Shown piece after piece: positions 1 through 64,000 of a stretch of DNA of 64,000 nucleotides. A program made the position numbers and the translations under genes. Source of the DNA: an uncultured Eubacteriales bacterium (GTDB taxonomy: Bacteria > Bacillota > Clostridia > Christensenellales > Aristaeellaceae); NCBI GenBank assembly GCA_902781095.1, contig CACZHW010000012.1, positions 1 through 64,000 on the forward strand, in the 5' to 3' direction. Position 1 is the first letter of the stretch; each line of letters opens with the position of its first letter. Below the pieces are notes generated by a model. The model saw only the letters and a list, made by a program, of their open reading frames with translations. It was not told the DNA's origin and did not search any database.

Positions 1-88
1 TTCCCCGGGAAGGGAATGATTCCGCGTTCTTCCTTTTCTGTATCGTTTTCAAGGATCGTGCCGGCGGTTTCCCGCTGACAGCTTTGCT

Positions 89-117
89 AGTTTACTACGC
101 CTCCACCGCTTTGTCAA
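89..117 (-). promoter_or_regulatory. SigA-type promoter reading left out of the window
   Basis: On the minus strand TTGACA (112-117) is separated by 17 bp from TAAACT (89-94). The transcript would run left past base 1. The roughly 90 bases downstream contain no ORF and include a CTTGAAAAC-like stretch reminiscent of leaders upstream of stable RNA operons. That reading is inference, because no mature RNA lies inside the window. Confidence 0.45.
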
Positions 118-158
118 CACTTATTTTAAAATAATTTCAATTATTTGTAATCAACCTT

Positions 159-1046
159 TTACTTCGCGAAAGGAATATATTCCCCTTTCTTAAACATCTC
201 CGCAATGACGTTATAGCGCGGGTGTTCGCGCCAGCCGCCAGCCGTGGAATAATGCTCCCAGTCGATGTACGTATCCGGCAGTTTCCTTCTCAGTTCTTCC
301 ACCACGTCATCCGTCAGGTGCGAACGTCCGGGGCCGTACAGGCTGCTGCTGTAAATCCACAGGCGCTCGAGCCCTTTCATGCCCTGCAGCGGCGACCAGT
401 CCGAGACGCTGTTGAACGCGATGTTGAGATCCAGCAACCGGTCCAGCCCCATAAGCGGCGTCAGGTCTTCGATCCGGTTTTTGAAGACCTCCGCGTACTC
501 GAGATCGTGAAGCGCAGAGAGCGGCGTGATGTCCGTCACCTCGTTGATCGCGATGATGAGCACCCGCAGGTTGGGCAGCTCGTATAGGAAATCCAGGTCC
601 GTCACCTTATTGTGCCCGATGTCCAGCGCCAGCAGCCGTTTGCAATACCGGAGAATCCTGAAATCCGCACTCGAGTGGCGGGGCGAACGCTTGTTATGGA
701 GGGTCGAAAAGGCCGTGGCGTCCGTACGGATCAGGTGATCGTGATCCTTGCACGGAATCCGGAGCGTCCATCCGAATTCAATCTGCGGGAATTGCCCGGC
801 CAGCGCGTCCGCCTGTTTGCCCGTGATGGGCGTGGCGAACATATCCACCTTCTCCATCTGCGGCATCGTCTCAAGAAAGGCCGTCAGTTCCTCCAGATGC
901 CTCACCCGCTTCGTCCCGAAATCAAGCGTCCGGGCGTCATCCGGCACGGCGATGCCCTGAATCGTCGCCGCCCTGCCGGCCGCCCAAAGGCAGAGGAAAA
1001 CCGTGAAGACCGCAAAAGTTCTCCTCAGATTCGGCGAGTTCCTCAT
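159..1046 (-). CDS. Secreted leucine-rich repeat protein
   Basis: A 295-residue protein with an N-terminal signal peptide (basic RNSPNLRR, then a hydrophobic stretch to about residue 26). Residues about 130-215 carry SDS22/internalin-like leucine-rich repeats, with units such as LLALDIGHNKVTDLDFL, LRVLIIAINEVTDITPL and LLDLNIAFNSVSDWSPL. These form a short solenoid that usually serves protein binding outside the cell. The ATG overlaps the stop of the upstream membrane gene (ATGA, 1043-1046), so it is the last gene of a coupled three-gene operon. No catalytic domain is seen, and the ligand cannot be inferred. Confidence 0.8.
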   Translation of the reverse strand: MRNSPNLRRTFAVFTVFLCLWAAGRAATIQGIAVPDDARTLDFGTKRVRHLEELTAFLETMPQMEKVDMFATPITGKQADALAGQFPQIEFGWTLRIPCKDHDHLIRTDATAFSTLHNKRSPRHSSADFRILRYCKRLLALDIGHNKVTDLDFLYELPNLRVLIIAINEVTDITPLSALHDLEYAEVFKNRIEDLTPLMGLDRLLDLNIAFNSVSDWSPLQGMKGLERLWIYSSSLYGPGRSHLTDDVVEELRRKLPDTYIDWEHYSTAGGWREHPRYNVIAEMFKKGEYIPFAK

Positions 1047-1963
1047 TGCGTTGCCCCTCCGTTCTTCTTCGCCCGAAGGGCGGTTTCGCCCATCGCCGCC
1101 GAAAGCGCCGCCGCCAGCAGATGGCAGGTACCCGGCACTGCGGACGCTATCCTGTCAAACCCCTGATCCGAGCGGGCGAACGCTTCCGCAATCAGATAAG
1201 GCTTGTCCATCGCAAACTGCAGCGCGCCCTGCGCCAGTCCCATCGCAAGCAGGGCGGCAAAGCTTCCCCATGCCGCCGGCATCTGCCGCCTGTCCCTTCC
1301 CGGTACCGCCGCGCAGAGCAGGACCAGCAGGCAGACCACCTGCTCCGTGCGGACAAAGCCGATCATCGGCGCCGCCGTCAGGAGGTTCTCAAAGAAAATC
1401 TGCCACGCGGCCAGCCTGCAGACCGCCCGGCGGAGCGCCGGCTGCCCCCTCTTCACGCGTACAGCCGCCGCAGCGCAGCATACCGCCGCAGCGGCGGCTT
1501 CCAGCGTGCAGACAGCCAGACACGGGTCGCCGTATCCGTCCGCCGCAATCAGCGGAAAGAGGGCCACGGGGCCCGCTTCCCATACCGGGCCCAGCCCTGC
1601 CGGCGGCTGCCGCAGTTCGGCAAGGCGCAGCAGCGCAATCATCGCACAGCCCAGCGGCGTCAGGCGCTCCGTCATCGTTCTCCCGCCCGCGAAGCGCACA
1701 CCGAGCACGAATCCTGCACATCCCGCGGCGAAGGAGCATTCCTCCGCTCGGAAACGGAACCAGCCCAAAGCCGCCGAAACCGATCCCATCCGTGCGGAAA
1801 GCACGGCAAACCCGGTCACCACGGAAGCTGCAGCCGCCATCGCAAGGCCGCACAGCATCGCCGCAGCGATGAGCCTGCGTTCCCCTGCCGGAGCCCGGAA
1901 AACCGCTGTCGCGACGCCAATCAGCCCGACCAGCGGAAAGATCAGCAGGCTTTCCGTCATCAC
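1043..1963 (-). CDS. Polytopic membrane protein, function unknown
   Basis: A 306-residue, Ala/Leu/Gly-rich protein with about seven or eight hydrophobic segments. The middle (about residues 105-160, containing LLRLAEL and a stretch around FPLIAADGYGD) weakly recalls the Lgt prolipoprotein diacylglyceryl transferase fold, but the Lgt signature is not evident, so that is only a suggestion. It overlaps its upstream and downstream neighbours by 4 nt each (ATGA at 1960-1963 and 1043-1046). It is therefore co-translated with a secreted phosphodiester glycosidase and a secreted LRR protein, suggesting a cell-envelope role. Confidence 0.65.
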   Translation of the reverse strand: MMTESLLIFPLVGLIGVATAVFRAPAGERRLIAAAMLCGLAMAAAASVVTGFAVLSARMGSVSAALGWFRFRAEECSFAAGCAGFVLGVRFAGGRTMTERLTPLGCAMIALLRLAELRQPPAGLGPVWEAGPVALFPLIAADGYGDPCLAVCTLEAAAAAVCCAAAAVRVKRGQPALRRAVCRLAAWQIFFENLLTAAPMIGFVRTEQVVCLLVLLCAAVPGRDRRQMPAAWGSFAALLAMGLAQGALQFAMDKPYLIAEAFARSDQGFDRIASAVPGTCHLLAAALSAAMGETALRAKKNGGATQ

Positions 1964-2820
1964 TGCGCCCCTTTCTGCACGGCGGACGCGAAATAGACGA
2001 TGTCGCTGATCTTCCTGGAGGTCTGGGAGCGGTCGTTGAGTTTCTTTCCGTGGAAATACAGCATCGCCGAGTCCCCGCCGTCCAGATTGTAGGCCGTCAC
2101 TGCGCCCTCCTGCGCCGCCAGCTGCGCAAATTGCGTAATCGTCATCCCCTTGGAGCCGCGGAAATGGCCCGCGCAGCAGATGAGCTTATAATGGAGCGGC
2201 CCCAGCTGCGCGATGCAGACGCGCTGCCGCCCTTCCGTCGGCGCGATGCCCGTGACGTGGAACTCTTCGATCGCCTTTCCATCCTCCACGAGGATGGGCC
2301 CGAAGGAGAGCGCGTTCGCAATCCGCTTTCCGTTCACCGTCCCATCGATGCTGTTCTTCTTTGCGTCATGTACCGTATGGAAGTCGCCGTCTTCGTCAAT
2401 GAGCAGGATATCCCGTTTTCCGACCAGCGTGTCGGCGATCAGTTCCCCCTGACGCAAAACGTATTTTGAACCGGTATGCGAATAGAAATCCCCGTTGACG
2501 GCCACCACGGCCCCGGCGTTTTTGGCGATTCGCATCCCGTCCGCGTTGGACATCGACTGAAACCCGTTGGCGGCCGCCGTGCGCAGCTGCGTTGCGTGCC
2601 CGATCACAACGTCCGCGACCCAGTACTGGCAGTCAAACGCCCTGCCCTCCTCAATCCGCACGGAGATAGTGGAATCCTCGTAGGCCGTATCCTTCGTAAA
2701 GCCCGACTCCCGCGGCAGGCTGCCCGGCGAAAAATCCAACGGCAGCACAGCCGGTTCGGCCGCGCACCCTACGCTCACCAGCAGGTTTATAAAAAGCACA
2801 AGAGCCGCCGCTTTTTTCAT
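1960..2820 (-). CDS. Phosphodiester glycosidase family (NAGPA domain) secreted protein
   Basis: A 286-residue protein. The ATG at 2820 is preferred over a GTG at 2826 because GGAGG sits 9 nt upstream of it. It has a signal peptide with a possible lipobox (SVGCA, near residue 19). The NAGPA domain is recognised by the AVNGDFYSH motif, the SFGPILVEDGK segment and the C-terminal YNLDGGDSAMLYFHGK block. Relatives hydrolyse phosphodiester-linked sugars, as in the mammalian mannose-6-phosphate uncovering enzyme; bacterial members act on exopolysaccharide or wall glycans. It is first gene of the operon with the membrane and LRR proteins. Confidence 0.88.
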   Translation of the reverse strand: MKKAAALVLFINLLVSVGCAAEPAVLPLDFSPGSLPRESGFTKDTAYEDSTISVRIEEGRAFDCQYWVADVVIGHATQLRTAAANGFQSMSNADGMRIAKNAGAVVAVNGDFYSHTGSKYVLRQGELIADTLVGKRDILLIDEDGDFHTVHDAKKNSIDGTVNGKRIANALSFGPILVEDGKAIEEFHVTGIAPTEGRQRVCIAQLGPLHYKLICCAGHFRGSKGMTITQFAQLAAQEGAVTAYNLDGGDSAMLYFHGKKLNDRSQTSRKISDIVYFASAVQKGAQ

Positions 2821-2867
2821 ACTCACAAACCTCCGCCGAGTTGCACATCCGTTCCATCATATAAGAA

Positions 2868-2889
2868 GACATGCCGTTTTCGGCATGTC
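2868..2889 (-). terminator. Hairpin downstream of rarA
   Basis: A perfect inverted repeat GACATGCCG/CGGCATGTC (2868-2876 and 2881-2889) has a four-base loop. On the minus strand it is followed by TTCTTAT, a weak U tract, so it is a plausible terminator of the recO-cobB-rarA operon. Confidence 0.5.
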
Positions 2890-2933
2890 GGAAAGTATAC
2901 CTGAATTGCATAACCAATACAATCCTTTTCGGT

Positions 2934-4271
2934 TCATTCGTGCTCTTTTTGTGCGCGCTGCCTGCTTTTCCATTCTTTGATTTCCGCAAGCCTCCTGGCG
3001 AAGCGGTCTTCCAGCCCCTGCGTCGTCGGCTTATAGTACTCCCGTCCCTCCAGGCTGTCCGGCAGGCACCGCATGTCGCTCAGCTTCTCCTTTGTGTCGT
3101 GGGCGTACACATACCCCTTTCCGTAGCCCAAATCGCCCATCAGCTTTGTCGGCGCGTTGCGGATGTGCAGCGGCACCGGTTCCGCCAGCATGCGGACCGC
3201 GTCTTCTCTGGCCGCCATATACGCGGTTTCCATCGCGTTGCTCCTGGGCGCCAGGGAAAGGTAGACGACCGCTTGGGTCAGATGTACGTTGCATTCCGGC
3301 ATGCCGAGAAAATGGCAGGCCTGGTAGCAGGCGACGCACAACTCCAGCGCGCGCGGGTCTGCCAGGCCAACGTCCTCGCTGGCGAAGCGAACCAGACGCC
3401 TGGCGATGTAAAGCGGATCCTCGCCAGCCTCCAGCATCCTGGCCAGCCAGTACACCGCCGCGTCCGGGTCCGAATTGCGCATGGATTTGTGCAGCGCGGA
3501 AATGAGGTTGTAGTGTTCCTCCCCGTCCCTGTCGTACAGCAGGCTTCTTCTGCCCAGGCACTGCTCCAGCGTCCCGGCCGTCACCCGAAGACCGCCCTCC
3601 GGGGTCGCCTCGCCGTTCAGCACCGCCATCTCCAGCGTCCCCAGTGCCATCCGGGCATCCCCGTTGGCAAAGACGGCCAGCGCCTTCAGTTCGTCCTCCC
3701 CGACGTCGACCTTCTGACCGCCGAAGCCGCGTGGATCCGACAGCGCCCGCCGGAGCAGCACAACCAGGTCCTCCGTCTCCAGTGCCCGCAGCACAAAGAC
3801 CTTGCAGCGGGAGAGGAGCGCGCTGTTGACTTCGAAGGACGGGTTCTCCGTCGTCGCGCCGATCAGCAGGATGCTGCCCTTCTCCACGAAGGGCAGAAAA
3901 GCGTCCTGCTGTGCTTTGTTGAAACGGTGGATTTCGTCCACGAAAACGATCGTCCGCTCGCCGAAGCGCCGGCCCTCCTCCGCCTGCCGCATGACCTCCC
4001 GGATTTCCCGTATGCCGCTGTTCACAGCCGAGAAATCGATGAACCGTGCCCGCGTCCGTCCGGCGATGATCCGCGCCAGCGTCGTCTTCCCCACCCCGGG
4101 CGGCCCCCAGAAGATCATCGAGGAGATCCTGTCCTCGTCGATCAGGCGGCGAAGGATGCAGCCTTCGCCCAGCAGGTGCTTCTGCCCCGCGAATTCCTCC
4201 AGCGTCCTCGGGCGCATCCTGGCAGCCAGCGGCTGGCTCTCCTCCCGCTCAAACAACGTTGCCTGTTCCAT
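2934..4271 (-). CDS. rarA: Replication-associated recombination protein A (AAA+ ATPase RarA/MgsA)
   Basis: A 445-residue protein of full family length. It shows Walker A (GPPGVGKTT, about residues 57-65), Walker B (IVFVDEIHRFNK), sensor-1 (LIGATTENPSFEVN) and the MgsA C-terminal half with KYALRxS-like and YARRLVRFASEDVGLADP blocks. RarA acts at stalled replication forks with SSB and the clamp loader. It is the last gene of the operon recO-cobB-rarA, 34 nt after the sirtuin gene. The start has GGAGG only 3-4 nt upstream, but the N-terminus aligns with the family. Confidence 0.97.
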   Translation of the reverse strand: MEQATLFEREESQPLAARMRPRTLEEFAGQKHLLGEGCILRRLIDEDRISSMIFWGPPGVGKTTLARIIAGRTRARFIDFSAVNSGIREIREVMRQAEEGRRFGERTIVFVDEIHRFNKAQQDAFLPFVEKGSILLIGATTENPSFEVNSALLSRCKVFVLRALETEDLVVLLRRALSDPRGFGGQKVDVGEDELKALAVFANGDARMALGTLEMAVLNGEATPEGGLRVTAGTLEQCLGRRSLLYDRDGEEHYNLISALHKSMRNSDPDAAVYWLARMLEAGEDPLYIARRLVRFASEDVGLADPRALELCVACYQACHFLGMPECNVHLTQAVVYLSLAPRSNAMETAYMAAREDAVRMLAEPVPLHIRNAPTKLMGDLGYGKGYVYAHDTKEKLSDMRCLPDSLEGREYYKPTTQGLEDRFARRLAEIKEWKSRQRAQKEHE

Positions 4272-4305
4272 ATTCCTCCGTGTCTCATCCTTTGATGACC
4301 ATCGA

Positions 4306-5028
4306 TTACAATCTTGAGAAGACGTCCCCCAGCTTTTCGTGGAGGGCGAGGTCCGCGATGCCGTCCCTCGGCGTCGGCGTCTTGTTGATGAGGACCAGCC
4401 GGCTGCCCCGGTATTCGTCCAGGAACGCCGCTGCCGGGTACACCGTGAGAGAAGTCCCGGCCACGATGAGCACGTCCGCCCTTCGGATCGCGTCCACCGC
4501 GCCCTGAACGACCGCGCCGTCCAGCCCTTCCTCGTAAAGGACGACGTCCGGCTTGACGCGGCCGCCGCAGACCGGGCACTTCGGAATGTCTCCCAGTTTC
4601 AGGAAGGCCGTGAGGTCGTACCCTGCGCCGCACTTCTGGCAGAAGCTGCGGTGCACGCTGCCGTGGAGCTCGTAGACGCGGCGGCTGCCGGCCATCTGGT
4701 GCAGTCCGTCGATGTTCTGCGTGACGACCGCCAGCAGTCTGCCTTCCTGCTCCCACTGGGCCAGCTTCCGGTGGCAAATGTTGGGCCGGGCCTGCGGAAA
4801 CAGCATCCGCTCCCTGTAGAAGCGGTAGAAAATCTCCGGGCAGCGCTCGTAAAAGCTGTGGGAGATGATCGTCTCCGGCGGGTAATCGTACTGCTGGTTG
4901 TACAGCCCGTCCGGGCTTCTGAAGTCCGGTATGCCGCTTTCCGTCGAGACGCCCGCACCGCCGAAGAAGACGATCCGCTTTGCCTCCCGCAGCCATTCCT
5001 GAAGTTTTTCAAGCTTCTGTTCGTCCAT
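4306..5028 (-). CDS. cobB: NAD-dependent protein deacylase, Sir2 family
   Basis: A 240-residue sirtuin. It shows the NAD-binding GAGVSTESGIPDFRS motif (about residues 24-38), VTQNIDGLHQMAGS, the catalytic histidine in ELHGSV, and a zinc ribbon with CQKCG and CPVCGG. It also has the GTSLTVYPAA segment. It removes acyl groups from lysines in the cytoplasm using NAD+. It lies between recO and rarA with a good SD (AAAGGAGG), 12 nt after recO. No truncation is seen. Confidence 0.95.
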   Translation of the reverse strand: MDEQKLEKLQEWLREAKRIVFFGGAGVSTESGIPDFRSPDGLYNQQYDYPPETIISHSFYERCPEIFYRFYRERMLFPQARPNICHRKLAQWEQEGRLLAVVTQNIDGLHQMAGSRRVYELHGSVHRSFCQKCGAGYDLTAFLKLGDIPKCPVCGGRVKPDVVLYEEGLDGAVVQGAVDAIRRADVLIVAGTSLTVYPAAAFLDEYRGSRLVLINKTPTPRDGIADLALHEKLGDVFSRL

Positions 5029-5040
5029 GGTCTGCCTCCT

Positions 5041-5769
5041 TTACAGCATCCTGCCCGTCCTGGGCTGAACGTCCAGCCTGCTCTCCGCAAGCGCACGCAG
5101 GCCGCCGAAAACCCTGTCCGTACACTCCGCCGGTTCCTCCAGCGAGTCCAGCCCCCGCCGCATGATCCCCTGCAGGTACCAAAGCTCCGTGCCGGTCAGG
5201 GGTTCCGCCTCCGGCGGCATGCAGGCAGTGCAGAGAACGCCGCCCGCTTCCTGCGAGAGGAATCCCGCCGCCTTCTGCCCGGGGTCCAGCGGGCGGCCGC
5301 ATCGCTGGCATCGCCCCACGGACGGGCGGAAGCCCATCAGGGATACGATGCCCATGAGGAAGACCGCCGTCACGCGCCGCGGCTGCGCGTCCCCGTACGC
5401 CAGGTGGGCAAGGCTCCGCAGCAGCAGCAAAAAGAGCCGCTCGTTTTCCTGCTCCGGCTGAACAGCCCCAAGACACAATTCCAGCAGATAAGTGCCGTGG
5501 GCAAGCCTGTCCCAGTCCTCCCGCAGCGGATAGAAGGAGTCCTGCAGGGAGCAGGCCTCCACCGCCAGCCGGTCACCCCGCTGCCAGAGCACAAACTCCC
5601 CGCTGGCAAAGGTTTCGCTGGCCGCCAGCAGCGGGCTGTTCTGCTTGCGGCATCCCCGGCACAGCGCGTCCATCCGGCCCATCGTCGGCGAGAAGAGGGT
5701 CAGCATCCGGTCGTTCTCCCGGTAATCCGCGTAGCGCAATACGATGGCGTTGGTTTTAATCCGCGGCAA
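5041..5769 (-). CDS. recO: DNA repair protein RecO
   Basis: A 242-residue protein with an N-terminal OB fold (IKTNAIVLRYADYRENDRMLTLF) and a C-terminal helical region holding a zinc site (CQRCGRPLD ... CTACM). RecO anneals SSB-coated DNA and loads RecA with RecR. I place the start at TTG 5769, where AGGAGGGG lies just upstream; the frame is open further to 5856, but that extra segment looks non-coding and spans a TATAAT box. It is first gene of an operon with cobB and rarA, grouping fork repair with a sirtuin. Confidence 0.93.
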   Translation of the reverse strand: MPRIKTNAIVLRYADYRENDRMLTLFSPTMGRMDALCRGCRKQNSPLLAASETFASGEFVLWQRGDRLAVEACSLQDSFYPLREDWDRLAHGTYLLELCLGAVQPEQENERLFLLLLRSLAHLAYGDAQPRRVTAVFLMGIVSLMGFRPSVGRCQRCGRPLDPGQKAAGFLSQEAGGVLCTACMPPEAEPLTGTELWYLQGIMRRGLDSLEEPAECTDRVFGGLRALAESRLDVQPRTGRML

Positions 5770-5802
5770 AGCGCCCCCTCCTTTCGCCGGTTGTGTTCTT
5801 TT

Positions 5803-5833
5803 ATTATAGCATAGTGCGAAGGCCTTTGCATAA
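5803..5833 (-). promoter_or_regulatory. Probable promoter of the recO-cobB-rarA operon
   Basis: An extended -10 box TGCTATAAT is present on the minus strand (TATAAT at 5803-5808), with a poor TTATGC at the -35 position (5828-5833, 19-bp spacing). It lies 34 bp upstream of the recO TTG start. Confidence 0.5.
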
Positions 5834-5849
5834 AATGTTTGCGCCGGTA

Positions 5850-5878
5850 TTGACAAATCCGGAATTCTGCGGTAAACT
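5850..5878 (+). promoter_or_regulatory. Promoter of the SPFH/RHH operon
   Basis: TTGACA (5850-5855), a 17-bp spacer and TAAACT (5873-5878) precede the SPFH gene by about 45 bp. It is divergent from the recO promoter. Confidence 0.7.
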
Positions 5879-5922
5879 CAGTTTGATATTAAAATGATAT
5901 CATCTTGAAAGGAGAAACCGTC

Positions 5923-6921
5923 ATGAAAGAAACCGTCCTGACCGGCAGAAAGAACGGTCTTGCCGTTCTCATCGGGCTGATTCTGCTCTACGTCATCGCC
6001 ATCCCCGCCTGTATCCTCGGCATCGCCGTAGCGCCGCCTCTGTTCGTCCTGTGCCTGATCGTGATGTGCACGGCGTGGATCCTTTTCCTCGGGCTCAAGG
6101 TCCTCGGGCCGCAGGAGGCGCTCGTGCTCACGCTCTTCGGCAAGTACGTCGGCACGCTGAAGGGCGAAGGGTTCTACTTCGTCAATCCCTTCTGTGTCGC
6201 CGTCAACCCGGCCCGGGCCACCCAACTCAACCAGAGCGGGGACGTGACGACGATACAGCCCGTGCCCGCCGTTTCAAAGGAGGGCAGCATCAACCTCCCG
6301 ATGCTGAGCAAGAAAATCTCCCTCAAGGTGATGACGCTCAACAACAACCGGCAGAAGATCAACGACTGTCTCGGCAACCCCGTGGAGATCGGCATCGCCG
6401 TCACCTGGCGCATCGTCGACACCGCGAAGGCCGTTTTCAACGTCGACAACTATAAGGAATTCCTCTCCCTGCAGTGCGATACGGCGCTGCGCAACATCGT
6501 GCGCCTCTATCCTTACGATATGGCGCCCAACATCGACACCACCGGCGACGGCGTGGCGGACGACGGCAGCCTGCGCGGCTCCAGCGAGGTCGTCGCCTCC
6601 CGGATCCGCTGCGAGATTCAGGACCGCGTCGCCCAGGCCGGCATCGAGATCATCGAGGCGCGCATCACCTACCTCGCCTATGCGCCGGAGATCGCGGCCG
6701 TCATGCTCCAGCGCCAGCAGGCTTCCGCCATCATCGATGCCCGGAAGATGATCGTGGACGGAGCGGTCGGCATGGTGGAGATGGCGCTGGAGCGGCTCTC
6801 TCAAAACCAGGTCGTCACGCTGGACGAGGAGCGGAAAGCCGCCATGGTCTCCAACCTGCTCGTCGTGCTCTGCGGCAACCACGACGCGCAGCCGGTCGTC
6901 AACTCCGGCAGCCTGTACTGA
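5923..6921 (+). CDS. SPFH/Band 7 domain membrane protein
   Basis: A 332-residue protein starting at ATG 5923 behind AAAGGAG. Two adjacent hydrophobic segments (about residues 12-58) anchor the N-terminus. The SPFH domain follows (GFYFVNPFC, then [21 protein letters not shown]) and the end is helical ([25 protein letters not shown]), like the flotillin/prohibitin superfamily. Such proteins build membrane-bound oligomeric scaffolds. It is followed 3 nt later by a small ribbon-helix-helix gene, a pairing that recurs in Bacillota, though the joint function is not established. Confidence 0.92.
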
Positions 6922-6924
6922 GCC

Positions 6925-7128
6925 ATGGACGACAAGCAGAAAAAGCAGGTTCCCCTGCGCCTCTCCCCCAAGCTGTACGCAGCCATTGCCGCCTGGGCCG
7001 AGGACGACTTCCGCTCCGTCAACGGGCAGATTGAGTACCTGCTCTCCGAATGCGTACGGCAGCGGAAGAAAAACGGCAAGTATGTGGGCGAGGAAATCGA
7101 CGTTCCCCCGGAGTTGGACCTCCGATAG
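6925..7128 (+). CDS. Small Arc-like ribbon-helix-helix protein
   Basis: A 67-residue protein three bases after the SPFH stop. The N-terminal half has the RHH pattern: a strand VPLRLSPKLYAAI, then AEDDFRSVNGQIEYLLSECV, typical of Arc/MetJ-like DNA-binding dimers. It is probably translated by coupling with the SPFH gene. It may regulate that gene or act with the SPFH scaffold. No toxin gene is adjacent, so a toxin-antitoxin role is not supported. Confidence 0.75.
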   Translation: MDDKQKKQVPLRLSPKLYAAIAAWAEDDFRSVNGQIEYLLSECVRQRKKNGKYVGEEIDVPPELDLR

Positions 7129-7132
7129 AGTC

Positions 7133-7165
7133 CGGCCGCGGCAGAGTGCCGCGGCCGTTTTCTTT
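7133..7165 (+). terminator. Rho-independent terminator after the SPFH/RHH operon
   Basis: A GC-rich stem CGGCCGCGGC/GCCGCGGCCG (7133-7142, 7148-7157) with a five-base loop is followed by TTTTCTTTT. Confidence 0.88.
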
Positions 7166-7184
7166 TGCTTCTGCCCGGCGCCGG

Positions 7185-8702
7185 TCAGCTTTCCGCCGCC
7201 GGCTTTCCGGTGCGCTTCCTGCCTGGAACGATCGCCCGCTGCGGGCAGACGAGCACGCACAGGTGGCAGCCCACGCAGCGTCCCGCGTCCAGCACGGGGC
7301 GCCTGGCAGCGTCCAGGCGGATCGCCTGGTGGCCGCCGTCCCCGCAGGAGAGCGCGCACCGTCCGCAGCCGATGCACTTTTCGCGGAGGAAGCGCGGGTA
7401 GACGACGGTATCGCGCTCCAGCGCGTCCGTCGTGGCGTCGACGGAATCCAGCCCCAGGCCGACCGCCTCCGAGACGCTCGCAAAGCCCTTTTCCGTAAGG
7501 TAGAGGTTGAGGCCGTCCTTCAGGTCGTCGATGATCCGGTAGCCGTACTGCATCACCGCCGTCGTCACCTGCACGGTCTCCCCGCCCAGCAGGATGTACT
7601 CCAGCGCGTCCCGCCAGGTTTCCACCCCGCCGATGGCCGAGAGGTGCATGCCCGACAGGCGGGGATTCTTCGCCAGCTCCGCGATAAAGCGCAGTGCGAT
7701 CGGCTTCACCGCCTGCCCGCTGTAGCCGCCGACGGCCGAATTCCCATGCACCGCCGGGGAAGAAACGTAGCTGTGCAGGTTGACCCCGACGATGCTCTTG
7801 ATGGTATTGATGGCGGAGATGCCGTCCGCCCCGCCGCGCCGGGCCGCTTCCGCCGCCGGACTCATCGCCGCGACGTTGGGCGTCAGCTTGGCCAGGACGG
7901 GTATGGAACAGGCCCTCTTCGCAGACGCCGTATACCGTTCCACCAGCTCCGGCACCTCGCCGATGGCGGAACCCATTCCGCCTTCCGCCATGTTGGGGCA
8001 GGAGAAATTGAGTTCCAAGGCGTCCGCGCCGTTCTCCTCGCACAGCGTGGCGAGCGTCCCCCATTCCGCTTCGTCCCTGCCCATGATAGAGGCGATGACG
8101 GCCTTTCCGGGATATTCCTTCTTGAGGCGGCGGAAAATCGCCATGTTTTCCGCGACGCTGTGATCGGAAAGCTGCTCTATGTTTTTAAAGCCGATGATGC
8201 CCCCGTCGCTCCCCCGGATCGCGGAAAAGCGCGGCGAGGCCTCGTGGATGTCCAGCGTACAGACGGTTTTGAAGCAAACGCCCGCCCAGCCGGCCCGAAA
8301 AGCCCGGGCGCACATCTCGTACGTGCTGCCGACCACGGAGGAGGACAGCAGGAAGGGATTCTCCAGCGGGATGCCGCACAGCTCGCATTTCAGCCGGTTT
8401 TCTTCCAGCGGGCGCAGCGTCTCCGTCACCGGCCTCACCTCGCCTGCGAGGCGCTTTACCAGGCTGCGGACCGGCACCGCGCCGGGTCGGACGCAGGAGT
8501 GCTCGCAGGGCGCGTCGCAGGAGACACACGGAACCTCGCCCGGCAGCCTTCCGGCCGCGCACTGCTCGTTGTCAAACCAGATGCTGCGCAGAAGTTCCGC
8601 CGGGCGCAGGCCTGCCCGGCAGGCCGCGTCGCAGGGTGCCCCGTCGCACAGCGCGCAGTGGATCATGTCCCGCCTCGTAATCAGCGGTTGTGTTCCGATC
8701 AT
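7185..8702 (-). CDS. preA: Dihydropyrimidine dehydrogenase-type flavoprotein (PreA-like) with N-terminal Cys-rich domain
   Basis: A 505-residue protein. Residues 1-75 hold many cysteines (CALCDGAPCDAAC, CVSCDAPCEHSC), an N-terminal iron-sulfur-like segment. The central FMN-binding barrel resembles DHOD/PreA (CGIPLENPFLLSSSVVG, ALELNFSCPN, VLAKLTPNV, SAIGGVETW). The C-terminus holds two 4Fe-4S motifs (CIGCGRCALSC and CVGCHLCVLVCP). PreA with PreT reduces uracil/thymine with NADH. It stands alone here with its own promoter; a PreT-like gene lies at 61045-62346. The substrate is inferred from the family only. Confidence 0.88.
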   Translation of the reverse strand: MIGTQPLITRRDMIHCALCDGAPCDAACRAGLRPAELLRSIWFDNEQCAAGRLPGEVPCVSCDAPCEHSCVRPGAVPVRSLVKRLAGEVRPVTETLRPLEENRLKCELCGIPLENPFLLSSSVVGSTYEMCARAFRAGWAGVCFKTVCTLDIHEASPRFSAIRGSDGGIIGFKNIEQLSDHSVAENMAIFRRLKKEYPGKAVIASIMGRDEAEWGTLATLCEENGADALELNFSCPNMAEGGMGSAIGEVPELVERYTASAKRACSIPVLAKLTPNVAAMSPAAEAARRGGADGISAINTIKSIVGVNLHSYVSSPAVHGNSAVGGYSGQAVKPIALRFIAELAKNPRLSGMHLSAIGGVETWRDALEYILLGGETVQVTTAVMQYGYRIIDDLKDGLNLYLTEKGFASVSEAVGLGLDSVDATTDALERDTVVYPRFLREKCIGCGRCALSCGDGGHQAIRLDAARRPVLDAGRCVGCHLCVLVCPQRAIVPGRKRTGKPAAES

Positions 8703-8755
8703 GTTGCCGCCTCCCTTTCGTCTGCCCGTCTGCCGTCCTTTGCTTTTCCGCTTGT

Positions 8756-8785
8756 ATTATAACAACGTGCGGAATAAACCGTCAA
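8756..8785 (-). promoter_or_regulatory. Promoter of the preA-like gene
   Basis: On the minus strand TTGACG (8780-8785), an 18-bp spacer and the extended -10 TGTTATAAT (TATAAT at 8756-8761) lie about 55 bp upstream of the ATG. Confidence 0.75.
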
Positions 8786-8852
8786 TGGGGCTCTTCTGTG
8801 TAAACTGACGGTGTCTTTCGCTTCCACCCGGCAGATTCGACAAGAGAAAGGC

Positions 8853-8881
8853 TTCCTTCTGCACATTTTTTGTGCTATAAT
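8853..8881 (+). promoter_or_regulatory. Extended -10 promoter of the 5'-nucleotidase gene
   Basis: TGCTATAAT (TATAAT at 8876-8881) with a weak TTCCTT (8853-8858) at 17-bp spacing sits about 50 bp upstream of the TTG start. Confidence 0.65.
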
Positions 8882-8932
8882 AGCCATGGTCAATTTGTCC
8901 AAACCAAACGACGCAACTGGAGGGATGTTAAG

Positions 8933-10633
8933 TTGAAAAGGATTCTCGCACTGATCCTGGCCGCGCTGTTCACGCTGACCCTGTGCCCGGCCATGGCGGA
9001 TTACACCGACGAAGACTATGCCGCAGAAGCTGCCGTCATCCCGACGAGCCTCGAAGGCAAAACCGTGATCCTGCACTCCAACGACGTGCACGGCAATCTG
9101 GCGGGCTACGCCACCATCGCCTCGATGAAGAAGATCTATGAAGGGCTCGGCGCCGAGGTCATCCTGGTGGACGCCGGTGACTTCAGCCAGGGCACGCCCT
9201 ACGTCAGCGCGTACAAGGGCGCAAGCGCGGTAGAAATGATGAACGCCGCCGGCTACGACGTCGTCACCCTGGGCAACCATGAATTCGACTTCGGCTACGC
9301 ACAGCTGATGGAGAACCTGAAGGCCGCCCAGTTCAAGACCATCTGCGCAGACGTCTATCTGGACGAGACAGGCGAGCCCATCCTCGACGCCGCAACACTC
9401 GTGACGACGAAGAGCGGCCTCAAGATCGGCTTCTTCGGCATGGAGACGCCGGAGACCGCCACAAAGGTCAATCCGAGCCTCATCACTGAGGTCAGCTTCG
9501 CCACCTTCGGCGACCTCTACAAGAGCGCACAGAGCGCGATCGATTTCCTGAAGGCACAGGAAGCCGACCTGGTCATCGGCCTCGTGCACCTGGGCGTCGA
9601 CGAGGAGTCCAAGCCCAACGGCTACCGCTCCATTGACCTTTACGAGAACACGACCGGCATCGATTTCCTGATCGACGGCCACAGCCACACCGTGATGACC
9701 GGCGGCGAGCACGGCGAACCCATCCAGTCCACCGGCACGAAGTTTTCCCACATCGGCGTCATCGTAATCGACAACGAGACCAAAGCCATCGTAAACAACT
9801 ACCTCGTCGATACGGCCGGCATCACCCCCGACGAAGCCGTCGCCGCCAAGGCCCAGACGTTCATCGACGAAGTGGACGCCAAGTACGGCGCCGTCTTCGC
9901 CAAGACCGAAGTGCTGCTCAACGGCGAGCGCGACCCCGGCAACCGTACCGAGGAAACCAACCTGGGCGACCTCATCACGGACGCCATGGTCTGGTACGTC
10001 ACCAAGGAGAGCGGCACCGAGCAGGATGAGCCGCACGAGATCGTCGGCGTCACCAACGGCGGCGGTATCCGCGCGACGATCCAGCCCGGCGACATCACAA
10101 TGAAGGACATCAACACCGTGCTGCCCTTCGGCAACACCGTCGCGGTCGTCTACGTGACGGGCGCCGAGCTCCTGGAAGCGCTGGAAGCCTCCACCTTCTC
10201 CACGCCGGAGGCCATCGGCGGCTATCCGCAGACCAGCGGCATCGTCTGGACGCTGGACACCACCAAGCCCTTCGACCAGGGCGCGCTCTATCAGCTCAAC
10301 GGCAAGGACACCACCTACTACGGCCCCGCCTCCATCCAGCGCGTCACCATCGAGAGCATCAACGGCAAGCCCTTCGATCCCGAGGCGGTTTACGCTGTGG
10401 TGACCAACAACTTCTGCGCGGTGGGCGGCGATACCTACAACGTGTTCGGCCGCGCTTACGCAGCGGGCACCACCTTCGACACGGGCATCCCGATGGACGA
10501 GGCCGTGATGGCGTACATCACCGAGGTGCTGGGCGGCGACATCACCGCCGAGCAGTACGGCGAGCCCTCCGGCCGCGAAACCCAGATCCGCGAAGAGGTG
10601 ACGGAAGAAGCCGCCGAGGCCCCCGCCGCCTGA
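8933..10633 (+). CDS. Secreted bifunctional metallophosphatase/5'-nucleotidase
   Basis: A 566-residue protein. The TTG at 8933 is chosen because GGAGGG precedes it by about 10 nt and the signal peptide (LKRILALILAALFTLTLCPAMA) begins there. Metal-ligand motifs of the calcineurin-like phosphatase domain are visible: SNDVHGN, DAGDFSQG, GNHEFDFGY, DGHSHT. The C-terminal substrate-specificity domain has TNLGDLITDAM, NGGGIRA and LPFGNTV. It hydrolyses extracellular nucleotides to nucleosides and phosphate at the cell surface. The length matches the family; no wall anchor is seen. Confidence 0.94.
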   Translation: MKRILALILAALFTLTLCPAMADYTDEDYAAEAAVIPTSLEGKTVILHSNDVHGNLAGYATIASMKKIYEGLGAEVILVDAGDFSQGTPYVSAYKGASAVEMMNAAGYDVVTLGNHEFDFGYAQLMENLKAAQFKTICADVYLDETGEPILDAATLVTTKSGLKIGFFGMETPETATKVNPSLITEVSFATFGDLYKSAQSAIDFLKAQEADLVIGLVHLGVDEESKPNGYRSIDLYENTTGIDFLIDGHSHTVMTGGEHGEPIQSTGTKFSHIGVIVIDNETKAIVNNYLVDTAGITPDEAVAAKAQTFIDEVDAKYGAVFAKTEVLLNGERDPGNRTEETNLGDLITDAMVWYVTKESGTEQDEPHEIVGVTNGGGIRATIQPGDITMKDINTVLPFGNTVAVVYVTGAELLEALEASTFSTPEAIGGYPQTSGIVWTLDTTKPFDQGALYQLNGKDTTYYGPASIQRVTIESINGKPFDPEAVYAVVTNNFCAVGGDTYNVFGRAYAAGTTFDTGIPMDEAVMAYITEVLGGDITAEQYGEPSGRETQIREEVTEEAAEAPAA

Positions 10634-10656
10634 CAAGACCCGTTTGTATCCGCAAA

Positions 10657-10686
10657 GCCCCTGCCGCAAGGCAGGGGTTTTCTTTC
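10657..10686 (+). terminator. Rho-independent terminator after the 5'-nucleotidase gene
   Basis: CCCCTGCC-GCAA-GGCAGGGG (10658-10677) is followed by TTTTCTTT. The GCAA loop and stem core are nearly the same as in the terminator at 12397-12424. Confidence 0.92.
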
Positions 10687-10859
10687 GCGCATACCCCTGT
10701 CTCGAGCAGTCGCTCCCCTTCGATTGTTCCGCCGCCCCCGAAGCAGTTGAAGCTTTCCATGCGTATAATATAATCAATAACGATATACAATCCGTCGCCG
10801 AACCGCCCGCGTCAAGCGAAAACAGCCTGCCCTGCAATGCAAAAGGAGTGTGCCGCCCC

Positions 10860-12382
10860 ATGGCTGCCAGGCGCGTCAATCCCCTTCGTTCCGACAACAT
10901 CGCCGCGATGTACTCATCGACCGCGATCGCGATGATTTTCACCTCGCTGACCGGCGTCATCGCCGTTTTGATCGACGGAATCATCGCCAGCCGCTTTCTG
11001 GGCTCCGACGTTTACTCGGGCATCGCGCTGCTGAGGCCCTTCACCAGCGTGGTCATGCTGCTGGCCAGTTTTCTCTCGACCGGCTGCAGCTTCGTCTGTT
11101 CGCACCAGGTCGGCATGGGCGAGACCCGGAAAGCCAACGAGGCCTTCAACCTGACCTCCGCCATCGGGCTGCTGTTCGCCGGGCTTCTCATCCTCGTCGC
11201 CGTCTCGGTTCCGGATACGGTTCTCCGGCTGTGCGGCGTGTCCCTGACCAAGTATCCCGAGCTGAATCCCCATATGTACGGCTACCTGCGCGGCTATATG
11301 ATCGGCCTTCCAGCCTTTCTGCTGGTCGAGGTTTTCGGTCCCGTGCTGGTGATGGACAACGGCAAAAAGCTCTTCTCCTTCTCCTCCGCCGTGCTCTGCA
11401 CTGCTGATATCCTCGGAGACCTGCTGAACACCCTCGTCTTCCACGGCGGTGCGTTCGGAATGGGGCTGGCCACCTCCTTCGGTTACATTCTGCAGCTTCT
11501 GGTGCTGCTCGTTCACTTCACAAAGCCCAACCACTTCTTCCGGCTGTCGCCGAAACTCATCCGTCTCGATCCGCTCCGGGAAATCATCCGCGGCGGCTCG
11601 CCGAGCTTCGTCAAGCGTGCCGCCCGCTGGTCGGGATTTATACGACGGACGCGGATGTCCTGAACCTGGCCGTCTTCAGCATCCGCTGGATGGCCGCAGG
11701 CCTCGTTTTCGACACCGTCAGCGCGCTGCTGCAGCACTCTCTGCAGGGCATCAAGAGTCTGAAGCTGCTCAATGTCCTTTGCCTTGGGGAGCGCTTTGCC
11801 GTCCCGGTCGCCACCGCATTCGTACTCGGCAGGTTCTACGGCACGAAGGGCATTCTGGCCTCGGCCGGCATTTCCAAGTTTGTCCTGATTCTGCTTCTGT
11901 TTCTCTATGTCTGTTTCCGCCGGAAGGGTCTGCCCAGGCGCTGGGAGGACGTGATGTTCCTGCCGGAAAGCTTTGGCGGCGAGGAGTCCGACAACCTTTA
12001 TGCCGTCATCCGCACGCCGGAGGATGCCATCCGTGAGAGCAGCCGCGCCCACAGCTTCTGTCTCCAGCATGGCGCGGATCCGAAGAAAGCGCACTTCATG
12101 GCCCTGTGCGTGGAGGAGATGACCGTCAATATCCTCGACCACGCGCAGAAGGTCGGCCGGGATGCTGTCTGCGCGGATTTCCGGCTCTTCGTCTCCCAGG
12201 GCCGGATCTGCTTCAGCCTGCGGGACCTCAGCGACCAGTTCGACCCCACCGCCTTTTACAGGCTGCACCTGTCAGACGGTCCACAGGAGCACCTCGGCAT
12301 CCGCATGGTGACCAAAATGGCGAAGGAAATCCGCTACTTCAGCGCCTTCAACAGCAACAATCTGATCATCTATATCGACTGA
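10860..12382 (+). pseudogene. MATE-family transporter fused to a C-terminal HATPase domain, broken by an internal deletion/frameshift
   Basis: The start is ATG 10860 behind AAAAGGAG. Frame 3 encodes the N-terminal MATE half (TAIAMIFTSLTGVIAVLIDG, about 253 codons) to about 11620 and then drifts into nonsense (RWSGFIRRTRMS, stop 11663). Near 11624 the coding frame moves to frame 2 (PLVGIYTTDADVLNLAVF), continues through the last membrane helices, and ends in an anti-sigma-like HATPase domain with an N-box (EEMTVNILDHA) and LGIRMVTKMA. The transporter part totals only about 370 residues; MATE proteins have about 450, so about 80 codons seem missing at the junction. Either the gene is dead or the assembly collapsed there. 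Confidence 0.8.
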
Positions 12383-12396
12383 ACAGCCCGATTCAC

Positions 12397-12424
12397 AAAG
12401 CGCCTGCCGCAAGGCAGGCGCTTT
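12397..12424 (+). terminator. Bidirectional hairpin terminator
   Basis: AAAGCGCCTGCC-GCAA-GGCAGGCGCTTT is a perfect 12-bp stem. It is symmetric, so it can serve both the MATE gene and the convergent gene at 12478-12903. Confidence 0.85.
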
Positions 12425-12433
12425 AAACAGGCT

Positions 12434-12480
12434 GCACCCCCTGTTCTCCGGCGAGAGCAGGGGGTGCTTGTTTCTTTTTA
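12434..12480 (+). terminator. Second rho-independent terminator
   Basis: GCACCCCCTG/CAGGGGGTGC (12434-12443, 12458-12467) is followed by TTGTTTCTTTTT. It backs up the preceding hairpin on the plus strand. Confidence 0.85.
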
Positions 12481-12903
12481 TTTCGAGTTGCTTTTTTTGA
12501 AGAAGCCGAGGACCTTGTCCAAGAAGGACACGCTGTGCTTTATGAAGGAGCTGGTCCACTCGTTGTAGACTTCCCTCTCCGCCGATATCAGATAATCGCG
12601 GTAATCCAGCGAATCCGGATCGGCTCCCTTTTTGAGGACGATCAGCTTTTTTTCCTTCAGCTGTGCGACACAGGTCTCGAGGACGCTCTTGTCGATGCCT
12701 CTGATTTCCATGTGCGTGTTCGAGATCACTTCCATGAGGTAAATGTAGTATCTGTGCGGATCGGATTCGAAGAAACGGTCCGGCACATAGACAGGAACCG
12801 TATCGTCGGGGATGTTGTCCGCATCAATGCCCATCTCCTGGCAGATCGTTTTAACCTCGTCTTCCGACATCTCCCATACGCGGGAAGCCTGTGTCCTGTT
12901 CAT
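12478..12903 (-). CDS. Hypothetical soluble protein
   Basis: A 141-residue protein starting at ATG 12903 (SD AAGGGAG). It is acidic and mostly helical with no membrane segment. Recognisable stretches are MSEDEVKTICQEMGIDADNIPDD near the start and a lysine-rich end (FLDKVLGFFKKSNSK). I do not recognise the family. It is last in a minus-strand run that begins with the SpoIID-like gene, and the convergent terminators at 12397-12480 close the run. Confidence 0.65.
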   Translation of the reverse strand: MNRTQASRVWEMSEDEVKTICQEMGIDADNIPDDTVPVYVPDRFFESDPHRYYIYLMEVISNTHMEIRGIDKSVLETCVAQLKEKKLIVLKKGADPDSLDYRDYLISAEREVYNEWTSSFIKHSVSFLDKVLGFFKKSNSK

Positions 12904-12958
12904 CTTCTCTCCCTTTCTGTCGCTTCTCCCTGAAATCTGATGCCTTACGCCAATCATA

Positions 12959-13510
12959 TCACGAAGCGGCTGTCATCGTCAATCGGGCTGCAAGGACGCA
13001 GCCTGCCTCGTGCAGGCCGCTCCGGTCGTGTTCCCGCAGCATGACCGCTGCCGGCGCGCGCAGCCGTTCCGCCTCCGGCCATCCCGTCCGCCCGGGGTCG
13101 GGCAGGCGCAGCGCCTCCAGCAGAAGGCTTGACCCCCGCCGGCTCCACTCCCCCTCCGAAGCCGCGCTGCGCATGAGACGCAGCGCAAACGAGACCGCTT
13201 CCGCAAGCGCGCCGTCGCCACCCGGCATCCTGAGAGCCCGGGCCGGCTCCTCTGCCCGGCGTGCTATCTCGCGCAGGCGGGCGGCATCGGGGGAAAGCCA
13301 CAAAAGGCCCCATTCGTTCCTGCCTTCAAAGCCCGCCTTTTGAAGCGCACAAAGCGCCGAAACCCGGTCGCCTTCTCCGGCCCGGCGCAGCGCGTCGGTG
13401 ACCAGCAGCGCCTCGCCCGGCGCCGCAATGCGCACGAAGCCGCGCAGCCCGCAGCCCAGCAGGATTCCGCGCGCCTCGTCCCGCAGGCAGGCCGCGCTCA
13501 GAGCCGCCAT
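12959..13510 (-). CDS. Hypothetical Arg/Ala-rich protein
   Basis: A 183-residue protein. The ATG at 13510 lies inside the end of the DUF1934 gene (13-nt overlap), which argues for translational coupling. The composition is dominated by Ala, Arg, Leu and Glu. It reads as mainly helical (LREIARRAEEPARALRMPGG, EAVSFALRLMRSAASEGE), with no recognisable catalytic motif and no signal peptide. I do not recognise it. The coupled position and the lack of a better frame support that it is coding. Confidence 0.55.
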   Translation of the reverse strand: MAALSAACLRDEARGILLGCGLRGFVRIAAPGEALLVTDALRRAGEGDRVSALCALQKAGFEGRNEWGLLWLSPDAARLREIARRAEEPARALRMPGGDGALAEAVSFALRLMRSAASEGEWSRRGSSLLLEALRLPDPGRTGWPEAERLRAPAAVMLREHDRSGLHEAGCVLAARLTMTAAS

Positions 13511-13929
13511 TGCAGCTGCATCCTCGCGGAGTTGGAAAGCGCGCCGTTTACGTAAAGATCGTACTCCAGCAGGAGTTCTCCCCGTCCGTCCGCTTCCGAC
13601 CATTCAAGCCCCCGGCTCTCCACTGCCATGTCCAGCGCGCCGTAAGGTGTCGTGTATTCGCCGTCCAGCCTTCTGCCCGGCGAAAAGCGCAGGCGGCCGC
13701 AGGTCTCCCCGCGGCGCACCATCTCGGCCTCCGCTCCGCGCAGCGTCAGCTCGATGTCGTCGTGCTGGCCTTCCCGCGTCTCCTCCCAGAGCAGCCGCCG
13801 CTCCCCCGCCGCGCCGTCCACGACGCTGCAGTACCCGGCGTGCTTCTCTTCATAGCTGTCGCCGTCCGGCGTCGTAAAGCTTGTCACGACACGCAGCCGG
13901 CCCTTTCTCCCCAGCGGCTTGCTGTCCAC
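13498..13929 (-). CDS. DUF1934 family (YwiB-like) beta-barrel protein
   Basis: A 143-residue protein. The GTG at 13929 is favoured because GGAGG lies 7 nt upstream; a GTG at 13935 touches the SD. The sequence has the alternating beta pattern of the DUF1934/YwiB calycin-like family, with a conserved LEWSEADGRGELLLEYDLYVNG end and RRGETCGRLRFSPGRRLDGEYTTPYG middle. The biochemical role is unknown. It is sandwiched between a polytopic membrane gene and a coupled unknown gene. Confidence 0.82.
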   Translation of the reverse strand: MDSKPLGRKGRLRVVTSFTTPDGDSYEEKHAGYCSVVDGAAGERRLLWEETREGQHDDIELTLRGAEAEMVRRGETCGRLRFSPGRRLDGEYTTPYGALDMAVESRGLEWSEADGRGELLLEYDLYVNGALSNSARMQLQWRL

Positions 13930-13948
13930 TTTCACCCCTCCGTCTCTT

Positions 13949-15400
13949 TCAATTGCTGCCGATCTCTTTGCCGCCGCATCCGGGCACGAGCCCCGGCAGC
14001 ATCAGCCCGGCGAGCAGCACCAGGCCGGAAGTCAGCGCCGGCCGCACCAGTGTCTCCCCGGTGACGGGATAGCAGCAGCCAGCTGCCGTCGCAAACAGCA
14101 GCAGGCAAGCGGGCAGCCGCAGGCCGGGCTCCGACAGGATCCCCACGATGCACAGGCAGTCAGTTGCCAGCCAGAGCGCCATGGATCCGCCCGGCACCAT
14201 CCACAGGGCGCACGCACTGACGAAGAGCCAGAGGCGCAGCCCCGCCAGTTTCTTCCGCGCCCAGGCGCAGGCACCCGCGTAACCCGCGAGCCCGGTCAGT
14301 GCGATCCCCCGCATCAGCGCGAGGAAATGCTGCTGCGTGTAGAAGGGCGACGCCAGCGTCTCGGCGTCCAGCTCCGGCACGCGGCGCAGCAGGAAGAATT
14401 CCGGCATCTCCTCCATCGCAGCGCGCGGGAACAGCGCCGAAAGATTGGGCGAGCCGGAAGCATAGGGCGGCGCCTCCAGCAGCGCGCCCAGCGGGCTTGC
14501 CAGCGCCTGTGCGGCCGGCATTCCCAGAAGGGCGGCCGGCACCTGGCAGGCAAACGCGATGCCGAGCGCCAAGACAGCGTAGCGGATCGACCGCGCGCGA
14601 CCGTTCGCGGCGAAGGGGATACGCTCACCCCGTTCCCTGCGCAGCGCCGCCCACGGCAGGATCAGCAGCAGGACGCCCGAGAGCGCGCAGGCGAACCCCA
14701 TCAGGGCTGCGCTCTTCCAGTCCTTCCGCGGCGCACTCAGCGCGAAGGCCGCCAGCAGCACCGCCGCCACCTCCGTCTGCGCCGCGCAGGCCGCGCTGAG
14801 GAAGCCCTGGGGCAGAATCAGCAGGAGCAGCAGCGCGGCGTCCGCGCGCGCGGCCTTCATCCCCCTCCGCTCCGCTTCATTCGCTGCCAGCAGGCACAGC
14901 GCCTCCTGGCACAGGATGCACAGCAGCTTGACGGGATACATGTCGTAGACGGGCCCGCGCGTCAGCGCATAGAGCAGCGTCAGCATCGCGGCGGAGCAGC
15001 CCGCGCCGCTGCCCGCGGCAGCCGCAAGCCCGCCCCCGTCCATCGCCCGGATGACGGGCTGAATCTGCTGCTGATAAAAAAGCGTCTTCTGGTTGATGGC
15101 CAAAAGGCCCATGACGAAAGCCAGCGCGAGCAGCCCCTGGCGCAGCAGCAGCCTTCCCGTGCCGCCGCGGTGCCTGAAGGCCGCGGCCCCGAGCAGAAGG
15201 GCCTCCGCTGCGGCGCTCTCCAGCAGGAAGATCAGCCGGTTGTCCCACCCGCCGATGTCGTTGAGGTTGGACAGCGGGCCCGAGGAGACGTTCCAAGCAA
15301 AGGTGAGCGCCGTCAGGGCCAGCGCGGCCAGCAAGCCAACCGGGCGCGGCCGACCGAAAACGCGGCGGGCTGCGACGGCCGCTTTCCGCTTTTCATTCAT
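13949..15400 (-). CDS. Polytopic membrane protein, probable GT-C-like partner of the upstream gene
   Basis: A 483-residue protein with about 11-12 hydrophobic segments. Its ATG (15398-15400) overlaps the stop of the upstream membrane gene by one base (TGATG), so the two are coupled. Both share a layout: after an early helix comes an aromatic/Asp segment (NDIGGWDNRLIF here, ADYDSFLCKWV upstream) and later a PVYDMYPVKLL / PVYDLYSIKLL segment. This suggests an ancient duplication of a GT-C type glycosyltransferase, here probably degenerate. It may work on envelope polyprenyl-linked sugars; that is inference. Confidence 0.65.
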   Translation of the reverse strand: MNEKRKAAVAARRVFGRPRPVGLLAALALTALTFAWNVSSGPLSNLNDIGGWDNRLIFLLESAAAEALLLGAAAFRHRGGTGRLLLRQGLLALAFVMGLLAINQKTLFYQQQIQPVIRAMDGGGLAAAAGSGAGCSAAMLTLLYALTRGPVYDMYPVKLLCILCQEALCLLAANEAERRGMKAARADAALLLLLILPQGFLSAACAAQTEVAAVLLAAFALSAPRKDWKSAALMGFACALSGVLLLILPWAALRRERGERIPFAANGRARSIRYAVLALGIAFACQVPAALLGMPAAQALASPLGALLEAPPYASGSPNLSALFPRAAMEEMPEFFLLRRVPELDAETLASPFYTQQHFLALMRGIALTGLAGYAGACAWARKKLAGLRLWLFVSACALWMVPGGSMALWLATDCLCIVGILSEPGLRLPACLLLFATAAGCCYPVTGETLVRPALTSGLVLLAGLMLPGLVPGCGGKEIGSN

Positions 15401-16818
15401 CACGCCGCACCCCCTTCCGCCGCAAGCCTGCGGTTTTCCCGCATCGCCTGCAGGAGATCGCGCGCCGCCAGGGCGAGCGCGCACAGCATCATCAGCGCCA
15501 ACACGCGCTCATCCACCGGCCGCTGACGCGTCAGGAAGGTCATGTAGCTGCCCAGGGAGGCGCCGACGACCAGCAGCGGCATAAACCGCCTCTCCGGCCG
15601 CTGCGCCGCGTAGAGCAGGGAGAGCATGTCGGCCACGAAGAAGTACCGGTCGTGCATCTTGGGCAGCACGAAGGGCAGAAAGAGGGCGAAGAAGAGCGCG
15701 AGGTTCAGCGTCATCTCCGGGCGAACCTCCTCCCTGTGCCGCAGCCAGTAGCAGACGACGGCCAGCGTCAGCAGCGCCGCGGCGATGAGCGCCGCCTGCT
15801 GCAGCGTCGGGAACAGGTCTTCCGTCAGGTAGCCGTTGGTTCCGTCCCACTCGATGCCCCGGATAAAGCGCATCCACGTGTACTCCTGGCTGGAGGCAAA
15901 CTCCAGCATCGGAAAGAAGACGTAGAGGTTGGGCGCGTTGTACGTCAGCCGGTGGTAGTACTGGCCCATCGACTGGCCGGCGTACACGGACAGCGCGTCC
16001 ATAAAGCCCCTGCCCGCCAGCAGCGCCGGGATCATGGTGAGCAGATAGGCTGCGAAAAACGCCATCGCGTGCTTCGGTTTGAAACGGCCGTCCAGAAGGC
16101 CCATGAGCACCACGGGGAAGACGAAGATCGTCTGCAGTTTAAAGGCGAAGGCAAAAGCCAGCGCCGCCGCGGAGCGCCACGGCCGGCCCTCCATCAGGCA
16201 ATACAGCGAAAGGATCACGGCAAACGCGTAGACCGTGTCGCACTGGCCCCAGCAGGCCCCGTCCAGCAGCACCGTCGGCAGAAGCGGCACGATCAGAAAA
16301 ACCGGGAGCCGCGCCCTGCGCCCCGCCGCGCTGCCCGCCGCGGCCATCATGGCCAGCGCCAGCGCGTAGTCGAAGGCGACGGAAAGCAGCTTGATCGAAT
16401 AGAGGTCGTAAACCGGCAGGCGGGAGATGACCAGCAGCGCGTACTGGTAGAGCAGGTTGTAATCTCCCACGTTCTCCGCCAGTGCGCGTACGCCCGTCTC
16501 CCTGAAATACTGCACCCATTTGCACAGGAAGCTGTCGTAATCCGCCGAGGCGAAATCCAGCATCGACGCGCGCGCGAGCACGGACAGCCCCAGCACCGCC
16601 GCACAGAGCATCATCGTCCTGCCGCCCGGCCTGTCCACGTGCACATAAACCCCGAGCGCCGCGCCGAAGACGGCGGCCATGAAGGCGGAAACCGCCGCCG
16701 CGTCGCCGGGGCCCGCCAGGTGGTTCAGCCTGCCCACAGGCCCTGCCAGAAGCAGGGCAAACAGCAGGAGCGTCATCCCCGCCACCAGCGCCGCGTCCTT
16801 CCATTGCCTCTTTTGCAT
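15400..16818 (-). CDS. GT-C-type membrane glycosyltransferase (mannosyltransferase-like)
   Basis: A 472-residue protein with about 11 membrane helices. The first external loop carries acidic residues (FASADYDSFLCKWVQYF), as in Gpi18/GT87-like polyprenyl-phosphate-sugar transferases. It also has the DGACWGQCDTVYAF motif and a C-terminal PKMHDRYFFVADM segment typical of that family. The expected role is sugar transfer from a lipid-linked donor on the outer face of the membrane. It lies 52 nt after the SpoIID-like gene and is coupled to a second membrane protein. Confidence 0.78.
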   Translation of the reverse strand: MQKRQWKDAALVAGMTLLLFALLLAGPVGRLNHLAGPGDAAAVSAFMAAVFGAALGVYVHVDRPGGRTMMLCAAVLGLSVLARASMLDFASADYDSFLCKWVQYFRETGVRALAENVGDYNLLYQYALLVISRLPVYDLYSIKLLSVAFDYALALAMMAAAGSAAGRRARLPVFLIVPLLPTVLLDGACWGQCDTVYAFAVILSLYCLMEGRPWRSAAALAFAFAFKLQTIFVFPVVLMGLLDGRFKPKHAMAFFAAYLLTMIPALLAGRGFMDALSVYAGQSMGQYYHRLTYNAPNLYVFFPMLEFASSQEYTWMRFIRGIEWDGTNGYLTEDLFPTLQQAALIAAALLTLAVVCYWLRHREEVRPEMTLNLALFFALFLPFVLPKMHDRYFFVADMLSLLYAAQRPERRFMPLLVVGASLGSYMTFLTRQRPVDERVLALMMLCALALAARDLLQAMRENRRLAAEGGAA

Positions 16819-16870
16819 AGTTCCTCCGTGATTTCCAGTTCTTCGTCCTGCCGGAGCCGCTCCGGACCCC

Positions 16871-18544
16871 TCACTGCTCCGCCTTTTCCAGATAGGATAG
16901 CATCACATATCCTTCGGCAGCGTCGGTTTTGACGTGCGCCCACTGTCCGTCCGCCGTCGTCTCCAGCACCGCCAGAAGCTGGTGCGGGTAAAGCCGCAGG
17001 ATGATCTCCGAAGAGAGCGACGGTCCGCCGCGCAGGTTGAGCGTGCTGTCCTCCCCGATCCCTTCCACCGACGCCAGGTAGGCGCCTTTCGGCAGCGGGG
17101 TGGAGACGGGCATCAGCGTGGGGCGCGGCGTCGGCGAGGCGGAGGGCACCGGCGAGGCCGCCAGATAGGGCGGCGGCGTCACGGCCTCTTCCGCCGCGTA
17201 CGCGATGCGCCGCAGCTCCATCCCGGGGTAATAGAACGAAAGGATTTCCGTGAAATTCTTCCCGTGCCGGGCGGCCATCTGCTGCGCGCCCCGCTGGCTC
17301 ATGCCGACCCCGTGGCCGTATCGTCTGGCCTCGATGTAAAAGGCTTCCTTCGTCTCCACCAGCGTGATGAGCTCATTGTCCATCCCGCCGTTCATGCGCA
17401 GCCCCAGCGCCGAGGTCAGCTCCGGAAAGAGAGGGAGCGTCACCGTCAGCTGCCCCTCCAGTTTCTCCCAGTCGCCGTAGGCGTACTGCGGCGTATCCCC
17501 CGCTTCCGCGTCCGTCTCCTTCAGCTCGATCACCTTGCGCGCGGAGCCTTCCGCGGTAAGCGTCAGCTTCGTATACAGGCGGCTCGGCTGCGCATAGCGC
17601 GGCGCCTCCGCCGCCATCGAAATCACCCTCTCCACCCGGAAGGCGTCCGCCCGCGCAGGGTAGCCCTGTCTTTTCAGTTCCCCGGCCGCCGCCTCGGCGA
17701 TCATGCGCTGCAGCGTCCCGTCCAGATCCTTCGCGTCCTTGCGCACCACGGCCCGCCGCACGGCGCTCTCCGGGTTGGCCAGATCGTAGGGGTCGTCGTC
17801 CATCCGGTAGCAGCCGTACTTTTGCTGCAGCTGCCAGAGATGCTCCGGCAGCTCCGTCTGTCCGCCGTTGCTGGCGCTGTACCAGCACTGCGCCAGCTTT
17901 CCGTTCCATATGCCCACGATGCCCGCCGTCTCCGATACGGCGCGGGCCACGTTGGCATAGCTGTCGTCGATGCCGCGGAAGACCTGGTCGTTCGCCGTGT
18001 CCACCACGTCGTAGCGTTTGCTTCTGTCCATGTGGGACAGCGCGTAGGTGCGCGCGCAGACGGCCTGCGCCTTCAGCGCTTCCAGCGGAAAGCTGTCGTT
18101 CATCTCGTAGGCGACGCAGCCGGGCAGGTACGCTTCCAGCGGGACGGACAGGATTGCGCGCAGCGTGTCCTGCTCCACGGTCACCGTGAGATTGCCCGGA
18201 TAGCGGTTGCCGCCCTCCGTAAAGCGCAGGCCCTTTCCGCCGTGCTGGTAAAACGTGACCTCCTGTCCCATGTCCAGGTGCAGGGAGCCGGCAAAGAGGA
18301 CGATGCGCCCCTCCCGCAGCTCCAGGCTGATTCGGCTGTCCTCCGGCAGAAGCAGCCGCGCATCCCCCTGCGCGGTCGTCGGCCCGTCCAGGCGCAGTTC
18401 GGCCATCCGGTCGAGACCCAGCCGCGTCAGCTGCACGCGGATTCTCGGCATCGTCTCCGGCTTTGCGGCGGTCTCCTGCGCAGCGGCGCAGGCCGCCAGG
18501 AGCACCAGCATCAGCGCGAAAAGTGCCATCCCGATTCTTCGCAT
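16871..18544 (-). CDS. SpoIID/LytB-domain wall protein with C-terminal SH3 domain
   Basis: A 557-residue protein. It has a signal peptide (residues about 1-22) and a SpoIID/LytB domain (about 120-440) with GCVAYEMNDSFPLEALKAQA, ARTYALSH, NDQVFRGID and GHGVGMSQRGAQQMA. A Pro/Ser/Thr linker follows (SPVPSASPTPRPTLMPVSTP), then a bacterial SH3-type domain (STLNLRGGPSLSSEIILRL). SpoIID proteins are lytic transglycosylases acting on denuded glycans during engulfment; LytB-like paralogs act in vegetative wall turnover. Given the SH3 domain and glycosyltransferase neighbours, a vegetative or spore-wall role are both possible. Confidence 0.9.
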   Translation of the reverse strand: MRRIGMALFALMLVLLAACAAAQETAAKPETMPRIRVQLTRLGLDRMAELRLDGPTTAQGDARLLLPEDSRISLELREGRIVLFAGSLHLDMGQEVTFYQHGGKGLRFTEGGNRYPGNLTVTVEQDTLRAILSVPLEAYLPGCVAYEMNDSFPLEALKAQAVCARTYALSHMDRSKRYDVVDTANDQVFRGIDDSYANVARAVSETAGIVGIWNGKLAQCWYSASNGGQTELPEHLWQLQQKYGCYRMDDDPYDLANPESAVRRAVVRKDAKDLDGTLQRMIAEAAAGELKRQGYPARADAFRVERVISMAAEAPRYAQPSRLYTKLTLTAEGSARKVIELKETDAEAGDTPQYAYGDWEKLEGQLTVTLPLFPELTSALGLRMNGGMDNELITLVETKEAFYIEARRYGHGVGMSQRGAQQMAARHGKNFTEILSFYYPGMELRRIAYAAEEAVTPPPYLAASPVPSASPTPRPTLMPVSTPLPKGAYLASVEGIGEDSTLNLRGGPSLSSEIILRLYPHQLLAVLETTADGQWAHVKTDAAEGYVMLSYLEKAEQ

Positions 18545-18657
18545 CCTCCGCCCCTCTTTCCATGACAGCTCTCTTTATAGTATAACACGGATCGGATCAA
18601 ACCGGAAGGACTTCCCGCCGCCCAATCTGGCGTGGTCAAAAAGAAAAAAACTGGCCC

Positions 18658-18685
18658 TTTACAGCATGCCAGATTGTCTTATAAT
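18658..18685 (+). promoter_or_regulatory. Promoter of the ECF S-component gene
   Basis: TTTACA (18658-18663), a 16-bp spacer and TATAAT (18680-18685). The 5' UTR would be only about 25 nt, so there is no room for a riboswitch, which many ECF S genes carry. Confidence 0.8.
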
Positions 18686-18716
18686 AGGGTCATCCTCCCG
18701 GAAAGAAGGTTTTGAC

Positions 18717-19289
18717 ATGACCAGCAACCGTCCCGGCGATTCCCGCGTCGCCCGCATCAGCCTCATCGGCATGATGGCCGCGATCGTCTTCGTCGGTAAT
18801 TACCTGCGCATCCCCTTTATGGATACCAAGCTGACCGCAGCCAACGCCCTGTGCGTGCTCTCCGGGCTGCTGTTCGGCCCCGGCGGCGGTTTCCTGGCCG
18901 CCGGCATCGGTTCCTTTCTCTTCGACATCGTAACCGGTTATGGCGCCGAGAGCCTCATCACCTTCGCCAGCAAGGGCGCAATCGGACTGATTGCCGGGCT
19001 CGTCGGCTGCCGCGCGGCGCACGCGGGACAGTACGGCCGAAAAGAAATGGCACACGTCGTATGCGCCGCCGCACTGGGCGCGTTTGCCTACGTCGCGCTC
19101 TACATGCTCAAGACGTTCGTCTTCGGCCTCACGGTCAACGGACTCACCCTGGAGGCTACCGGGCTCAAGATGGCCGCCAAGCTGCCGGGCAGCGTCATCA
19201 ACGCCGTCTTCGCCTCCGTTGCGGGACCCGTGCTCTTCTCCGCGCTGCGCCCGGCGCTGCGCCATGCCGGCCTCTTCGACCTTGGCTGA
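18717..19289 (+). CDS. ECF transporter S component
   Basis: A 190-residue membrane protein starting at ATG 18717. It has the N-terminal S-component pattern (RISLIGMMAAIVFVGNYLRIPF) and the GLLFGPGGGFLAAGIGSFLFDI segment with about six hydrophobic helices. S components bind a vitamin or other micronutrient and dock to a shared EcfAA'T module, which is not encoded in this window. The substrate cannot be named from sequence. Its terminator lies inside the 3' end of the convergent Rsm22 gene. Confidence 0.88.
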   Translation: MTSNRPGDSRVARISLIGMMAAIVFVGNYLRIPFMDTKLTAANALCVLSGLLFGPGGGFLAAGIGSFLFDIVTGYGAESLITFASKGAIGLIAGLVGCRAAHAGQYGRKEMAHVVCAAALGAFAYVALYMLKTFVFGLTVNGLTLEATGLKMAAKLPGSVINAVFASVAGPVLFSALRPALRHAGLFDLG

Positions 19290-19293
19290 AGCG

Positions 19294-20232
19294 CTACAGC
19301 GCGTCCCCCCATTCCGCCTTTCTGGCCCGCTTCCAAAGCGGGTCTTTTTTCGTCACGGCAAGCGTCTGCCTTCCCTGCCCGGTGCAGGCCGCCAGGGCAA
19401 TCCGGCCCTTCTGCACGTCCGGGTGGCGCAGGATTCTCGCCCGGCAGGGAACCGGTTTCTCCCTCGTCAGCGCGAGGAACGCGAATTTCTCGTCTTCGTA
19501 GGGCGCCTCGCCGCCCTTGAGCCGCTTCATCAGCCGCGTACGCTCCACACGGACGGAAAAGTGGCACCAGTCGCCTTCCCCCAGCGGGCAGGCTGTCTCC
19601 CCCGGGCACGGGGCGGCGGTGTACGCACCCTCATCCGTGAGCAGGCGGCGCGCTTCCTGCAGGTTCCTCCAGCCCTGCGGCGTCCCCGGTTCCACCAGCA
19701 GCAGCATCTTCTCCGTGGCGGCCCACAGTTTCAGCACGGCCGCCGGACGGTCCCCAGTCGCCAGTTCGCCCAGCATATACCCTTCGCAGACCAGTTCCGC
19801 CGGCGGGACGACCTGCCTTACGAGATCAAAATCCCGCCACTCGGCCGGGACCCCCTCCAGCGCCGTGATCCGCTCGCCGAGGCCGCGCATCGCGCTTTCC
19901 CTTTCCAAACAGAGCATGCGGGAGGGCTGCAGCGCCGAAAAGGCCGCCAGGGTCAGCGCCCCTGTCCCCGCCCCGCAGTCCGTCACGGTGCCGATTTCGC
20001 AGGGCATACAGGGCAGCGTCAGCTCCAGCGCGCGCTGCGCCGCCGCGAAAGTCGCCGGCATGCGGGCGCAGGCGTAGGAGAGCGCGTCCCCCTCGGTGAC
20101 GGCCAGCCGCCTTCCCTCCCCCGTCCGCGTGCGGTACGCCTCGCTCAGCGCCTTCGCGTCGCGCGCGAGAGCCCCGGCGTCCTCCGCCAGCGCTTCGATC
20201 TGCTGCCGCAGCCGTACGGGCATCCCGGTCAT
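19294..20232 (-). CDS. Rsm22-family methyltransferase-like protein
   Basis: A 312-residue protein. Residues about 85-100 hold a SAM-binding-like glycine motif (VTDCGAGTGALTLAA). The C-terminal half has the family signature with cysteines (PCPGETACPLGEGDWCHFSVRVERTRL split around residues 210-235, then KRLKGGEAPYEDEKFAFLAL), where four Cys are thought to ligate an iron-sulfur cluster. The mitochondrial relative assists small-subunit ribosome assembly. It follows the CapA gene by 48 nt and is probably the fourth gene of that operon. Confidence 0.88.
   Translation of the reverse strand: MTGMPVRLRQQIEALAEDAGALARDAKALSEAYRTRTGEGRRLAVTEGDALSYACARMPATFAAAQRALELTLPCMPCEIGTVTDCGAGTGALTLAAFSALQPSRMLCLERESAMRGLGERITALEGVPAEWRDFDLVRQVVPPAELVCEGYMLGELATGDRPAAVLKLWAATEKMLLLVEPGTPQGWRNLQEARRLLTDEGAYTAAPCPGETACPLGEGDWCHFSVRVERTRLMKRLKGGEAPYEDEKFAFLALTREKPVPCRARILRHPDVQKGRIALAACTGQGRQTLAVTKKDPLWKRARKAEWGDAL
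19326..19350 (+). terminator. Terminator of the ECF S gene inside the convergent coding region
   Basis: CCCGCTT-CCA-AAGCGGG (19326-19342) followed by TCTTTTTT on the plus strand. It lies within the last 20 codons of the Rsm22 gene, so one sequence is both terminator and coding DNA. Confidence 0.85.
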
Positions 20233-20280
20233 GGTCTTTCCTCCTTTGAAAAAGAGGCTGCCGCGGCAGCCCCTTCTGTT

Positions 20281-21471
20281 TCATTGTCCGTACCGGGCGG
20301 CCCATTCCGTCGGGTAGTCCGTAACCGCCGTGACGCCGAGCGACGCGTACTGCTTTTCAAACTTCCCGCCGAGCTCCAGCAGCCTGTCCACGACCTCCCG
20401 CGCGCCTTCAGCATCCTTCGGCGTAGGCTTGAAGTCATTGACCTTCTCCTGGGAGGAGATGGAGCAGGGCACGATCCGGAAGCCTTCACTCCGGACGCTC
20501 CCATCCGGCAGGACGCGGAAGCGCTGCTGGAAGATATAGGTGTCCATATCGTCCGGGCGGAGGTTCCCGGCAAAGGAGAAGTTGCCCAGCGAGTAGCAGA
20601 TGAGCTTGCCGTTGTAAACCTCAATGGGATTCATCCGGTGCGAGTGGTGCCCCAGCACCAGGTCCGCGCCCGCGTCGATCGTCGCGCGCCCGAGCGGCAC
20701 CTGCCGCTCATTGGGCACGTAGTCCTTCTCCTCGCCCCAGTGGTAGGAGACGACGACGATCGCGCAGTCGTGTGCGCGCAGCTCGTCGATATCCGCCGCA
20801 ATGTGGTCGTAGATATAGGCGTAATTGCCGTTGAACGTCTGGTAGGCCAGCATGCCGATGCGCACGCCCGTATCCGTGGTGTAAATGGCCGAACCGAGGT
20901 GGCCGCTGTAGAGGATGCCGGCGCCGTCCAGCGCTGCGCACGTATCCGCGTAGCCTTTCTCTCCGTGATCCATCACGTGGTTGTTCTCCAGCGAAACCGC
21001 CTCCACGGAGGAGCCGGAGAGCACCTGTACGTAGGACGGCGGCGCCGCGAAGCTGTAGGTGTTCTTCGTGGCGCTCTTCGTGTCCGTCAGCGTTCCCTCG
21101 AAGTTCACCAGTGTCAGGTCGTCCGCCTCAAAGATCTCCCGGACGTTGGACAGCGGAAAATCCAGCCCCAGTGGTTCCTGCTCGAGCTGCTTGTCGAAGA
21201 TGTTCTTTCCCTTCTTGCGCCTGTCCCCGCCGATCGTCACGTCGCCCGTCGCGGAGAGGGTCACGATGACCGAGCCGTCTTCCGTAAGGCGCCAGTCCGT
21301 GCCGTCCTCCCGCAGGTTCCAGGTATCCGCCGCCGGCAGCATGTCCGCGGCGGGCGGTTCCTCATCCCCGAACAGCGAAAGGTCCAGCTGTTCCGCAGCC
21401 GCCGCGCCGAAAAGCAGGGCCGCCACAAGGCTCCCTGCCCCCCATAGCTTTAAAAGCCGTTTTACCGTCAT
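20281..21471 (-). CDS. CapA-family secreted metallophosphatase-like protein
   Basis: A 396-residue protein whose ATG at 21471 overlaps the LCP gene stop by 4 nt (ATGA). After a signal peptide, residues about 70-330 form the CapA/PgsA domain: SATGDVTIGG, NFEGTLTD, SLENNHVMDHGEKG, VVSYHWGEEKD, LGHHSHRMNPIEVYNGKL and YSLGNFSF. Relatives take part in capsule or poly-gamma-glutamate biosynthesis or attachment. The next upstream gene is a LytR-CpsA-Psr protein, which attaches glycopolymers to peptidoglycan, so an envelope polymer role is likely. Confidence 0.93.
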   Translation of the reverse strand: MTVKRLLKLWGAGSLVAALLFGAAAAEQLDLSLFGDEEPPAADMLPAADTWNLREDGTDWRLTEDGSVIVTLSATGDVTIGGDRRKKGKNIFDKQLEQEPLGLDFPLSNVREIFEADDLTLVNFEGTLTDTKSATKNTYSFAAPPSYVQVLSGSSVEAVSLENNHVMDHGEKGYADTCAALDGAGILYSGHLGSAIYTTDTGVRIGMLAYQTFNGNYAYIYDHIAADIDELRAHDCAIVVVSYHWGEEKDYVPNERQVPLGRATIDAGADLVLGHHSHRMNPIEVYNGKLICYSLGNFSFAGNLRPDDMDTYIFQQRFRVLPDGSVRSEGFRIVPCSISSQEKVNDFKPTPKDAEGAREVVDRLLELGGKFEKQYASLGVTAVTDYPTEWAARYGQ

Positions 21472-22337
21472 CGGTTCGTCTCCTCCGGGTTGGTATCCAG
21501 CAGCGCGTGAAACCGCTGCCGGTTGGTCCTCCACCGGACGTCCAGCACGGAGCCGTGCCCTTCCAGCGAGGTGTACGAGTAGGTGCCGTCCTGCGGCACG
21601 CGGAATTCCACGAAGTCCGCGCCGGACGCGATGAGCCCGTAGCCGCTCTTCATCGCGCCGAGGATGCCCGGGATGGAGAGGCTCATCTTCATGCCGGAGG
21701 ACACGTCGTTGTAGATGCCCACCAGCTCCAGCAGCGACAGGTCGCGGCACTTGGCCACCAGCTGCGCCACCACCTTGCGCTGGCGCTGCGTGCGGGAGAA
21801 ATCGCCGGAGCCGGACTGCCTGTCCCGCATATACGCAAGGGCGATGCGCCCCGTCATGTGGACGAGGCCCGGCCCCTTGGGCATGTTTTCATCCTTGCCC
21901 AGCAAAATCTTGCGGATCGAGATGTACTCGTTCTCGTCGATGACCAGGTCCACGCCGCCCAGCGCGTCGATGACCGGCTTCACGTGCTCGAAATTCACCA
22001 GCACGCAGCCCTCGATCGCGATGTCCAGCTCCCGCGCAATGCACTCCGACAGCCCCTCGAAGCCGTAGTACTTGTACAGCAGGTTGGCCTTGGTCGGGGT
22101 CCCCCGGGGGCTGGTGATCATGCTGTCCCGCAGGATGGAGGTCATGATGACGCGGTTGTACTGCTCATCCAGCGATAACAGGACGATGGTGTCCGTCCGG
22201 GCGTCGTCCACCACGCTGTCCGCGTAGCCGTCCTCCCCCAGCAGGAGATAGTGACGCACCCGCGTGTTTTCCGCCGCAGCCGCCGCAAAAGCCAGCGTAA
22301 GCAGCGCAAGCAGCAGTGCGCACAGCCGTCTCTTCAT
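21468..22337 (-). CDS. LytR-CpsA-Psr (LCP) family protein
   Basis: A 289-residue protein. The ATG at 22337 overlaps the stop of the EamA gene by one base (TGATG). It has a short signal/anchor (RRLCALLLALLTLAFAAAAA), then the LCP domain: YLLLGEDGYAD, DDARTDTIVLLSLD, ILRDSM, KANLLYKYYGFEGL and YMRDRQSGSGDFSRTQRQR with the expected Arg/Asp residues. LCP enzymes transfer undecaprenyl-linked glycopolymers to peptidoglycan. It is co-translated with CapA. Confidence 0.93.
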   Translation of the reverse strand: MKRRLCALLLALLTLAFAAAAAENTRVRHYLLLGEDGYADSVVDDARTDTIVLLSLDEQYNRVIMTSILRDSMITSPRGTPTKANLLYKYYGFEGLSECIARELDIAIEGCVLVNFEHVKPVIDALGGVDLVIDENEYISIRKILLGKDENMPKGPGLVHMTGRIALAYMRDRQSGSGDFSRTQRQRKVVAQLVAKCRDLSLLELVGIYNDVSSGMKMSLSIPGILGAMKSGYGLIASGADFVEFRVPQDGTYSYTSLEGHGSVLDVRWRTNRQRFHALLDTNPEETNR

Positions 22338-23233
22338 CACCGTCCACCTTCCTTTACGGGTTCTTTGCGGGGATGCACCGTCCCCGTCTCGCAGAGTACA
22401 AGCGCCAGAAAGATAAAAGCGAAGCCCGCGCCCATCGCGGGCGTGATCCGCTCCCCCAGGATGACGACCCCGGAGAGCGCGCCGAAAACCGATTCCATCG
22501 AGAGGATGAGCGCCGCATGCTCCCCCGGCGCCATGCTCTGCCCCAGGTTCTGCAGGCTCATGCCGATGGTGGTCGAGAAGACCGCCAGGTAGCCGATGCC
22601 CAGCACGGCGCCCCTGTCCAGGCGCACAGGCATCCCGCGCTCGAAGGCGAGGTGCCAGAAGAGCGCCGTCAGCGCACAGAAGGCGAACTGGAGAACGATG
22701 AGCGCGTACAGGTCCGTCCGCCGCTGGCAGCGCTCCACCGCGATGATGTGCGCCGCGTAAAACAGCCCGCACACGAGCGTGAGCGCGTCGCCCCTGTTCA
22801 GCCCGTCCTGCTCTCCTCCCAGCGAGAGCAGCGCGATGCCAAGCAGCATCAGGGCCGCCGCCGGCAGCACGCGCGTGCCGAGCCTGCGCCCGAAGAAGAG
22901 CCGCAGCGCCAGCGGCACAAAGAGAACGTAAGTCGTCGTCAGAAACGCGTTCTTGCCCGCCGTGGTCAGCGCGAGGCCCTCCGTCTGGACGAGGTACGCC
23001 ATCGCCAGCAGAAAGCCGACCAACGCGCCCCTGCGGATGTCCGCAGCCTGCAATCCCCGCAGGTGTTTTCTGAAAAGCACCGCTGTGATAAGCGCTGCAA
23101 TCAGGTGGCGGGTCATCACGAGAAGGCCCGGCGGAACGCTGTCCAGCGTGTCCTTGACGACCGCGAACGCCACGCCCCAGATGAGGGTCGTCAGCAGCAG
23201 CAGCCCGTCCGCGATTAAGGTCCGGCGCGTCAT
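22337..23233 (-). CDS. DMT-superfamily transporter (EamA)
   Basis: A 298-residue protein starting at ATG 23233 behind GGAGGTGG. It has ten hydrophobic helices in two EamA repeats. The first begins IADGLLLLTTLIWGVAFAVVK and the second around LFYAAHIIAVERCQ; the second half carries LGIGYLAVFSTTIGMSLQNLGQ. It is a probable exporter of metabolites or amino acids; the substrate is unknown. It is first gene of the EamA-LCP-CapA-Rsm22 run, with a TGTTATAAT box on the minus strand at about 23261-23268. Confidence 0.9.
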   Translation of the reverse strand: MTRRTLIADGLLLLTTLIWGVAFAVVKDTLDSVPPGLLVMTRHLIAALITAVLFRKHLRGLQAADIRRGALVGFLLAMAYLVQTEGLALTTAGKNAFLTTTYVLFVPLALRLFFGRRLGTRVLPAAALMLLGIALLSLGGEQDGLNRGDALTLVCGLFYAAHIIAVERCQRRTDLYALIVLQFAFCALTALFWHLAFERGMPVRLDRGAVLGIGYLAVFSTTIGMSLQNLGQSMAPGEHAALILSMESVFGALSGVVILGERITPAMGAGFAFIFLALVLCETGTVHPRKEPVKEGGR

Positions 23234-23296
23234 TCTCCACCTCCGCCCGATACTCGCCTGATTATAACACACGCAGCCCGTTTAGGAAAGAAAGGC

Positions 23297-23325
23297 TTTA
23301 CAGCTTGGTCAATTTAGTGTATTAT
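23297..23325 (+). promoter_or_regulatory. Promoter of the TelA gene
   Basis: TTTACA (23297-23302), a 17-bp spacer and TATTAT (23320-23325), about 80 bp upstream of the start codon. Confidence 0.72.
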
Positions 23326-23405
23326 CGTATACGGAATATTGTATGCATCCGACGTGAAATGCGATCGGACAGCCAAAAGGCATGATAGCAAAGGAGTGCA
23401 TGGTT

Positions 23406-24728
23406 ATGGACATCAAAATTCCGAACCTGATTCTTCCCGGTGAGGAAGAGGCCAATGAAATCAAAGAAGAAGTAAAGAACGCGACGGAAGACGCCGCCCA
23501 GGCCGTCGCCGAGAAGGCGCAGGACGCGACCGACGCCGCCGTGTCCGCCGTGGAATCCGTTTCCGAGAACGTAAGCGCCGTCGCGGACCGCATCGCCGAG
23601 TCCGTGCAGAGCGTCGCCGCTGCGGTGCAGGAGGCGCCCGAGGCCAAGAAACTGGAAGCCGTGGACGAGGCGGACGACTCCCTGAACTTCAACAACCTCT
23701 CCCCTGAAGAGCAGGCTGCGGTCCTCGCCTTCGTGGAGCGCATCGACATCCATGACAGCGAAACCGTGCTGAAGTACGGCAACGCCGCGCAGGTCAAGAT
23801 TTCCAAGTTCGCCGACCAGATCCTGGAGGACGTAAAGACCAAAGACACCGGCGCCGTATCCGACATGCTGGCCAACCTGGTCACCGAGCTCAAGGGCTTC
23901 GACGTGGACGAGGGCAAGAAGGGCGGCATCCTTTCCGGCCTCAAGAATCTCTTTGACAAGAACAGCGGCAGCCTGACCGCCCTCAAGGCGAAGTTCGAGA
24001 AGGTCGAGACCAACATCACCGGCATCATCGACACCCTCAAGGGCCACCAGAGCCAGCTGATCTCCGACGCGCAGATGCTGGACGGCCTCTACGAGCAGAA
24101 CGAGCAGTTCTATCATGAGCTGACCCTCTACATCATCGCCGGCGAGCTGAAGCTCAAGCACCTGCGCGAGGAGGAGCTCCCGCCGCTGCTGGCCAAGGCG
24201 CAGGAGACCGCCGATCCCGCCGATGCGCAGGTCGCCAACGACTTCGCGCAGCTCATCGACCGCTTTGACAAGCGCGTCTACGACCTCAAGCTGACCCGCA
24301 TGGTCAGCGTGCAGATGGGCCCGCAGATCCGCCTCATGCAGACGAACGACAACGTCCTGGCGGAGCGCATCCAGTCCACCATCGTGAACACCATCCCGCT
24401 GTGGAAGAACCAGATGGTCATCGCGCTGGGCATGGAGCACGCGGAGGAAGCGCTCAAGGCGCAGAAGGCCGTCACCGACATGACCAACGACCTGCTCAAG
24501 AGCAACGCGGAGCGCCTCAAGACCGGCACCATCGAGACCGCCCGCGAGGCCGAGCGCGGCATCATCGACATGGAAACCATCCGCGTCGCCAACACCTCCC
24601 TCATCGAGACCCTCACCGAGGTGCAGAAGATCCAGCGCGAAGGCCAGCAGAAGCGTGCGGAAGCTTCCATCGAGCTGGGCCGCCTGGAGAAGGAACTGCG
24701 CGACAAGGTGCTGGAGATCGTCCAGTAA
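23406..24728 (+). CDS. TelA/KlaA family toxic anion resistance protein
   Basis: A 440-residue cytoplasmic helical protein. The ATG at 23406 (9 nt from GGAG) is preferred to ATG 23400 (3 nt). An acidic, Ala-rich N-terminal segment (residues about 15-85, many AVAEKAQDATDAA-like repeats) precedes the TelA domain: LTALKAKFEKVETN, YEQNEQFYHELTLYIIAGELKL, QMGPQIRLMQTNDNVLAERIQSTI split over about residues 300-325, and WKNQMVIALG. The family was named for tellurite resistance on plasmids; the chromosomal role is probably envelope stress. It is a single-gene unit closed by a strong terminator. Confidence 0.92.
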   Translation: MDIKIPNLILPGEEEANEIKEEVKNATEDAAQAVAEKAQDATDAAVSAVESVSENVSAVADRIAESVQSVAAAVQEAPEAKKLEAVDEADDSLNFNNLSPEEQAAVLAFVERIDIHDSETVLKYGNAAQVKISKFADQILEDVKTKDTGAVSDMLANLVTELKGFDVDEGKKGGILSGLKNLFDKNSGSLTALKAKFEKVETNITGIIDTLKGHQSQLISDAQMLDGLYEQNEQFYHELTLYIIAGELKLKHLREEELPPLLAKAQETADPADAQVANDFAQLIDRFDKRVYDLKLTRMVSVQMGPQIRLMQTNDNVLAERIQSTIVNTIPLWKNQMVIALGMEHAEEALKAQKAVTDMTNDLLKSNAERLKTGTIETAREAERGIIDMETIRVANTSLIETLTEVQKIQREGQQKRAEASIELGRLEKELRDKVLEIVQ

Positions 24729-24754
24729 TCCTCCCCCGTATCCCACATACTCTT

Positions 24755-24792
24755 GCGCCGGTGCGGCGAACGCCGCACCGGCGCTTTTTCTC
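24755..24792 (+). terminator. Strong rho-independent terminator after TelA
   Basis: A 14-bp perfect stem GCGCCGGTGCGGCG/CGCCGCACCGGCGC (24755-24768, 24771-24784) is followed by TTTTTCTCTTT. Confidence 0.95.
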
Positions 24793-24813
24793 TTTCCGCA
24801 AAAAAGCCGCCCC

Positions 24814-25890
24814 TCACAAGGCGGCTTCGTCTTTCATCGTCCGGGTCATCAGCAGCGCAAGGGCGCCGGCAGCCGCTGCGCCCGCAAGTTTGCCCGCCAG
24901 CAGCGCCCCCGCCGTCTCCGGCGAGCAGGCCACGGTAAAGGCGAGATGGGCCGTCAGCGCGGAGGCCGCCGACACGGAAAAAGCGGCGTTCACGATCTGT
25001 GCGCGCGGCTTCATCGATCCCAGCGCCGCAAGCCCCGGCGTTACGTTGATGGTGAGCAGCAGCAGGCCCGTGACCCCGTCGGCACCGATGCCCAGCCGCT
25101 CCCCCGCCAGGGCGAGCGGCCGCCTCAGCAGCCGCAAAAGCAGCCTGGCCGCGGGCAGGCTGCCCAGCAGCGTCACCCCGATGGCACAGACCACCTGCAT
25201 GCTCTCCTCTACGGGCATCAGGCCGGGCAAAAGCCCGATCCCGCTGATGAAGCGGAAGGCGCCGAGCGCCAGCCCCACCGTCGCCAGCAGGCGCAGCAGC
25301 GCGGCAAACGCGCCGAACACGCGGACCGTTGCCTCCGGCGCAAACCGGAGGGCCAGCGTCAGCAGCAGCGCGGGAAGAAGAAGCGGCAGGCTCAGCCGGA
25401 CCGTCCGCACGGCGCCGAGCCCCATCACCAGTCCGCCGGCGATGAGCCCGACGGGCAGCGCGGCCAGCCCGCAGAGGATGCCGCGCGAAAAGGCTTTCCT
25501 GCCCTCTCCCGTCATCATGCCCATCCCCGCCGGGATGGTGAAGCTGAGCGTGCAGCCCATCGTCGCGGTGACGAGGATGCCGAAGAAGCGGGCCGCCTCC
25601 GGGGAATCCGACAGCCTCTCCGCCATCTGCCAGCCGCCCATATCGATGGCCAGGATGCACGAGAGCACCCCCGGGTCGGCCCCGAGGGCGCGGCACAGCG
25701 GCGCCAGCGAGGAAGCCGCCCCGGCGAGCAGCGGCGACAGGCAGAGGATGCCGGCCATGGAGAGCCCCAGCGGGCCCAGCATCCGGAAGGCCTCCTCAAA
25801 CGCCTCCCCCAGTCCGAACCGGTTGCCCAGCATGCGGTCCAGGCCGCCCAGCAGCGCGCTGGCCGCCATCGCAAGCAGCAGAATCCTCAT
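24814..25890 (-). CDS. EutH-family ethanolamine permease-like protein
   Basis: A 358-residue protein with about ten membrane helices. EutH features are visible: GNRFGLGEAFEEAFRMLGPL near residue 22, LGADPGVLSCILAIDMGGWQ, MGCTLSFTIPAGMGMM and NVTPGLAALGSMKPRAQIVN near the end. EutH proteins import ethanolamine. No eut genes are present, and the gene follows a TIGR00300-type enzyme by 3 nt, so the substrate here may be an amino-acid-related compound instead. Start ATG 25890 with a weak SD (GGGGGT). Confidence 0.82.
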   Translation of the reverse strand: MRILLLAMAASALLGGLDRMLGNRFGLGEAFEEAFRMLGPLGLSMAGILCLSPLLAGAASSLAPLCRALGADPGVLSCILAIDMGGWQMAERLSDSPEAARFFGILVTATMGCTLSFTIPAGMGMMTGEGRKAFSRGILCGLAALPVGLIAGGLVMGLGAVRTVRLSLPLLLPALLLTLALRFAPEATVRVFGAFAALLRLLATVGLALGAFRFISGIGLLPGLMPVEESMQVVCAIGVTLLGSLPAARLLLRLLRRPLALAGERLGIGADGVTGLLLLTINVTPGLAALGSMKPRAQIVNAAFSVSAASALTAHLAFTVACSPETAGALLAGKLAGAAAAGALALLMTRTMKDEAAL

Positions 25891-25893
25891 CGG

Positions 25894-26982
25894 TCAGACC
25901 CCCAGACGCTCCGCCACGCGGACGATGAAATCCTGCACGTTGGTGACGATCGCCCGGGAGGACAGGCTTCCCCTGTCGGAGAGCTTTCGCACCGCGAATT
26001 CGGAGACGTCCGCCACGTAAAAGTACACCTGGCGCACCCCTCCGTCCGCCGTCACGCGGTAAGAGGGAACCATGTTGCCCGCCGCGATGGAATGCAGCAT
26101 GGTCGCCATGCAGATGACCGTCGTGGCCCGGCTGATTTCCGCACGCATGGCGTCCTGCGCCGCGTACACGTCAGCGATCACGCCCGGCAGCGGTCCGTCG
26201 TCCCGGATGGACCCGGCCAGGACCAGGGGCACGCCCGCATCGTGGCACGCCCGGACGATGCCGTCTTGGATCCCCTCCCGCTCAAGAAAGGCCGGTATGC
26301 CGCCGCAGGCCCTCACGCGGTTGATCGTCTGCAGGTGGTGGTAGTGGCCGTTCGGCACGTTTTTCTGCGTATACACGTCCTGCCCCAGCGCCGTGCCCAG
26401 ATACGCAGCCTCCAAATCGTGGGTCGCCAGCGCGTTCCCCGCCAGCACGGCGTGCGCGTACCCGCCCCGCACCAGGCGCGCGAACGCGTCCCTTGCGCCC
26501 CTGTCGAAGGCGAAGGCCGGCCCCATCACCCAGACGATGCGGCCGTGCCCGCGCTCGTAGCGCAGCAGGCTGCAGAGCTCGTCGTAGTCGCGGGTAAACG
26601 CCGTCTCCCGGGAACGGCTCTGCCGGAAGGCGAAACGCTCCGCAGCCTCCCCCGGCCCATCAAAGCCGCGGGTGTGCACGAGGATGCCCTCGCTCCCGTC
26701 CTCCGTCCGGCCGCAGATCACCGCGTCCCCCTTCCGGAGGCGGCGGAACTCCGTAACCGCTATATCGTCCCCCGCCAGCACGGGCACGCAATCCATGCGG
26801 CTCTCCCCGGCCAGGCGCCACCTGCCGCCGATTTTAAAGTACTCGGGCCAGATGCTCATGGCGTGGAAGCCCTCCGGCGCCACACCGTCCGCCGGCGCGG
26901 GACAGACTGCCGCATCCGGCGCCGAGCGCAGCGCCGGCGCATCAAAGTCAGGCGCCTGATAGGGCCTCAGTGAAAAATCCAT
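25894..26982 (-). CDS. TIGR00300/LOR-SDH domain protein (archaeal-type ornithine cyclodeaminase-like)
   Basis: A 362-residue protein. Diagnostic segments are VWVMGPAFAFDRGARDAF, HAVLAGNALATHDLEAAYLG, TALGQDVYTQKNVPNGHYHH and the LHTINRVRACGGI-like QTINRVRACGGI stretch, plus MATMLHSIAAGNM near residue 310. This domain forms the NAD-dependent half of plant LOR/SDH-related proteins and of cyanobacterial/archaeal enzymes that convert ornithine to proline. It sits between an aminotransferase and a EutH-like permease, suggesting basic amino acid catabolism; the exact reaction is inferred. Confidence 0.85.
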   Translation of the reverse strand: MDFSLRPYQAPDFDAPALRSAPDAAVCPAPADGVAPEGFHAMSIWPEYFKIGGRWRLAGESRMDCVPVLAGDDIAVTEFRRLRKGDAVICGRTEDGSEGILVHTRGFDGPGEAAERFAFRQSRSRETAFTRDYDELCSLLRYERGHGRIVWVMGPAFAFDRGARDAFARLVRGGYAHAVLAGNALATHDLEAAYLGTALGQDVYTQKNVPNGHYHHLQTINRVRACGGIPAFLEREGIQDGIVRACHDAGVPLVLAGSIRDDGPLPGVIADVYAAQDAMRAEISRATTVICMATMLHSIAAGNMVPSYRVTADGGVRQVYFYVADVSEFAVRKLSDRGSLSSRAIVTNVQDFIVRVAERLGV

Positions 26983-27004
26983 CCGTCTTCCCTCCCGGCT
27001 GCCG

Positions 27005-28174
27005 TCACGCTTTTTTCAGGATGCCGCTCTCGTCAATCGCGCGCACCGCTTTTTTCAGTTCCTCCGGCGGCAGCACCAGCGCGAAGCGGACGTACCCCTC
27101 CCCCAGCGGCCCGAAGCCGGAGCCCGGCGTGCACACGACGCCCGCGCGCTCCATCAGCGCCAGGCAGAATTCCGCGCTCGTCGCGTACCCGTCCGGGATC
27201 TTCGTGTAGACGAACATGCTGCCCGCATTTCTCGGCGTCTCCCAGCCGATCGAAGACAGGCCGTCGCACAGTGCGTTGCGCCGCGCCTCGTAGTCGTCGC
27301 GCTGGCGCAGCACGGGCTCCCGGGGCTCCCGCAGCGCGGCGACCGCAGCCTTCTGCAGCGGCAGGAACATGCCGAAATCGATCTGGCTGCGCAGCTTGCG
27401 GAAGGCCGCGACGACGTCCCTGCGGCCGATGAGGAAGCTGATGCGCGCGCCCGTCAGGTTGAAGCTCTTGGAGAGGCTGAAAAACTCGCAGCCCACCTCC
27501 GCCGCCCCCTCGTAGGATAGGAAGGAGCCGCCCTCCAGGCCGTCGTAGAGGATGTCGCTGTACGCGTTGTCGTGCAGGATCAGGATGTCCCAGTGCTTCG
27601 CAAAGTCGATGATCTCCCTGTAGACCTCCGGCGTGCCGACGCTGCCCATGGGGTTGGACGGCAGGGAGACGACCATGTACTTCGCCCTGCGGGCAACCTC
27701 CTCCGGGATGTCGGAAACCCGCGGCAGAAAGCCTGTCTCCGCCGTCATCGGGTAGTACCAGGGCTCCGCGCCCGCCATCATCGCCCCCGCGATGAAAACC
27801 GGATAGCACGGGGAGGGCAGCAGCACGGTGTCCCCCTCGTCGCACAGGACCAGGCCGATGTGTCCGATGCCCTCCTGCGAGCCGTAGCAGGAGGCGACCT
27901 GGTCCGGCGTGATCGCAACGCCGAACCGCCGCGCGTAATAAGCGCACACGGCCTCCAGCAGTTCGTCCGTATCCCGCAGCGCGTACTTCCAGTTGTCCGG
28001 GTCCATCGCTGCCTCCGCCAGGGCCTTCCGCACCGCCAGCGGCGGCACAAAATCCGGCGTGCCGATGCTGAGGTTGTACAGCTTTTTTCCCTCGCGCTCC
28101 AGCGCGCGCTTGCGCTCGTCCAGCGCAAGGAAAACCTCGTCCCCGAAGCGCTGCATCCGTCTGCTGAATTCCAT
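27005..28174 (-). CDS. Class I/II PLP-dependent aminotransferase (DapL-like)
   Basis: A 389-residue protein. The N-terminus has YNLSIGTPDFVPP, the cofactor site has GSQEGIGHIGLVLCDEGD and SLPSNPMG, the PLP lysine is in SLSKSFNLTGARISF (about residue 233), and a late GEGYVRFALV block supplies the substrate-binding arginine. Overall it resembles LL-diaminopimelate/aspartate-type aminotransferases. It opens an operon with the TIGR00300 enzyme (22 nt) and the EutH-like permease, so a catabolic amino-acid role is as likely as lysine biosynthesis. Confidence 0.88.
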   Translation of the reverse strand: MEFSRRMQRFGDEVFLALDERKRALEREGKKLYNLSIGTPDFVPPLAVRKALAEAAMDPDNWKYALRDTDELLEAVCAYYARRFGVAITPDQVASCYGSQEGIGHIGLVLCDEGDTVLLPSPCYPVFIAGAMMAGAEPWYYPMTAETGFLPRVSDIPEEVARRAKYMVVSLPSNPMGSVGTPEVYREIIDFAKHWDILILHDNAYSDILYDGLEGGSFLSYEGAAEVGCEFFSLSKSFNLTGARISFLIGRRDVVAAFRKLRSQIDFGMFLPLQKAAVAALREPREPVLRQRDDYEARRNALCDGLSSIGWETPRNAGSMFVYTKIPDGYATSAEFCLALMERAGVVCTPGSGFGPLGEGYVRFALVLPPEELKKAVRAIDESGILKKA

Positions 28175-28203
28175 ATCGATCCCTCCACCGTAAGATATCG
28201 CCT

Positions 28204-28212
28204 ATTATAGCA
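28204..28212 (-). promoter_or_regulatory. Extended -10 element of the aminotransferase operon
   Basis: TGCTATAAT on the minus strand (TATAAT at 28204-28209), about 30 bp upstream of the start codon. No good -35 is visible. The same TGCTATAAT form occurs upstream of recO, smpB and the 5'-nucleotidase. Confidence 0.5.
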
Positions 28213-28262
28213 GAACACGCCCTCCGCGAAAAGCTTTTTCCCCGTTCCGGCGCCTCCGCGGC

Positions 28263-28291
28263 TTGACAAGCGTTCCCGCGCGCTGTATCTT
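28263..28291 (+). promoter_or_regulatory. Promoter of the RpiB/LacAB gene
   Basis: A perfect TTGACA (28263-28268), a 17-bp spacer and TATCTT (28286-28291). Confidence 0.75.
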
Positions 28292-28344
28292 AGGGAACAG
28301 CGGTTTATTCCGCCCGACAGCGATTCATTTAAGGAGGAACATCC

Positions 28345-28983
28345 ATGCGTATTGCACTCATCAACGAGAACAGCCAGGCTGCCAAGAACGCGCAGATCGA
28401 GAACGCGCTGAAGACCGTCGTGGAGCCAATGGGCCACACCGTGGACAACTACGGCATGTACGGCACCGAAGGCGAGCCCAGCCTCACCTACGTTCAGAAC
28501 GGCATCCTCGCCGCCATCCTGCTCAACTCCGGCGCGGCCGATTACGTCGTCACCGGCTGCGGCACCGGCGAAGGCGCCATGCTGGCCCTGAACAGCTTCC
28601 CGGGCGTCATCTGCGGCCACGTGGTCGATCCGTCCGACGGCTTCATGTTCGCCCAGATCAACGACGGCAACGCCGTGGCGATGCCCTTTGCCAAGGGCTA
28701 CGGCTGGGGCGGCGACCTCAACCTGCAGTATGTCTTCGAGAAGCTCTTCGGCTTTGGCAGCGGCAACGGCTACCCGGCGGACCGCGTCGTGCCCGAGCAG
28801 CGCAACAAGAAGATCCTGGACGCTGTCCGTCTCAACAACTTCAAGGATCTGATCACCTGCCTCAAGGGCCTGGATCCCGATCTCGTGCGCGGCGCCGTCG
28901 CCGGCCCCCGCTTTGCGGAGCTCTTCTTCGCAAACGCCAAGGACCAGGCGATCATCGATTACGTGAAGTCCGTCCTCGGCTGA
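28345..28983 (+). CDS. RpiB/LacA/LacB family sugar-phosphate isomerase
   Basis: A 212-residue protein with AAGGAGG 6 nt upstream of ATG. It has the family N-terminus (MRIALINENSQAAKN), DYVVTGCGTGEGAMLALNS with the catalytic-site cysteine (about residue 72), and a C-terminal extension of about 60 residues beyond canonical RpiB (about 150). The larger RpiB/LacAB members of Clostridia have this length. It is expected to interconvert an aldose and ketose phosphate (ribose-5-phosphate type); the substrate is not determined by sequence. A monocistronic unit with its own promoter and terminator. Confidence 0.88.
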   Translation: MRIALINENSQAAKNAQIENALKTVVEPMGHTVDNYGMYGTEGEPSLTYVQNGILAAILLNSGAADYVVTGCGTGEGAMLALNSFPGVICGHVVDPSDGFMFAQINDGNAVAMPFAKGYGWGGDLNLQYVFEKLFGFGSGNGYPADRVVPEQRNKKILDAVRLNNFKDLITCLKGLDPDLVRGAVAGPRFAELFFANAKDQAIIDYVKSVLG

Positions 28984-29001
28984 TTTTCACCCGCATAACA
29001 A

Positions 29002-29055
29002 AGAATCCCGCCTCCGGCGCAGCCTGCGCCGGGGCGGGATTCTCTCTTTTTGTTT
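29002..29055 (+). terminator. Rho-independent terminator between convergent genes
   Basis: A long stem AGAATCCCGCC / GGCGGGATTCT (29002-29012, 29033-29043) with inner CCGGCGCA/TGCGCCGG is followed by CTCTTTTTGTTT. It serves the RpiB/LacAB gene and abuts the glgA stop. Confidence 0.92.
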
Positions 29056-30526
29056 ACGGTTTCAGTTCGAGATAGAGGTCGCGGTACTGCGATGCGGACT
29101 GGTCCCAGGAGACGTCCTTGTCCATGTCGCGCTGCACCATCTCGTCCCAGCACCAGCGGTTGGTGAAGTACAGCGTCTTCGCGCGGTTCACCGCGTCCAG
29201 CAGCAGCCCCGCATCATAGCGGTCGAAGGTGAAGCCGTTGCCGTCGTTCGTATAGTGGTTGTACGGCTGCACCGTGTCCTTGAGGCCGCCGGTCTCGCGC
29301 ACGATCGGCACCGTGCCGTAGCGCATGGCGATCAGCTGCGTCAGGCCGCAGGGCTCAAACAGGGAGGGCACCAGCAGCGCGTCCGCGCCGGCATAGATCC
29401 GGTGCGCCCGGCCCTCGTCGTACATGATGTTGGAGCAGACGCTGCCGCGGTACGCGTCCTCGTAATAGCGGAAGGCGTTCTCGTAGTGCTCGTCGCCCGT
29501 CCCCAGCACGACCACCTGCGTATGTCCGTCCATCAGCTCCGGCAGGATGGCGTTGACCAGGTCCAGCCCCTTCTGATCCGTCAGGCGGGAGATGAGGCCG
29601 ATGACGAAGACGTGGTCGTCCTGCCAGAGGCCCAGCTCCTGCTGCAGCGCGCGCTTGTTCTGGCGCTTGCGGTCCAGCACGTTGGTGATGTCGTACTGCA
29701 CCGCCAGCCTGCCGTCCGTCCAGGTGTTCCAGATGTCGCAGTCGATGCCGTTGACGATGCCGCGCAGCTTGCCGGAGTGATAGCGCAGGTGCGCGTCCAG
29801 ATTCTCGCCGTAGAAGGGCGTCTGGATCTCGCCCGCGTAGGTATGGCTCACCGTCGTGATCCGGTCCGCGTAATCAAGGCCGCCCTTGAGCATGTTGGCG
29901 TCCTCGTACCCCTGCTTGAGCGCGTCCTTGTTGAAGACGTAGTCCGGCAGGTTGGTCCAGTACTGGATCGTGGGGATGTTGTAGACGCCCTGGAAGCGCA
30001 GGTTGTGGATCGTGAGCACGGTCTTGGCATCGCCCACCGGCGTGCCCGCGAACATCGTGCGCAGGAAGACCGGCACCAGCGCCGCCTGCCAGTCGTGGCA
30101 GTGGATCACGTCCGGCACCCAGTTCATGTAATTGAGGGCCGCCAGCGCAGCCTTGGAGAAGAAGCAGAACTTCGGGATGTCGTCCACCAGATTGGTGTAC
30201 GGATTTCCGGAGGAGAAGAACTCCTCGTTGTCGATGAAGTCGTAGACGACGCCGTCCCACACGTACTCCATGATGCCCACGTAGAAGGAGCGTCCGTCCT
30301 GGCACAGATCCATATGGAACTCGCCGCGGTAGATCATCTTCTCCTGGTACTTCCACGGGATGCACCGGTAGCGCGGCAGGATGACCTTGACGTCGCAGTT
30401 CTGCCTGGCCAGCGCGCGGGGCAGCGCGTACATCACGTCCCCCAACCCGCCGGTCTTTACAAAAGGATAACACTCCGATCCGATGAACGCGACGCTGCGC
30501 CTCGGCCGGGGATCAAAATCAGCCAT
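29054..30526 (-). CDS. glgA: Glycogen synthase (ADP-glucose type)
   Basis: A 490-residue GT5 enzyme starting at ATG 30526 (AAAGGAG, 7-nt spacer). It has the ADP-glucose-binding KTGGLGDV motif (about residues 25-32), DVIHCHDWQAALVP, TIHNLRFQG, VIGLISRLTDQKGLDL and SLFEPCGLTQLIAMRYGT. It elongates alpha-1,4-glucan in the cytoplasm. The upstream GH13 gene is in the same direction, but glgA has its own promoter. The other glg genes (glgC, glgB) are not in the window. Confidence 0.96.
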   Translation of the reverse strand: MADFDPRPRRSVAFIGSECYPFVKTGGLGDVMYALPRALARQNCDVKVILPRYRCIPWKYQEKMIYRGEFHMDLCQDGRSFYVGIMEYVWDGVVYDFIDNEEFFSSGNPYTNLVDDIPKFCFFSKAALAALNYMNWVPDVIHCHDWQAALVPVFLRTMFAGTPVGDAKTVLTIHNLRFQGVYNIPTIQYWTNLPDYVFNKDALKQGYEDANMLKGGLDYADRITTVSHTYAGEIQTPFYGENLDAHLRYHSGKLRGIVNGIDCDIWNTWTDGRLAVQYDITNVLDRKRQNKRALQQELGLWQDDHVFVIGLISRLTDQKGLDLVNAILPELMDGHTQVVVLGTGDEHYENAFRYYEDAYRGSVCSNIMYDEGRAHRIYAGADALLVPSLFEPCGLTQLIAMRYGTVPIVRETGGLKDTVQPYNHYTNDGNGFTFDRYDAGLLLDAVNRAKTLYFTNRWCWDEMVQRDMDKDVSWDQSASQYRDLYLELKP

Positions 30527-30622
30527 ATCGATTCTCCTTTGAGTTCTTGTCATCTGTTAAAAAGGGCCCGTGACAAGGATGCGCTCTTTGTTCAACATAT
30601 GGAGCCATCCTGTCGTTTGCAT

Positions 30623-30650
30623 AGTATAGCCAGGTCTCTCGGGATGTCAA
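30623..30650 (-). promoter_or_regulatory. Promoter of glgA
   Basis: On the minus strand TTGACA (30645-30650), a 16-bp spacer and TATACT (30623-30628), about 95 bp upstream of the glgA start. Confidence 0.82.
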
Positions 30651-30711
30651 TATGCCGAATAATCAAGCTTCATCCCTGTGGAATTTAACTATCTCCATTA
30701 TGTATTCTCTG

Positions 30712-32286
30712 TTACCTGAAACTCCTGACCCAATTCAGCAGAGAATTCTTGTATACATTCTCCAAAACCTCGCGTTTCATCCGGTCCGTCACCGGCCCGT
30801 TGGCGGCGAGCTTCGCGAGGATCTCACCCTGCAGTTCCTCAATGTCCATCTCCTCGTAGGGCTTTCCTTCCGCGCGCCGGGGCTGCCCGCGGTGTTCAGC
30901 CTGCTCTTCCGGGGTGGGCGCCTCGGGCTTCCATTCCGCCTGCACCGGCTCGTACGCCGCGCTCCGCTCCCCTTCCGGGATCCAGATCTCGCCGCCGTTG
31001 CCCGGTATCCTCAGGTGGATCCGTCCGCCCCACTCGAGGGCGCGCTCCCCGCTCAGCGCGCCCCTGTATGCGCTGGAGGCAGGCAGGTCGAAGGACGCCT
31101 CCGCGCCGCCGTTGTTCACCGTGACGAGCACGTCGCCCCTGGCGAAGGCGTACTGCGTGTTCGTCAGCAGCAGTTCGCGGTAGTCACCGTAAGAGAGCGC
31201 CTTCTCTCCCCCGCGGATGCGCCCCAGCGCGCGGATCAGCGAGAGGCACGGATTGTCCCCCGCCGTCAGTTCCGCAAGGTTCAGGTACGGCCGCAGCGGC
31301 GCGTCGCTCCAGCGTTCCTTGCGGCCCTGGATGCCGAACTCCGACCCGTAGTAGACAGAGGGAACCCCGGGCAGCGTGTAGAGCAGAACGTGCAGCGGGC
31401 GGTAATGGGCCGGCTCCCGCAGCCTGGAGGCGATGCGCTCCACGTCGTGGTTGTCTGCAAAGTTATAAAGCCGCGCACCGCGCGTGAGGCCCATGTCCTG
31501 CTGCCGGCGGACGGTATGGGCGATTTCGAAGTAGTTATGGTCGTTGTGCGCGCTGTAGAGCGCCTTGTGCAGGTGGTAGTTGGTCACGGCGTTCAGCGTT
31601 TCCGCGTTTGCCCAACGCTGGTAATCCCCGTGGATGACCTCGCCCATCAGGTAGAAGTCCTCCTTCACCTCCCGCGCCGCATGCCGCAGCGCCCGCATGA
31701 AATCGAAGTCCAGCACGTCCGCCGCGTCCAGCCTCAGGCCGTCGATGTCGAACGCCTCACGCCAGAAACGGACCGTATCCAGCAGATAATCCCGGACTTC
31801 GGGATTGCGCAGGTTCAGCTTGGCCAGCAGGTCGTATCCTCCCCAGTTCGTGTAGGAGAAGCCGTCGCCGAATTCGTTGTTGCCCGCAAAATTCACGTCG
31901 CAGTACCAGTCGCGGTAGCGGCTGCGCTCACGGTTTTCGCGCAGATCCCGGAAGGCGAAGAAATCCCTGCCGGTATGGTTGAAGACCGCGTCCAGGATCA
32001 CGCGGAGGCCGGCCTCGTGGCACTGCCGGACGAACGCCGCGAGATCCTCGTTCGTCCCCAGGCGGGAATCCAGCCTGCGGTAGTCCGTCGTCTCGTACCC
32101 GTGGCCGACGGATTCAAACAGCGGGCCGATGTAAAGCGCCGTGCAGCCGAGGCTTTTGATATGCCCGATCCACGGTTCCAGCGACCTCAGGCGGTGAACT
32201 GGCTCGCCGTACGGGTTTTCATGCGGCGCGCCGGTGAGCCCCAGCGGATAGATATGATAAAATACGGCTTCCTCAAACCAGGCCAT
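30712..32286 (-). CDS. GH13 alpha-amylase family enzyme with extra C-terminal tail
   Basis: A 524-residue protein. The ATG at 32286 is preferred to ATG 32292, which touches the SD. The GH13 conserved regions are visible: DAVFNHTG, DGLRLDAADV with the nucleophile Asp, MGEVIHGDY with the acid/base Glu, and NFADNHDVER. No signal peptide, so it is cytoplasmic; it is similar to cyclomaltodextrinase/neopullulanase-type enzymes that act on maltodextrins or glycogen. After the beta-sandwich there is a Pro/Glu-rich linker and a helical tail (MDIEELQGEILAKLAANG to the end) not usual for the family. Confidence 0.92.
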   Translation of the reverse strand: MAWFEEAVFYHIYPLGLTGAPHENPYGEPVHRLRSLEPWIGHIKSLGCTALYIGPLFESVGHGYETTDYRRLDSRLGTNEDLAAFVRQCHEAGLRVILDAVFNHTGRDFFAFRDLRENRERSRYRDWYCDVNFAGNNEFGDGFSYTNWGGYDLLAKLNLRNPEVRDYLLDTVRFWREAFDIDGLRLDAADVLDFDFMRALRHAAREVKEDFYLMGEVIHGDYQRWANAETLNAVTNYHLHKALYSAHNDHNYFEIAHTVRRQQDMGLTRGARLYNFADNHDVERIASRLREPAHYRPLHVLLYTLPGVPSVYYGSEFGIQGRKERWSDAPLRPYLNLAELTAGDNPCLSLIRALGRIRGGEKALSYGDYRELLLTNTQYAFARGDVLVTVNNGGAEASFDLPASSAYRGALSGERALEWGGRIHLRIPGNGGEIWIPEGERSAAYEPVQAEWKPEAPTPEEQAEHRGQPRRAEGKPYEEMDIEELQGEILAKLAANGPVTDRMKREVLENVYKNSLLNWVRSFR

Positions 32287-32384
32287 GTGCATCCTTCCTT
32301 TCAGGCGCAGCCCTCTGCGCGTCTTTTCTATTTTACTCCTTTCCGTGCCAAAAGTCAGTCCCCGTTTCCCAACCGCCACCCGCC

Positions 32385-32414
32385 TTGCAATCCCTCCCGC
32401 GGTTATGCTATAAT
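32385..32414 (+). promoter_or_regulatory. Promoter of smpB (and probably ssrA)
   Basis: TTGCAA (32385-32390), an 18-bp spacer and the extended -10 TGCTATAAT (TATAAT at 32409-32414), about 30 bp upstream of smpB. Confidence 0.75.
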
Positions 32415-32443
32415 CATGTCCGGCCGAGAAAGGGGGAATCCGG

Positions 32444-32917
32444 ATGGCACGCGCAAAGGGAATCAAGCCGATGGCCAGCAACCGCAAGGCCTTCCACGAC
32501 TATTTCGTGGAGGAGCGCTACGAGTGCGGTATGGCGCTGCACGGCACGGAAGTCAAGAGCATGCGCCAGGGCCGGATGAACCTGAAGGAGAGCTACGCCG
32601 TCGTAAAGGACGGGGAAATCCTGGTGCTGGGGATGCATATCTCCCCCTACGAGCAGGGCAACATCTTCAACACCGATCCGCTCCGCCCCAAAAAGCTGCT
32701 GCTGCACAAAAACGAAATCCGCAAGCTTCATCAGCAGGTCGGCCGCATGGGCTACGCGCTCATTCCCCTGCAGGTGTATCTGAAGGACGGCCGTTTCAAG
32801 CTGGAGCTCGGTCTGTGCAAGGGCAAAAAGCTCCACGACAAGCGCGACGACATCGCCGCAAGGGATGCCCAGCGGGACATCCAGCGTGCGCTGCGCACGA
32901 AAAACCGCAGCGAATGA
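32444..32917 (+). CDS. smpB: SsrA-binding protein SmpB
   Basis: A 157-residue protein of standard length. It shows NRKAFHDYFVEERYECGM, LHGTEVKSMRQGRMNLKESY, SPYEQGN and a C-terminal tail rich in Lys/Arg (GKKLHDKRDDIAARDAQRD). It binds the tRNA-like domain of tmRNA and mimics the codon-anticodon stem during trans-translation. The partner RNA gene ssrA starts 5 nt after the stop, so both are likely transcribed together. Confidence 0.98.
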   Translation: MARAKGIKPMASNRKAFHDYFVEERYECGMALHGTEVKSMRQGRMNLKESYAVVKDGEILVLGMHISPYEQGNIFNTDPLRPKKLLLHKNEIRKLHQQVGRMGYALIPLQVYLKDGRFKLELGLCKGKKLHDKRDDIAARDAQRDIQRALRTKNRSE

Positions 32918-32922
32918 TTCAG

Positions 32923-33270
32923 GGGGGTGTACTGGTTTCGACGGGATCGCAGGTGGTCGGGTAAGCGAGCCGCAGCCCCGGGCTGCGTTAAAACCGGGAA
33001 ATAAAATTGAACTGACAATAGCGAATACGCTTTCGCGGCCTAATCAGGCTGCGCGTCGGCCCGGGGTTCCCGCTGCCCCGGTCACCGGCGTCAATTCAGC
33101 GGGCCATGTTCCTGCCTAAGCTTTGCGGCTTGAACACATTATGAAGCTACCGAATCCCTGAGCCTGTCCACGGGCGCCCGGACGAGGGAATTCTAAATCA
33201 TGGACTGCGCTCGGAGAAAGCCCGGCTGTCACTTTTTCGGACAGGGGTTCGATTCCCCTCACCTCCACCA
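32923..33270 (+). ncRNA. ssrA: Transfer-messenger RNA (tmRNA)
   Basis: A 348-nt one-piece tmRNA. The 5' end GGGGGTG (32923-32929) pairs with CACCTCC just before the encoded CCA (33268-33270); ACTGGTTTCGACGGGAT and the T-arm GGTTCGATTCC are present. The tag frame reads GAC AAT AGC GAA TAC GCT TTC GCG GCC TAA (33014-33043), giving DNSEYAFAA, or TDNSEYAFAA if the resume codon is the preceding ACT. The 3' end is the left border of a 22-kb accessory region; tmRNA genes are classic integration sites. Confidence 0.97.
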
Positions 33271-33273
33271 CCC

Positions 33274-33315
33274 AACCACCCTAATCTTGATACGAGGTTA
33301 GGGTGGTTACTTTTT
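33274..33315 (+). terminator. Terminator of smpB-ssrA
   Basis: AACCACCCTAA/TTAGGGTGGTT (33274-33284, 33298-33308) followed by ACTTTTT. Confidence 0.92.
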
Positions 33316-33320
33316 CCCTG

Positions 33321-33345
33321 GAAAGCCCGAAAACACGGGCTTTTC
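33321..33345 (+). terminator. Second hairpin after ssrA
   Basis: GAAAGCCCG/CGGGCTTTTC with a six-base AAAACA loop. On the minus strand the stem is followed by CAGGGAAAAAG, so it can act mainly on the plus strand as a backup terminator. Confidence 0.5.
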
Positions 33346-33354
33346 AAGACTCTT

Positions 33355-33600
33355 CCCGTAGGACTATCGGTATGGGTTTCGGCCTTTCGCAGGCCGATTT
33401 GTTTATTTTGGGGGCTTATAGGGCTACGGGAACACCTTTCCCCGTAGGCTTATGACCATTCCCGTAGCCCTATAAGGCTCTCCCGTAGGCTTATACCCTG
33501 TTCCCGTAGTCTTATAATGCTTTCCCGTAGGCTTATGCCTCATTCCCGTAGTCCTATAAGGTTCTCCCGTAGGCTTATGCCCCTATTCCCGTAGTTCAAT
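33355..33600. repeat. Helically phased iteron array, about 21-bp period (CCCGTAG repeats)
   Basis: Eight direct copies of CCCGTAG plus about 6 bp start at 33441, 33461, 33482, 33503, 33524, 33545, 33566 and 33588 (steps 20-22, mostly 21). They alternate between CCCGTAGGCTTAT and CCCGTAGYCYTATA-like versions, so the higher-order unit is about 42 bp. A ninth copy is at 33355 and an inverted copy (GGGGCTTATAGGGCTACGGGAA) at 33411-33432. The gene-free interval 33346-33650 holds only this array. A period of two helical turns places all copies on one DNA face. Confidence 0.93.
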
Positions 33601-33650
33601 AAAAAATGAGCGGTCAGCCCGCCCACAAAAAGAATCACGGTCAGGTGATC

Positions 33651-34682
33651 TCATTCAAGCTCTCTCCTCCAATCCATCCCAATCGGAATGGGTGGAAGCC
33701 AACGGATGATGGGCTTCCTGTCCGGAAACTTTGCGCTCCTGGGGCCAACCCAGAAGGTATGCCAATGCGCCGCCCGCACATGAGGCCGCGGACTGGAGTG
33801 AGCTCCCTGCACAGAAGCCATTTCCTTCTCAGCAGTGCGCTCATGGTTTTTGTAATTCCGGATAGCGTTGGAGACACGGACACCGACGTCCCACACCTGA
33901 GGCTCTTTGGGGCTTCTCACTCCGCCGCTGATCGTCCGCCGCTTCTGCGGATGCTCGATCTGCGGCATATCCGGTTCTTCGCTGCACAGATACAGGAGAA
34001 GCTGGAGCATGGAGGAAAATGTCTTTTTATATTCGTCCCGGCTGCCGACATACCGGGAACTGTCATTCGGAGGCATAAACAGATTGTCGGTTGCGTCCAC
34101 CCTGTCCATAGCGTCAGAAATCGTGCCTTCGCCCAGCGGCAGCGCGATCATTTTCGGTATATGTATTTCATCTGAGAAAATCGCGAACTGCAGGTCTATG
34201 CCTTTGCTGAACAGATTGTAATCCAGATGCGCGATAAAGCCGGTAATCGGATGACGCTCATAGGTCATGCCCGGAGTTTCCACAAAAACCGCCCACTCGG
34301 GAAGATGATACAGGCAGTCCGTGGGAATGTTGCCTGACAATGGCTGGCTGATCAGCGCATCGTAAATCTCGGGGGCGAAACGATAGACTCCTTTGCTGGC
34401 GCGCCAGGTGTAAAGCGTTCCTATGGTCATCATCTCTTCCATGTGCGTCAGGTAAAATGCCTCCCCATACTTGTGCGTAAGCACCAGAAAGGGAAACAGC
34501 GTGGGCATATAGCACCAGTCAGGAACGCTTCTGAGCAGTTCCATCCCGCCGGTATCCCTTCGGATGAATCCTTCCGGATGTTCGTAGCCCTTCCGGATGT
34601 CTGTCCAAAGGTTCGGGTACTGGCGGTTCAAATACCTGATCCAGCGGTCAGGGGCGTAATTAGAAAGTTCCTTTTTAGGCAC
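33651..34682 (-). CDS. AcrVA2-family anti-CRISPR homolog
   Basis: A 343-residue protein starting at GTG 34682, 7 nt behind AAAGGAGG; the ATG at 34700 would put the SD inside the gene. From memory of the Moraxella AcrVA2 protein I match, in order, a LYTWRASKGVYRFAPEIYDA segment, a HLPEWAVFVETPG segment, YLCSEEPDM, KEPQVWDVGVRVSNAIRNY and the C-terminal RPHVRAAHWHTFWVG followed by a charged WLPP end. AcrVA2 lowers Cas12a expression during its translation. No Cas gene is in the window. A weak TTGCTA-17-GATAGA promoter lies at 34715-34743 on the minus strand. Confidence 0.85.
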   Translation of the reverse strand: MPKKELSNYAPDRWIRYLNRQYPNLWTDIRKGYEHPEGFIRRDTGGMELLRSVPDWCYMPTLFPFLVLTHKYGEAFYLTHMEEMMTIGTLYTWRASKGVYRFAPEIYDALISQPLSGNIPTDCLYHLPEWAVFVETPGMTYERHPITGFIAHLDYNLFSKGIDLQFAIFSDEIHIPKMIALPLGEGTISDAMDRVDATDNLFMPPNDSSRYVGSRDEYKKTFSSMLQLLLYLCSEEPDMPQIEHPQKRRTISGGVRSPKEPQVWDVGVRVSNAIRNYKNHERTAEKEMASVQGAHSSPRPHVRAAHWHTFWVGPRSAKFPDRKPIIRWLPPIPIGMDWRRELE

Positions 34683-34805
34683 GGCACTGCCTCCTTTCAT
34701 TTGGTCAGCACGTATCTATCACTCTGAAGGCTGGAAATAGCAAGTCCCGTTTGTGAATGTATTTTCTTTTGATAAATGCCCCCTGGTTTGCTTCGTACCG
34801 GGCTG

Positions 34806-34840
34806 AAAAGAAAAGCCGCCTGTTTATCGGACAGGGCGGC
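34806..34840 (-). terminator. Terminator of the recombinase-Fic operon
   Basis: On the minus strand GCCGCCCTGT/ACAGGCGGC (34815-34823, 34831-34840; one bulged base) is followed by TTTTCTTTTC. Confidence 0.85.
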
Positions 34841-34881
34841 GGACGCGAAACCGTGGGCTGACAGCGGCCAGCGGAGGGGAA

Positions 34882-37521
34882 TCAACCCGCTGCCGCCGCC
34901 ATCGGGATCGGAGCGGACGGCTGAAAAGCTGCCGCCTCTGTTTTCCTTTCCGCTTTGGTTTTTCTTGCGAAACATTCCGGGAAGGTTTCCGGCGTTACGA
35001 GCAGCGAGTAGACGTTTGCCTGCCCGTTTTTGCCCTTCTGCGCAACGATCTCTCTTTCGGCAAAATTGTTCAGATTGAAGTATGCTGAAGAGGTCTGCTG
35101 ACCCATGGCTTCGGCGCAGTCCTCGACTGTGAATTCTTCCTCTGCGAATATCCCGTAAAGCTTGGACAGATACAGCTTTTGTGAAGGTGTCAGGTCGTTT
35201 GCCCGCACTCCCTTGAGAATACTGCTGCAAATCCGGTAACGGCACTGTCCGGAACTGGTGCCGGTTGTTTTCCTGACAAGTCCGATGTTAAGGGCCCGGC
35301 GGATGTCGTTCCCATAAGTCCAGCTTGACGAACCGAAGCGCTTACCCCATTCTGCCGCAGTAAACGTTTCGGCTTTTTTGTCAATCAGGCCTTGCAGGAA
35401 CTGTCCGATCCGCTGATCCCTGTCTGAATCGCTTTCACGCATCTCCTTCAGTTTCTTCACTATTTCATCCGACGGAACTTCGGAAGACTGTTCGTCCATG
35501 CCCTTGAAGGCATAAACGGCGGTCCTTTTGTCGTTGGAGATGTTGACTGTCAGTCCTCTCGAAAGCATCAGATCGCAGGAATCGTTGCTTCTTTCCTTTG
35601 GAAGGCCCGATAGGTCCTTCCATTCCTGACGCGAAAAGCTGAGTATTCCTTTTTCAACGCAGTCCCGGATGGTTTCAGCGGTCTTTCGATGCATCTCTGA
35701 GAAACTGCTTTCCATCCGTTTTATTTCTTTCCAGAAATCAGGTTCGTTTGCCTGGGCGGGAGAGTGTTCCTGTACCGGGGATGCTTCGGTTTTTGCCTGA
35801 AGTCCGGCAAGCGGGATGTGAAATACCGTAGGCTTTACGTGAGGGGTTTTATTCAGGACTATTCTTCTCCGCACCAGAGAATCGCACATGTTTTTTGCCT
35901 GAATGGGCGTCAGGCCGGCGTGCTCGATCAAATCCCTTGTGGTAAAGGAGCCTTTTCCGCTCTCCACCAGTTTCCGGATGAATTGCCCCGCCCTTTGTTT
36001 ATATGGTTTGTCACTTTTTTCATAGCCGGTGATTCTGTTCCAGAACCGCTGTTCTTCCGGCGGACTCTTATCGTTTTCCTCCTGGTGTGTTTCTTCTTCC
36101 GGACCTTCTTCCTCTTCATTCGGCTGCTGCCCCGCAGATGATTCCAGGGCGTAACGGAATGAATAAGTCATGACCGTTCCGCTCTTATCCCTGTCAAGGA
36201 AACCTTTCTGGAAGATATACCTGCACTCCTGATCCGCGTCCTTGCGTTCCAAATTCATCTTTTCCGCCCATTGGGTAACCGTAAAGGTTCGGTAGCCCAA
36301 TTCGATCATCTTACGGATCTTTATGGGATATGTTCTTGTCCTGGGCGTCGGTGAATGCTTCAGTTTATCGACTGCGGTGAGAAAATCAGGCAGCGGCATG
36401 ATCTCTATCGGCGGGGAAACAGGATATTTCTTCTCTCCTGGTGCGGGGTCTTCATCCTGCTGTTGCTCTTCGGTTTCCTGCACCGTTATGGTTTCCTGCG
36501 TTGCCTCATTGGATACTGTTCTCGCAAGCGGTTCCCTGGCCAGTTCACGCTCGCGTTCAAGCGTCTGCATCTCCCTCCGGAGAAGGCGTTCTTTTCTCGC
36601 GTCTACGGCGCGCACAAGCAGTTCGATGTAATACTCTATGAAATAGGTCATGTCCCCGCCGTTTTCCGCGCGTATGATCTCCCGCATGCTTTTGTAATAC
36701 CGGTAGCTTTCCTTTGCAATGATGGCGGAAATGGAAATGTCACGGAAGAAGTCGTATCCGCAACGCAGAAGGACGGCGGAGGACATCATCCGTGACAATC
36801 GTTCGTTTCCTTCGGGGAATGGCCGCGCGACCAGAAGATAAGCCTGGGCGACGGCCGCCTTGATCAGCGGGTGGACATTGGGTTCGCCAAGGAAAGCGGT
36901 ATACTGCCGCATCCTGTCAGGGAGAGCGTGAGCCGGCGGGACATCGTATGATTCATCGTTCATGGCGGCAATGGGATGACTGTCAGCCTGCCTGTATCCT
37001 TCCGCGCACCCGTCCATTTCCTCCGTCAGAATGAAGACAAGGTTTCTGATGAAGCTCTCATCCAGCGGACGGTATAAAGTGGCCGTCATTTCCGCCCAGG
37101 CGTGCCTGTTGTTCCAGATCATCTGCTCCTGGATATTCTCGGGCTCCGTTCCGCGCTGAAGGAAATCCATTGCTTCCTGCAGGGGCATCTGGGCGCCTTC
37201 CACAAAGCTGGTGAAGAACATTTCCTCCGTCATCGCGCTTGTCATCTGCGCCAGGTATGGGTCGAAGCCTTCTTCCTGAGAAAACGCCTCCTCGCACAGC
37301 CTTTCGCTTGCGGCAATCATCCGGTCCGTCAGTACGTACCAGTAAGGCAGTCCCATGGCGTTATACAGCGGCAGTACAACAGCGGAAGCCTTGCGTCGGT
37401 TCAGCAGTTCAGGCCAGAACGAATCGATGGAGTAACTGAGGGGAAGCTTGAAAAGCACCTCCCGGCGGGAAAGATAGTGCGCCTGGAAATAGGCAAGCAG
37501 TTTATCCTTATCCATTGCCAT
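34882..37521 (-). CDS. Fic-like protein with degenerate active site and five C-terminal winged-helix-like repeats
   Basis: An 879-residue protein. Residues 104-109 (TSFVEG) match the Fic inhibitory motif [ST]xxxE[GN]. The Fic core is at 217-260, but the active-site motif HPFx[DE]GNGR reads RPFPEGNER (233-241): the catalytic His is Arg and the second Gly is Glu. A charged linker (about 305-395) leads to five related segments of about 60 residues (about 398-456, 508-568, 612-672, 701-765, 777-842), each with an FT/FS-x-x-[DE]W-like helix start and a GLV/GFL end, looking like winged helices. AMPylation is unlikely; a DNA-binding scaffold is plausible. Confidence 0.82.
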   Translation of the reverse strand: MAMDKDKLLAYFQAHYLSRREVLFKLPLSYSIDSFWPELLNRRKASAVVLPLYNAMGLPYWYVLTDRMIAASERLCEEAFSQEEGFDPYLAQMTSAMTEEMFFTSFVEGAQMPLQEAMDFLQRGTEPENIQEQMIWNNRHAWAEMTATLYRPLDESFIRNLVFILTEEMDGCAEGYRQADSHPIAAMNDESYDVPPAHALPDRMRQYTAFLGEPNVHPLIKAAVAQAYLLVARPFPEGNERLSRMMSSAVLLRCGYDFFRDISISAIIAKESYRYYKSMREIIRAENGGDMTYFIEYYIELLVRAVDARKERLLRREMQTLERERELAREPLARTVSNEATQETITVQETEEQQQDEDPAPGEKKYPVSPPIEIMPLPDFLTAVDKLKHSPTPRTRTYPIKIRKMIELGYRTFTVTQWAEKMNLERKDADQECRYIFQKGFLDRDKSGTVMTYSFRYALESSAGQQPNEEEEGPEEETHQEENDKSPPEEQRFWNRITGYEKSDKPYKQRAGQFIRKLVESGKGSFTTRDLIEHAGLTPIQAKNMCDSLVRRRIVLNKTPHVKPTVFHIPLAGLQAKTEASPVQEHSPAQANEPDFWKEIKRMESSFSEMHRKTAETIRDCVEKGILSFSRQEWKDLSGLPKERSNDSCDLMLSRGLTVNISNDKRTAVYAFKGMDEQSSEVPSDEIVKKLKEMRESDSDRDQRIGQFLQGLIDKKAETFTAAEWGKRFGSSSWTYGNDIRRALNIGLVRKTTGTSSGQCRYRICSSILKGVRANDLTPSQKLYLSKLYGIFAEEEFTVEDCAEAMGQQTSSAYFNLNNFAEREIVAQKGKNGQANVYSLLVTPETFPECFARKTKAERKTEAAAFQPSAPIPMAAAAG

Positions 37522-37533
37522 CCGTCATCCTCC

Positions 37534-37935
37534 TCAGTTCGGTCGTCCCTCGATGCCGTCCAATGGTATTTGAAGCTGGGCGGGCTGTGCCGAACGCAGG
37601 TCAAATACGATAGCGTTGTGCGAGGGAATATAATTTCCGTATATCACGCGAGGCTTTTCGTCCGTCCACCCGGTCAACCTCCTGATCCGCCTGAGCAGGG
37701 AATGGCCGCTCATTTCAAACTGCTGCATAGGAACAGGCGGGATCACGACCGCTTCTCTGTCGTCTACGGTACAGGCCTGAAGGAGGAGCATCTTCCTGTC
37801 TTCGTTGATCAGCATCTGCACCTGGCGCGGATGTTCAAGGGCTTCCAGGATTGCCTTGCTGACGAGAATACTGTCTTCCTCAAGGCAGAGCGTAAGCATA
37901 AGGGGTTCTGATCCCGCATATGAAATATCCGTCAT
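37534..37935 (-). CDS. Island protein with a short version of the recombinase C-terminal domain
   Basis: A 133-residue protein with 12-nt and 7-nt gaps to its neighbours. It follows the pattern seen in the next two genes and in the recombinase C-terminus: a strand with VQMLINEDRKMLLLQ, a helix LLRRIRRLTGW, then a YIPSHNAIVFDLRSAQPAQL end. Cysteine/Arg positions in the middle differ, so it is the most divergent copy. No known function. The shared domain suggests it partners the recombinase or its DNA complex. Confidence 0.65.
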   Translation of the reverse strand: MTDISYAGSEPLMLTLCLEEDSILVSKAILEALEHPRQVQMLINEDRKMLLLQACTVDDREAVVIPPVPMQQFEMSGHSLLRRIRRLTGWTDEKPRVIYGNYIPSHNAIVFDLRSAQPAQLQIPLDGIEGRPN

Positions 37936-37942
37936 CCGTTCA

Positions 37943-38365
37943 TCATCCTTTCCTTCCGCGGCATTCCGCCGGAGTGATCAGGGTATAAGACTTCAACTGC
38001 GCTTCGGACAGAATCATTTCCGCATCTGTGAGATCAAAGAGCCATCCCTCGGCATCCGGCAGATAATCTGTCGTTTTCATCATCCTGTTCTGCCGCTGAT
38101 CCCAGCGCATCATACCGAAGATTTTGTGCAGGAAAGCCCCGCTCCCTTTAATGACCGTCCTGCCGGGAACGGATCCGGAGGGAACGGCAAGCGCCGCTCC
38201 CAGATCCTTTTTCCCGCACGGCTTTACGATCATCATCTTCCTCTCCGGATGAACCGCCATCTGCACATAACCTGCCGGTATGCCGTCGAGTACGACGCTC
38301 CTGTCGTCTACTGAAAAAGTCATGGACAGGGGTGCGCTCTGCCGAACCTCCGCGAAGGTCCTCAT
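37943..38365 (-). CDS. Island protein with recombinase-associated domain
   Basis: A 140-residue protein whose ATG overlaps the stop of the 286-residue gene by 4 nt (38362-38365). The domain is visible as YVQMAVHPERKMMIVKPCGK, then FLHKIFGMMRWDQR and YLPDAEGWLFDLTDAEMIL. These line up with YVQVLVNPTAEKLVIRPCEE, LYEMMGW and YVFDLTSTEIYL of the upstream gene. Function unknown; the conserved RPC/KPC and GW segments mark the family. Confidence 0.7.
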   Translation of the reverse strand: MRTFAEVRQSAPLSMTFSVDDRSVVLDGIPAGYVQMAVHPERKMMIVKPCGKKDLGAALAVPSGSVPGRTVIKGSGAFLHKIFGMMRWDQRQNRMMKTTDYLPDAEGWLFDLTDAEMILSEAQLKSYTLITPAECRGRKG

Positions 38366-39222
38366 ACCTTTGTCACCTCCCCGGTTTCCTGATCTATCAT
38401 TTCCATTGGCATCTGCTGACCCTCCGGTTTCTGCCCGACGTCGGCGAAGTCGTATCCGTCCATCAGGTTAATCTGCATGGATGTCCGGTGTTCCTGAACG
38501 GGAATGCCGAAGGAATCCCGCCAGTCCGCTGGGTATACCGCTGTGCTTCTCTTGGCTTTTGCCGTCGGATTGTCAGGATCTTTGACGGAAGGAAGATAAA
38601 TCTCCGTGCTGGTAAGATCGAATACGTACAACTGCTCGCCCTGGTAACTGATCCTGGTTCCCTGAAGCTTATAGCGGTAGAGCGCTTCCCAGCCCATCAT
38701 CTCATACAGCTTTGCGGTGAACAGGCCGCATGTGATCTGCCGGCTCTTCCGCTTGTCGTCTTTGGCGATGCACCACCGGATCGCGTCCCTTGCGCCTTCC
38801 TCGCAGGGGCGGATGACCAGTTTTTCGGCGGTAGGATTAACAAGCACCTGCACGTAAACCACCTGCTCCAGCTTCGATATGCAGGCGTTGTTGAAAATGA
38901 TGCTGTTTCCACGGATCGTGAGCGTTGGATCAAACTTGTGCGAGAAGAATTCTCTGCGTACCACCTGGTAGCCCTCAAAGGAAAAACCGGCTTCGATGGC
39001 GATCCGCTGCGCTTCCTCGCGTTCTTCCTTACTCAGCGGTTTAAACCCGCCCTGGGTGAGTACCTGGGCATCCTTATCCAGCACACCGGCGGGAGAGTAC
39101 TGCTGAGGATAAGTACGCTGCGGATAGGCCGGATAGCCTGTCTGCGGCATTCCCGCAACCGGCCGGGGATACTGCGGTGAAGCCTGGGCGTTGTAGGGGT
39201 ACTCGGTTTTCCGTTCATCCAT
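38362..39222 (-). CDS. Island protein with Pro/Tyr/Gln-rich N-terminus and recombinase-associated domain
   Basis: A 286-residue protein (SD AAAGGAG). Residues 5-50 are a low-complexity Pro/Tyr/Gln region (QTGYPAYPQRTYPQQYSP). Residues about 80-210 hold the shared domain: EGYQVVRREFFSHKFDPTLT, YVQVLVNPTAEKLVIRPCEE, DAIRW, LYEMMGW, LYVFDLTSTEIYLP. The recombinase C-terminus has the same order (EGFQVVSGSLFNHAYEATVS, YVEVLFNPVERMLAVRPSDE, NAIRW, LYEALGW, LFFDLDN). A sticky N-terminus plus this domain suggests a structural role in a nucleoprotein complex; that is inference. Confidence 0.72.
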   Translation of the reverse strand: MDERKTEYPYNAQASPQYPRPVAGMPQTGYPAYPQRTYPQQYSPAGVLDKDAQVLTQGGFKPLSKEEREEAQRIAIEAGFSFEGYQVVRREFFSHKFDPTLTIRGNSIIFNNACISKLEQVVYVQVLVNPTAEKLVIRPCEEGARDAIRWCIAKDDKRKSRQITCGLFTAKLYEMMGWEALYRYKLQGTRISYQGEQLYVFDLTSTEIYLPSVKDPDNPTAKAKRSTAVYPADWRDSFGIPVQEHRTSMQINLMDGYDFADVGQKPEGQQMPMEMIDQETGEVTKV

Positions 39223-39254
39223 TTTCTGTCACTCCTTTTGCTTGTTTTCCTGCT

Positions 39255-39617
39255 TTAATCGCCGTCCCATACGCCGTCGGGTCTCATTTTCGCCATTGCG
39301 ATCAGTTGAAACAGCGGCCGTTTCGCGTTGCCTTCGGTCGCTTTCCAGTAGTCCTGGTCTACATCGTCTCCCAAAGCGGCAGCGGCCTTCTCCAGAACAG
39401 GGATGCTTTCCGCGCCTGTCATGCCGTAGATGGTCCGGATGCCTTTTTCCCCGAACACATCGTCTCTGTAATAGAAATCGCTGTAGTTGTAGGTCACATT
39501 CAGCCAAAGCTCCTTTGTGCCTCCCAACTTGTATGTGCCTCCTGTCATAAAGTGCGGCTCGTCTACCTCCAGGGTTTCCTTCGTAACCGGGTCGCGCAGG
39601 CTGATGTCATAGCTCAT
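39255..39617 (-). CDS. Hypothetical island protein
   Basis: A 120-residue acidic protein (GGAGG, 8-nt spacer). It begins YDISLRDPVTKETLEVDEPH and has a Tyr/Asn-rich strand (LWLNVTYNYSDFYYRDD). A helical second half reads ESIPVLEKAAAALGDDVDQD. The early hairpin resembles small proteins common in Bacillota mobile elements, but I cannot name the family. It sits between the 248-residue unknown and the recombinase-domain genes in one operon. Confidence 0.7.
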   Translation of the reverse strand: MSYDISLRDPVTKETLEVDEPHFMTGGTYKLGGTKELWLNVTYNYSDFYYRDDVFGEKGIRTIYGMTGAESIPVLEKAAAALGDDVDQDYWKATEGNAKRPLFQLIAMAKMRPDGVWDGD

Positions 39618-39662
39618 TTCTTTTACCTCCCGGATCTGTTTTGCTGATTGCGCGGACGAAGC

Positions 39663-40409
39663 CTATTGCTCTTTGCCGTCTTTTTTCTTCCAAAGCTTTC
39701 CTACCAGAAGAGCGTCCAGCCTTCCGCATATTTCAGGCGCGCACTCAGCAAGTACCGCGTCCTGCCCGAGGGAAAGCTTTCCGTAGAAATCGCGCATGAA
39801 TTCTTCGCTGAAGGCTCCGTACACCATTCTGCTGGACTCATCGTGCAGATGGCATTCGCACCTGTATATGTAGCCGAGCCAGTAGGCGTATTCGTAATCG
39901 TCCGCCAGCTTTTTAACGTCCGTTTCCGAATCCAGGATTACAGGACTGGCGCGGGCCTGAGGGTCACTTTCTTCTGTCTCTTCCTCGTTCAGCGCTTTGA
40001 CGATCGCCATGTTCGGGTTTTCTCCTGTTCCGACGCCGCTGACAATTTCGTTCAGCCACATGACCGTATCCACGATAACGGAAGGGGACTTCAGCAGTAC
40101 GGGCATCCTCAGGTAGTTGGATATATCGTCTTCCTCCATGCCGCCGGCGCAGGAGAAGCTGTAGTCGATGACCCCCGCAAGCTGGCTGTTCATGAACACC
40201 GGTGCAAACTCGCTCATGGCAAGGCCCCTGTCTACCGCCGCCATGAAAATGCTTCCCTGCATGTCGCAGTAGGCAAGATCGCGTTCGGTGAATTCACGCT
40301 CAATCTTCTCCACGTCGGGGTTTATCGGGGATTCCCGCGCCATCTTCATCAACCGCTTCACGTTTCGGGAAAGCGGTCTGCTCCGCGCGGGGTTCTTGGC
40401 ACTGATCAT
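39663..40409 (-). CDS. Hypothetical island protein coupled to the recombinase
   Basis: A 248-residue protein whose start overlaps the recombinase stop by 4 nt (40406-40409). It is acidic and mostly helical. A basic N-terminus (KNPARSRPLSRNVKRLMKMA) is followed by a body with a DYEYAYWLGYIYRCECHLHD segment near residue 185. No catalytic motif is recognised. The tight coupling suggests dosage-linked action with the recombinase. Confidence 0.68.
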   Translation of the reverse strand: MISAKNPARSRPLSRNVKRLMKMARESPINPDVEKIEREFTERDLAYCDMQGSIFMAAVDRGLAMSEFAPVFMNSQLAGVIDYSFSCAGGMEEDDISNYLRMPVLLKSPSVIVDTVMWLNEIVSGVGTGENPNMAIVKALNEEETEESDPQARASPVILDSETDVKKLADDYEYAYWLGYIYRCECHLHDESSRMVYGAFSEEFMRDFYGKLSLGQDAVLAECAPEICGRLDALLVGKLWKKKDGKEQ

Positions 40410-42652
40410 TCCGGGCCTCCTTCCTCGTTTTCATCGTCGTCTTCCGCCGCGTCCATCGCGTCCAGCATGATTTCCTGGAGCGCTTCGATCTCGCTGTAGT
40501 CAACACGGTGATCGCCGCCCAGAACACGCGCTTCCGTCATGACCTCCCATTCTCCGTCGTCGTCAATCGCCGTCAGCCGGAATTCGCTGTTGTGCTCGAA
40601 GGCCGGGGTGCCGTAGTTCCGCTTTTCATATTCCGCGATTTCCTTCAGCTTCTGTTCCATCGCTTCCGTGTCCTCGATGGGCTGCGGTTCGTCGTCCGCT
40701 CCGAAGAATATTCCTTTGGTTTCTTCGGATTCCATCCGCCGTCCGGTTTCCTGCCCCGGCGCGTTCTCTTCTCCCGCTGTGCGCTTGCAAAGTTCCCTGC
40801 CGATGAAATTGTCCAGGTCGAAGAACAGGATGGTTTCACCGTCTCTTCGGCGCACGATTGCGGGTGAGCGGTATGCGTACCCTTCATCCCACCCAAGCGC
40901 TTCATACAGTATGGAACAGAACGCTTTTGCGCTGACGTTTGCGCCTTTGCCTTTCTTATCCGTCCAGCGGATTGCGTTCCGGTTGCTTTCGTCGCTCGGG
41001 CGGACGGCAAGCATCCTTTCGACCGGGTTGAACAGCACCTCGACATACTGCTGCCGGGAGATGGTGATTTTACCGTCTGATTCTGATGACGTATCCAGGC
41101 GGGAAACGCATGTGGTGCTGAAAGCCATCTGCCTGGGGCTGAAGGAGACGGTCGCTTCATACGCGTGATTGAACAGGCTTCCGCTGACCACCTGAAATCC
41201 TTCGCGGATCTTCGGAGCGTTTTCCTTTGATTCGCTCTCTTCCTGGCTGCCCTCGATCTGCGCTTTGATTTTCTGCTCCGCGCTGGAAAGCGTCCTGGCG
41301 ATGCGCTGGACTCCGTTGTCGTCTGTCATTCCGACAAGACGTCTGCCGCCCTCCGGCAGATGCTCGTTCTCCAGGTCTGTTTCCATTTCACCCTCGGCAA
41401 GCCCCATGGCGATGCTGCTGACGCGGTAGTATTCCGCGGCGTCGTATCCTGCCCAGGCCTTGTTCACGGAAATGTATCCGGTCAGCGCGCCGTGGTCGAT
41501 GACCATCATGGGGAGGTAACCGCCTGTATGCCTGTACCTGTGGCTGTTCAGTATCCGCTGCGCCGCGTTCCACTGCGCTCTGGTGATGATCGCCGGATGA
41601 TGACCCGGCTGGTAATACTTGTTCTTCTTGCCGTTGTTCCGCTTGGACTTATGGTCGTGGAAATCAGGCGTCCATGTTTTCCTGGCCAGTACGTCTCCGC
41701 AGTAGCGTTCATTCCGCAGGACGCTGTACACCGCGGCTTCCGTCCAATGCGTGCTGTGCCGTCCGCACACCTTCCACAGCCCGGTTTCCCTGCGCAGGTC
41801 GTTCAGCGTTTTCGCGATCTCCGCCGTGGAACTCCCGTTCAGCAGCATGTAATACATGAGCCGGACGGTATTCGCTTCATCCTCGTTGATGACAAGCACC
41901 TTTTTATGACTCCCGTGCCCGTCCGGTATCTCGACCCTGTCGTATCCCAGCAGCGCGGGGGTAATGAAACGGCCGCGACTGAAGCGCCATTCGATGGACA
42001 ACTGCGACGCCTCGCTCTTCATATGGCTTTCTTCCTCGGCCACCATGGCCAGGACGAAGAGGATGATGTTGCTGGTGGCGTCCAGGGTGTTTAGGTGCTC
42101 CTGCTCGAAGAATACGGGAATGGGCGGATCGTGCTTGTCCTTCAGTTCACGCACCCACCCGATGCAGTCCAGCAGGTTTCTCGCGAAGCGGCTCACCGAC
42201 TTGGTGATGATCATGTCGATCTTGCCGTCCATGGCGTCTTTCATCATGAGTTTGAAGGCCGGCCGGTGATCCGTGTTCGTTCCGGAGAATCCGTCGTCCA
42301 CGTAGGTGCCGGCGTAGCGCCATTTGGGATTGGCTTTGATCATGTCCCGGTAATTCCGCTTCTGGAGTTCGATGGACCACAGCTGATCCACGTCTTCCGT
42401 GGAGACACGGCAGTAGGCGGCGACCCTCAGGATACGGTCTTCCTGGGCGGCCTGCGCGGCGGTGGGGATCTTGTGGATGCCCTCGCCGGTATAGGTGCTG
42501 ACCTCGGCGCGCAGGGCTTCCTTCGCCCTCGCGCGTTCGGTCATGAACCCATTTCCCGGCGGACGCTCAGCGGGTTTTCCCCGCGCCTCCCGCGCCTTTT
42601 GCCTGGCCCTTTCCTCGGCCATCGGACGTACGTCTTTCAAGGGTTGCTTCAC
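40406..42652 (-). CDS. Large serine recombinase with extra C-terminal domain
   Basis: A 748-residue protein. The resolvase catalytic domain spans about residues 74-215: YCRVSTED with Ser84 as nucleophile, YVDDGFSGTN, SRFARN with the catalytic arginines, and EEESHMKSEAS. The recombinase domain follows (LLGYDRV, ALYYMLLNGSS-like YYMLLNGSS, YSVLRNERYCGD). A classic zinc-ribbon CxxC pair is not evident; instead residues about 486-620 carry a domain shared with three downstream genes. The start is GTG 42652, though GGAG sits only 1-2 nt upstream; TTG 42640 is an alternative. It probably moves the island. Confidence 0.9.
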   Translation of the reverse strand: MKQPLKDVRPMAEERARQKAREARGKPAERPPGNGFMTERARAKEALRAEVSTYTGEGIHKIPTAAQAAQEDRILRVAAYCRVSTEDVDQLWSIELQKRNYRDMIKANPKWRYAGTYVDDGFSGTNTDHRPAFKLMMKDAMDGKIDMIITKSVSRFARNLLDCIGWVRELKDKHDPPIPVFFEQEHLNTLDATSNIILFVLAMVAEEESHMKSEASQLSIEWRFSRGRFITPALLGYDRVEIPDGHGSHKKVLVINEDEANTVRLMYYMLLNGSSTAEIAKTLNDLRRETGLWKVCGRHSTHWTEAAVYSVLRNERYCGDVLARKTWTPDFHDHKSKRNNGKKNKYYQPGHHPAIITRAQWNAAQRILNSHRYRHTGGYLPMMVIDHGALTGYISVNKAWAGYDAAEYYRVSSIAMGLAEGEMETDLENEHLPEGGRRLVGMTDDNGVQRIARTLSSAEQKIKAQIEGSQEESESKENAPKIREGFQVVSGSLFNHAYEATVSFSPRQMAFSTTCVSRLDTSSESDGKITISRQQYVEVLFNPVERMLAVRPSDESNRNAIRWTDKKGKGANVSAKAFCSILYEALGWDEGYAYRSPAIVRRRDGETILFFDLDNFIGRELCKRTAGEENAPGQETGRRMESEETKGIFFGADDEPQPIEDTEAMEQKLKEIAEYEKRNYGTPAFEHNSEFRLTAIDDDGEWEVMTEARVLGGDHRVDYSEIEALQEIMLDAMDAAEDDDENEEGGPE

Positions 42653-42693
42653 TCCTTCGTTCTGGTTTTCCGGTCAAAAACCGGCGTACTACG

Positions 42694-42740
42694 TATATAG
42701 CCATACAGTTAGAGGACAAAGCAACGTCCGTACGGTCGCA
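42694..42740 (-). promoter_or_regulatory. Promoter/operator of the recombinase operon (site copy 1)
   Basis: The 19-bp block CAACGTCCGTACGGTCGCA (42722-42740) overlaps a -35-like TTGCTT (42719-42724, minus) with TATATA at 42694-42699. The core CCGTACGG is palindromic. An almost identical block lies upstream of the HAD-phosphoesterase operon at 47535-47553. Confidence 0.65.
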
Positions 42741-42750
42741 TATCCAGGCT

Positions 42751-43020
42751 TTATTTTTCAGTGAACACACCCAGTTCCTCAAACTCCGCCCCGAAAGTGA
42801 TCTCATACGGGTCGATGCCCAGCACCGCGCACACTGCAAGTCCTATCTTCATACTTGCATTTCGGAAAGGCCTTTCGCCGTTTTCGAGGCGCTGATACTG
42901 CCTGATGTTTATGCCGATGATCGTGGCCACCTTCTGCTGGGAATATCCCATCCGGAGGCGCGCTTCCGTGATCATTTTCGCTTCATACCCCGTACGTTCG
43001 TTGATCTTTCTTCCGGCCAT
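42751..43020 (-). CDS. XRE-family HTH transcriptional regulator
   Basis: An 89-residue protein with ATG 43020 behind AAAGGAGG. The helix-turn-helix is clear: ARLRMGYSQQKVATIIGI then NIRQYQRLENGERPFRNAS (about residues 22-58). It is oriented towards the recombinase, with a TTGACT-17-CTGTAT promoter at about 43050-43080. It is the best candidate to bind the CCGTACGG-type site upstream of the recombinase and HAD operons, as an element-encoded repressor; that link is inference. Confidence 0.88.
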   Translation of the reverse strand: MAGRKINERTGYEAKMITEARLRMGYSQQKVATIIGINIRQYQRLENGERPFRNASMKIGLAVCAVLGIDPYEITFGAEFEELGVFTEK

Positions 43021-43121
43021 CCCGCCGCCTCCTTTCTCAAGGGTAGGTGGCATACAGCCATAGGTTCGGAAGGAAGTCAACGCCTGTGCTCAAGAGTTAT
43101 CCTAAAGTTAAGAAACAAAAG

Positions 43122-43146
43122 AAAAAAGCGGGGTTCAATCCCCGCT
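43122..43146 (-). terminator. Terminator of the phosphoesterase/macrodomain operon
   Basis: On the minus strand AGCGGGG-ATTGAA-CCCCGCT is followed by TTTTTTC (stem 43127-43133 and 43140-43146). Confidence 0.88.
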
Positions 43147-43164
43147 GAAAGAATGAATATCCTT

Positions 43165-44016
43165 TTACTCTGCCATAAGAGTCTTGCTGAACGCATCGTA
43201 GTTTGCGGTTTCCGTGGGCCGGCAGTATACCGCGAATTCTACATGTCTGAACCAGCCTGCGTATTCTTCCAAGGCTGTCCTGAACGCCTCTGCAACAGCG
43301 TCCGGATCGTTCATGAACGCTCCGCAGCCGAATGCGCCGAGAATCAGCATGTCCGCTTTGTTTGCTGCGGCGACATGCAGGATGTGCTTCGCGCGCTTGA
43401 CATGCAGATCATACTGCTCCGAAAAACTGAGAGACACTGCCGCTCCGCTGGCGGGATTATGCACGTTCCCGGGTTCCGGGCGGAGGTTAGGAGCGGCACA
43501 ACTGATCACGTCCACTGTGACCCAGTCTTCCTGCTTCATGCGCTGGGGGAAGGTTTCGTCTGTTTTGCAGATTACGATCCCCGACGAATAAATGCAGGCG
43601 TCGGTATTCAGGTTATTGTGCGCGGCACGGTTTGGATCGTAGTATTTCTGCCACAGCCACCGCCGGTCAAGCGTCGGGTAAAGAGTAGAGCACCGGCACA
43701 GGCTTTCTTCCTGTGCGCTGCTGCCTGTTTTCACTCCGCCGCCGGGACGTGTCGCCGAAGCGAAATTCAGCACGGCGATCCTGTCTTCCGGGTGAGCGGA
43801 ATGCCACTCCATTGCCGCTTCAAACGTCTTATGCTTCGTTACGCTTACACTGCCTTCGCGATCCGGCGCTCCCTCCAGAGCGGGATATTCATCGACGGCA
43901 TACAGTTTCGTACCGTCTCGGCTGGCTGCCACTGAAGATGCCAGCGCGGGATCTTCCGTATAGAACTTCTGTGTATCCTCAAAAACCTCAATCAGCCGTT
44001 GGCGTCGGTCGTACAT
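43165..44016 (-). CDS. TIGR02452 family protein (bacterial PARG/macrodomain type)
   Basis: A 283-residue protein. The signature is around residues 85-110: NFASATRPGGGVKTGSSAQEESLCR (the GGGV loop and QEE catalytic pair of bacterial poly(ADP-ribose) glycohydrolases), followed by STLYPTL and later ADMLILGAFGCGAFMNDPDAVA, which binds ADP-ribose in macrodomains. It is expected to remove ADP-ribose from proteins or nucleic acids. Last gene of a coupled operon, overlapping the metallophosphoesterase gene by 25 nt. Confidence 0.9.
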   Translation of the reverse strand: MYDRRQRLIEVFEDTQKFYTEDPALASSVAASRDGTKLYAVDEYPALEGAPDREGSVSVTKHKTFEAAMEWHSAHPEDRIAVLNFASATRPGGGVKTGSSAQEESLCRCSTLYPTLDRRWLWQKYYDPNRAAHNNLNTDACIYSSGIVICKTDETFPQRMKQEDWVTVDVISCAAPNLRPEPGNVHNPASGAAVSLSFSEQYDLHVKRAKHILHVAAANKADMLILGAFGCGAFMNDPDAVAEAFRTALEEYAGWFRHVEFAVYCRPTETANYDAFSKTLMAE

Positions 44017-44558
44017 GCGTGTTCCTCCTTAAAACGCCGGTTGTTTTCAATCAGTTCATCCAGAGTGACAGGCGCGAAGCCGTTGATATCCACGCCCGCG
44101 TTGAGCATCTGATCCCGGGCGGCGATGAGCGGCCAGTAATCCGCACCGGTGTTGTTATGGATGTGGCCGTAAATCATATACCCGCCTCTGCTCATACCCG
44201 GCCAGGACATCATGGGATAATGGCACAGTGTGGCCGAGCGTCCGCTGTCTGTGACAAAGAGCATGGGCGATACGCTTTCAAACCACGCGCCTAGATCCGC
44301 CTTCTTCATCCAGTACCTGTCATGGTTGCCGATGACAAGGTGCTTTTTGCCCTTCAGCGCCGACAGGTATACTTCCGCCGGTTTCTTTGCGCGGAAGAGA
44401 AAGTCGCCCACGATATAAACTGTGTCGTTTCGATGCACCTTGGCATTCCAGTTTTTGATCAGCGCCGTGTCCATTTCATCCGCGTCAGCAAAAGGGCGGC
44501 CGCAGTGCCGGATGACGTTGGCATGACCAAGATGCAGGTCAGAGGTGTACCAGATCAA
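43992..44558 (-). CDS. Metallophosphoesterase (calcineurin-like)
   Basis: A 188-residue protein with TTG start at 44558 (SD AGGTGA). Metal-ligand motifs are in the canonical order: TSDLHLGH, VYIVGDFLF, VIGNHDRY, CHYPMMSW and YGHIHNN. It resembles phage and plasmid single-domain phosphoesterases that act on nucleotides or cyclic phosphates. It is the second phosphoesterase of this operon and is unlike the one at 45754-46449, so they probably act on different bonds. Confidence 0.92.
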   Translation of the reverse strand: MIWYTSDLHLGHANVIRHCGRPFADADEMDTALIKNWNAKVHRNDTVYIVGDFLFRAKKPAEVYLSALKGKKHLVIGNHDRYWMKKADLGAWFESVSPMLFVTDSGRSATLCHYPMMSWPGMSRGGYMIYGHIHNNTGADYWPLIAARDQMLNAGVDINGFAPVTLDELIENNRRFKEEHACTTDANG

Positions 44559-44570
44559 TCACATCACCTC

Positions 44571-45185
44571 TCAGCTTTCGAGAATCAGCACACGCACATC
44601 CCGCAGGCCGATGGCAGAGTCTTCGTCCTCCCACGCAAGGTTGCGGTTGAAGGCCTGTACACGGGCGGAAACGGCCTGATAAAACTCCCGAAGAATACTG
44701 CGGCTGCCGTAAGGCGGGGTGTATTCATAATACTGATAGGCCTTCTTCGCTTCCGTATCCAGTTCCTGATACTCTTCCACGGAAAGCATATGATCTTCGT
44801 TCAGGGAATCCTCCTCCGGGTGGCTCAGTTGTCTTCCGATCTCCTGCCGGGGGAAGAAGCCGCAATACTCGGGTATGCTGAAATCTACCTTCTCAAACCA
44901 TTTGCCGTCAATCACATACCAACTGCGCCATCTGGGGTTTTCCGTGCCGGCAAGCACGCCGTCATCACCGGTGCATTCCTTCTTCACCGCGTCGGACAGA
45001 TCTCCCGGCGGGGCCATCAGGTACTGCCAGTCGCAGTCCCACTCCAGCGCCTGTTTTACAAGGCTCTGGCCTGTGACGCAGGGGACGATCCGGAGCCGGC
45101 CCTTTACATCCTGCTGAAAGAAATCAATACACTGCCACTGACCGTTTACCTTTGCTTCAGTATAGCCGTCAAGCCATACGCTCAT
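44571..45185 (-). CDS. Hypothetical protein of the phosphoesterase operon
   Basis: A 204-residue acidic protein rich in Trp, Tyr and Glu. It starts MSVWLDGYTEAKVNGQWQCI, a form seen in small phage-encoded proteins, and has KYYEYTPPYG-like YQYYEYTPPYG near residue 150. No catalytic signature. It overlaps the GrpB gene by 4 nt (45182-45185) and precedes a phosphoesterase by 12 nt, so it is co-expressed with nucleotide-acting enzymes. Confidence 0.72.
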   Translation of the reverse strand: MSVWLDGYTEAKVNGQWQCIDFFQQDVKGRLRIVPCVTGQSLVKQALEWDCDWQYLMAPPGDLSDAVKKECTGDDGVLAGTENPRWRSWYVIDGKWFEKVDFSIPEYCGFFPRQEIGRQLSHPEEDSLNEDHMLSVEEYQELDTEAKKAYQYYEYTPPYGSRSILREFYQAVSARVQAFNRNLAWEDEDSAIGLRDVRVLILES

Positions 45186-45742
45186 TTCTGTTCACTTCCT
45201 TTGCGTTCCGAAAAGGCCTGCCTGTATCCCGCCAGCACACCTTCGATAAAGAATCCCTTGACCGTCCGGTACATGTCCCGGTCGTCCGGGAAGATACCTT
45301 CCAGCATATGCTTTGTATACCTGTACCTGGCGCGCAGCAGTTCACTGTCCAGAAGCAGTCTCTGAAACAGCAGCTGATCCTGCGCGACAGGATTGTCCTC
45401 ATAGCACAGATGCGCATAGAAGGTCTTGCCGGGCTCTCTGCCGCTGGACAGGAAATACCGTCCCGGTTTGCCGCACTCTCCAAGATTGCGGTAACCGATG
45501 CGTTCCAGTTTGGGGATGCATGATTCCAGCGGCACGCTTTTGTCCGGGCAGACCAGAATGTCGATGATGGGCTTGGCAGGCATCCCTTCAATGGACGTGG
45601 AGCCGACATGCCTGACAGCAACGCTTCCGCCGTCATCAATGAGCGCGCCGATGATGCACTGCTTTTCCAGGTGAAATTCGTGCTGCCATTCGGAATCCCA
45701 GGGGGCGAGCCACACTTCGTTGTGAATATCCTTTTTCTCCAT
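45182..45742 (-). CDS. GrpB family nucleotidyltransferase-fold protein
   Basis: A 186-residue protein. ATG 45742 is preferred (GAGGAG upstream). GrpB/UPF0157 markers: EVWLAPWDSEWQHEF, the nucleotidyltransferase signature VRHVGSTSIEGMPAKPIID, and HLCYEDNPVAQDQLLFQRLL. The GS...DxD pattern suggests nucleotidyl transfer, but activity of the family is poorly known. It lies between the second phosphoesterase and an unknown gene in a run of overlapping genes. Confidence 0.88.
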   Translation of the reverse strand: MEKKDIHNEVWLAPWDSEWQHEFHLEKQCIIGALIDDGGSVAVRHVGSTSIEGMPAKPIIDILVCPDKSVPLESCIPKLERIGYRNLGECGKPGRYFLSSGREPGKTFYAHLCYEDNPVAQDQLLFQRLLLDSELLRARYRYTKHMLEGIFPDDRDMYRTVKGFFIEGVLAGYRQAFSERKGSEQK

Positions 45743-45753
45743 GCCGTTACTCC

Positions 45754-46449
45754 TCACACCTTGAATTCCCGGATAGACTCAAACAGCAGCGTCAGCCTGT
45801 CAATATCCTTTTCCGTATGATAGTGCCCGGCGTACCAGTGCTTATAGGTCAGTCTGTCTTCAATAGAATCCAGCCAGGTTTCCGTGCTTTTATCCACCTT
45901 GCTCTGATCGATCTGGGGAAGGAACACTTCAACCGGCTCGTATTTCAGGGGAACTGTATGGGTCAGGACGGCATCGACTTTCCAGTTCTCGTAATCAAGG
46001 ACTTTTTCGATTCCCTTTTTCATTTCGGGCGTCGGCTGCTCGTCCGCCCACCAATTCCAGCCGTTTGCCAGACGGTAGTATTTGTCCACGCTGTACGCGC
46101 CACCGATAACGATCGTCTTCTGCCCGTCCATATCAAACACTTCGCCGTCAACGGCGAACAGCAGATTGGGATATTCGTCCTCGACGAATACCATGCCGCC
46201 GTTCCATTTCTTCAGACGGTATGTAGGGATCGTGCCCGGGCGCATTTCGTGGTTTCCGTGAATGGAGAATATGGTGATGGGCATTTCAGCCATACGCTTT
46301 TTTGCGCGTTGATCCCGCTTGCCGCCGTAGTAATTGAACCCGGCGTCACCGAGGATGATCATGACGTCGTCTTTTGACGGGTGAAACCTGTCGCAGAACC
46401 GCTCGATGCGGGAAAAGTCTCCATGCGTGTCTCCGGTTATATAAATCAT
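45754..46449 (-). CDS. Metallophosphoesterase
   Basis: A 231-residue protein. Metal-binding motifs: ITGDTHGDF, MIILGDAGFNYYGG, IFSIHGNHEMRPG, LTHTVP and YAGHYHTEKD. The GDTHGD/GNHE set and the WWADEQPT segment match stand-alone phage-type phosphoesterases. The start at 46449 (GAAGGAG) overlaps the upstream gene by 4 nt. It is distinct from the 188-residue enzyme downstream. Confidence 0.92.
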   Translation of the reverse strand: MIYITGDTHGDFSRIERFCDRFHPSKDDVMIILGDAGFNYYGGKRDQRAKKRMAEMPITIFSIHGNHEMRPGTIPTYRLKKWNGGMVFVEDEYPNLLFAVDGEVFDMDGQKTIVIGGAYSVDKYYRLANGWNWWADEQPTPEMKKGIEKVLDYENWKVDAVLTHTVPLKYEPVEVFLPQIDQSKVDKSTETWLDSIEDRLTYKHWYAGHYHTEKDIDRLTLLFESIREFKV

Positions 46450-46742
46450 TTCTTCTCTCCTTCAAGATGGGCTTTTGCCCAGCTTTCGGCGCGGTCAGGA
46501 TCGCTTACGCACCAGTAGAGGAAAAGGATCAGCGTTTCTTCCAGTGTCCAGCCAATGGCTGACATCACCGCTTCCGCTTTTACTTTCAGCACCTCGTCCA
46601 ATTCGACGGAGATGGTTTCCGTCGCGCACTCAATGCTGCGCCTGACGTTTTCATGGACGGACATGAGTTCCGCATCCTCAGGGCATTTGAAGAAGTCCGG
46701 TTCTTTCCGCCCTGCCACATAGTTAAATATCTTCTGCTCCAT
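46446..46742 (-). CDS. Small RHH/RelB-like protein
   Basis: A 98-residue acidic protein. The second half (VELDEVLKVKAEAVMSAIGW followed by TLEETLILFLYWCV) resembles the RelB/DinJ antitoxin pattern of strand plus two helices. No toxin of the RelE type is adjacent. The upstream gene overlaps by 20 nt (46723-46742). It may be a regulator of the operon or an orphan antitoxin. Confidence 0.62.
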   Translation of the reverse strand: MEQKIFNYVAGRKEPDFFKCPEDAELMSVHENVRRSIECATETISVELDEVLKVKAEAVMSAIGWTLEETLILFLYWCVSDPDRAESWAKAHLEGEKK

Positions 46743-47016
46743 TCTGTTTTATCCTCCTGGCGGCCCTGCGCTTTTCCCGGTATTCTCTGCTGATCCGTTC
46801 CACTTCGGCGATCTCCGCCTCGTAATTGCCTGACAGGCAGGCGTAAGTCTCAATTGACGTCAGCGCGCAGACACGCTTGCCCCTCCGGGTAAAGAACGCG
46901 ATATGACCGGGCGTTTCGACGAAAGCCCAAACCGCTGACGGCTTTCTGCGGAATGCGGTAACGGTGAAGTCTTTTTCCTCGATCAGGAAGTCGAGCTTCC
47001 CTGGCATGTGATCCAT
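46723..47016 (-). CDS. Hypothetical small protein of the phosphoesterase operon
   Basis: A 97-residue protein (GGAGG, 7-nt spacer). It has beta strands KLDFLIEEKDFTVTAF and VWAFVETPGHIAFFTRRGKR, then a basic helix (EVERISREYREKRRAARRIK). It overlaps both neighbours (33 nt with HAD, 20 nt with the RHH gene). I do not recognise the fold. Confidence 0.6.
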   Translation of the reverse strand: MDHMPGKLDFLIEEKDFTVTAFRRKPSAVWAFVETPGHIAFFTRRGKRVCALTSIETYACLSGNYEAEIAEVERISREYREKRRAARRIKQNGAEDI

Positions 47017-47474
47017 GGGTGTGCCTCCAGCCCGTTAAGTATTTCTATACACCGGTCAGCTTCCTTCTCAGTCAGACCGGTGTCAAATTCTGTTTGAACG
47101 AGATGGTCCATATGACCAGTCATATCGTTGTCATCGTCCAGAATCACATACTGCCATTCGCCCGGATTACGGTTGAACCATGCTGTGATATCATTTCCTC
47201 GTTCACCGCCGACATAGGGGGTCTTATCATACGGTTCTATCCCATATTTCGTGAGCCATTCCAGCAGACGCTGGTACGATGTGGGAATTTGTCGCCAGGC
47301 AGAGGAAACCACAATATACGCACCGGTATAAGCAACGATACGCTTTAACTGTTCCAGGGACGGCTCGTACAGAAGATCGTCCCTGTAGGTGCGTACACCC
47401 CGCTCATACATTCTGGTAGCCCATGAGCCATTGTTAAGGACACCGTCCACATCAAGAAAAATGACTTTGTTCAT
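46983..47474 (-). CDS. HAD-family phosphatase of the RNA-repair (HAD_SAK) type
   Basis: A 163-residue protein; ATG 47474. HAD motifs: FLDVDGVLNN (nucleophile Asp), IVVSSAWRQ (motif II Ser), and YVILDDDNDM (motif IV). The TPYVGGERGNDITAWF and TEFDTGLTEKEAD stretches match the HAD domain found in Swiss-army-knife RNA repair proteins and related phage phosphatases. It opens the coupled operon and would act on phosphorylated nucleic acid ends or nucleotides. Confidence 0.88.
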   Translation of the reverse strand: MNKVIFLDVDGVLNNGSWATRMYERGVRTYRDDLLYEPSLEQLKRIVAYTGAYIVVSSAWRQIPTSYQRLLEWLTKYGIEPYDKTPYVGGERGNDITAWFNRNPGEWQYVILDDDNDMTGHMDHLVQTEFDTGLTEKEADRCIEILNGLEAHPWITCQGSSTS

Positions 47475-47508
47475 TCTTGCCCCCATGGCCATAAGTCCGG
47501 CCAAATAT

Positions 47509-47553
47509 ATATTCTCATAGTACGCAATGCCTTTCAACGTCCGTCCGGTCGCA
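47509..47553 (-). promoter_or_regulatory. Promoter/operator of the HAD-phosphoesterase operon (site copy 2)
   Basis: CAACGTCCGTCCGGTCGCA (47535-47553) is 18/19 identical to the block at 42722-42740. It overlaps a TTGAAA -35 (47532-47537, minus) with GAATAT at 47509-47514 (17 bp). The transcript would start about 30 bp upstream of the HAD gene. Confidence 0.7.
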
Positions 47554-47612
47554 AATATGAAATTTTTCCAAAGAGATCTAAGCCGGAGTTTGTTGTTATA
47601 AAAGAGTGAATG

Positions 47613-47640
47613 AAAAAAGGCACCCCAACATAGGGCGCCC
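47613..47640 (-). terminator. Terminator of the HTH gene at 47645
   Basis: On the minus strand GGCGCCC/GGGTGCC (47633-47639, 47619-47625; one G-U pair) followed by TTTTTTC. Confidence 0.8.
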
Positions 47641-47644
47641 GGTG

Positions 47645-48115
47645 TCAAGCAGACAATTTGAGCGGTTTCCCACCGTATGATGTAAGGCTTTCCTGGACAT
47701 CGTCCACTGAGCACTTAAACATCGTATGGGTAATACGAGCAAGTTCCCGGTTTCTTCGTGTTCCTGTCAGACTAATCCCTGCTGCCTTTAGCAGTTCTGT
47801 AGAAAGCCACGGAGGCAGATGCATGGCAATACACATAGCAACAATCTTTTCCGGGTTATATGAAGTTTCCTTTCCCAACCGCTTGTACCGGTCTACGGTG
47901 GAAGGTGAAATGTGAGCATTCTCAGCAAGTTGTTCAATGGTTATATGCGACAGTTTCATCACATAAGACAGCGCCTTTGGGAAAGCGCCCGGCATGTTGT
48001 CAAGGAGCATTTCTGCCTTTTCAAAACGTTGGGCATCGGTTAATTTCCGCAAAGGATCGATAAAGTCATAGTAATCCGCAGTAGAAATCCGAACAGTTTC
48101 AACATATTGATCCAT
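47645..48115 (-). CDS. HTH domain protein, island regulator
   Basis: A 156-residue protein (GGGAGG, 6-nt spacer). The HTH is around residues 55-85: MKLSHITIEQLAENAHISPSTVDRYKRLG. It is followed by CIAMHLPPWLSTELLKAAGI, which is seen in XRE-type regulators that pair with metallopeptidases, although no ImmA gene is adjacent. The ATG overlaps the upstream gene by 17 nt. Confidence 0.8.
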   Translation of the reverse strand: MDQYVETVRISTADYYDFIDPLRKLTDAQRFEKAEMLLDNMPGAFPKALSYVMKLSHITIEQLAENAHISPSTVDRYKRLGKETSYNPEKIVAMCIAMHLPPWLSTELLKAAGISLTGTRRNRELARITHTMFKCSVDDVQESLTSYGGKPLKLSA

Positions 48116-48521
48116 TCGTTGTCCTCCCGCGAATCAGAATGCCTCTGGCACTTTGATCCGTAGGGGGAACAGGCATGGTCAGGTTCATTGGGTCATATGA
48201 TCTTCCGGCAGTGCTTCTGCTGGCGTTCCGGATGCGATTCATCCAGAGGCGATGCAGTAATGACCCGACCACTTCATTTTTCATTCTTTGCAGTTCCCGG
48301 TTTCTTTGCCGCTGTGCCTCCAACACAGCAATCTCCTGCAGGATCTGCTGATACTCATTATCAGTGGGCGGAATATCATCCGCAAACCCAAGTAAGGCGG
48401 CCAGTCTTTTGCTAATTCGATCACTTTCCCGTTTAAGGTATTCCTTTGATATTGCATCAATGATCTGGGAATCAATCGAGCAAGACATATCGCAGCACCC
48501 TATGAAGAGTGCGAAGTGCAT
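48099..48521 (-). CDS. Hypothetical protein coupled to the HTH regulator
   Basis: A 140-residue protein; ATG 48521 has AAAGGAGG 10 nt upstream. An internal ATG at 48488 is an alternative. The middle is a coiled-coil-like helix (NEYQQILQEIAVLEAQRQRNRELQRMKNEVV, split around residues 55-85). A basic, Arg-rich tail follows. I do not recognise it; it is probably a partner of the HTH protein. Confidence 0.6.
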   Translation of the reverse strand: MHFALFIGCCDMSCSIDSQIIDAISKEYLKRESDRISKRLAALLGFADDIPPTDNEYQQILQEIAVLEAQRQRNRELQRMKNEVVGSLLHRLWMNRIRNASRSTAGRSYDPMNLTMPVPPTDQSARGILIRGRTTNGSIC

Positions 48522-48572
48522 GTGCTCTTTGCCTCCTTTATGATGATAGTATTTGATCTACAGTTTCCATTC

Positions 48573-50021
48573 TTAGGATAAAAAGTATGTATCAATTTCT
48601 CCAACCGTATGCAATATTTTGCTATCGCTTACACCTGCTTCTTTCGCGAGTAGAATAGATGCCCAGAAAGATTTATTTACATCTGAATTGAATGCGAGTT
48701 CGCAGATGCCGTTATAATAAGTGACATACGCCAGGAGATCGTTAATTGTTTTTTGCAAGTCTGACTTTAAAGAATTAGTATATACTGTCAATTCTGAATT
48801 CATCTCTTCAACTAAAGCTTCTTCCTTCTTTTCAGCATATCTAATACAAATACCATAAAGTGTTTCACCGATAATATTTCCAATAACTGCCCCTAGAATT
48901 GGGATTGGAATGATCATTTGCCCAAAGTAAGAAGACAAGGTACTAATGGCAATATCAAGACACATTATTTCTGAGTTTATCAAGAAGGTGTCTTCGGCAA
49001 TAGCGCCTCTTTCATATGCATTCAACTGAGAAACAACACCAATTGCCGCCGTAGTGTATGCAGATGCAAGATTCGCCGATGTATTAGTAAAATTGGTCAA
49101 TAGATATACGCTAGTGCCACGTATGCCGCCCTTAATTATACCAAATCCGGTTTCTTTTGCGATCTCTATCCAGTCATTCTCATCAAACTCGTATAGGTGC
49201 TTTCCGGAACGGAGCTTTTTGAATACACATATGCAAAAGCAAAGACCGCCTTCAACTGCTGCAGATGTTCCTGCCACTTTGGCCCCTTCTTTTAGCGAAG
49301 GAGCAGTTTTTCGATACGCTTCCTGACGCTGTTCCTGATCCTTTTTATCAAGCAATTGTTTTTCATTATCAATAGCTGCATTAACTTCGTTCTGCTGTAC
49401 TTGATTATAGTCAGCAACAGACGGTGCTAAATCAGAGGAGACCGACAACCCTGTATCCTTTTCAAATTCATTTATTGCTTGCAGTTGAGACCATTCCGAA
49501 TTACTCAAAGATGAGGGTTTGTTTTTTGAACGATAAATAATTTCTTGCATTTCTTCCCATTGATCCTTGGGGATATCATAGCTTCCACCGTTTGACACAA
49601 AATCCGGATAGGTTTCAGAATGCTTCTTTACTGCTCGAAGTGTGTTTTTTATTCCGTTGCAGAACTTTGACTGTATTTGTTCGCCGTTCCTTAGATAGTC
49701 CTCTGGTGCGGTTCTTCCAACGCCGTCAAATGAATACTCTTTTTCTAAACCCAGAATTGCATTTCTCGCATTAGAGATGTTAACCTGGTAATGCTCGGCT
49801 ATTTCACCGTGCTTAGTCAATTCGCTCCCGAGAATATGCTCTGGATCAGCAATAAAGCTTTTAAGTTCATTTAGTTCTGCTAAGGCATTCTCCAAATTCA
49901 AATCTTGTTTAAACAGTCTTGAACACAGGTCATATAACCGAAGCTGATTCTTATAGTCGATCCACGCTGCTGTAGCCTTGTCGACAGTACTTCTTGAGGC
50001 TCTGCTTACAGATTCGGCCAT
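48573..50021 (-). CDS. Putative membrane-active protein of a two-gene accessory module
   Basis: A 482-residue AT-rich gene. The first 250 residues are a helical/coiled-coil region; a second part (about 250-420) has Gly/Ala-rich amphipathic and hydrophobic stretches (FGIIKGGIRGTSVYLLTNFT, then TAAIGVVSQL, then MIIPIPILGAVIGNIIGETL), a glycine-zipper-like pattern seen in pore-type proteins. The ATG overlaps the stop of the upstream gene by one base (TAATG). I do not recognise the family. The position beside defence-like genes suggests an effector. Confidence 0.7.
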   Translation of the reverse strand: MAESVSRASRSTVDKATAAWIDYKNQLRLYDLCSRLFKQDLNLENALAELNELKSFIADPEHILGSELTKHGEIAEHYQVNISNARNAILGLEKEYSFDGVGRTAPEDYLRNGEQIQSKFCNGIKNTLRAVKKHSETYPDFVSNGGSYDIPKDQWEEMQEIIYRSKNKPSSLSNSEWSQLQAINEFEKDTGLSVSSDLAPSVADYNQVQQNEVNAAIDNEKQLLDKKDQEQRQEAYRKTAPSLKEGAKVAGTSAAVEGGLCFCICVFKKLRSGKHLYEFDENDWIEIAKETGFGIIKGGIRGTSVYLLTNFTNTSANLASAYTTAAIGVVSQLNAYERGAIAEDTFLINSEIMCLDIAISTLSSYFGQMIIPIPILGAVIGNIIGETLYGICIRYAEKKEEALVEEMNSELTVYTNSLKSDLQKTINDLLAYVTYYNGICELAFNSDVNKSFWASILLAKEAGVSDSKILHTVGEIDTYFLS

Positions 50022-50719
50022 TATTGCTCCTCCTCAGAATAAGTTATTGCTTTGCTAATAGCCTCTGATAACGTAAGTGTCTTGTTTACTATACTCCCAA
50101 GGAATTTTCTAATTTGGATGTCTAAAGACCTATAATCGCAGTTTCTATACAAACCGAGACGATCAACTTCAGAGTTTAAACCATTATATAATGTTTCAAT
50201 CATGCTGGTTTTTGCATCGATCTGTGCTATATATTTTGATAATTCAGTCTCTTTCTTCCTTATCTCTTGAGTTACTTTAAATGCTTCATTGGCGATTTTT
50301 GTATTCGTAGCCTTAATCTTCAAAACTGATAATGCAGTATGAAAGGCAACGATTGCCCAACCAAACCAATGGTCAAAACGTTCTCCAGAACCTATATATA
50401 CCCAACCTCGACCTGCTCCTTTTAGAAGATCACCAGTGGCATCTAAGTATCCTTCAAATGCCTGATCTTTATATTCTTCAGTTTTTTTATATGTCGAAAT
50501 ATTGCTTGTAACGGTAAAGATGTCAGTTCGCATTTCCTTTGGTGAATTGCAAATTGAATTAATTAGATCACAAATATGATTAATTAGATCTATTGACGCT
50601 TCCTGGCAATTGCGAAGCTTATCTGAAGAAGATTTCAACTGAGGCAATAAATTGTTGAATGACGATAATGCTTTTTCATAGTTCGCAAGCGCTTCTTTCT
50701 TAAGGTCATTGTTAAGCAT
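50021..50719 (-). CDS. Partner protein of the two-gene module
   Basis: A 232-residue AT-rich gene (SD TTGGAGGG). Helical throughout, with an N-terminal coiled-coil (YEKALSSFNNLLPQLKSSSD), a central hydrophobic stretch (HWFGWAIVAFHTALSVLKI) and a second helical part (VTQEIRKKETELSKYIAQ). The central segment could be one membrane pass. It is co-translated with the 482-residue protein. No family recognised; it may sense or gate the partner. Confidence 0.68.
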   Translation of the reverse strand: MLNNDLKKEALANYEKALSSFNNLLPQLKSSSDKLRNCQEASIDLINHICDLINSICNSPKEMRTDIFTVTSNISTYKKTEEYKDQAFEGYLDATGDLLKGAGRGWVYIGSGERFDHWFGWAIVAFHTALSVLKIKATNTKIANEAFKVTQEIRKKETELSKYIAQIDAKTSMIETLYNGLNSEVDRLGLYRNCDYRSLDIQIRKFLGSIVNKTLTLSEAISKAITYSEEEQ

Positions 50720-50758
50720 TGTAGCATCCCTCCAAAGGATCCATCATAGACATTATAT

Positions 50759-50789
50759 GCCCTACTGGGGAGCGTATATCCAGTAGGGC
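50759..50789 (-). terminator. Hairpin between the DUF2130 gene and the two-gene module
   Basis: A perfect 10-bp stem GCCCTACTGG/CCAGTAGGGC (50759-50768, 50780-50789), with no long U tract. On the minus strand it runs into TATAAT (50752-50757), a probable -10 of the next operon. The stem can therefore act as terminator and mark that promoter. Confidence 0.6.
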
Positions 50790-50810
50790 ATTATTAAAAT
50801 GCATTTTATG

Positions 50811-52226
50811 TCAAGAAATTTGGATTCCCGCTTCTTCGAATTTGTCTCGCATGGTGGGATTGCCTTTTGTAAGCTTTTTTATAGATAAGTCCTGAGCTTT
50901 ATCATTTGCCAAGCGCAATTGGTTTTCAGATTTCGTAAGGGAGTCCTTTATTTTTTCTAAATGCTTGATTGTTTCATCGATCTCATCAATAGCTTTAGAG
51001 AAATGCTGACTTGCCAATTGATAATTCCTTCCAAACTTATCTTTGAAATCAATCATTGCCTGCTCGAATTGACGGACATCCAGGTTTTGTTGTTGTGCAA
51101 TAGCAAGTTCGCGTCTTGTCTGTATATTTGATAGAGCTGCATTGCGTAATAATGAAATTAGAGGAATAAAGAACTGCGGACGAACAACATACATTTTTTC
51201 ATACTGGTGCGCCATAACAATACCTGTATTGTAGTACTCGTTGTCCGGTTCCAGCATCGTGACTAAAACTGCATATTCACAGTTCTTCTTTTTACGATCC
51301 TTATCCAATTTATCAAGAAAATCTTCGTTCTTGTGCTTTTTTTCTGTAGCATCAGCCTCATTCTTCATTTCAAACATTATTGAAAGAAGGGGGATACCAT
51401 CTTCCGATTCTTCACGATAGATGAAATCGCCTTTGGTACCCTCAATGACTTCGTTGTCTTTCTCAAAGTATGCATGAGGGAAAGCCATCATTCGTACCTG
51501 GTTGAAGGAGATCAGACAATGCTGCTCAAGGCTTTCCCCAATCATTTTGGTTGATTGTTTTAATTTAAAATCACGGTATTGCTCGACTTCGGCTTCCAAG
51601 CGTGCAACCTCAGTTTTATGTGCCTCACGCAGCCCTTGTTCTCTGATTTCAGCAGCTTGCTGTTCTTGAATAATCTTCCCACGCAATTCAGTAATCTCAG
51701 TATCTTTTTCATGAACAGCGTTTGAAATAGCAAGCTGTTTATCGGTCTCTGCTGCTTTTGCCTGTTCCTTAAGCAGCAAAATCTCTTGATCCTTAGAGGC
51801 TAAATCATGTTGCCGTAGCGTTTCTGCTTGAGCAAGAGCTGCCTCTTTCTGTGCTGAAAAGGCGCTTTGTTGTTGTTCCAATCGCTGCTTTTCCTGATCA
51901 ATTTGGCCTTGCAAACGTATTATTTCTGCATTCTTCTCCTGAATTGCAGACTCAACTGCGTGCTGTCTGGCCTCTTCAGCATTCTTTGCCTGCTCCTTTA
52001 GTCTAAGGATTTCCTGATCCTTTTCCGCTAAATCCTGTTGATGCTGAGCTTTAGCTTCTGTTAATGCTTCACGTTGAAGTGCTTCGAGCTCACGATGTAG
52101 TGCTTCTGTACGATCACGAACCTCTTTATCAAACTCTACGGTGCGAACTTGAGCAGAAATCGCGGCATAACCTGCTTCATCCACTTGGAACACTTCACCA
52201 CAATGGGGACATTTAATCTCGTTCAT
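50811..52226 (-). CDS. DUF2130 protein (nuclease-like domain with long coiled coil)
   Basis: A 471-residue protein. Residues 1-13 hold a CPHCG zinc-like start. Residues about 35-225 are coiled coil with a clear internal duplication: [20 protein letters not shown] and [20 protein letters not shown] begin two copies of about 60 residues. The DUF2130 core (about 230-370) has a PD-(D/E)xK-like pattern (GDFIYREE, then [11 protein letters not shown]). The family resembles restriction-type nucleases. It is separate from the downstream pair by a hairpin, and is followed upstream by the TOPRIM gene at 14 nt. Confidence 0.88.
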
Positions 52227-52240
52227 GCCGTTCTCCTTCT

Positions 52241-53014
52241 TTAGCCGTTGATCATTGTCAGCAACTTCTCAAATAGCAAGTTGATGTTTGAAAATCTTCG
52301 GAGAGAATTATAACCTTGACGGATATATGCCCATGATTCCTCATATGTTCTCCCATGAGCAACATCCTGATCGTTTATAAAGAACTTCGCAGCTAACATG
52401 GCATCACCATCAAATTGGGAATAGAATTGAGCCGCTTTATCGCACTTTTCGCGTCCTGTAGGTATATTTGTTTCCCGGTGGAGAAAGGTGTCTAAGTTGC
52501 ATGACATGTAATAAACAGAATAAGGAACGGTTTTCGTTTTTACTTTGATCTCTTTTCGAGAACAAAGGTAATCGATATTTGCGCGTTTTCTTAAATTCCG
52601 ATTCCTAATACCCTGTACATTGTTCGCTTCTATTCTGTCTGCATAATACATCACAGGATGCTCTTCACTTAGGGGCTCCGATGGAAATACAACATTTTCA
52701 TCTGGTATATAAGCGCCGTCAAGATCAACTATCTGTATGATCTCGGTCACGTCCTTTGGGTAAATGTTTTCCTTATCCAAAAGAGGCCCGACAACAAGTT
52801 TATGCATCAGCATCTCAATTTTCTCCGGAGTGACTCCGTTTCGAGATGTTATATCTCCACCTACAACCCCATCTTCTTCCATCTGGCAAAAGAAGACCTC
52901 AGCATTTTCGTCTATTTTTTCATAGAGTTCACTCATAATAGTCCACAAAGCGTTTCTCTCTGATAAACCTTCGACTAAAAACAGAACGATTTGCTTCTTA
53001 GGCCTCTTTCCCAT
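52241..53014 (-). CDS. TOPRIM-like protein of an ATPase/TOPRIM defence pair
   Basis: A 257-residue protein; ATG 53014 lies inside the end of the ATPase gene (17-nt overlap). The N-terminus has the TOPRIM glutamate motif ([14 protein letters not shown]) and a later DxD ([14 protein letters not shown]), the ligands of the nuclease metal. The rest ([28 protein letters not shown]) is not a match I can name, although RloB/AbiLii and DUF4435 (AriB) proteins have a similar layout. With an ABC-type ATPase as partner, a phage-defence nuclease role is likely. Confidence 0.8.
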
Positions 53015-54461
53015 TTCCAACCCCCGCTTTCCGAAGAGCATCTACAATCTTGTACCGTTTGGTACGATTATATATTTCTTCGTCTTGTTCATGCATCAGG
53101 ATTTCACGGAAATACACATTTCGGAGATTATTTGTTTTCCCGATGCTCTTCAAGTGGATATACCGGTTATCAGGGTTGGTTGTAGTGAAATAAAGGTACT
53201 TTTTATCTATTACTTCCAGGGGACGAAGATTATGAGATGTAAAGATAAATTGCCCTTTTCCAGATTCTTCTATAGTCTGTAATATCTCTCCAAGAAGGTA
53301 TTCAAAAATACCAGCGTCAAATTCATCAATGGCAACGGTGCAGGATTGATCATTATAAACAGCAATGATCAAAGCAAGAATTGAAATTATTTTTCTGATG
53401 CCATCAGATTCGGAACGAAGAGGAAGTTCCACTCCATCGCGAGATGCGACCATCTCGACGATTCGACCCTCTTTGCCATCTTTCATTAATGTAGGAGAAA
53501 GAGATTTTAACCCTATAGAGAGTTCGGGAACAAGTTGAGTTAGAACAGAATTGATGTTTTCGAATTGCTCATTGATTTCATTAAAGAGTTCTGTAGGAAT
53601 AGTTGTTGGTCCTTTTGCATTTAACGGAAGCGTTCCATTTCTTGTATACAAAGGCATGCCAACATTTAAACGGATAAGACCGGAGGATTTTGTATTTACA
53701 ACAAAGAAATAAAACACACTAAAATAATGCAATTCAAGAATCAATTGATAGTACTCAGAATATAATCCTGTACTACTTATCAGTTTAACTGTATCCTTCA
53801 TAAAGACAAATGAACGCGAACGTTCATAGGCTAGTTGCTTGTTCACCTCAAGTTGTACAGGCAGTTTCTTATCAGTGCCAATGATTTGCTCCATTTTTTG
53901 TTTGGAACTAAAAGGCATGTCAGCACGAGAAGTATCAATAAACGGCTTCATCGTTTTCTTTTCGCCATCAATATCGCCCGCAACCCTTAGAATCTCATTG
54001 AATACATGAATTGCCATTCCGTTGGAAATCGGTTCGTCATCATCATCGTCATCGTCGGTTGACTCGTATTTTACTGTCTCATTCTGCTTTACTTGTTCTG
54101 CTGAAATGCAGAACGAATACTCGACCTTTCTAATCCGACCATCTGGGTATTGAAGATCGAACGTGAATGTCAAGCGGGAATAGTCTGCATTTCTTGCAAT
54201 ACATTCTGCATAAACGCTAGGCAATTTGCCTCCAGACATGAGAATTCGAAGAATGGCAAGTGCTTCAATAATTGCGGTTTTGCCAGAACCATTTTGCCCA
54301 TATATTCCCATAATGTCTGACTTAGTACCATAAGGAACAAATTCTTTTCCGCAATTAAAAACTAGTTCGCCATGGCGAACACTTTTGAAGTTTTCTAGAA
54401 TCATCTTTTGAATACGGACAGTCGGAAGATTATCCGCATGATCTTTAGTCATGAATGGCAT
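52998..54461 (-). CDS. AAA/ABC-type ATPase of a defence pair
   Basis: A 487-residue protein; ATG 54461 with GAGGAGG. It has ILENFKSVRHGELVF, Walker A IYGQNGSGKTAIIEAL (about residue 55), an SESDGIRKI signature-like segment, Walker B VAIDEFDAGI and a FTSHNLRPL H-loop. It belongs with RecF/OLD-like ATPases such as AbiLi/RloA and AriA. An acidic insert (DDDDDDD near residue 140) is unusual. It is coupled to the TOPRIM gene, forming a sensor-effector pair. Confidence 0.88.
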   Translation of the reverse strand: MPFMTKDHADNLPTVRIQKMILENFKSVRHGELVFNCGKEFVPYGTKSDIMGIYGQNGSGKTAIIEALAILRILMSGGKLPSVYAECIARNADYSRLTFTFDLQYPDGRIRKVEYSFCISAEQVKQNETVKYESTDDDDDDDEPISNGMAIHVFNEILRVAGDIDGEKKTMKPFIDTSRADMPFSSKQKMEQIIGTDKKLPVQLEVNKQLAYERSRSFVFMKDTVKLISSTGLYSEYYQLILELHYFSVFYFFVVNTKSSGLIRLNVGMPLYTRNGTLPLNAKGPTTIPTELFNEINEQFENINSVLTQLVPELSIGLKSLSPTLMKDGKEGRIVEMVASRDGVELPLRSESDGIRKIISILALIIAVYNDQSCTVAIDEFDAGIFEYLLGEILQTIEESGKGQFIFTSHNLRPLEVIDKKYLYFTTTNPDNRYIHLKSIGKTNNLRNVYFREILMHEQDEEIYNRTKRYKIVDALRKAGVGNGKEA

Positions 54462-54648
54462 CGTTGATTCCTCCTCACCAGATTTAGCCAACGAATATAT
54501 AGTAACACTCATTTATCAATTTGTAAATATGAACTTTGAGAAATTGAATAAAAAATTCAAAATCTGCAAGTTCGTGTTAATTCGACCTATTTCGCGTTTC
54601 AATTTGTGGAATAAACAGGGGAGAATAAATATGTATGGTCTTTTAAGA

Positions 54649-54824
54649 GGTAACCGGTGCGACCAAACGGTCTTAAATCCATGATGTTACCAGGATCTTT
54701 CTTTTACGTTACCCTCGGCCTCAACCTTGTTACCATTCGTCTTTGACCTGTTACCATGTCTGGAATCATGTTACCGCCCAAAATGAAAATGTTACCAGCC
54801 GCCGAAAAAGTAACAACTGGTAAC
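54649..54824. repeat. Second phased array, about 21-bp period (GTTACC repeats)
   Basis: GTTACC occurs at 54686, 54708, 54729, 54750, 54770 and 54791 (steps 22, 21, 21, 20, 21). Inverted copies flank the set: GGTAACC at 54649-54655 and GGTAAC at 54819-54824. Between repeats the sequence is variable. The array lies in the divergent interval between the ATPase/TOPRIM operon and the acetyltransferase. The gene-free stretch 54462-55083 holds this array and a terminator-like hairpin (54856-54909). Confidence 0.88.
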
Positions 54825-54855
54825 ATCGTATCAAAATTCACGTTCCTTGCCAAAG

Positions 54856-54909
54856 AGTCCTTACTCGAACGCTTGCCTGAAAAGCAAGGCTTCGGGCGAG
54901 GACTTTTTT
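54856..54909 (+). terminator. Terminator-like hairpin in the leader of the acetyltransferase gene
   Basis: AGTCCT/AGGACT (54856-54861, 54899-54904) with an inner CTTGC/GCAAG stem is followed by TTTTTT. It lies about 175 bp upstream of the acetyltransferase start and may act as an attenuator or close an upstream transcript. Confidence 0.65.
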
Positions 54910-55083
54910 CATTGCTTTGTCAAAACGTCGTTTTCCTTAATTGTTTTATTACACCCGTAGTATCCAGGGAAATTGGATGCATTGAGCAACGCGAAAAGTC
55001 TGTCGGTCAGGCTGCTTTCCCGCTGTTGATTTCAGGCAGTATTCCCCATATAATAACGCTGAGAATAACGGAGGGATAACTTT

Positions 55084-55734
55084 ATGAAAAATGGAATTAG
55101 TCCAAATCCCAATACGGTACATCCCATTCCGGGCTATGACAAAGAAATCTATGTGAAGCCGACCATTAAGAATTCCAATATCATCGTCGGAGATTTTACT
55201 TATATCGCTGATTCAGAATTTGAGAGCCATGTAACTCATCAGTATGAGTGGAACGGTGACAAGTTGATTATTGGCAAGTTCTGTCAGATTGCTGCTGGCG
55301 TCGAGTTTGTCATGAACGGCGCAAACCACCAGATGAATGCCGTATCAACCTTCCCGTTCTATACGCTGGAAGGCTGGGATATGGAACCTCCGGCAGCTTC
55401 CGACATGCCGCTCAAAGGCGATACCGTTATCGGCAACGATGTGTGGATCGGGCAGAATGCCGTCATTTTGCCCGGTGTTCACATCGGCGACGGCGCGATT
55501 ATCGGCGCAAACAGCATGGTTGGAAGCGACGTATCACCCTATACGATTGTTGCAGGAAATCCCGCCACGGAAATTCGTAAACGCTTTGATGATGAGTTGA
55601 TACAGCTTCTGCTGGATTTCAAGTGGTGGAATAAAAGCGTTGAGGAAATCAATCAACTGATTCCGCTGCTCACTTGCGGCAACCTTGAAAAAGTGAAGGC
55701 CGAGATCTCAGAACGAGTACATAAAAAAGTTTGA
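55084..55734 (+). CDS. Xenobiotic acetyltransferase of the Vat/CatB type
   Basis: A 216-residue AT-rich gene, GGAGGG 8 nt upstream. Left-handed beta-helix (hexapeptide) markers: YEWNGDKLIIGKFCQIAAGV, FVMNGANHQMN with the catalytic His, DTVIGNDVWIGQNAVILPGV and AGNPATEIRKRF. The pattern is the XAT class, which acetylates streptogramin A (Vat) or chloramphenicol (CatB); which of the two cannot be told here. It is oriented opposite to the rest of the island. Confidence 0.9.
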   Translation: MKNGISPNPNTVHPIPGYDKEIYVKPTIKNSNIIVGDFTYIADSEFESHVTHQYEWNGDKLIIGKFCQIAAGVEFVMNGANHQMNAVSTFPFYTLEGWDMEPPAASDMPLKGDTVIGNDVWIGQNAVILPGVHIGDGAIIGANSMVGSDVSPYTIVAGNPATEIRKRFDDELIQLLLDFKWWNKSVEEINQLIPLLTCGNLEKVKAEISERVHKKV

Positions 55735-55768
55735 CTAAAGTACCGATAGGTCCACCATTTTAAAGAAT

Positions 55769-55800
55769 CCGGCAATGATTGAAATTGCCGGGTTTTTCTT
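55769..55800 (+). terminator. Terminator of the acetyltransferase gene
   Basis: CCGGCAAT/ATTGCCGG (55769-55776, 55784-55791) followed by GTTTTTCTTT. Confidence 0.9.
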
Positions 55801-55920
55801 TATTCATCCTGCTTTTCGTCCGTGCCGCCGCGGGCTTCTTACACATTCGCAGCGTTCTTGTCCATGATGGCATGATCGTCGTTTTTGTACCGGAACAGCT
55901 CGGACTGGATGATAATCATC

Positions 55921-55949
55921 TTGCGCTTAAATGACTTGCGTGATATGAT
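55921..55949 (+). promoter_or_regulatory. Possible promoter of the MFS gene
   Basis: TTGCGC (55921-55926), a 17-bp spacer and TATGAT (55944-55949), about 45 bp upstream of the start codon. The rest of 55801-55995 shows no other clear feature. Confidence 0.4.
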
Positions 55950-55995
55950 TCCATACCTGAAGCAAAACAACGCGGTAAGAGGAGACGATCAAACC

Positions 55996-57206
55996 ATGAT
56001 GAAGCGGCTGAGCGCGGTATTCCGGCCCGAATCCAGATTCAGGGCCTTTCTCCTGTCTGTCATCACCGTCGGGCTGTCCTACGGGCTGTACAAGGGCGTC
56101 ATCGACAACTATCTGGCGGAAGTCGTGGGCATGTCCGGCTTCGACAAGGGCGTCTCCGAGTTTTTCCGGGAACTGCCGGGGCTGCTGCTGGTGTTCATCC
56201 TGGCTGTCCTCTACACCTTCTCCGCGGAGCGCATCTACAGGCTCGGCGCGGTCTTTATGCTCGCCGGCATGGCCGCGCAGGCCGTCGTGCCCGCAACTCG
56301 CGTGCTGGTCATCCTGTGCATCTTCGTCTATTCCCTCGGCGACCACATGCAGCTGGGCATGCGCAACACGCTCTCGCTGCAGTATGCCCGCCCGGGGCGC
56401 GGCGGCGAGGCGCTGGGCCTGCAGCACGCAGCGCAGCAAATCGGCACGCTGGCCGGCTACCTCGTGATCATCGCGGCGTTTTTCTTCGTCAGGAACGCCT
56501 CCTGGCTTTACCGCACGGCCTTCGCCGTCAGCGCGTGCATCATCGGCCTCAGCTTCATCGCCAGCCTGCGCATGACGGGCGAGAGCGCCGCGGACGAAAA
56601 TAAACGCCGTTTCTACTTCCGCAGGAAATACACCAAGTATTACATGCTGGAAGTGTTTTACGGCGCGCGCAAGCAGGTTTTCTTCACCTTCGGCCCCTAT
56701 GTGCTCGTCCTGTTCTACGGCGCGAACGCCATGATCATCAGCGCGCTGTTCGCCCTGTCGGCGGTGTGCAGCTTCCTCGCCTCGCCGCTGGTGGGCAAGA
56801 TCATAGACCGGTTCGGCTACAAGATCGTCATGATCTCGGACACGCTGATTCTCGTGATCGTCTGCTTCTTCTACGGTTTCGCCCATCACTCTTTCCGAGG
56901 GACGTGGCCTTCGTCGTGTGCTGCGTGAACTACATCCTGGATTCCGTAATTTCCCTGGCCTCCATGGCCTCCAACGTCTATGTGCAGGACATCTCGGACA
57001 GCCCGGAGGAGGTGCGTGCGACGATCTCCACCGGCGTGTCCGTCAACCACCTCGTCACGATCCTCATCGCGCTCTTCGGCGGCTGGATCTGGGAAGCGCT
57101 GGGCATCGAAACGCTGTTCGTCCTCTCCGCCGTGCTGGGCCTGTGCAACAGCGCCTACGCAGCGACCATCAAGGTGGACAGGAAAGCGCGCAGGGGCGCC
57201 GCGTAA
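55996..57206 (+). pseudogene. MFS transporter with a single-base frameshift
   Basis: The start is ATG 55996 (AGAGGAG). Frame 1 encodes an MFS protein (SRFRAFLLSVITVGLSYGLYK, then FGPYVLVLFYGANAMI, IIDRFGYKIVMI) to about 56888, then reads into FRGTWPSSCAA and stop. The downstream coding frame (PRDVAFVVCCVNYILD ... DRKARRGAA, ends 57206) is frame 3. A one-base loss in CATCACTCTTTCCG (one C fewer than an expected CACCTCTTTCCG) explains it. The full protein would be about 400 residues. It is either a recent mutation or a sequencing error. Confidence 0.85.
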
Positions 57207-57233
57207 GCCCGGAATGCCGGCCCGTGTGCCGGC

Positions 57234-58103
57234 TCATTCCGCCTGTTCCCGATTGACCAGCCAGGTTCCTGCGATCATCAGTGCCAGGGCGATAAAGAAG
57301 AGAGGCCCCGGTATCTCGCGGAAGACGGCGAAGGACAGCAGCACGCCGATGAACGGCGCGACCGCGTAATAGGCGCTGGTTCTCGCCGCGCCGAGGTCGC
57401 GCTGCGCATAGACGTAGAAGTAGATGCTCAGCCCGTAAGCCACAACCCCCAGCAGCAGGATCTTCAGGATGTCGCCCTGTGCCGGCAGCGGTTCGCCGGT
57501 GACCAGCCCGATGAGGACCGAGCCGATGCCCGAGCCGAATCCCTTGATGACCACGATTTCCAGCGGGTCGCCTTTAGACAGGCAGCGGGTGCAGTTGTTC
57601 TCCAACCCCCAGCAGACGCAGGCCGCCAGTACGAACAGCGAGCCGACGGAAAACTGAAAGCTGCCGGCATCCTCCACGGAGAGCAGAATGCTGGACAGGG
57701 TGATGAGCCCGATGGCGGTCCACAGGCGTCTGCCGATCCTCTCCCCGAAGACCAGCAGCGCGATGAGAGAGGTCGCGACGATCTCGAAGTTGTTGAGCAG
57801 GGAAGCGTTCGCCGCAGTGGTGCGGGTCAGGCCGATCATCAGGAAGATGGGCGCGGCGATGTCCAGCGCGACCATGCCTACCGTGTAAGGCAGGTCCTTC
57901 TTCGTCAGGCGCATCTCCCGCCCGCCGTGCCCTGTTTTACTGCGGACAAGCCCCATTGCGGCCATACCGAGGCCGGCGCCGAGGTAAAGAAAGCCGGCCA
58001 TCATCGTGGGCGGCACGTTTTGCAGCAGCAGCTTGGAAACGGGCGCGTTCAGCGCGTACAGCGCGGCGGCGAGGATGGCGAACAGCGCGGACCGGTGAAA
58101 CAT
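57234..58103 (-). CDS. DMT-superfamily transporter (EamA)
   Basis: A 289-residue membrane protein with about ten helices in two EamA repeats (ALYALNAPVSKLLLQNVPPTM; VCWGLENNCTRCLSKGDPL). It is different from the EamA gene at 22337-23233. A probable metabolite exporter; no substrate can be named. It is convergent with the MFS gene, with a weak hairpin between (57211-57240). GAGGAAG precedes the ATG. Confidence 0.9.
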   Translation of the reverse strand: MFHRSALFAILAAALYALNAPVSKLLLQNVPPTMMAGFLYLGAGLGMAAMGLVRSKTGHGGREMRLTKKDLPYTVGMVALDIAAPIFLMIGLTRTTAANASLLNNFEIVATSLIALLVFGERIGRRLWTAIGLITLSSILLSVEDAGSFQFSVGSLFVLAACVCWGLENNCTRCLSKGDPLEIVVIKGFGSGIGSVLIGLVTGEPLPAQGDILKILLLGVVAYGLSIYFYVYAQRDLGAARTSAYYAVAPFIGVLLSFAVFREIPGPLFFIALALMIAGTWLVNREQAE

Positions 58104-58179
58104 CGTACTTCCTCTCTTTATGTCATTTCTGCTGCAGCGTCTGGCCGGCGCTGAACGGTTCCGGGCGGCAGAACGCGCC

Positions 58180-58857
58180 TCAGCTCCCGCTCGGGATCAG
58201 CCTGGCGATGATCGCGGCGAGGTTCGAAATCGGCATCGTCTGCAGCACCACGCGGCCGGGGCCTGTCAGCAGCGTATTGAAGAGGCCTTCGCCGCCCAAC
58301 ACCACGTTCTTGACGCCGTGGACCTGCTGAACCTCCATCTGCACCGTGGCGTCCATCATCGCCAGGTAGCCGGTGTCGATCACGATCTGCTCGCCTGCCG
58401 CCAGCTCATACTCGACCGCCGAGCCGTCGATCTCCAGAAAGACGGTGCCGCTGCCGGAGACGCGCTGCATGATGAAGCCCTCGCCGCCGAACAGCCCGCC
58501 GCTGATCTTCTTCTGAAAATGAATGCTCCGCTCCACGCCTTCCGAGGAAGCCAGAAACGCCTTCTTCTGGCAGATGATCGGCGTGGACGGCGTGATTTCG
58601 TAGGCGCGGATCGAACCGGGGAACGAGGATGCGAACGCGATCATCCCCGGGCCGCCCTTTGCGGTATAGCGGTTCTGCATCAGGGTTTCGCCGGAGACCA
58701 TGCGGCTGAACATCTTCCCCAGCCCGCCGCCGCTGGTCTGCATCTCCATGTTCGGGGACATCCAGCTCATCGCGCCGGATTCGCAGACGACCGTCTCGCC
58801 GCTGTCCACCTCGCAGATGACGACCGGCAAAGATTCGCCCTTGATCTGATACTTCAT
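58180..58857 (-). CDS. TIGR00266/AIM24 family protein
   Basis: A 225-residue protein; ATG 58857 behind GAGGAGG (the track start at 58884 has no SD). It has VVICEVDSGETVVCESGAM, MQTSGGGLGKMFSRMVSGE, FASSFPGSIRAYEI, SGGLFGGEGFIMQRVSG and a late VVLGGEGLFNTLL. The fold is a repeated beta-helix-like trimer of unknown function, found widely in bacteria. A single-gene unit. Confidence 0.9.
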   Translation of the reverse strand: MKYQIKGESLPVVICEVDSGETVVCESGAMSWMSPNMEMQTSGGGLGKMFSRMVSGETLMQNRYTAKGGPGMIAFASSFPGSIRAYEITPSTPIICQKKAFLASSEGVERSIHFQKKISGGLFGGEGFIMQRVSGSGTVFLEIDGSAVEYELAAGEQIVIDTGYLAMMDATVQMEVQQVHGVKNVVLGGEGLFNTLLTGPGRVVLQTMPISNLAAIIARLIPSGS

Positions 58858-58911
58858 ACATAACCTCCTCATTCTTTCTGCCAAACAGAGCCGCTTGAGC
58901 CTGCTTCGCCT

Positions 58912-59274
58912 TTACATCCCCCGGAGTGCGTTGTTCTGGCTGAGCAGATAAACGCAGTACTGATTCATGCTGATGCCTTCGCGTTTCGACTGCTGGACCA
59001 GCTGCCGATGAAGCGAACGCGGCAGCCGAAGCTTGAACTGCCCGGAATACTGATCAACCGTATCCGGCTCCGGAATGGCAAGCCCTGAATCCATTGCTGC
59101 AAGCATCCACTCGCGTTTTGCGTCCTCTGCATTCCGGTAGGCGTCCTCAATGCTCTTTCCAACCGTCAGACACCCCGGAAGATCCGGATAGGACACTGCA
59201 AAACCGCCTTCGTCATGATCGGGCGTCAATTCGATCCGATAGGGAAGCTTCATGTATTCTTCAATCGTTTTCAT
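58912..59274 (-). CDS. hicB: HicB-family antitoxin
   Basis: A 120-residue protein. The N-terminal HicB fold has YRIELTPDHDEGGFAVSYPDLPGCLTVG and SIEDAYRNAEDAKREWML. The C-terminus has an RHH domain (QFKLRLPRSLHRQLVQQS, then EGISMNQYCVYLLS) for operator binding. It overlaps the hicA end by 14 nt. It neutralises HicA and represses the operon. Confidence 0.92.
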   Translation of the reverse strand: MKTIEEYMKLPYRIELTPDHDEGGFAVSYPDLPGCLTVGKSIEDAYRNAEDAKREWMLAAMDSGLAIPEPDTVDQYSGQFKLRLPRSLHRQLVQQSKREGISMNQYCVYLLSQNNALRGM

Positions 59275-59515
59275 GATTCTTCATCTCGCTTTCCACGACT
59301 TCTCTGACCATCTCGACATACGCCTTTTTGATCGGCTCATGCCTGGGTATCGTAATCGGCATACAGCCGGGTTTGCGAAAAGTATAATGGCTGCCGCCCC
59401 CTTTGGGCTGTTTCATCTCATATCCGTATTCTTCAAGAACCCGGCACAGTTCGGTAAACCGCAAATCGTTGCTGAGTGCCAAAATGCGCGCCAGCAGCTT
59501 ATCCCATGAAGACAA
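59261..59515 (-). CDS. hicA: HicA-family mRNA interferase toxin
   Basis: An 84-residue protein with TTG start at 59515. It has TELCRVLEEYGYEMKQPKGG, then GSHYTFRKPG with the catalytic His, and ITIPRHEPIKKAYVEMVREV. HicA is a dsRBD-like ribonuclease that cleaves mRNA. The order hicA-hicB is the classic one. It lies next to the dinB-type gene. Confidence 0.9.
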   Translation of the reverse strand: MSSWDKLLARILALSNDLRFTELCRVLEEYGYEMKQPKGGGSHYTFRKPGCMPITIPRHEPIKKAYVEMVREVVESEMKNHEND

Positions 59516-59583
59516 GAATCCTCACCCCTCCGGCATTATAGCATGGTGTCACCAGTGGTGTCAATTGTGTTTGCTGCAGCGGA

Positions 59584-59612
59584 TTGACAAAGCCATCCGC
59601 TTTGATGATAAT
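59584..59612 (+). promoter_or_regulatory. Promoter of the DNA polymerase IV gene
   Basis: A perfect TTGACA (59584-59589), a 17-bp spacer and GATAAT (59607-59612), about 70 bp upstream of the GTG start. No LexA (SOS) box is obvious in this interval. Confidence 0.8.
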
Positions 59613-59679
59613 CTTTCCTATACAAAACCGGCCGTGCACAGGAAAGACAGCGCCTGGCCGGATGAAGGAGGCGCGGCGC

Positions 59680-60894
59680 GTGAACGCCATCATCATCCAC
59701 GTGGATATGGACGCCTTCTATGCCTCCGTCGAAATGCGGGACGATCCGCAGCTGCGCGGCAAGCCGCTCATCATCGGCGCCCTGCCGCACGAGCGCGGCG
59801 TCGTGGCGACCTGCAGCTACGAAGCGCGCAAATTCGGCGTTCACTCGGCCATGAACATCAAGGAGGCGTACCGCCTCTGTCCGAACGGCATCTACAGGCA
59901 CCCGGACTTTGAAAAGTACCGCGCGGTTTCCCGCCAGCTGCATGAAATCTGGGACGCGTACGCCTCCGCCTCGGAGACCATCGCGCTGGACGAGGCGTAT
60001 CTGGATGTGACGGCGACCGCCGGCAGCTGGGAAAACGCCTGTTTATTCGCACGCGCCATCAAGCGACGGACGCGGGAAGAGCTGCAGCTCACCTGTTCGG
60101 TCGGCGTGGCCTACTCCAAGGCCGCCGCCAAGACGGCCAGCGAGGAGAAGAAGCCGGACGGCTATTTCGAAATCCGCACGCCGCAGGACTTTGTCGCGCT
60201 CATCGCCGACAGGGACGTGGGCGTGCTCTACACCGTCGGCAAAAGGACCGCCGAAAAGCTGCACCGCGCCGGCATCCGGACCGTCCGAAACATACAGGAG
60301 CGGCCGGAGGAAGTAGTCCGCCTGCTGGGCCGGCAGGGCGAGTGGATTGCCCGCATAGCCGCAGGACAGGACGACCGCAGGGTCACCGCCTACAGGCCGG
60401 AGGACGCGAAATCCATCTCCCGGGAGCTGACCTTCCAGGAGGACGTCGGGGACTACGCGTTTTTAAAAGAAGTCCTGCTGCTCCTCTCGCTCAGCGTCGA
60501 GCGCAGGGCGGCGCGGGTCGGGCTCCACGGCGAAGGCGTCACGCTGAAGGTGACCTACGGGGATATGAAGAGCCTCACCCGCTCCCGCCTCATCCCCGCC
60601 ACGCGCTCCGCCGCCGTCATCTGGCAGGAGTCCTCACTGCTGCTGGACTCGCTCCCGTCAAAGCCCGTCCGGCTGATCGGCGCGGGCATCCACCGCCTCT
60701 CCGGTGAAAACAGGCGGCAGCTGCGCTTTGACGACTATCTGCCTGAGGTGGCCGCCGGTCAGGAGCGGCTCCTGCACTCCGCGCTGGAAGACCTCCGCCG
60801 GCATTACGGGCTGGACTTTGCCGCCAATCTGGACAGGATTTTCCGCGGGGAGACGCTCTACCGCACCGTTGAGTACATGCGCAGGCACCGGTAG
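59680..60894 (+). CDS. dinB: DNA polymerase IV (Y family)
   Basis: A 404-residue protein; GTG 59680 has AAGGAGG 8 nt upstream. Polymerase motifs: IIHVDMDAFYASVEMRDDP (first metal Asp), GVVATCSYEARKFGVHSAM, TIALDEAYLDVT with the catalytic D and E, SVGVAYSKAAAKTASEEKKP, and a late RRAARVGLHGEGV little-finger segment. It performs error-prone translesion synthesis. No clamp-binding motif is obvious at the C-terminus (it ends YRTVEYMRRHR). Confidence 0.95.
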   Translation: MNAIIIHVDMDAFYASVEMRDDPQLRGKPLIIGALPHERGVVATCSYEARKFGVHSAMNIKEAYRLCPNGIYRHPDFEKYRAVSRQLHEIWDAYASASETIALDEAYLDVTATAGSWENACLFARAIKRRTREELQLTCSVGVAYSKAAAKTASEEKKPDGYFEIRTPQDFVALIADRDVGVLYTVGKRTAEKLHRAGIRTVRNIQERPEEVVRLLGRQGEWIARIAAGQDDRRVTAYRPEDAKSISRELTFQEDVGDYAFLKEVLLLLSLSVERRAARVGLHGEGVTLKVTYGDMKSLTRSRLIPATRSAAVIWQESSLLLDSLPSKPVRLIGAGIHRLSGENRRQLRFDDYLPEVAAGQERLLHSALEDLRRHYGLDFAANLDRIFRGETLYRTVEYMRRHR

Positions 60895-60925
60895 CGGCCG
60901 GATTCCGGCATACGGAAATCGGCCG

Positions 60926-60954
60926 TTTACTTTTGGTGCGTTTCAGCATACAAT
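60926..60954 (+). promoter_or_regulatory. Promoter of the PreT-like gene
   Basis: TTTACT (60926-60931), a 17-bp spacer and TACAAT (60949-60954), about 90 bp upstream of the ATG. Confidence 0.65.
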
Positions 60955-61044
60955 GAGCAGAGAGACCGGGCGTTTGCCTTTTTGGCAGGCCGCTTGGCCT
61001 CTGTAAAAAACGGCCGCGCGGCCGAAGGAAAGGAATTTGATCAG

Positions 61045-62346
61045 ATGGCGCTGCACGTCATGGAGGAGGCCAACCGCTGCCTGGGCTGCAAAAAGCCCCG
61101 CTGTCAGGAGGGCTGCCCCATTCATACCAATATCCCGGAGGTCATCCGCCTGCTCAAAGCCGGCAAGCTGAACGAAGCGGGCTGGATGCTCTTTGAAAAC
61201 AACCCGCTGACCACCGTCTGCGCCCTCGTCTGCAACCACGAGCAGCAGTGCGAGGGCCACTGCGTCCGGGGCATCAAGGACGTCCCGGTCCACTTCTCCG
61301 TCATCGAGAGCTACATCTCCTCCACCTACGCCAACCAGATGGTGCACGGCCCCGCGCCCTCCAACGGCCGCAAGGCCGCGGTCATCGGCGCAGGCCCGGC
61401 CGGCATCACCATCGCGATCATCCTTGCCCGCTACGGCTACAAGATGACCATCTTCGACAGCCGCGACAAGATCGGCGGCGTGCTGCGCTACGGCATCCCG
61501 GACTTCCGCCTGCCCGATTCCGTGCTGGACGACATGGCTTACCGGCATCTGGAACTGAAGGGCATCCAGTTCCGGCCCAACACCTACATCGGCAGCGCCA
61601 TCACCATCGACGACCTCTTCCGCGACGGGTATCAGAGCATCTTCGTCGGCGCGGGCCTGTGGAAGCCCCGCAAGCTGAACATCCGCGGCGAGAGCCTGGG
61701 CAACGTCACCTACGCGATCAACTACCTGGCCAGCCCCGGCGCCTTCCGCCTGGGCGAGCGCATCATCATCATCGGCACGGGCAACAGCGCCATGGACTGC
61801 GCCAGGACGGCGATCCGCCACGGCGCGCGGTACGTCAGCTGCGTCAACCTGACCGACACGCTGACCGCCAGCCAGTACGAGAGCAGCTACGCCAGGCTGG
61901 AAGGCGTCGACTTCATCTACAACAAGTGCACGATGGAAATCCGGGAGGACGGCGTCATCCTGGCCGACAGCCGGGTCGGCGAAGACGGAAGGATTTCGCC
62001 CGTCCCCGGCACGGAAAAGCTCTACCCCTGCACCGGCGTCATCGTCGCCGTCAGCCAGGGCGCGGAGAGCAACATCGTCACCACCACGAGGGACATCGAC
62101 ACCAGCAAGAGCGGCCTGCTCACCGTGGACGCGGACGGCCACACCAGCCGTCCCGGCGTCTTCGCCGCAGGGGACGCGACCAGCGGCGCGCGTACAGTGG
62201 TCGAGGCCGTCGCCAACAGCAAGCGCGTCGCCGAGGCGATGCACGCCTATATGCAGACCCTGCCGATGCCGGTGACCACCGACTACCCGGATGTGCCGAC
62301 CGTCGAACACATCGACGCCACGGTCCAGGCGGAACAGGTCCTGTAA
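61045..62346 (+). CDS. preT: NAD(P)-dependent oxidoreductase, PreT/GltD type
   Basis: A 433-residue protein; ATG 61045 follows AAAGGAA (a TTG at 60982 is an unlikely start). The N-terminal iron-sulfur domain has EANRCLGCKKPRCQEGCP and CNHEQQCEGHC. The FAD part has VIGAGPAGITIAIIL, and the NAD part VLRYGIPDFRLP, IIGTGNSAMDCARTA and GVFAAGDATSGARTV. It matches the NADH-dependent partner of PreA in pyrimidine reduction. The PreA-type gene is at 7185-8702. A FNT channel gene follows after 36 nt. Confidence 0.9.
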   Translation: MALHVMEEANRCLGCKKPRCQEGCPIHTNIPEVIRLLKAGKLNEAGWMLFENNPLTTVCALVCNHEQQCEGHCVRGIKDVPVHFSVIESYISSTYANQMVHGPAPSNGRKAAVIGAGPAGITIAIILARYGYKMTIFDSRDKIGGVLRYGIPDFRLPDSVLDDMAYRHLELKGIQFRPNTYIGSAITIDDLFRDGYQSIFVGAGLWKPRKLNIRGESLGNVTYAINYLASPGAFRLGERIIIIGTGNSAMDCARTAIRHGARYVSCVNLTDTLTASQYESSYARLEGVDFIYNKCTMEIREDGVILADSRVGEDGRISPVPGTEKLYPCTGVIVAVSQGAESNIVTTTRDIDTSKSGLLTVDADGHTSRPGVFAAGDATSGARTVVEAVANSKRVAEAMHAYMQTLPMPVTTDYPDVPTVEHIDATVQAEQVL

Positions 62347-62382
62347 GCCGAAGAATCCGATTTCCGAAAGGGGGAAATCCGT

Positions 62383-63039
62383 ATGTCCAACCCCAGCAGC
62401 CTGCGTCCCGCCTCCGCCCGGCGGGCCATCGCGGCCGGCATGCTCATCACCATGGGCTGTGCCGTCCGTTTGGCCGTCGGCGGGCTGCCCGGCGTCTTCC
62501 TCTTCGCCGCCGGGCTCTACTTCGTCATGATGAACGGCGCGCAGCTCTTTACCGGCGTCGCTGCCGAGTTCAACATGACGCCCGTCACCAAGTGCGTCAT
62601 CCTGCTTTGCAACCTGCTCGGTTCCTTTCTCACGGCCGCAGCCATCGCCTCCTTTTCCCCCGCCGTGCGGGAGGCTGCGTCCCAGCTCATGGCGGGCACG
62701 CACTTCGGGCTTTCCACCTGCGTCTCCGCCGTCTTCTGCGGCATCTGCATGTGGCTGGCGACCCGGCGCGTCGGCGGCGCGCCTCAGCCGCTCAGCATCG
62801 TCTTCGGCGTCACGGTCTTCATCCTCAGCGGCTATACGCACTCCATCGCGCTGGCCGGCTACGTCGGCCTGGCCGCACCGGACGGCTTTGCCGCCTTCTG
62901 GGGCTACACGCTGTCCCGCCTGCCGTGGCTGCTGCTGTGCGCGCTGTGCAATATGGCCGGCAGCTATCTGGCCTTCTTCCTGCTGGGCGACCTGGACGGC
63001 CTGCGCCTTTCGGACCTGCTGACCGGGAAGCGCGGCTGA
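62383..63039 (+). CDS. Formate/nitrite transporter (FNT) family channel
   Basis: A 218-residue protein with six membrane segments (GGGGG SD). FNT-like features: MNGAQLFTGVAAEFNMTPVTK after the second helix, an internal CVSAVFCGICMWLATRR and FGVTVFILSGYTHSIALAGY. Relatives transport formate, nitrite, lactate or hydrosulfide. It is shorter than the usual 260-280, starting close to the first helix. It is probably co-transcribed with the PreT-like gene. Confidence 0.85.
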   Translation: MSNPSSLRPASARRAIAAGMLITMGCAVRLAVGGLPGVFLFAAGLYFVMMNGAQLFTGVAAEFNMTPVTKCVILLCNLLGSFLTAAAIASFSPAVREAASQLMAGTHFGLSTCVSAVFCGICMWLATRRVGGAPQPLSIVFGVTVFILSGYTHSIALAGYVGLAAPDGFAAFWGYTLSRLPWLLLCALCNMAGSYLAFFLLGDLDGLRLSDLLTGKRG

Positions 63040-63073
63040 CGGGCCCTGCCAACAGCCTGAAACACTGCATTTC

Positions 63074-63120
63074 AAAGCCCTCCGCGGCCGGTCCGCGGAG
63101 GGCTTTCTTGTTTCCTTTTT
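63074..63120 (+). terminator. Bidirectional terminator between convergent genes
   Basis: A 14-bp stem AAAGCCCTCCGCGG/CCGCGGAGGGCTTT (63074-63087, 63093-63106) with a five-base loop is followed by CTTGTTTCCTTTTT. It also closes the amidohydrolase gene from the other strand. Confidence 0.92.
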
Positions 63121-63131
63121 GTGTCAGCGGG

Positions 63132-64000
63132 TCAGGCGCCGAAGTAAAGCCTGTCGGCGTTTTCACGGAGGATCATCCGCCGGGTGGCCGCGTCCAGTCC
63201 GGAGGCGTCCCGCACAAAGCCGATCAGGTGGTCGTAGGTGTCCTCCTTGAGCGTGGTCGGCAGATCGGAGCCGAACATCAGCCTGTCCGCGCCTGCGATC
63301 TCCGCCGCACGCAGGACGAAGCGCTGCGCCGTCTCATAGGGATACTCCTCCGGGCGCACGTTGTGCGGCAGCGCGGCCAGATCGAACCAGACGTTGGGCA
63401 GCGTAAGCCGCGCGAGCCCCGCCTTCATCGCCTCCTCCGCATCCCGGTCGGGTGCAAGCAGGTGGCAGATCACGAACCGCAGGCCGGGATGGTGCAGGAT
63501 TGCGCGCCGCAGCGCCTCCACCTGGAAACTCGCCGTGCCGGGCCTTCCGATATCCAGGACGCAGATGAGGCCGTGCTCCTGTGCATAGCGGTATTCCGCC
63601 TCCATCATCTCCCCGTCAAGCGGGAAGGCCCCGTGGTTGCACATGAGGCCGCTGCCCGTGCTCAGCTCGAATTTGACGACGGAAATCCCCAGTTCCTCGA
63701 ACAGGTGGCGGCGGATGTCCTCCTTCATGCGGGAAAACGGATCATACGAAGCCGCGGCTTTGAAGCGGTCCGGATACTTCCGCTGGGCTTCGAACGAATA
63801 GAGGTTCTGAAAGCCCAGGTAGTTGCCCTGCAGCAGGACGGCCTTCTCCACGCCGTTTTCGTCCATCAGGGCCAGCACGTCCTCCGGCGTGACCCGCCCC
63901 GTCGCGAACCGCTGCGGCAGCAGCCGGAAGGTCCTTCCCGTCGCGTACCGTGCAAACCCGCCGCCGGTAAAGCGCAGCTCGCCCTCCGCGCCGATGCCGG
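63132..64000 (-). CDS. Amidohydrolase family protein, 5' end cut by the window
   Basis: The frame is open to base 64000, so at least 289 residues are present and the start lies outside. It has the PF04909-type pattern: a VEKAVLLQG strand, YPDRFKAAASYDP, VVKFELSTG, CVLDIGRPG, FVICHLLAPDRD with a metal-binding His, and DRLMFGSDLPTTLKEDTY with the catalytic Asp. Family members are zinc hydrolases or decarboxylases. The substrate is unknown. The C-terminus ends normally at 63132, next to the terminator. Confidence 0.88.
   Translation of the reverse strand, partial: GIGAEGELRFTGGGFARYATGRTFRLLPQRFATGRVTPEDVLALMDENGVEKAVLLQGNYLGFQNLYSFEAQRKYPDRFKAAASYDPFSRMKEDIRRHLFEELGISVVKFELSTGSGLMCNHGAFPLDGEMMEAEYRYAQEHGLICVLDIGRPGTASFQVEALRRAILHHPGLRFVICHLLAPDRDAEEAMKAGLARLTLPNVWFDLAALPHNVRPEEYPYETAQRFVLRAAEIAGADRLMFGSDLPTTLKEDTYDHLIGFVRDASGLDAATRRMILRENADRLYFGA

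Follow-up and report, generated by a model that had tools for sequence, protein, structure and literature searches.

Among described mobile elements, SCC/SCCmec and ECC (CcrA/CcrB/CcrC) resemble the element analyzed here in a pair of large serine recombinases (LSRs), a fixed gene 3' end as the target, tandem or composite organization, variable cargo and att sites with dyad symmetry. Their target is rlmH, whereas any tRNA or tmRNA CCA serves here, and the present elements differ further in the phased arrays at both ends and the terminator built into the left end. The Ccr profile cut-offs are not reached, with LSR1 of the relatives described below scoring 120 bits with the CcrB profile (curated cut-off 900) and the 748-aa LSR of our locus scoring 80 bits. 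Tyrosine-integrase islands of the Islander set likewise occupy tRNA and tmRNA 3' ends, favor tmRNA and form tandem arrays, but here there is no tRNA fragment at the far end, the recombinases are serine enzymes and one end type is found with many tRNA species. Tycheposons are tRNA-targeting cargo elements of marine cyanobacteria that also include recombinase-free members but use a tyrosine recombinase. Serine-recombinase IMEs of the Tn4451/TnpX type share the LSR, the 2-bp crossover and the occurrence in Clostridia; they have low target specificity or disrupt dispensable genes (PMC5704250), and terminal arrays such as those found here were not seen described in that source. A 2014 survey did not know serine recombinases to pick tRNA genes, and the later open papers found in a limited literature search do not report otherwise. 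We rate the present family as a variant form of LSR-mobilized elements that matches neither SCC/ECC nor the tyrosine tDNA islands.

The right end of the element

The right array lies in a 64-kb window, the whole stretch of DNA that was analyzed. It consists of six GTTACC motifs (54686-54796, plus strand; identified by motif search and shuffle comparison) starting at 54686, 54708, 54729, 54750, 54770 and 54791, which corresponds to steps of 22, 21, 21, 20 and 21 bp. Inverted copies accompany it, GGTAAC at 54649 and 54819 and a partial GTAAC at 54810. Starts and steps were re-read from the sequence and agree with the preliminary description of six motifs at 20-22 bp with inverted copies. The spacing was compared with chance by shuffling the window 100 times with dinucleotides kept and searching for any 6-mer chained at 20-22 bp. 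The longest chain was 2 in 94 shuffled windows, 3 in the other 6 and never more, and chance is refuted as the source of a chain of six. The real window contains exactly two such arrays, GTTACC with six copies and CCGTAG with eight (33441-33600), as expected from the initial observation of two arrays with a common spacing of about 21 bp and different sequences. Across the 2.7-Mb genome, six GTTACC pairs occur at the array spacing, five of them inside the right array and one as an isolated pair elsewhere.

The array is not confined to this locus. A search of relatives for three GTTACC in phase returned more such arrays. The outer side of the relatives' GTTACC arrays is identical in form, AAAAAGTAACAnnnGGTAACATnGTATCAAAATTCACGTTyCTTkCCA, and this right-edge pattern is present in at least 17 of the 308 genomes of the GTDB family, distributed over nine genera, with zero matches for the reversed-pattern control. 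Similarity breaks off sharply past the CCA, where conservation halts in 24 distinct right ends. One element with identical end sequence occurs in several genomes of two genera and its flanks differ after the CCA (L049 versus L060/L051). The sharp stop and the changed flanks define a precise mobile boundary. They place the GTTACC array in the subterminal, inner portion of a mobile element's right end, with 54852 as the final base of the element. The array had been delimited as 54649-54824; the array itself stands, but the conserved unit runs past 54824 to the CCA at 54850-54852.

Outward of the six motifs, comparison of the relatives' ends shows that the inverted copies are joined to the half-site (AAAGTAACAACTGGTAACATCGTATCAAA, 54807-54835, plus strand). 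The half-site GTATCAA-N16-CA (54828-54852, plus strand) forms the outer terminus. A promoter-like sequence directed inward (TTGGCA-17-TACGAT with a TG before the -10, 54825-54853, minus strand), assigned by consensus match only, overlaps this half-site. The hairpin just outside the element (54853-54912, plus strand; -27 kcal/mol) is probably the original tmRNA terminator. The flanks of 23 of the 24 right ends fold into hairpins better than shuffles, as expected if the original terminator is displaced to the far side.

The left end, the target and the joined ends

The integration target in the window is the tmRNA gene (32923-33270, plus strand; ARAGORN and Rfam RF00023), whose CCA (33268-33270) abuts the left end. 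Homology with other genomes of the genus mostly ends at the tmRNA 3' end, and a second end type (33268-33600) that carries the CCCGTAG array lies directly behind the CCA. It is composed of the half-site C-CA-N16-TTGATAC (33268-33293, plus strand), whose geometry is shared by 36 distinct left ends, a T-run hairpin that forms a substitute tmRNA terminator (33271-33318, plus strand; -24.2 kcal/mol), and the left subterminal array (33411-33600, plus strand), in which one inverted copy is followed by direct CCCGTAG copies at about 21 bp. An ordinary tRNA terminator was rejected as an account of the left end: the TTGATAC hairpin has a fixed distance to the CCA and recurs with arrays behind many tRNA genes. 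The tmRNA is the only Rfam match in the window, and the tag peptide called by ARAGORN is unusually long (ANTLSRPNQAARRPGVPAAPVTGVNSAGHVPA).

The right edge read on the minus strand contains TTGATACGA...GTTACTTTTT. The pattern TTGATACnAn(10-16)TTACTTTTT has exactly two matches in the 2.7-Mb genome and they are inverted, one at 33287 (plus), behind the tmRNA gene and ahead of the CCCGTAG array, and one at 54805 (minus). The same TTGATAC-type end pattern occurs in 30 of the 308 family genomes (zero for the reversed-pattern control). The inverted pair identifies the two arrays as the two ends of one 21.6-kb element. This pairing, already suspected from their position at opposite ends of an island, recurs in a complete 7.5-kb element (G242:C2), which has a CCCGTAG array on one side and GTTACC on the opposite side. 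Further complete elements measure 9.4 kb (G330:C1) and 6.9 kb (G288:C14). An assignment of each array to its own layer of a composite island is unlikely, both being end modules of the same element type. Further left ends and left-end-like sequences were also seen. The window's own genome has a second left-end-like hairpin, CCA-N16-TTGATACGA, without an array, at a tRNA-Leu gene (L139:2048, G000:C3); behind an LSR1 relative in G035:C8 (L408, about 4.9-5.4 kb) are two facing left-end-like sequences, each with its own phased array; and two viral_contigs entries (L356 and L367), probably misclassified elements, both start with the end of a tRNA followed by this type of left end.

Left ends take the form tRNA-CCA|N16-TTGATAC, and 27 of the 36 distinct ones follow a tRNA or tmRNA CCA: 19 lie behind an ARAGORN-called tRNA (Ala, Arg, Ser, Leu, Lys, Pro) and 8 behind tmRNA or a cut-off tRNA with TTCRA at the right distance. 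Seven more are behind the CCA of another element's right end, in tandem, and two are ambiguous. Tandem stacking was observed in G242, G288, G215, G262 and G071. The insertion point of this family is thus immediately after the CCA of tRNA and tmRNA genes, the hosts are gut and rumen Clostridia, and serine recombinases are the probable integrases. A scan of an 84,980-species collection is consistent with this distribution; among the matches listed, the true end geometry is almost only in gut and rumen Clostridia MAGs, one of them labeled Lachnospiraceae, and others, such as Nostoc, were rejected as chance matches that have no CCA spacing. Right ends and target share the CCA only, and the window holds no direct repeat of the tmRNA end. 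Neither an excision circle nor an exact empty site turned up in the sequences, which come mostly from metagenome-assembled genomes, where borders at repeats often coincide with contig ends. The element-free tmRNA genes of G012 and G008 have a terminator immediately after the CCA that resembles the flank of a G165 right end.

TTGATAC stands inverted at equal distance in both ends, GTATCAA-N16-CA and CA-N16-TTGATAC. Joining the right end to the left end gives GTATCAA-N16-CA-N16-TTGATAC, which is exactly symmetric about the CA. The joined ends have the geometry of an LSR attP, a dyad around a central dinucleotide. LSR attP sites combine a central dinucleotide with an outer zinc-domain motif, which in A118 is TTTAGTATC at positions 16-24 (PMC3783163); GTATC here is about 4 bp further out than in A118. 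Counted from the same CA, the invariant T55 C56 R57 A58 of the tRNA T-loop occupy positions 21-18, where the attP has T C A A. By our own, uncorrected estimate, such a match would arise by chance at a single fixed register with a probability of about 1 in 128. The match suggests a route for one enzyme into all tRNA genes. Classical LSR systems have the zinc-domain motif of attB 5 bp further inward (PMC3783163); the T-loop, by contrast, shares the register of the attP. The B' half, on the terminator side, is not conserved, which is unusual for an LSR attB.

Recombinases, a candidate array-binding protein and competing explanations

Clustering of ORFs around the ends returned one recurring enzyme family, the serine recombinases, and no other recombinase family, with tyrosine-integrase profiles not applied to every element. 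In G087 and G325 one operon running towards the left array (operons L160 and L158) encodes LSR2 (467 aa), LSR1 (531 aa) and an HTH-zinc-finger (HTH-Zn) protein, and each LSR combines a Resolvase, a Recombinase and a zinc-ribbon domain. In G071, G238 and G242:C120 the HTH-Zn gene is located upstream, and it is LSR1 that terminates close to the array. Since the left array is found at the 3' end of the recombinase operon, it is not the operator of that operon. LSR1 (at least 60% identity) co-occurs with the ends in 11 of 19 genomes against 2.2 expected (p = 5e-7).

The HTH-Zn alignment has eight invariant cysteines forming two Cys4 sites, and AlphaFold models a three-helix HTH with pLDDT above 90. 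The best match of the profile in the PDB is 8vd6, to which five repeats align with the HTH part only, a match uninformative on function. The HTH-Zn proteins of G087 and G325 are only 47% identical while LSR1 and LSR2 are 87% and 95% identical, and the left-array motifs of the two elements differ (GCGTTTGGATAT versus GCCGTGTACTTATC; array motifs CGTTTGG in G087 and GTGTACTTATC in G325). In three CCCGTAGG elements the HTH-Zn proteins are 60-68% identical. At two GTTACC right ends (G242-B and G268) the HTH-Zn proteins encoded by the first inward gene have nearly the same recognition helix, PESVKQFFYRR. This covariation of protein and motif across few elements makes the HTH-Zn protein the best candidate for array binding.

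The window element encodes neither LSR1/2 nor the HTH-Zn protein. Its sole recombinase is a 748-aa LSR (40406-42652, minus strand), and a homologue is present in the G330 element, which has the same kind of ends, so the protein could be taken for the cognate integrase. That assignment is unlikely: nine loci with homologues have no such ends in the flanks read, and genome co-occurrence with the ends is weak (4 of 12, p = 0.04). Homologue loci and co-occurrence point to a probable passenger. The 748-aa LSR does not follow the ends, and the 21.6-kb window copy, having no LSR pair, is probably non-autonomous. A DDE transposon with multiple transposase sites at its ends (IS21-, Tn7- or Mu-like), a 3-bp CCA target duplication and TnsD-like targeting would account for subterminal repeats, inverted ends and insertion beside tRNA genes, all familiar there, and six HTH-Zn proteins give weak TnsD Pfam matches. 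It is nevertheless quite improbable, because Pfam scans of the window element contain no transposase and none recurs in the clustered ORFs of relatives, where LSRs do, because the inverted motif common to both ends starts 17 bp in from the termini and their outermost 16 bp are different, and because the symmetry is centered on a dinucleotide. A classical tDNA island could use the arrays as arm-type sites of a tyrosine integrase, whose classical targets are tRNA and tmRNA 3' ends (PMC4383910) and whose arm sites flanking arrays would suit. The absence of a displaced tRNA fragment, with only the CCA common to right ends and target, and the finding that, by ORF clustering, only serine recombinases are shared around the ends make this highly improbable.

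Direct repeats of 21 bp together with an inverted copy are what plasmid iterons and their operators typically show, and several left arrays with different motifs have CGTnnnnnTAT in common, which would fit a replication origin or partition site of a circular form. Set against this, Pfam finds no initiator in the window element and none was recognized in the complete elements of 6.9-9.4 kb, the arrays are at both ends with different motifs, and right arrays go down to one copy or none. An iteron function is decidedly unlikely, and the 'origin' of the preliminary description, with neither an initiator gene nor a link to replication, is not supported. A promoter-like sequence that reads into the array and an adjoining terminator might also indicate that the array acts as RNA, in the form of a small RNA or transcribed leader that repeats GUUACC/GGUAAC and is closed by the terminator. 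This is very unlikely: the terminator is part of the target and not of the mobile unit, it varies in sequence between insertions of the same element, and left arrays lie beyond a terminator hairpin. The terminator was likewise rejected as part of an RNA gene, the flanks changing between copies of one element.

The best explanation, to which we assign a probability of roughly 60%, is that the arrays are end modules of a CCA-targeting element that is integrated by an LSR pair, with HTH-Zn binding predicted. In autonomous members the pair, whose genes lie immediately internal to the left end, would carry out integration, crossing over at the CA of the CCA between the attP GTATCAA-N16-CA-N16-TTGATAC and the tRNA 3' end, which would be recognized by its invariant T-loop. 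After excision, attP in the circle would have the left array on one side and the right array on the other, and each array would present a row of sites on one helix face to the cognate element-encoded HTH-Zn protein. That protein may control integration or excision and may also repress, at the right end, the inward promoter across the half-site. The window copy would need recombinase help in trans. A fuller version, which we hold tentatively at a little below even odds, is that serine recombinases read the T-loop as a half-site, cross within the CCA and so enter any tRNA or tmRNA gene, that the substitute terminator and an end mimicking the tRNA tail let elements stack, and that attP is flanked by arrays for a fast-diverging HTH-Zn protein, perhaps as a mark of element identity. 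If true, the build-up of islands in these gut and rumen Clostridia would be explained by a recombinase able to use many tRNA genes by way of T-loop and CCA. Genome engineering might also gain a near-universal landing site, since to our knowledge T-loops are present in every bacterium and tRNA genes that encode the CCA are common. With these elements one can ask why phased arrays would be required at the site of a serine recombinase, and the end pattern is a clean rule for finding island borders in MAGs.

Position of the right array and cargo

The right array would sit in the leader of the first inward gene, behind the predicted promoter. This gene encodes HTH-Zn in G242-B and G268, where autoregulation would follow, and belongs to an AAA-ATPase operon in the window, where the array would control that cargo. 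An operator, one of the functions first proposed, is possible for the right array, which lies just inside the inward promoter-like sequence. A free-standing operator was rejected as a full account; the array is always within a mobile end. A part in the control of recombination, as the arrays flank attP in the circle, is equally possible as the promoter role.

All annotated cargo of the window runs inward from the right end and includes defense-like genes. The first gene inside the right array encodes the AAA ATPase (52998-54512, minus strand; AAA_21, AbiLi/AriA-like by PADLOC), accompanied by a 266-aa partner (52241-53041, minus strand) that has no Pfam, NCBIfam or PADLOC match. A candidate defense pair, PDC-M09B/PDC-M09A, follows at 48573-50719 (minus strand). 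Genes resembling NAD/RNA repair functions (PARG, two metallophosphatases, GrpB and HAD_SAK_2) occupy the middle of the element (43165-48115). In its C-terminal part the 748-aa LSR is related to the neighboring 286-aa protein (32%; window 37534-42652), and homologues in G330 also link the 140-aa protein, giving a recombinase whose own extra domain also occurs in free-standing copies. The complete left-to-right element of G288:C14 (L155, 99-7022) has no recombinase and carries a phosphate-uptake-like operon that consists of a binding protein, two permeases, a PhoU-like protein, a response regulator and a sensor kinase.
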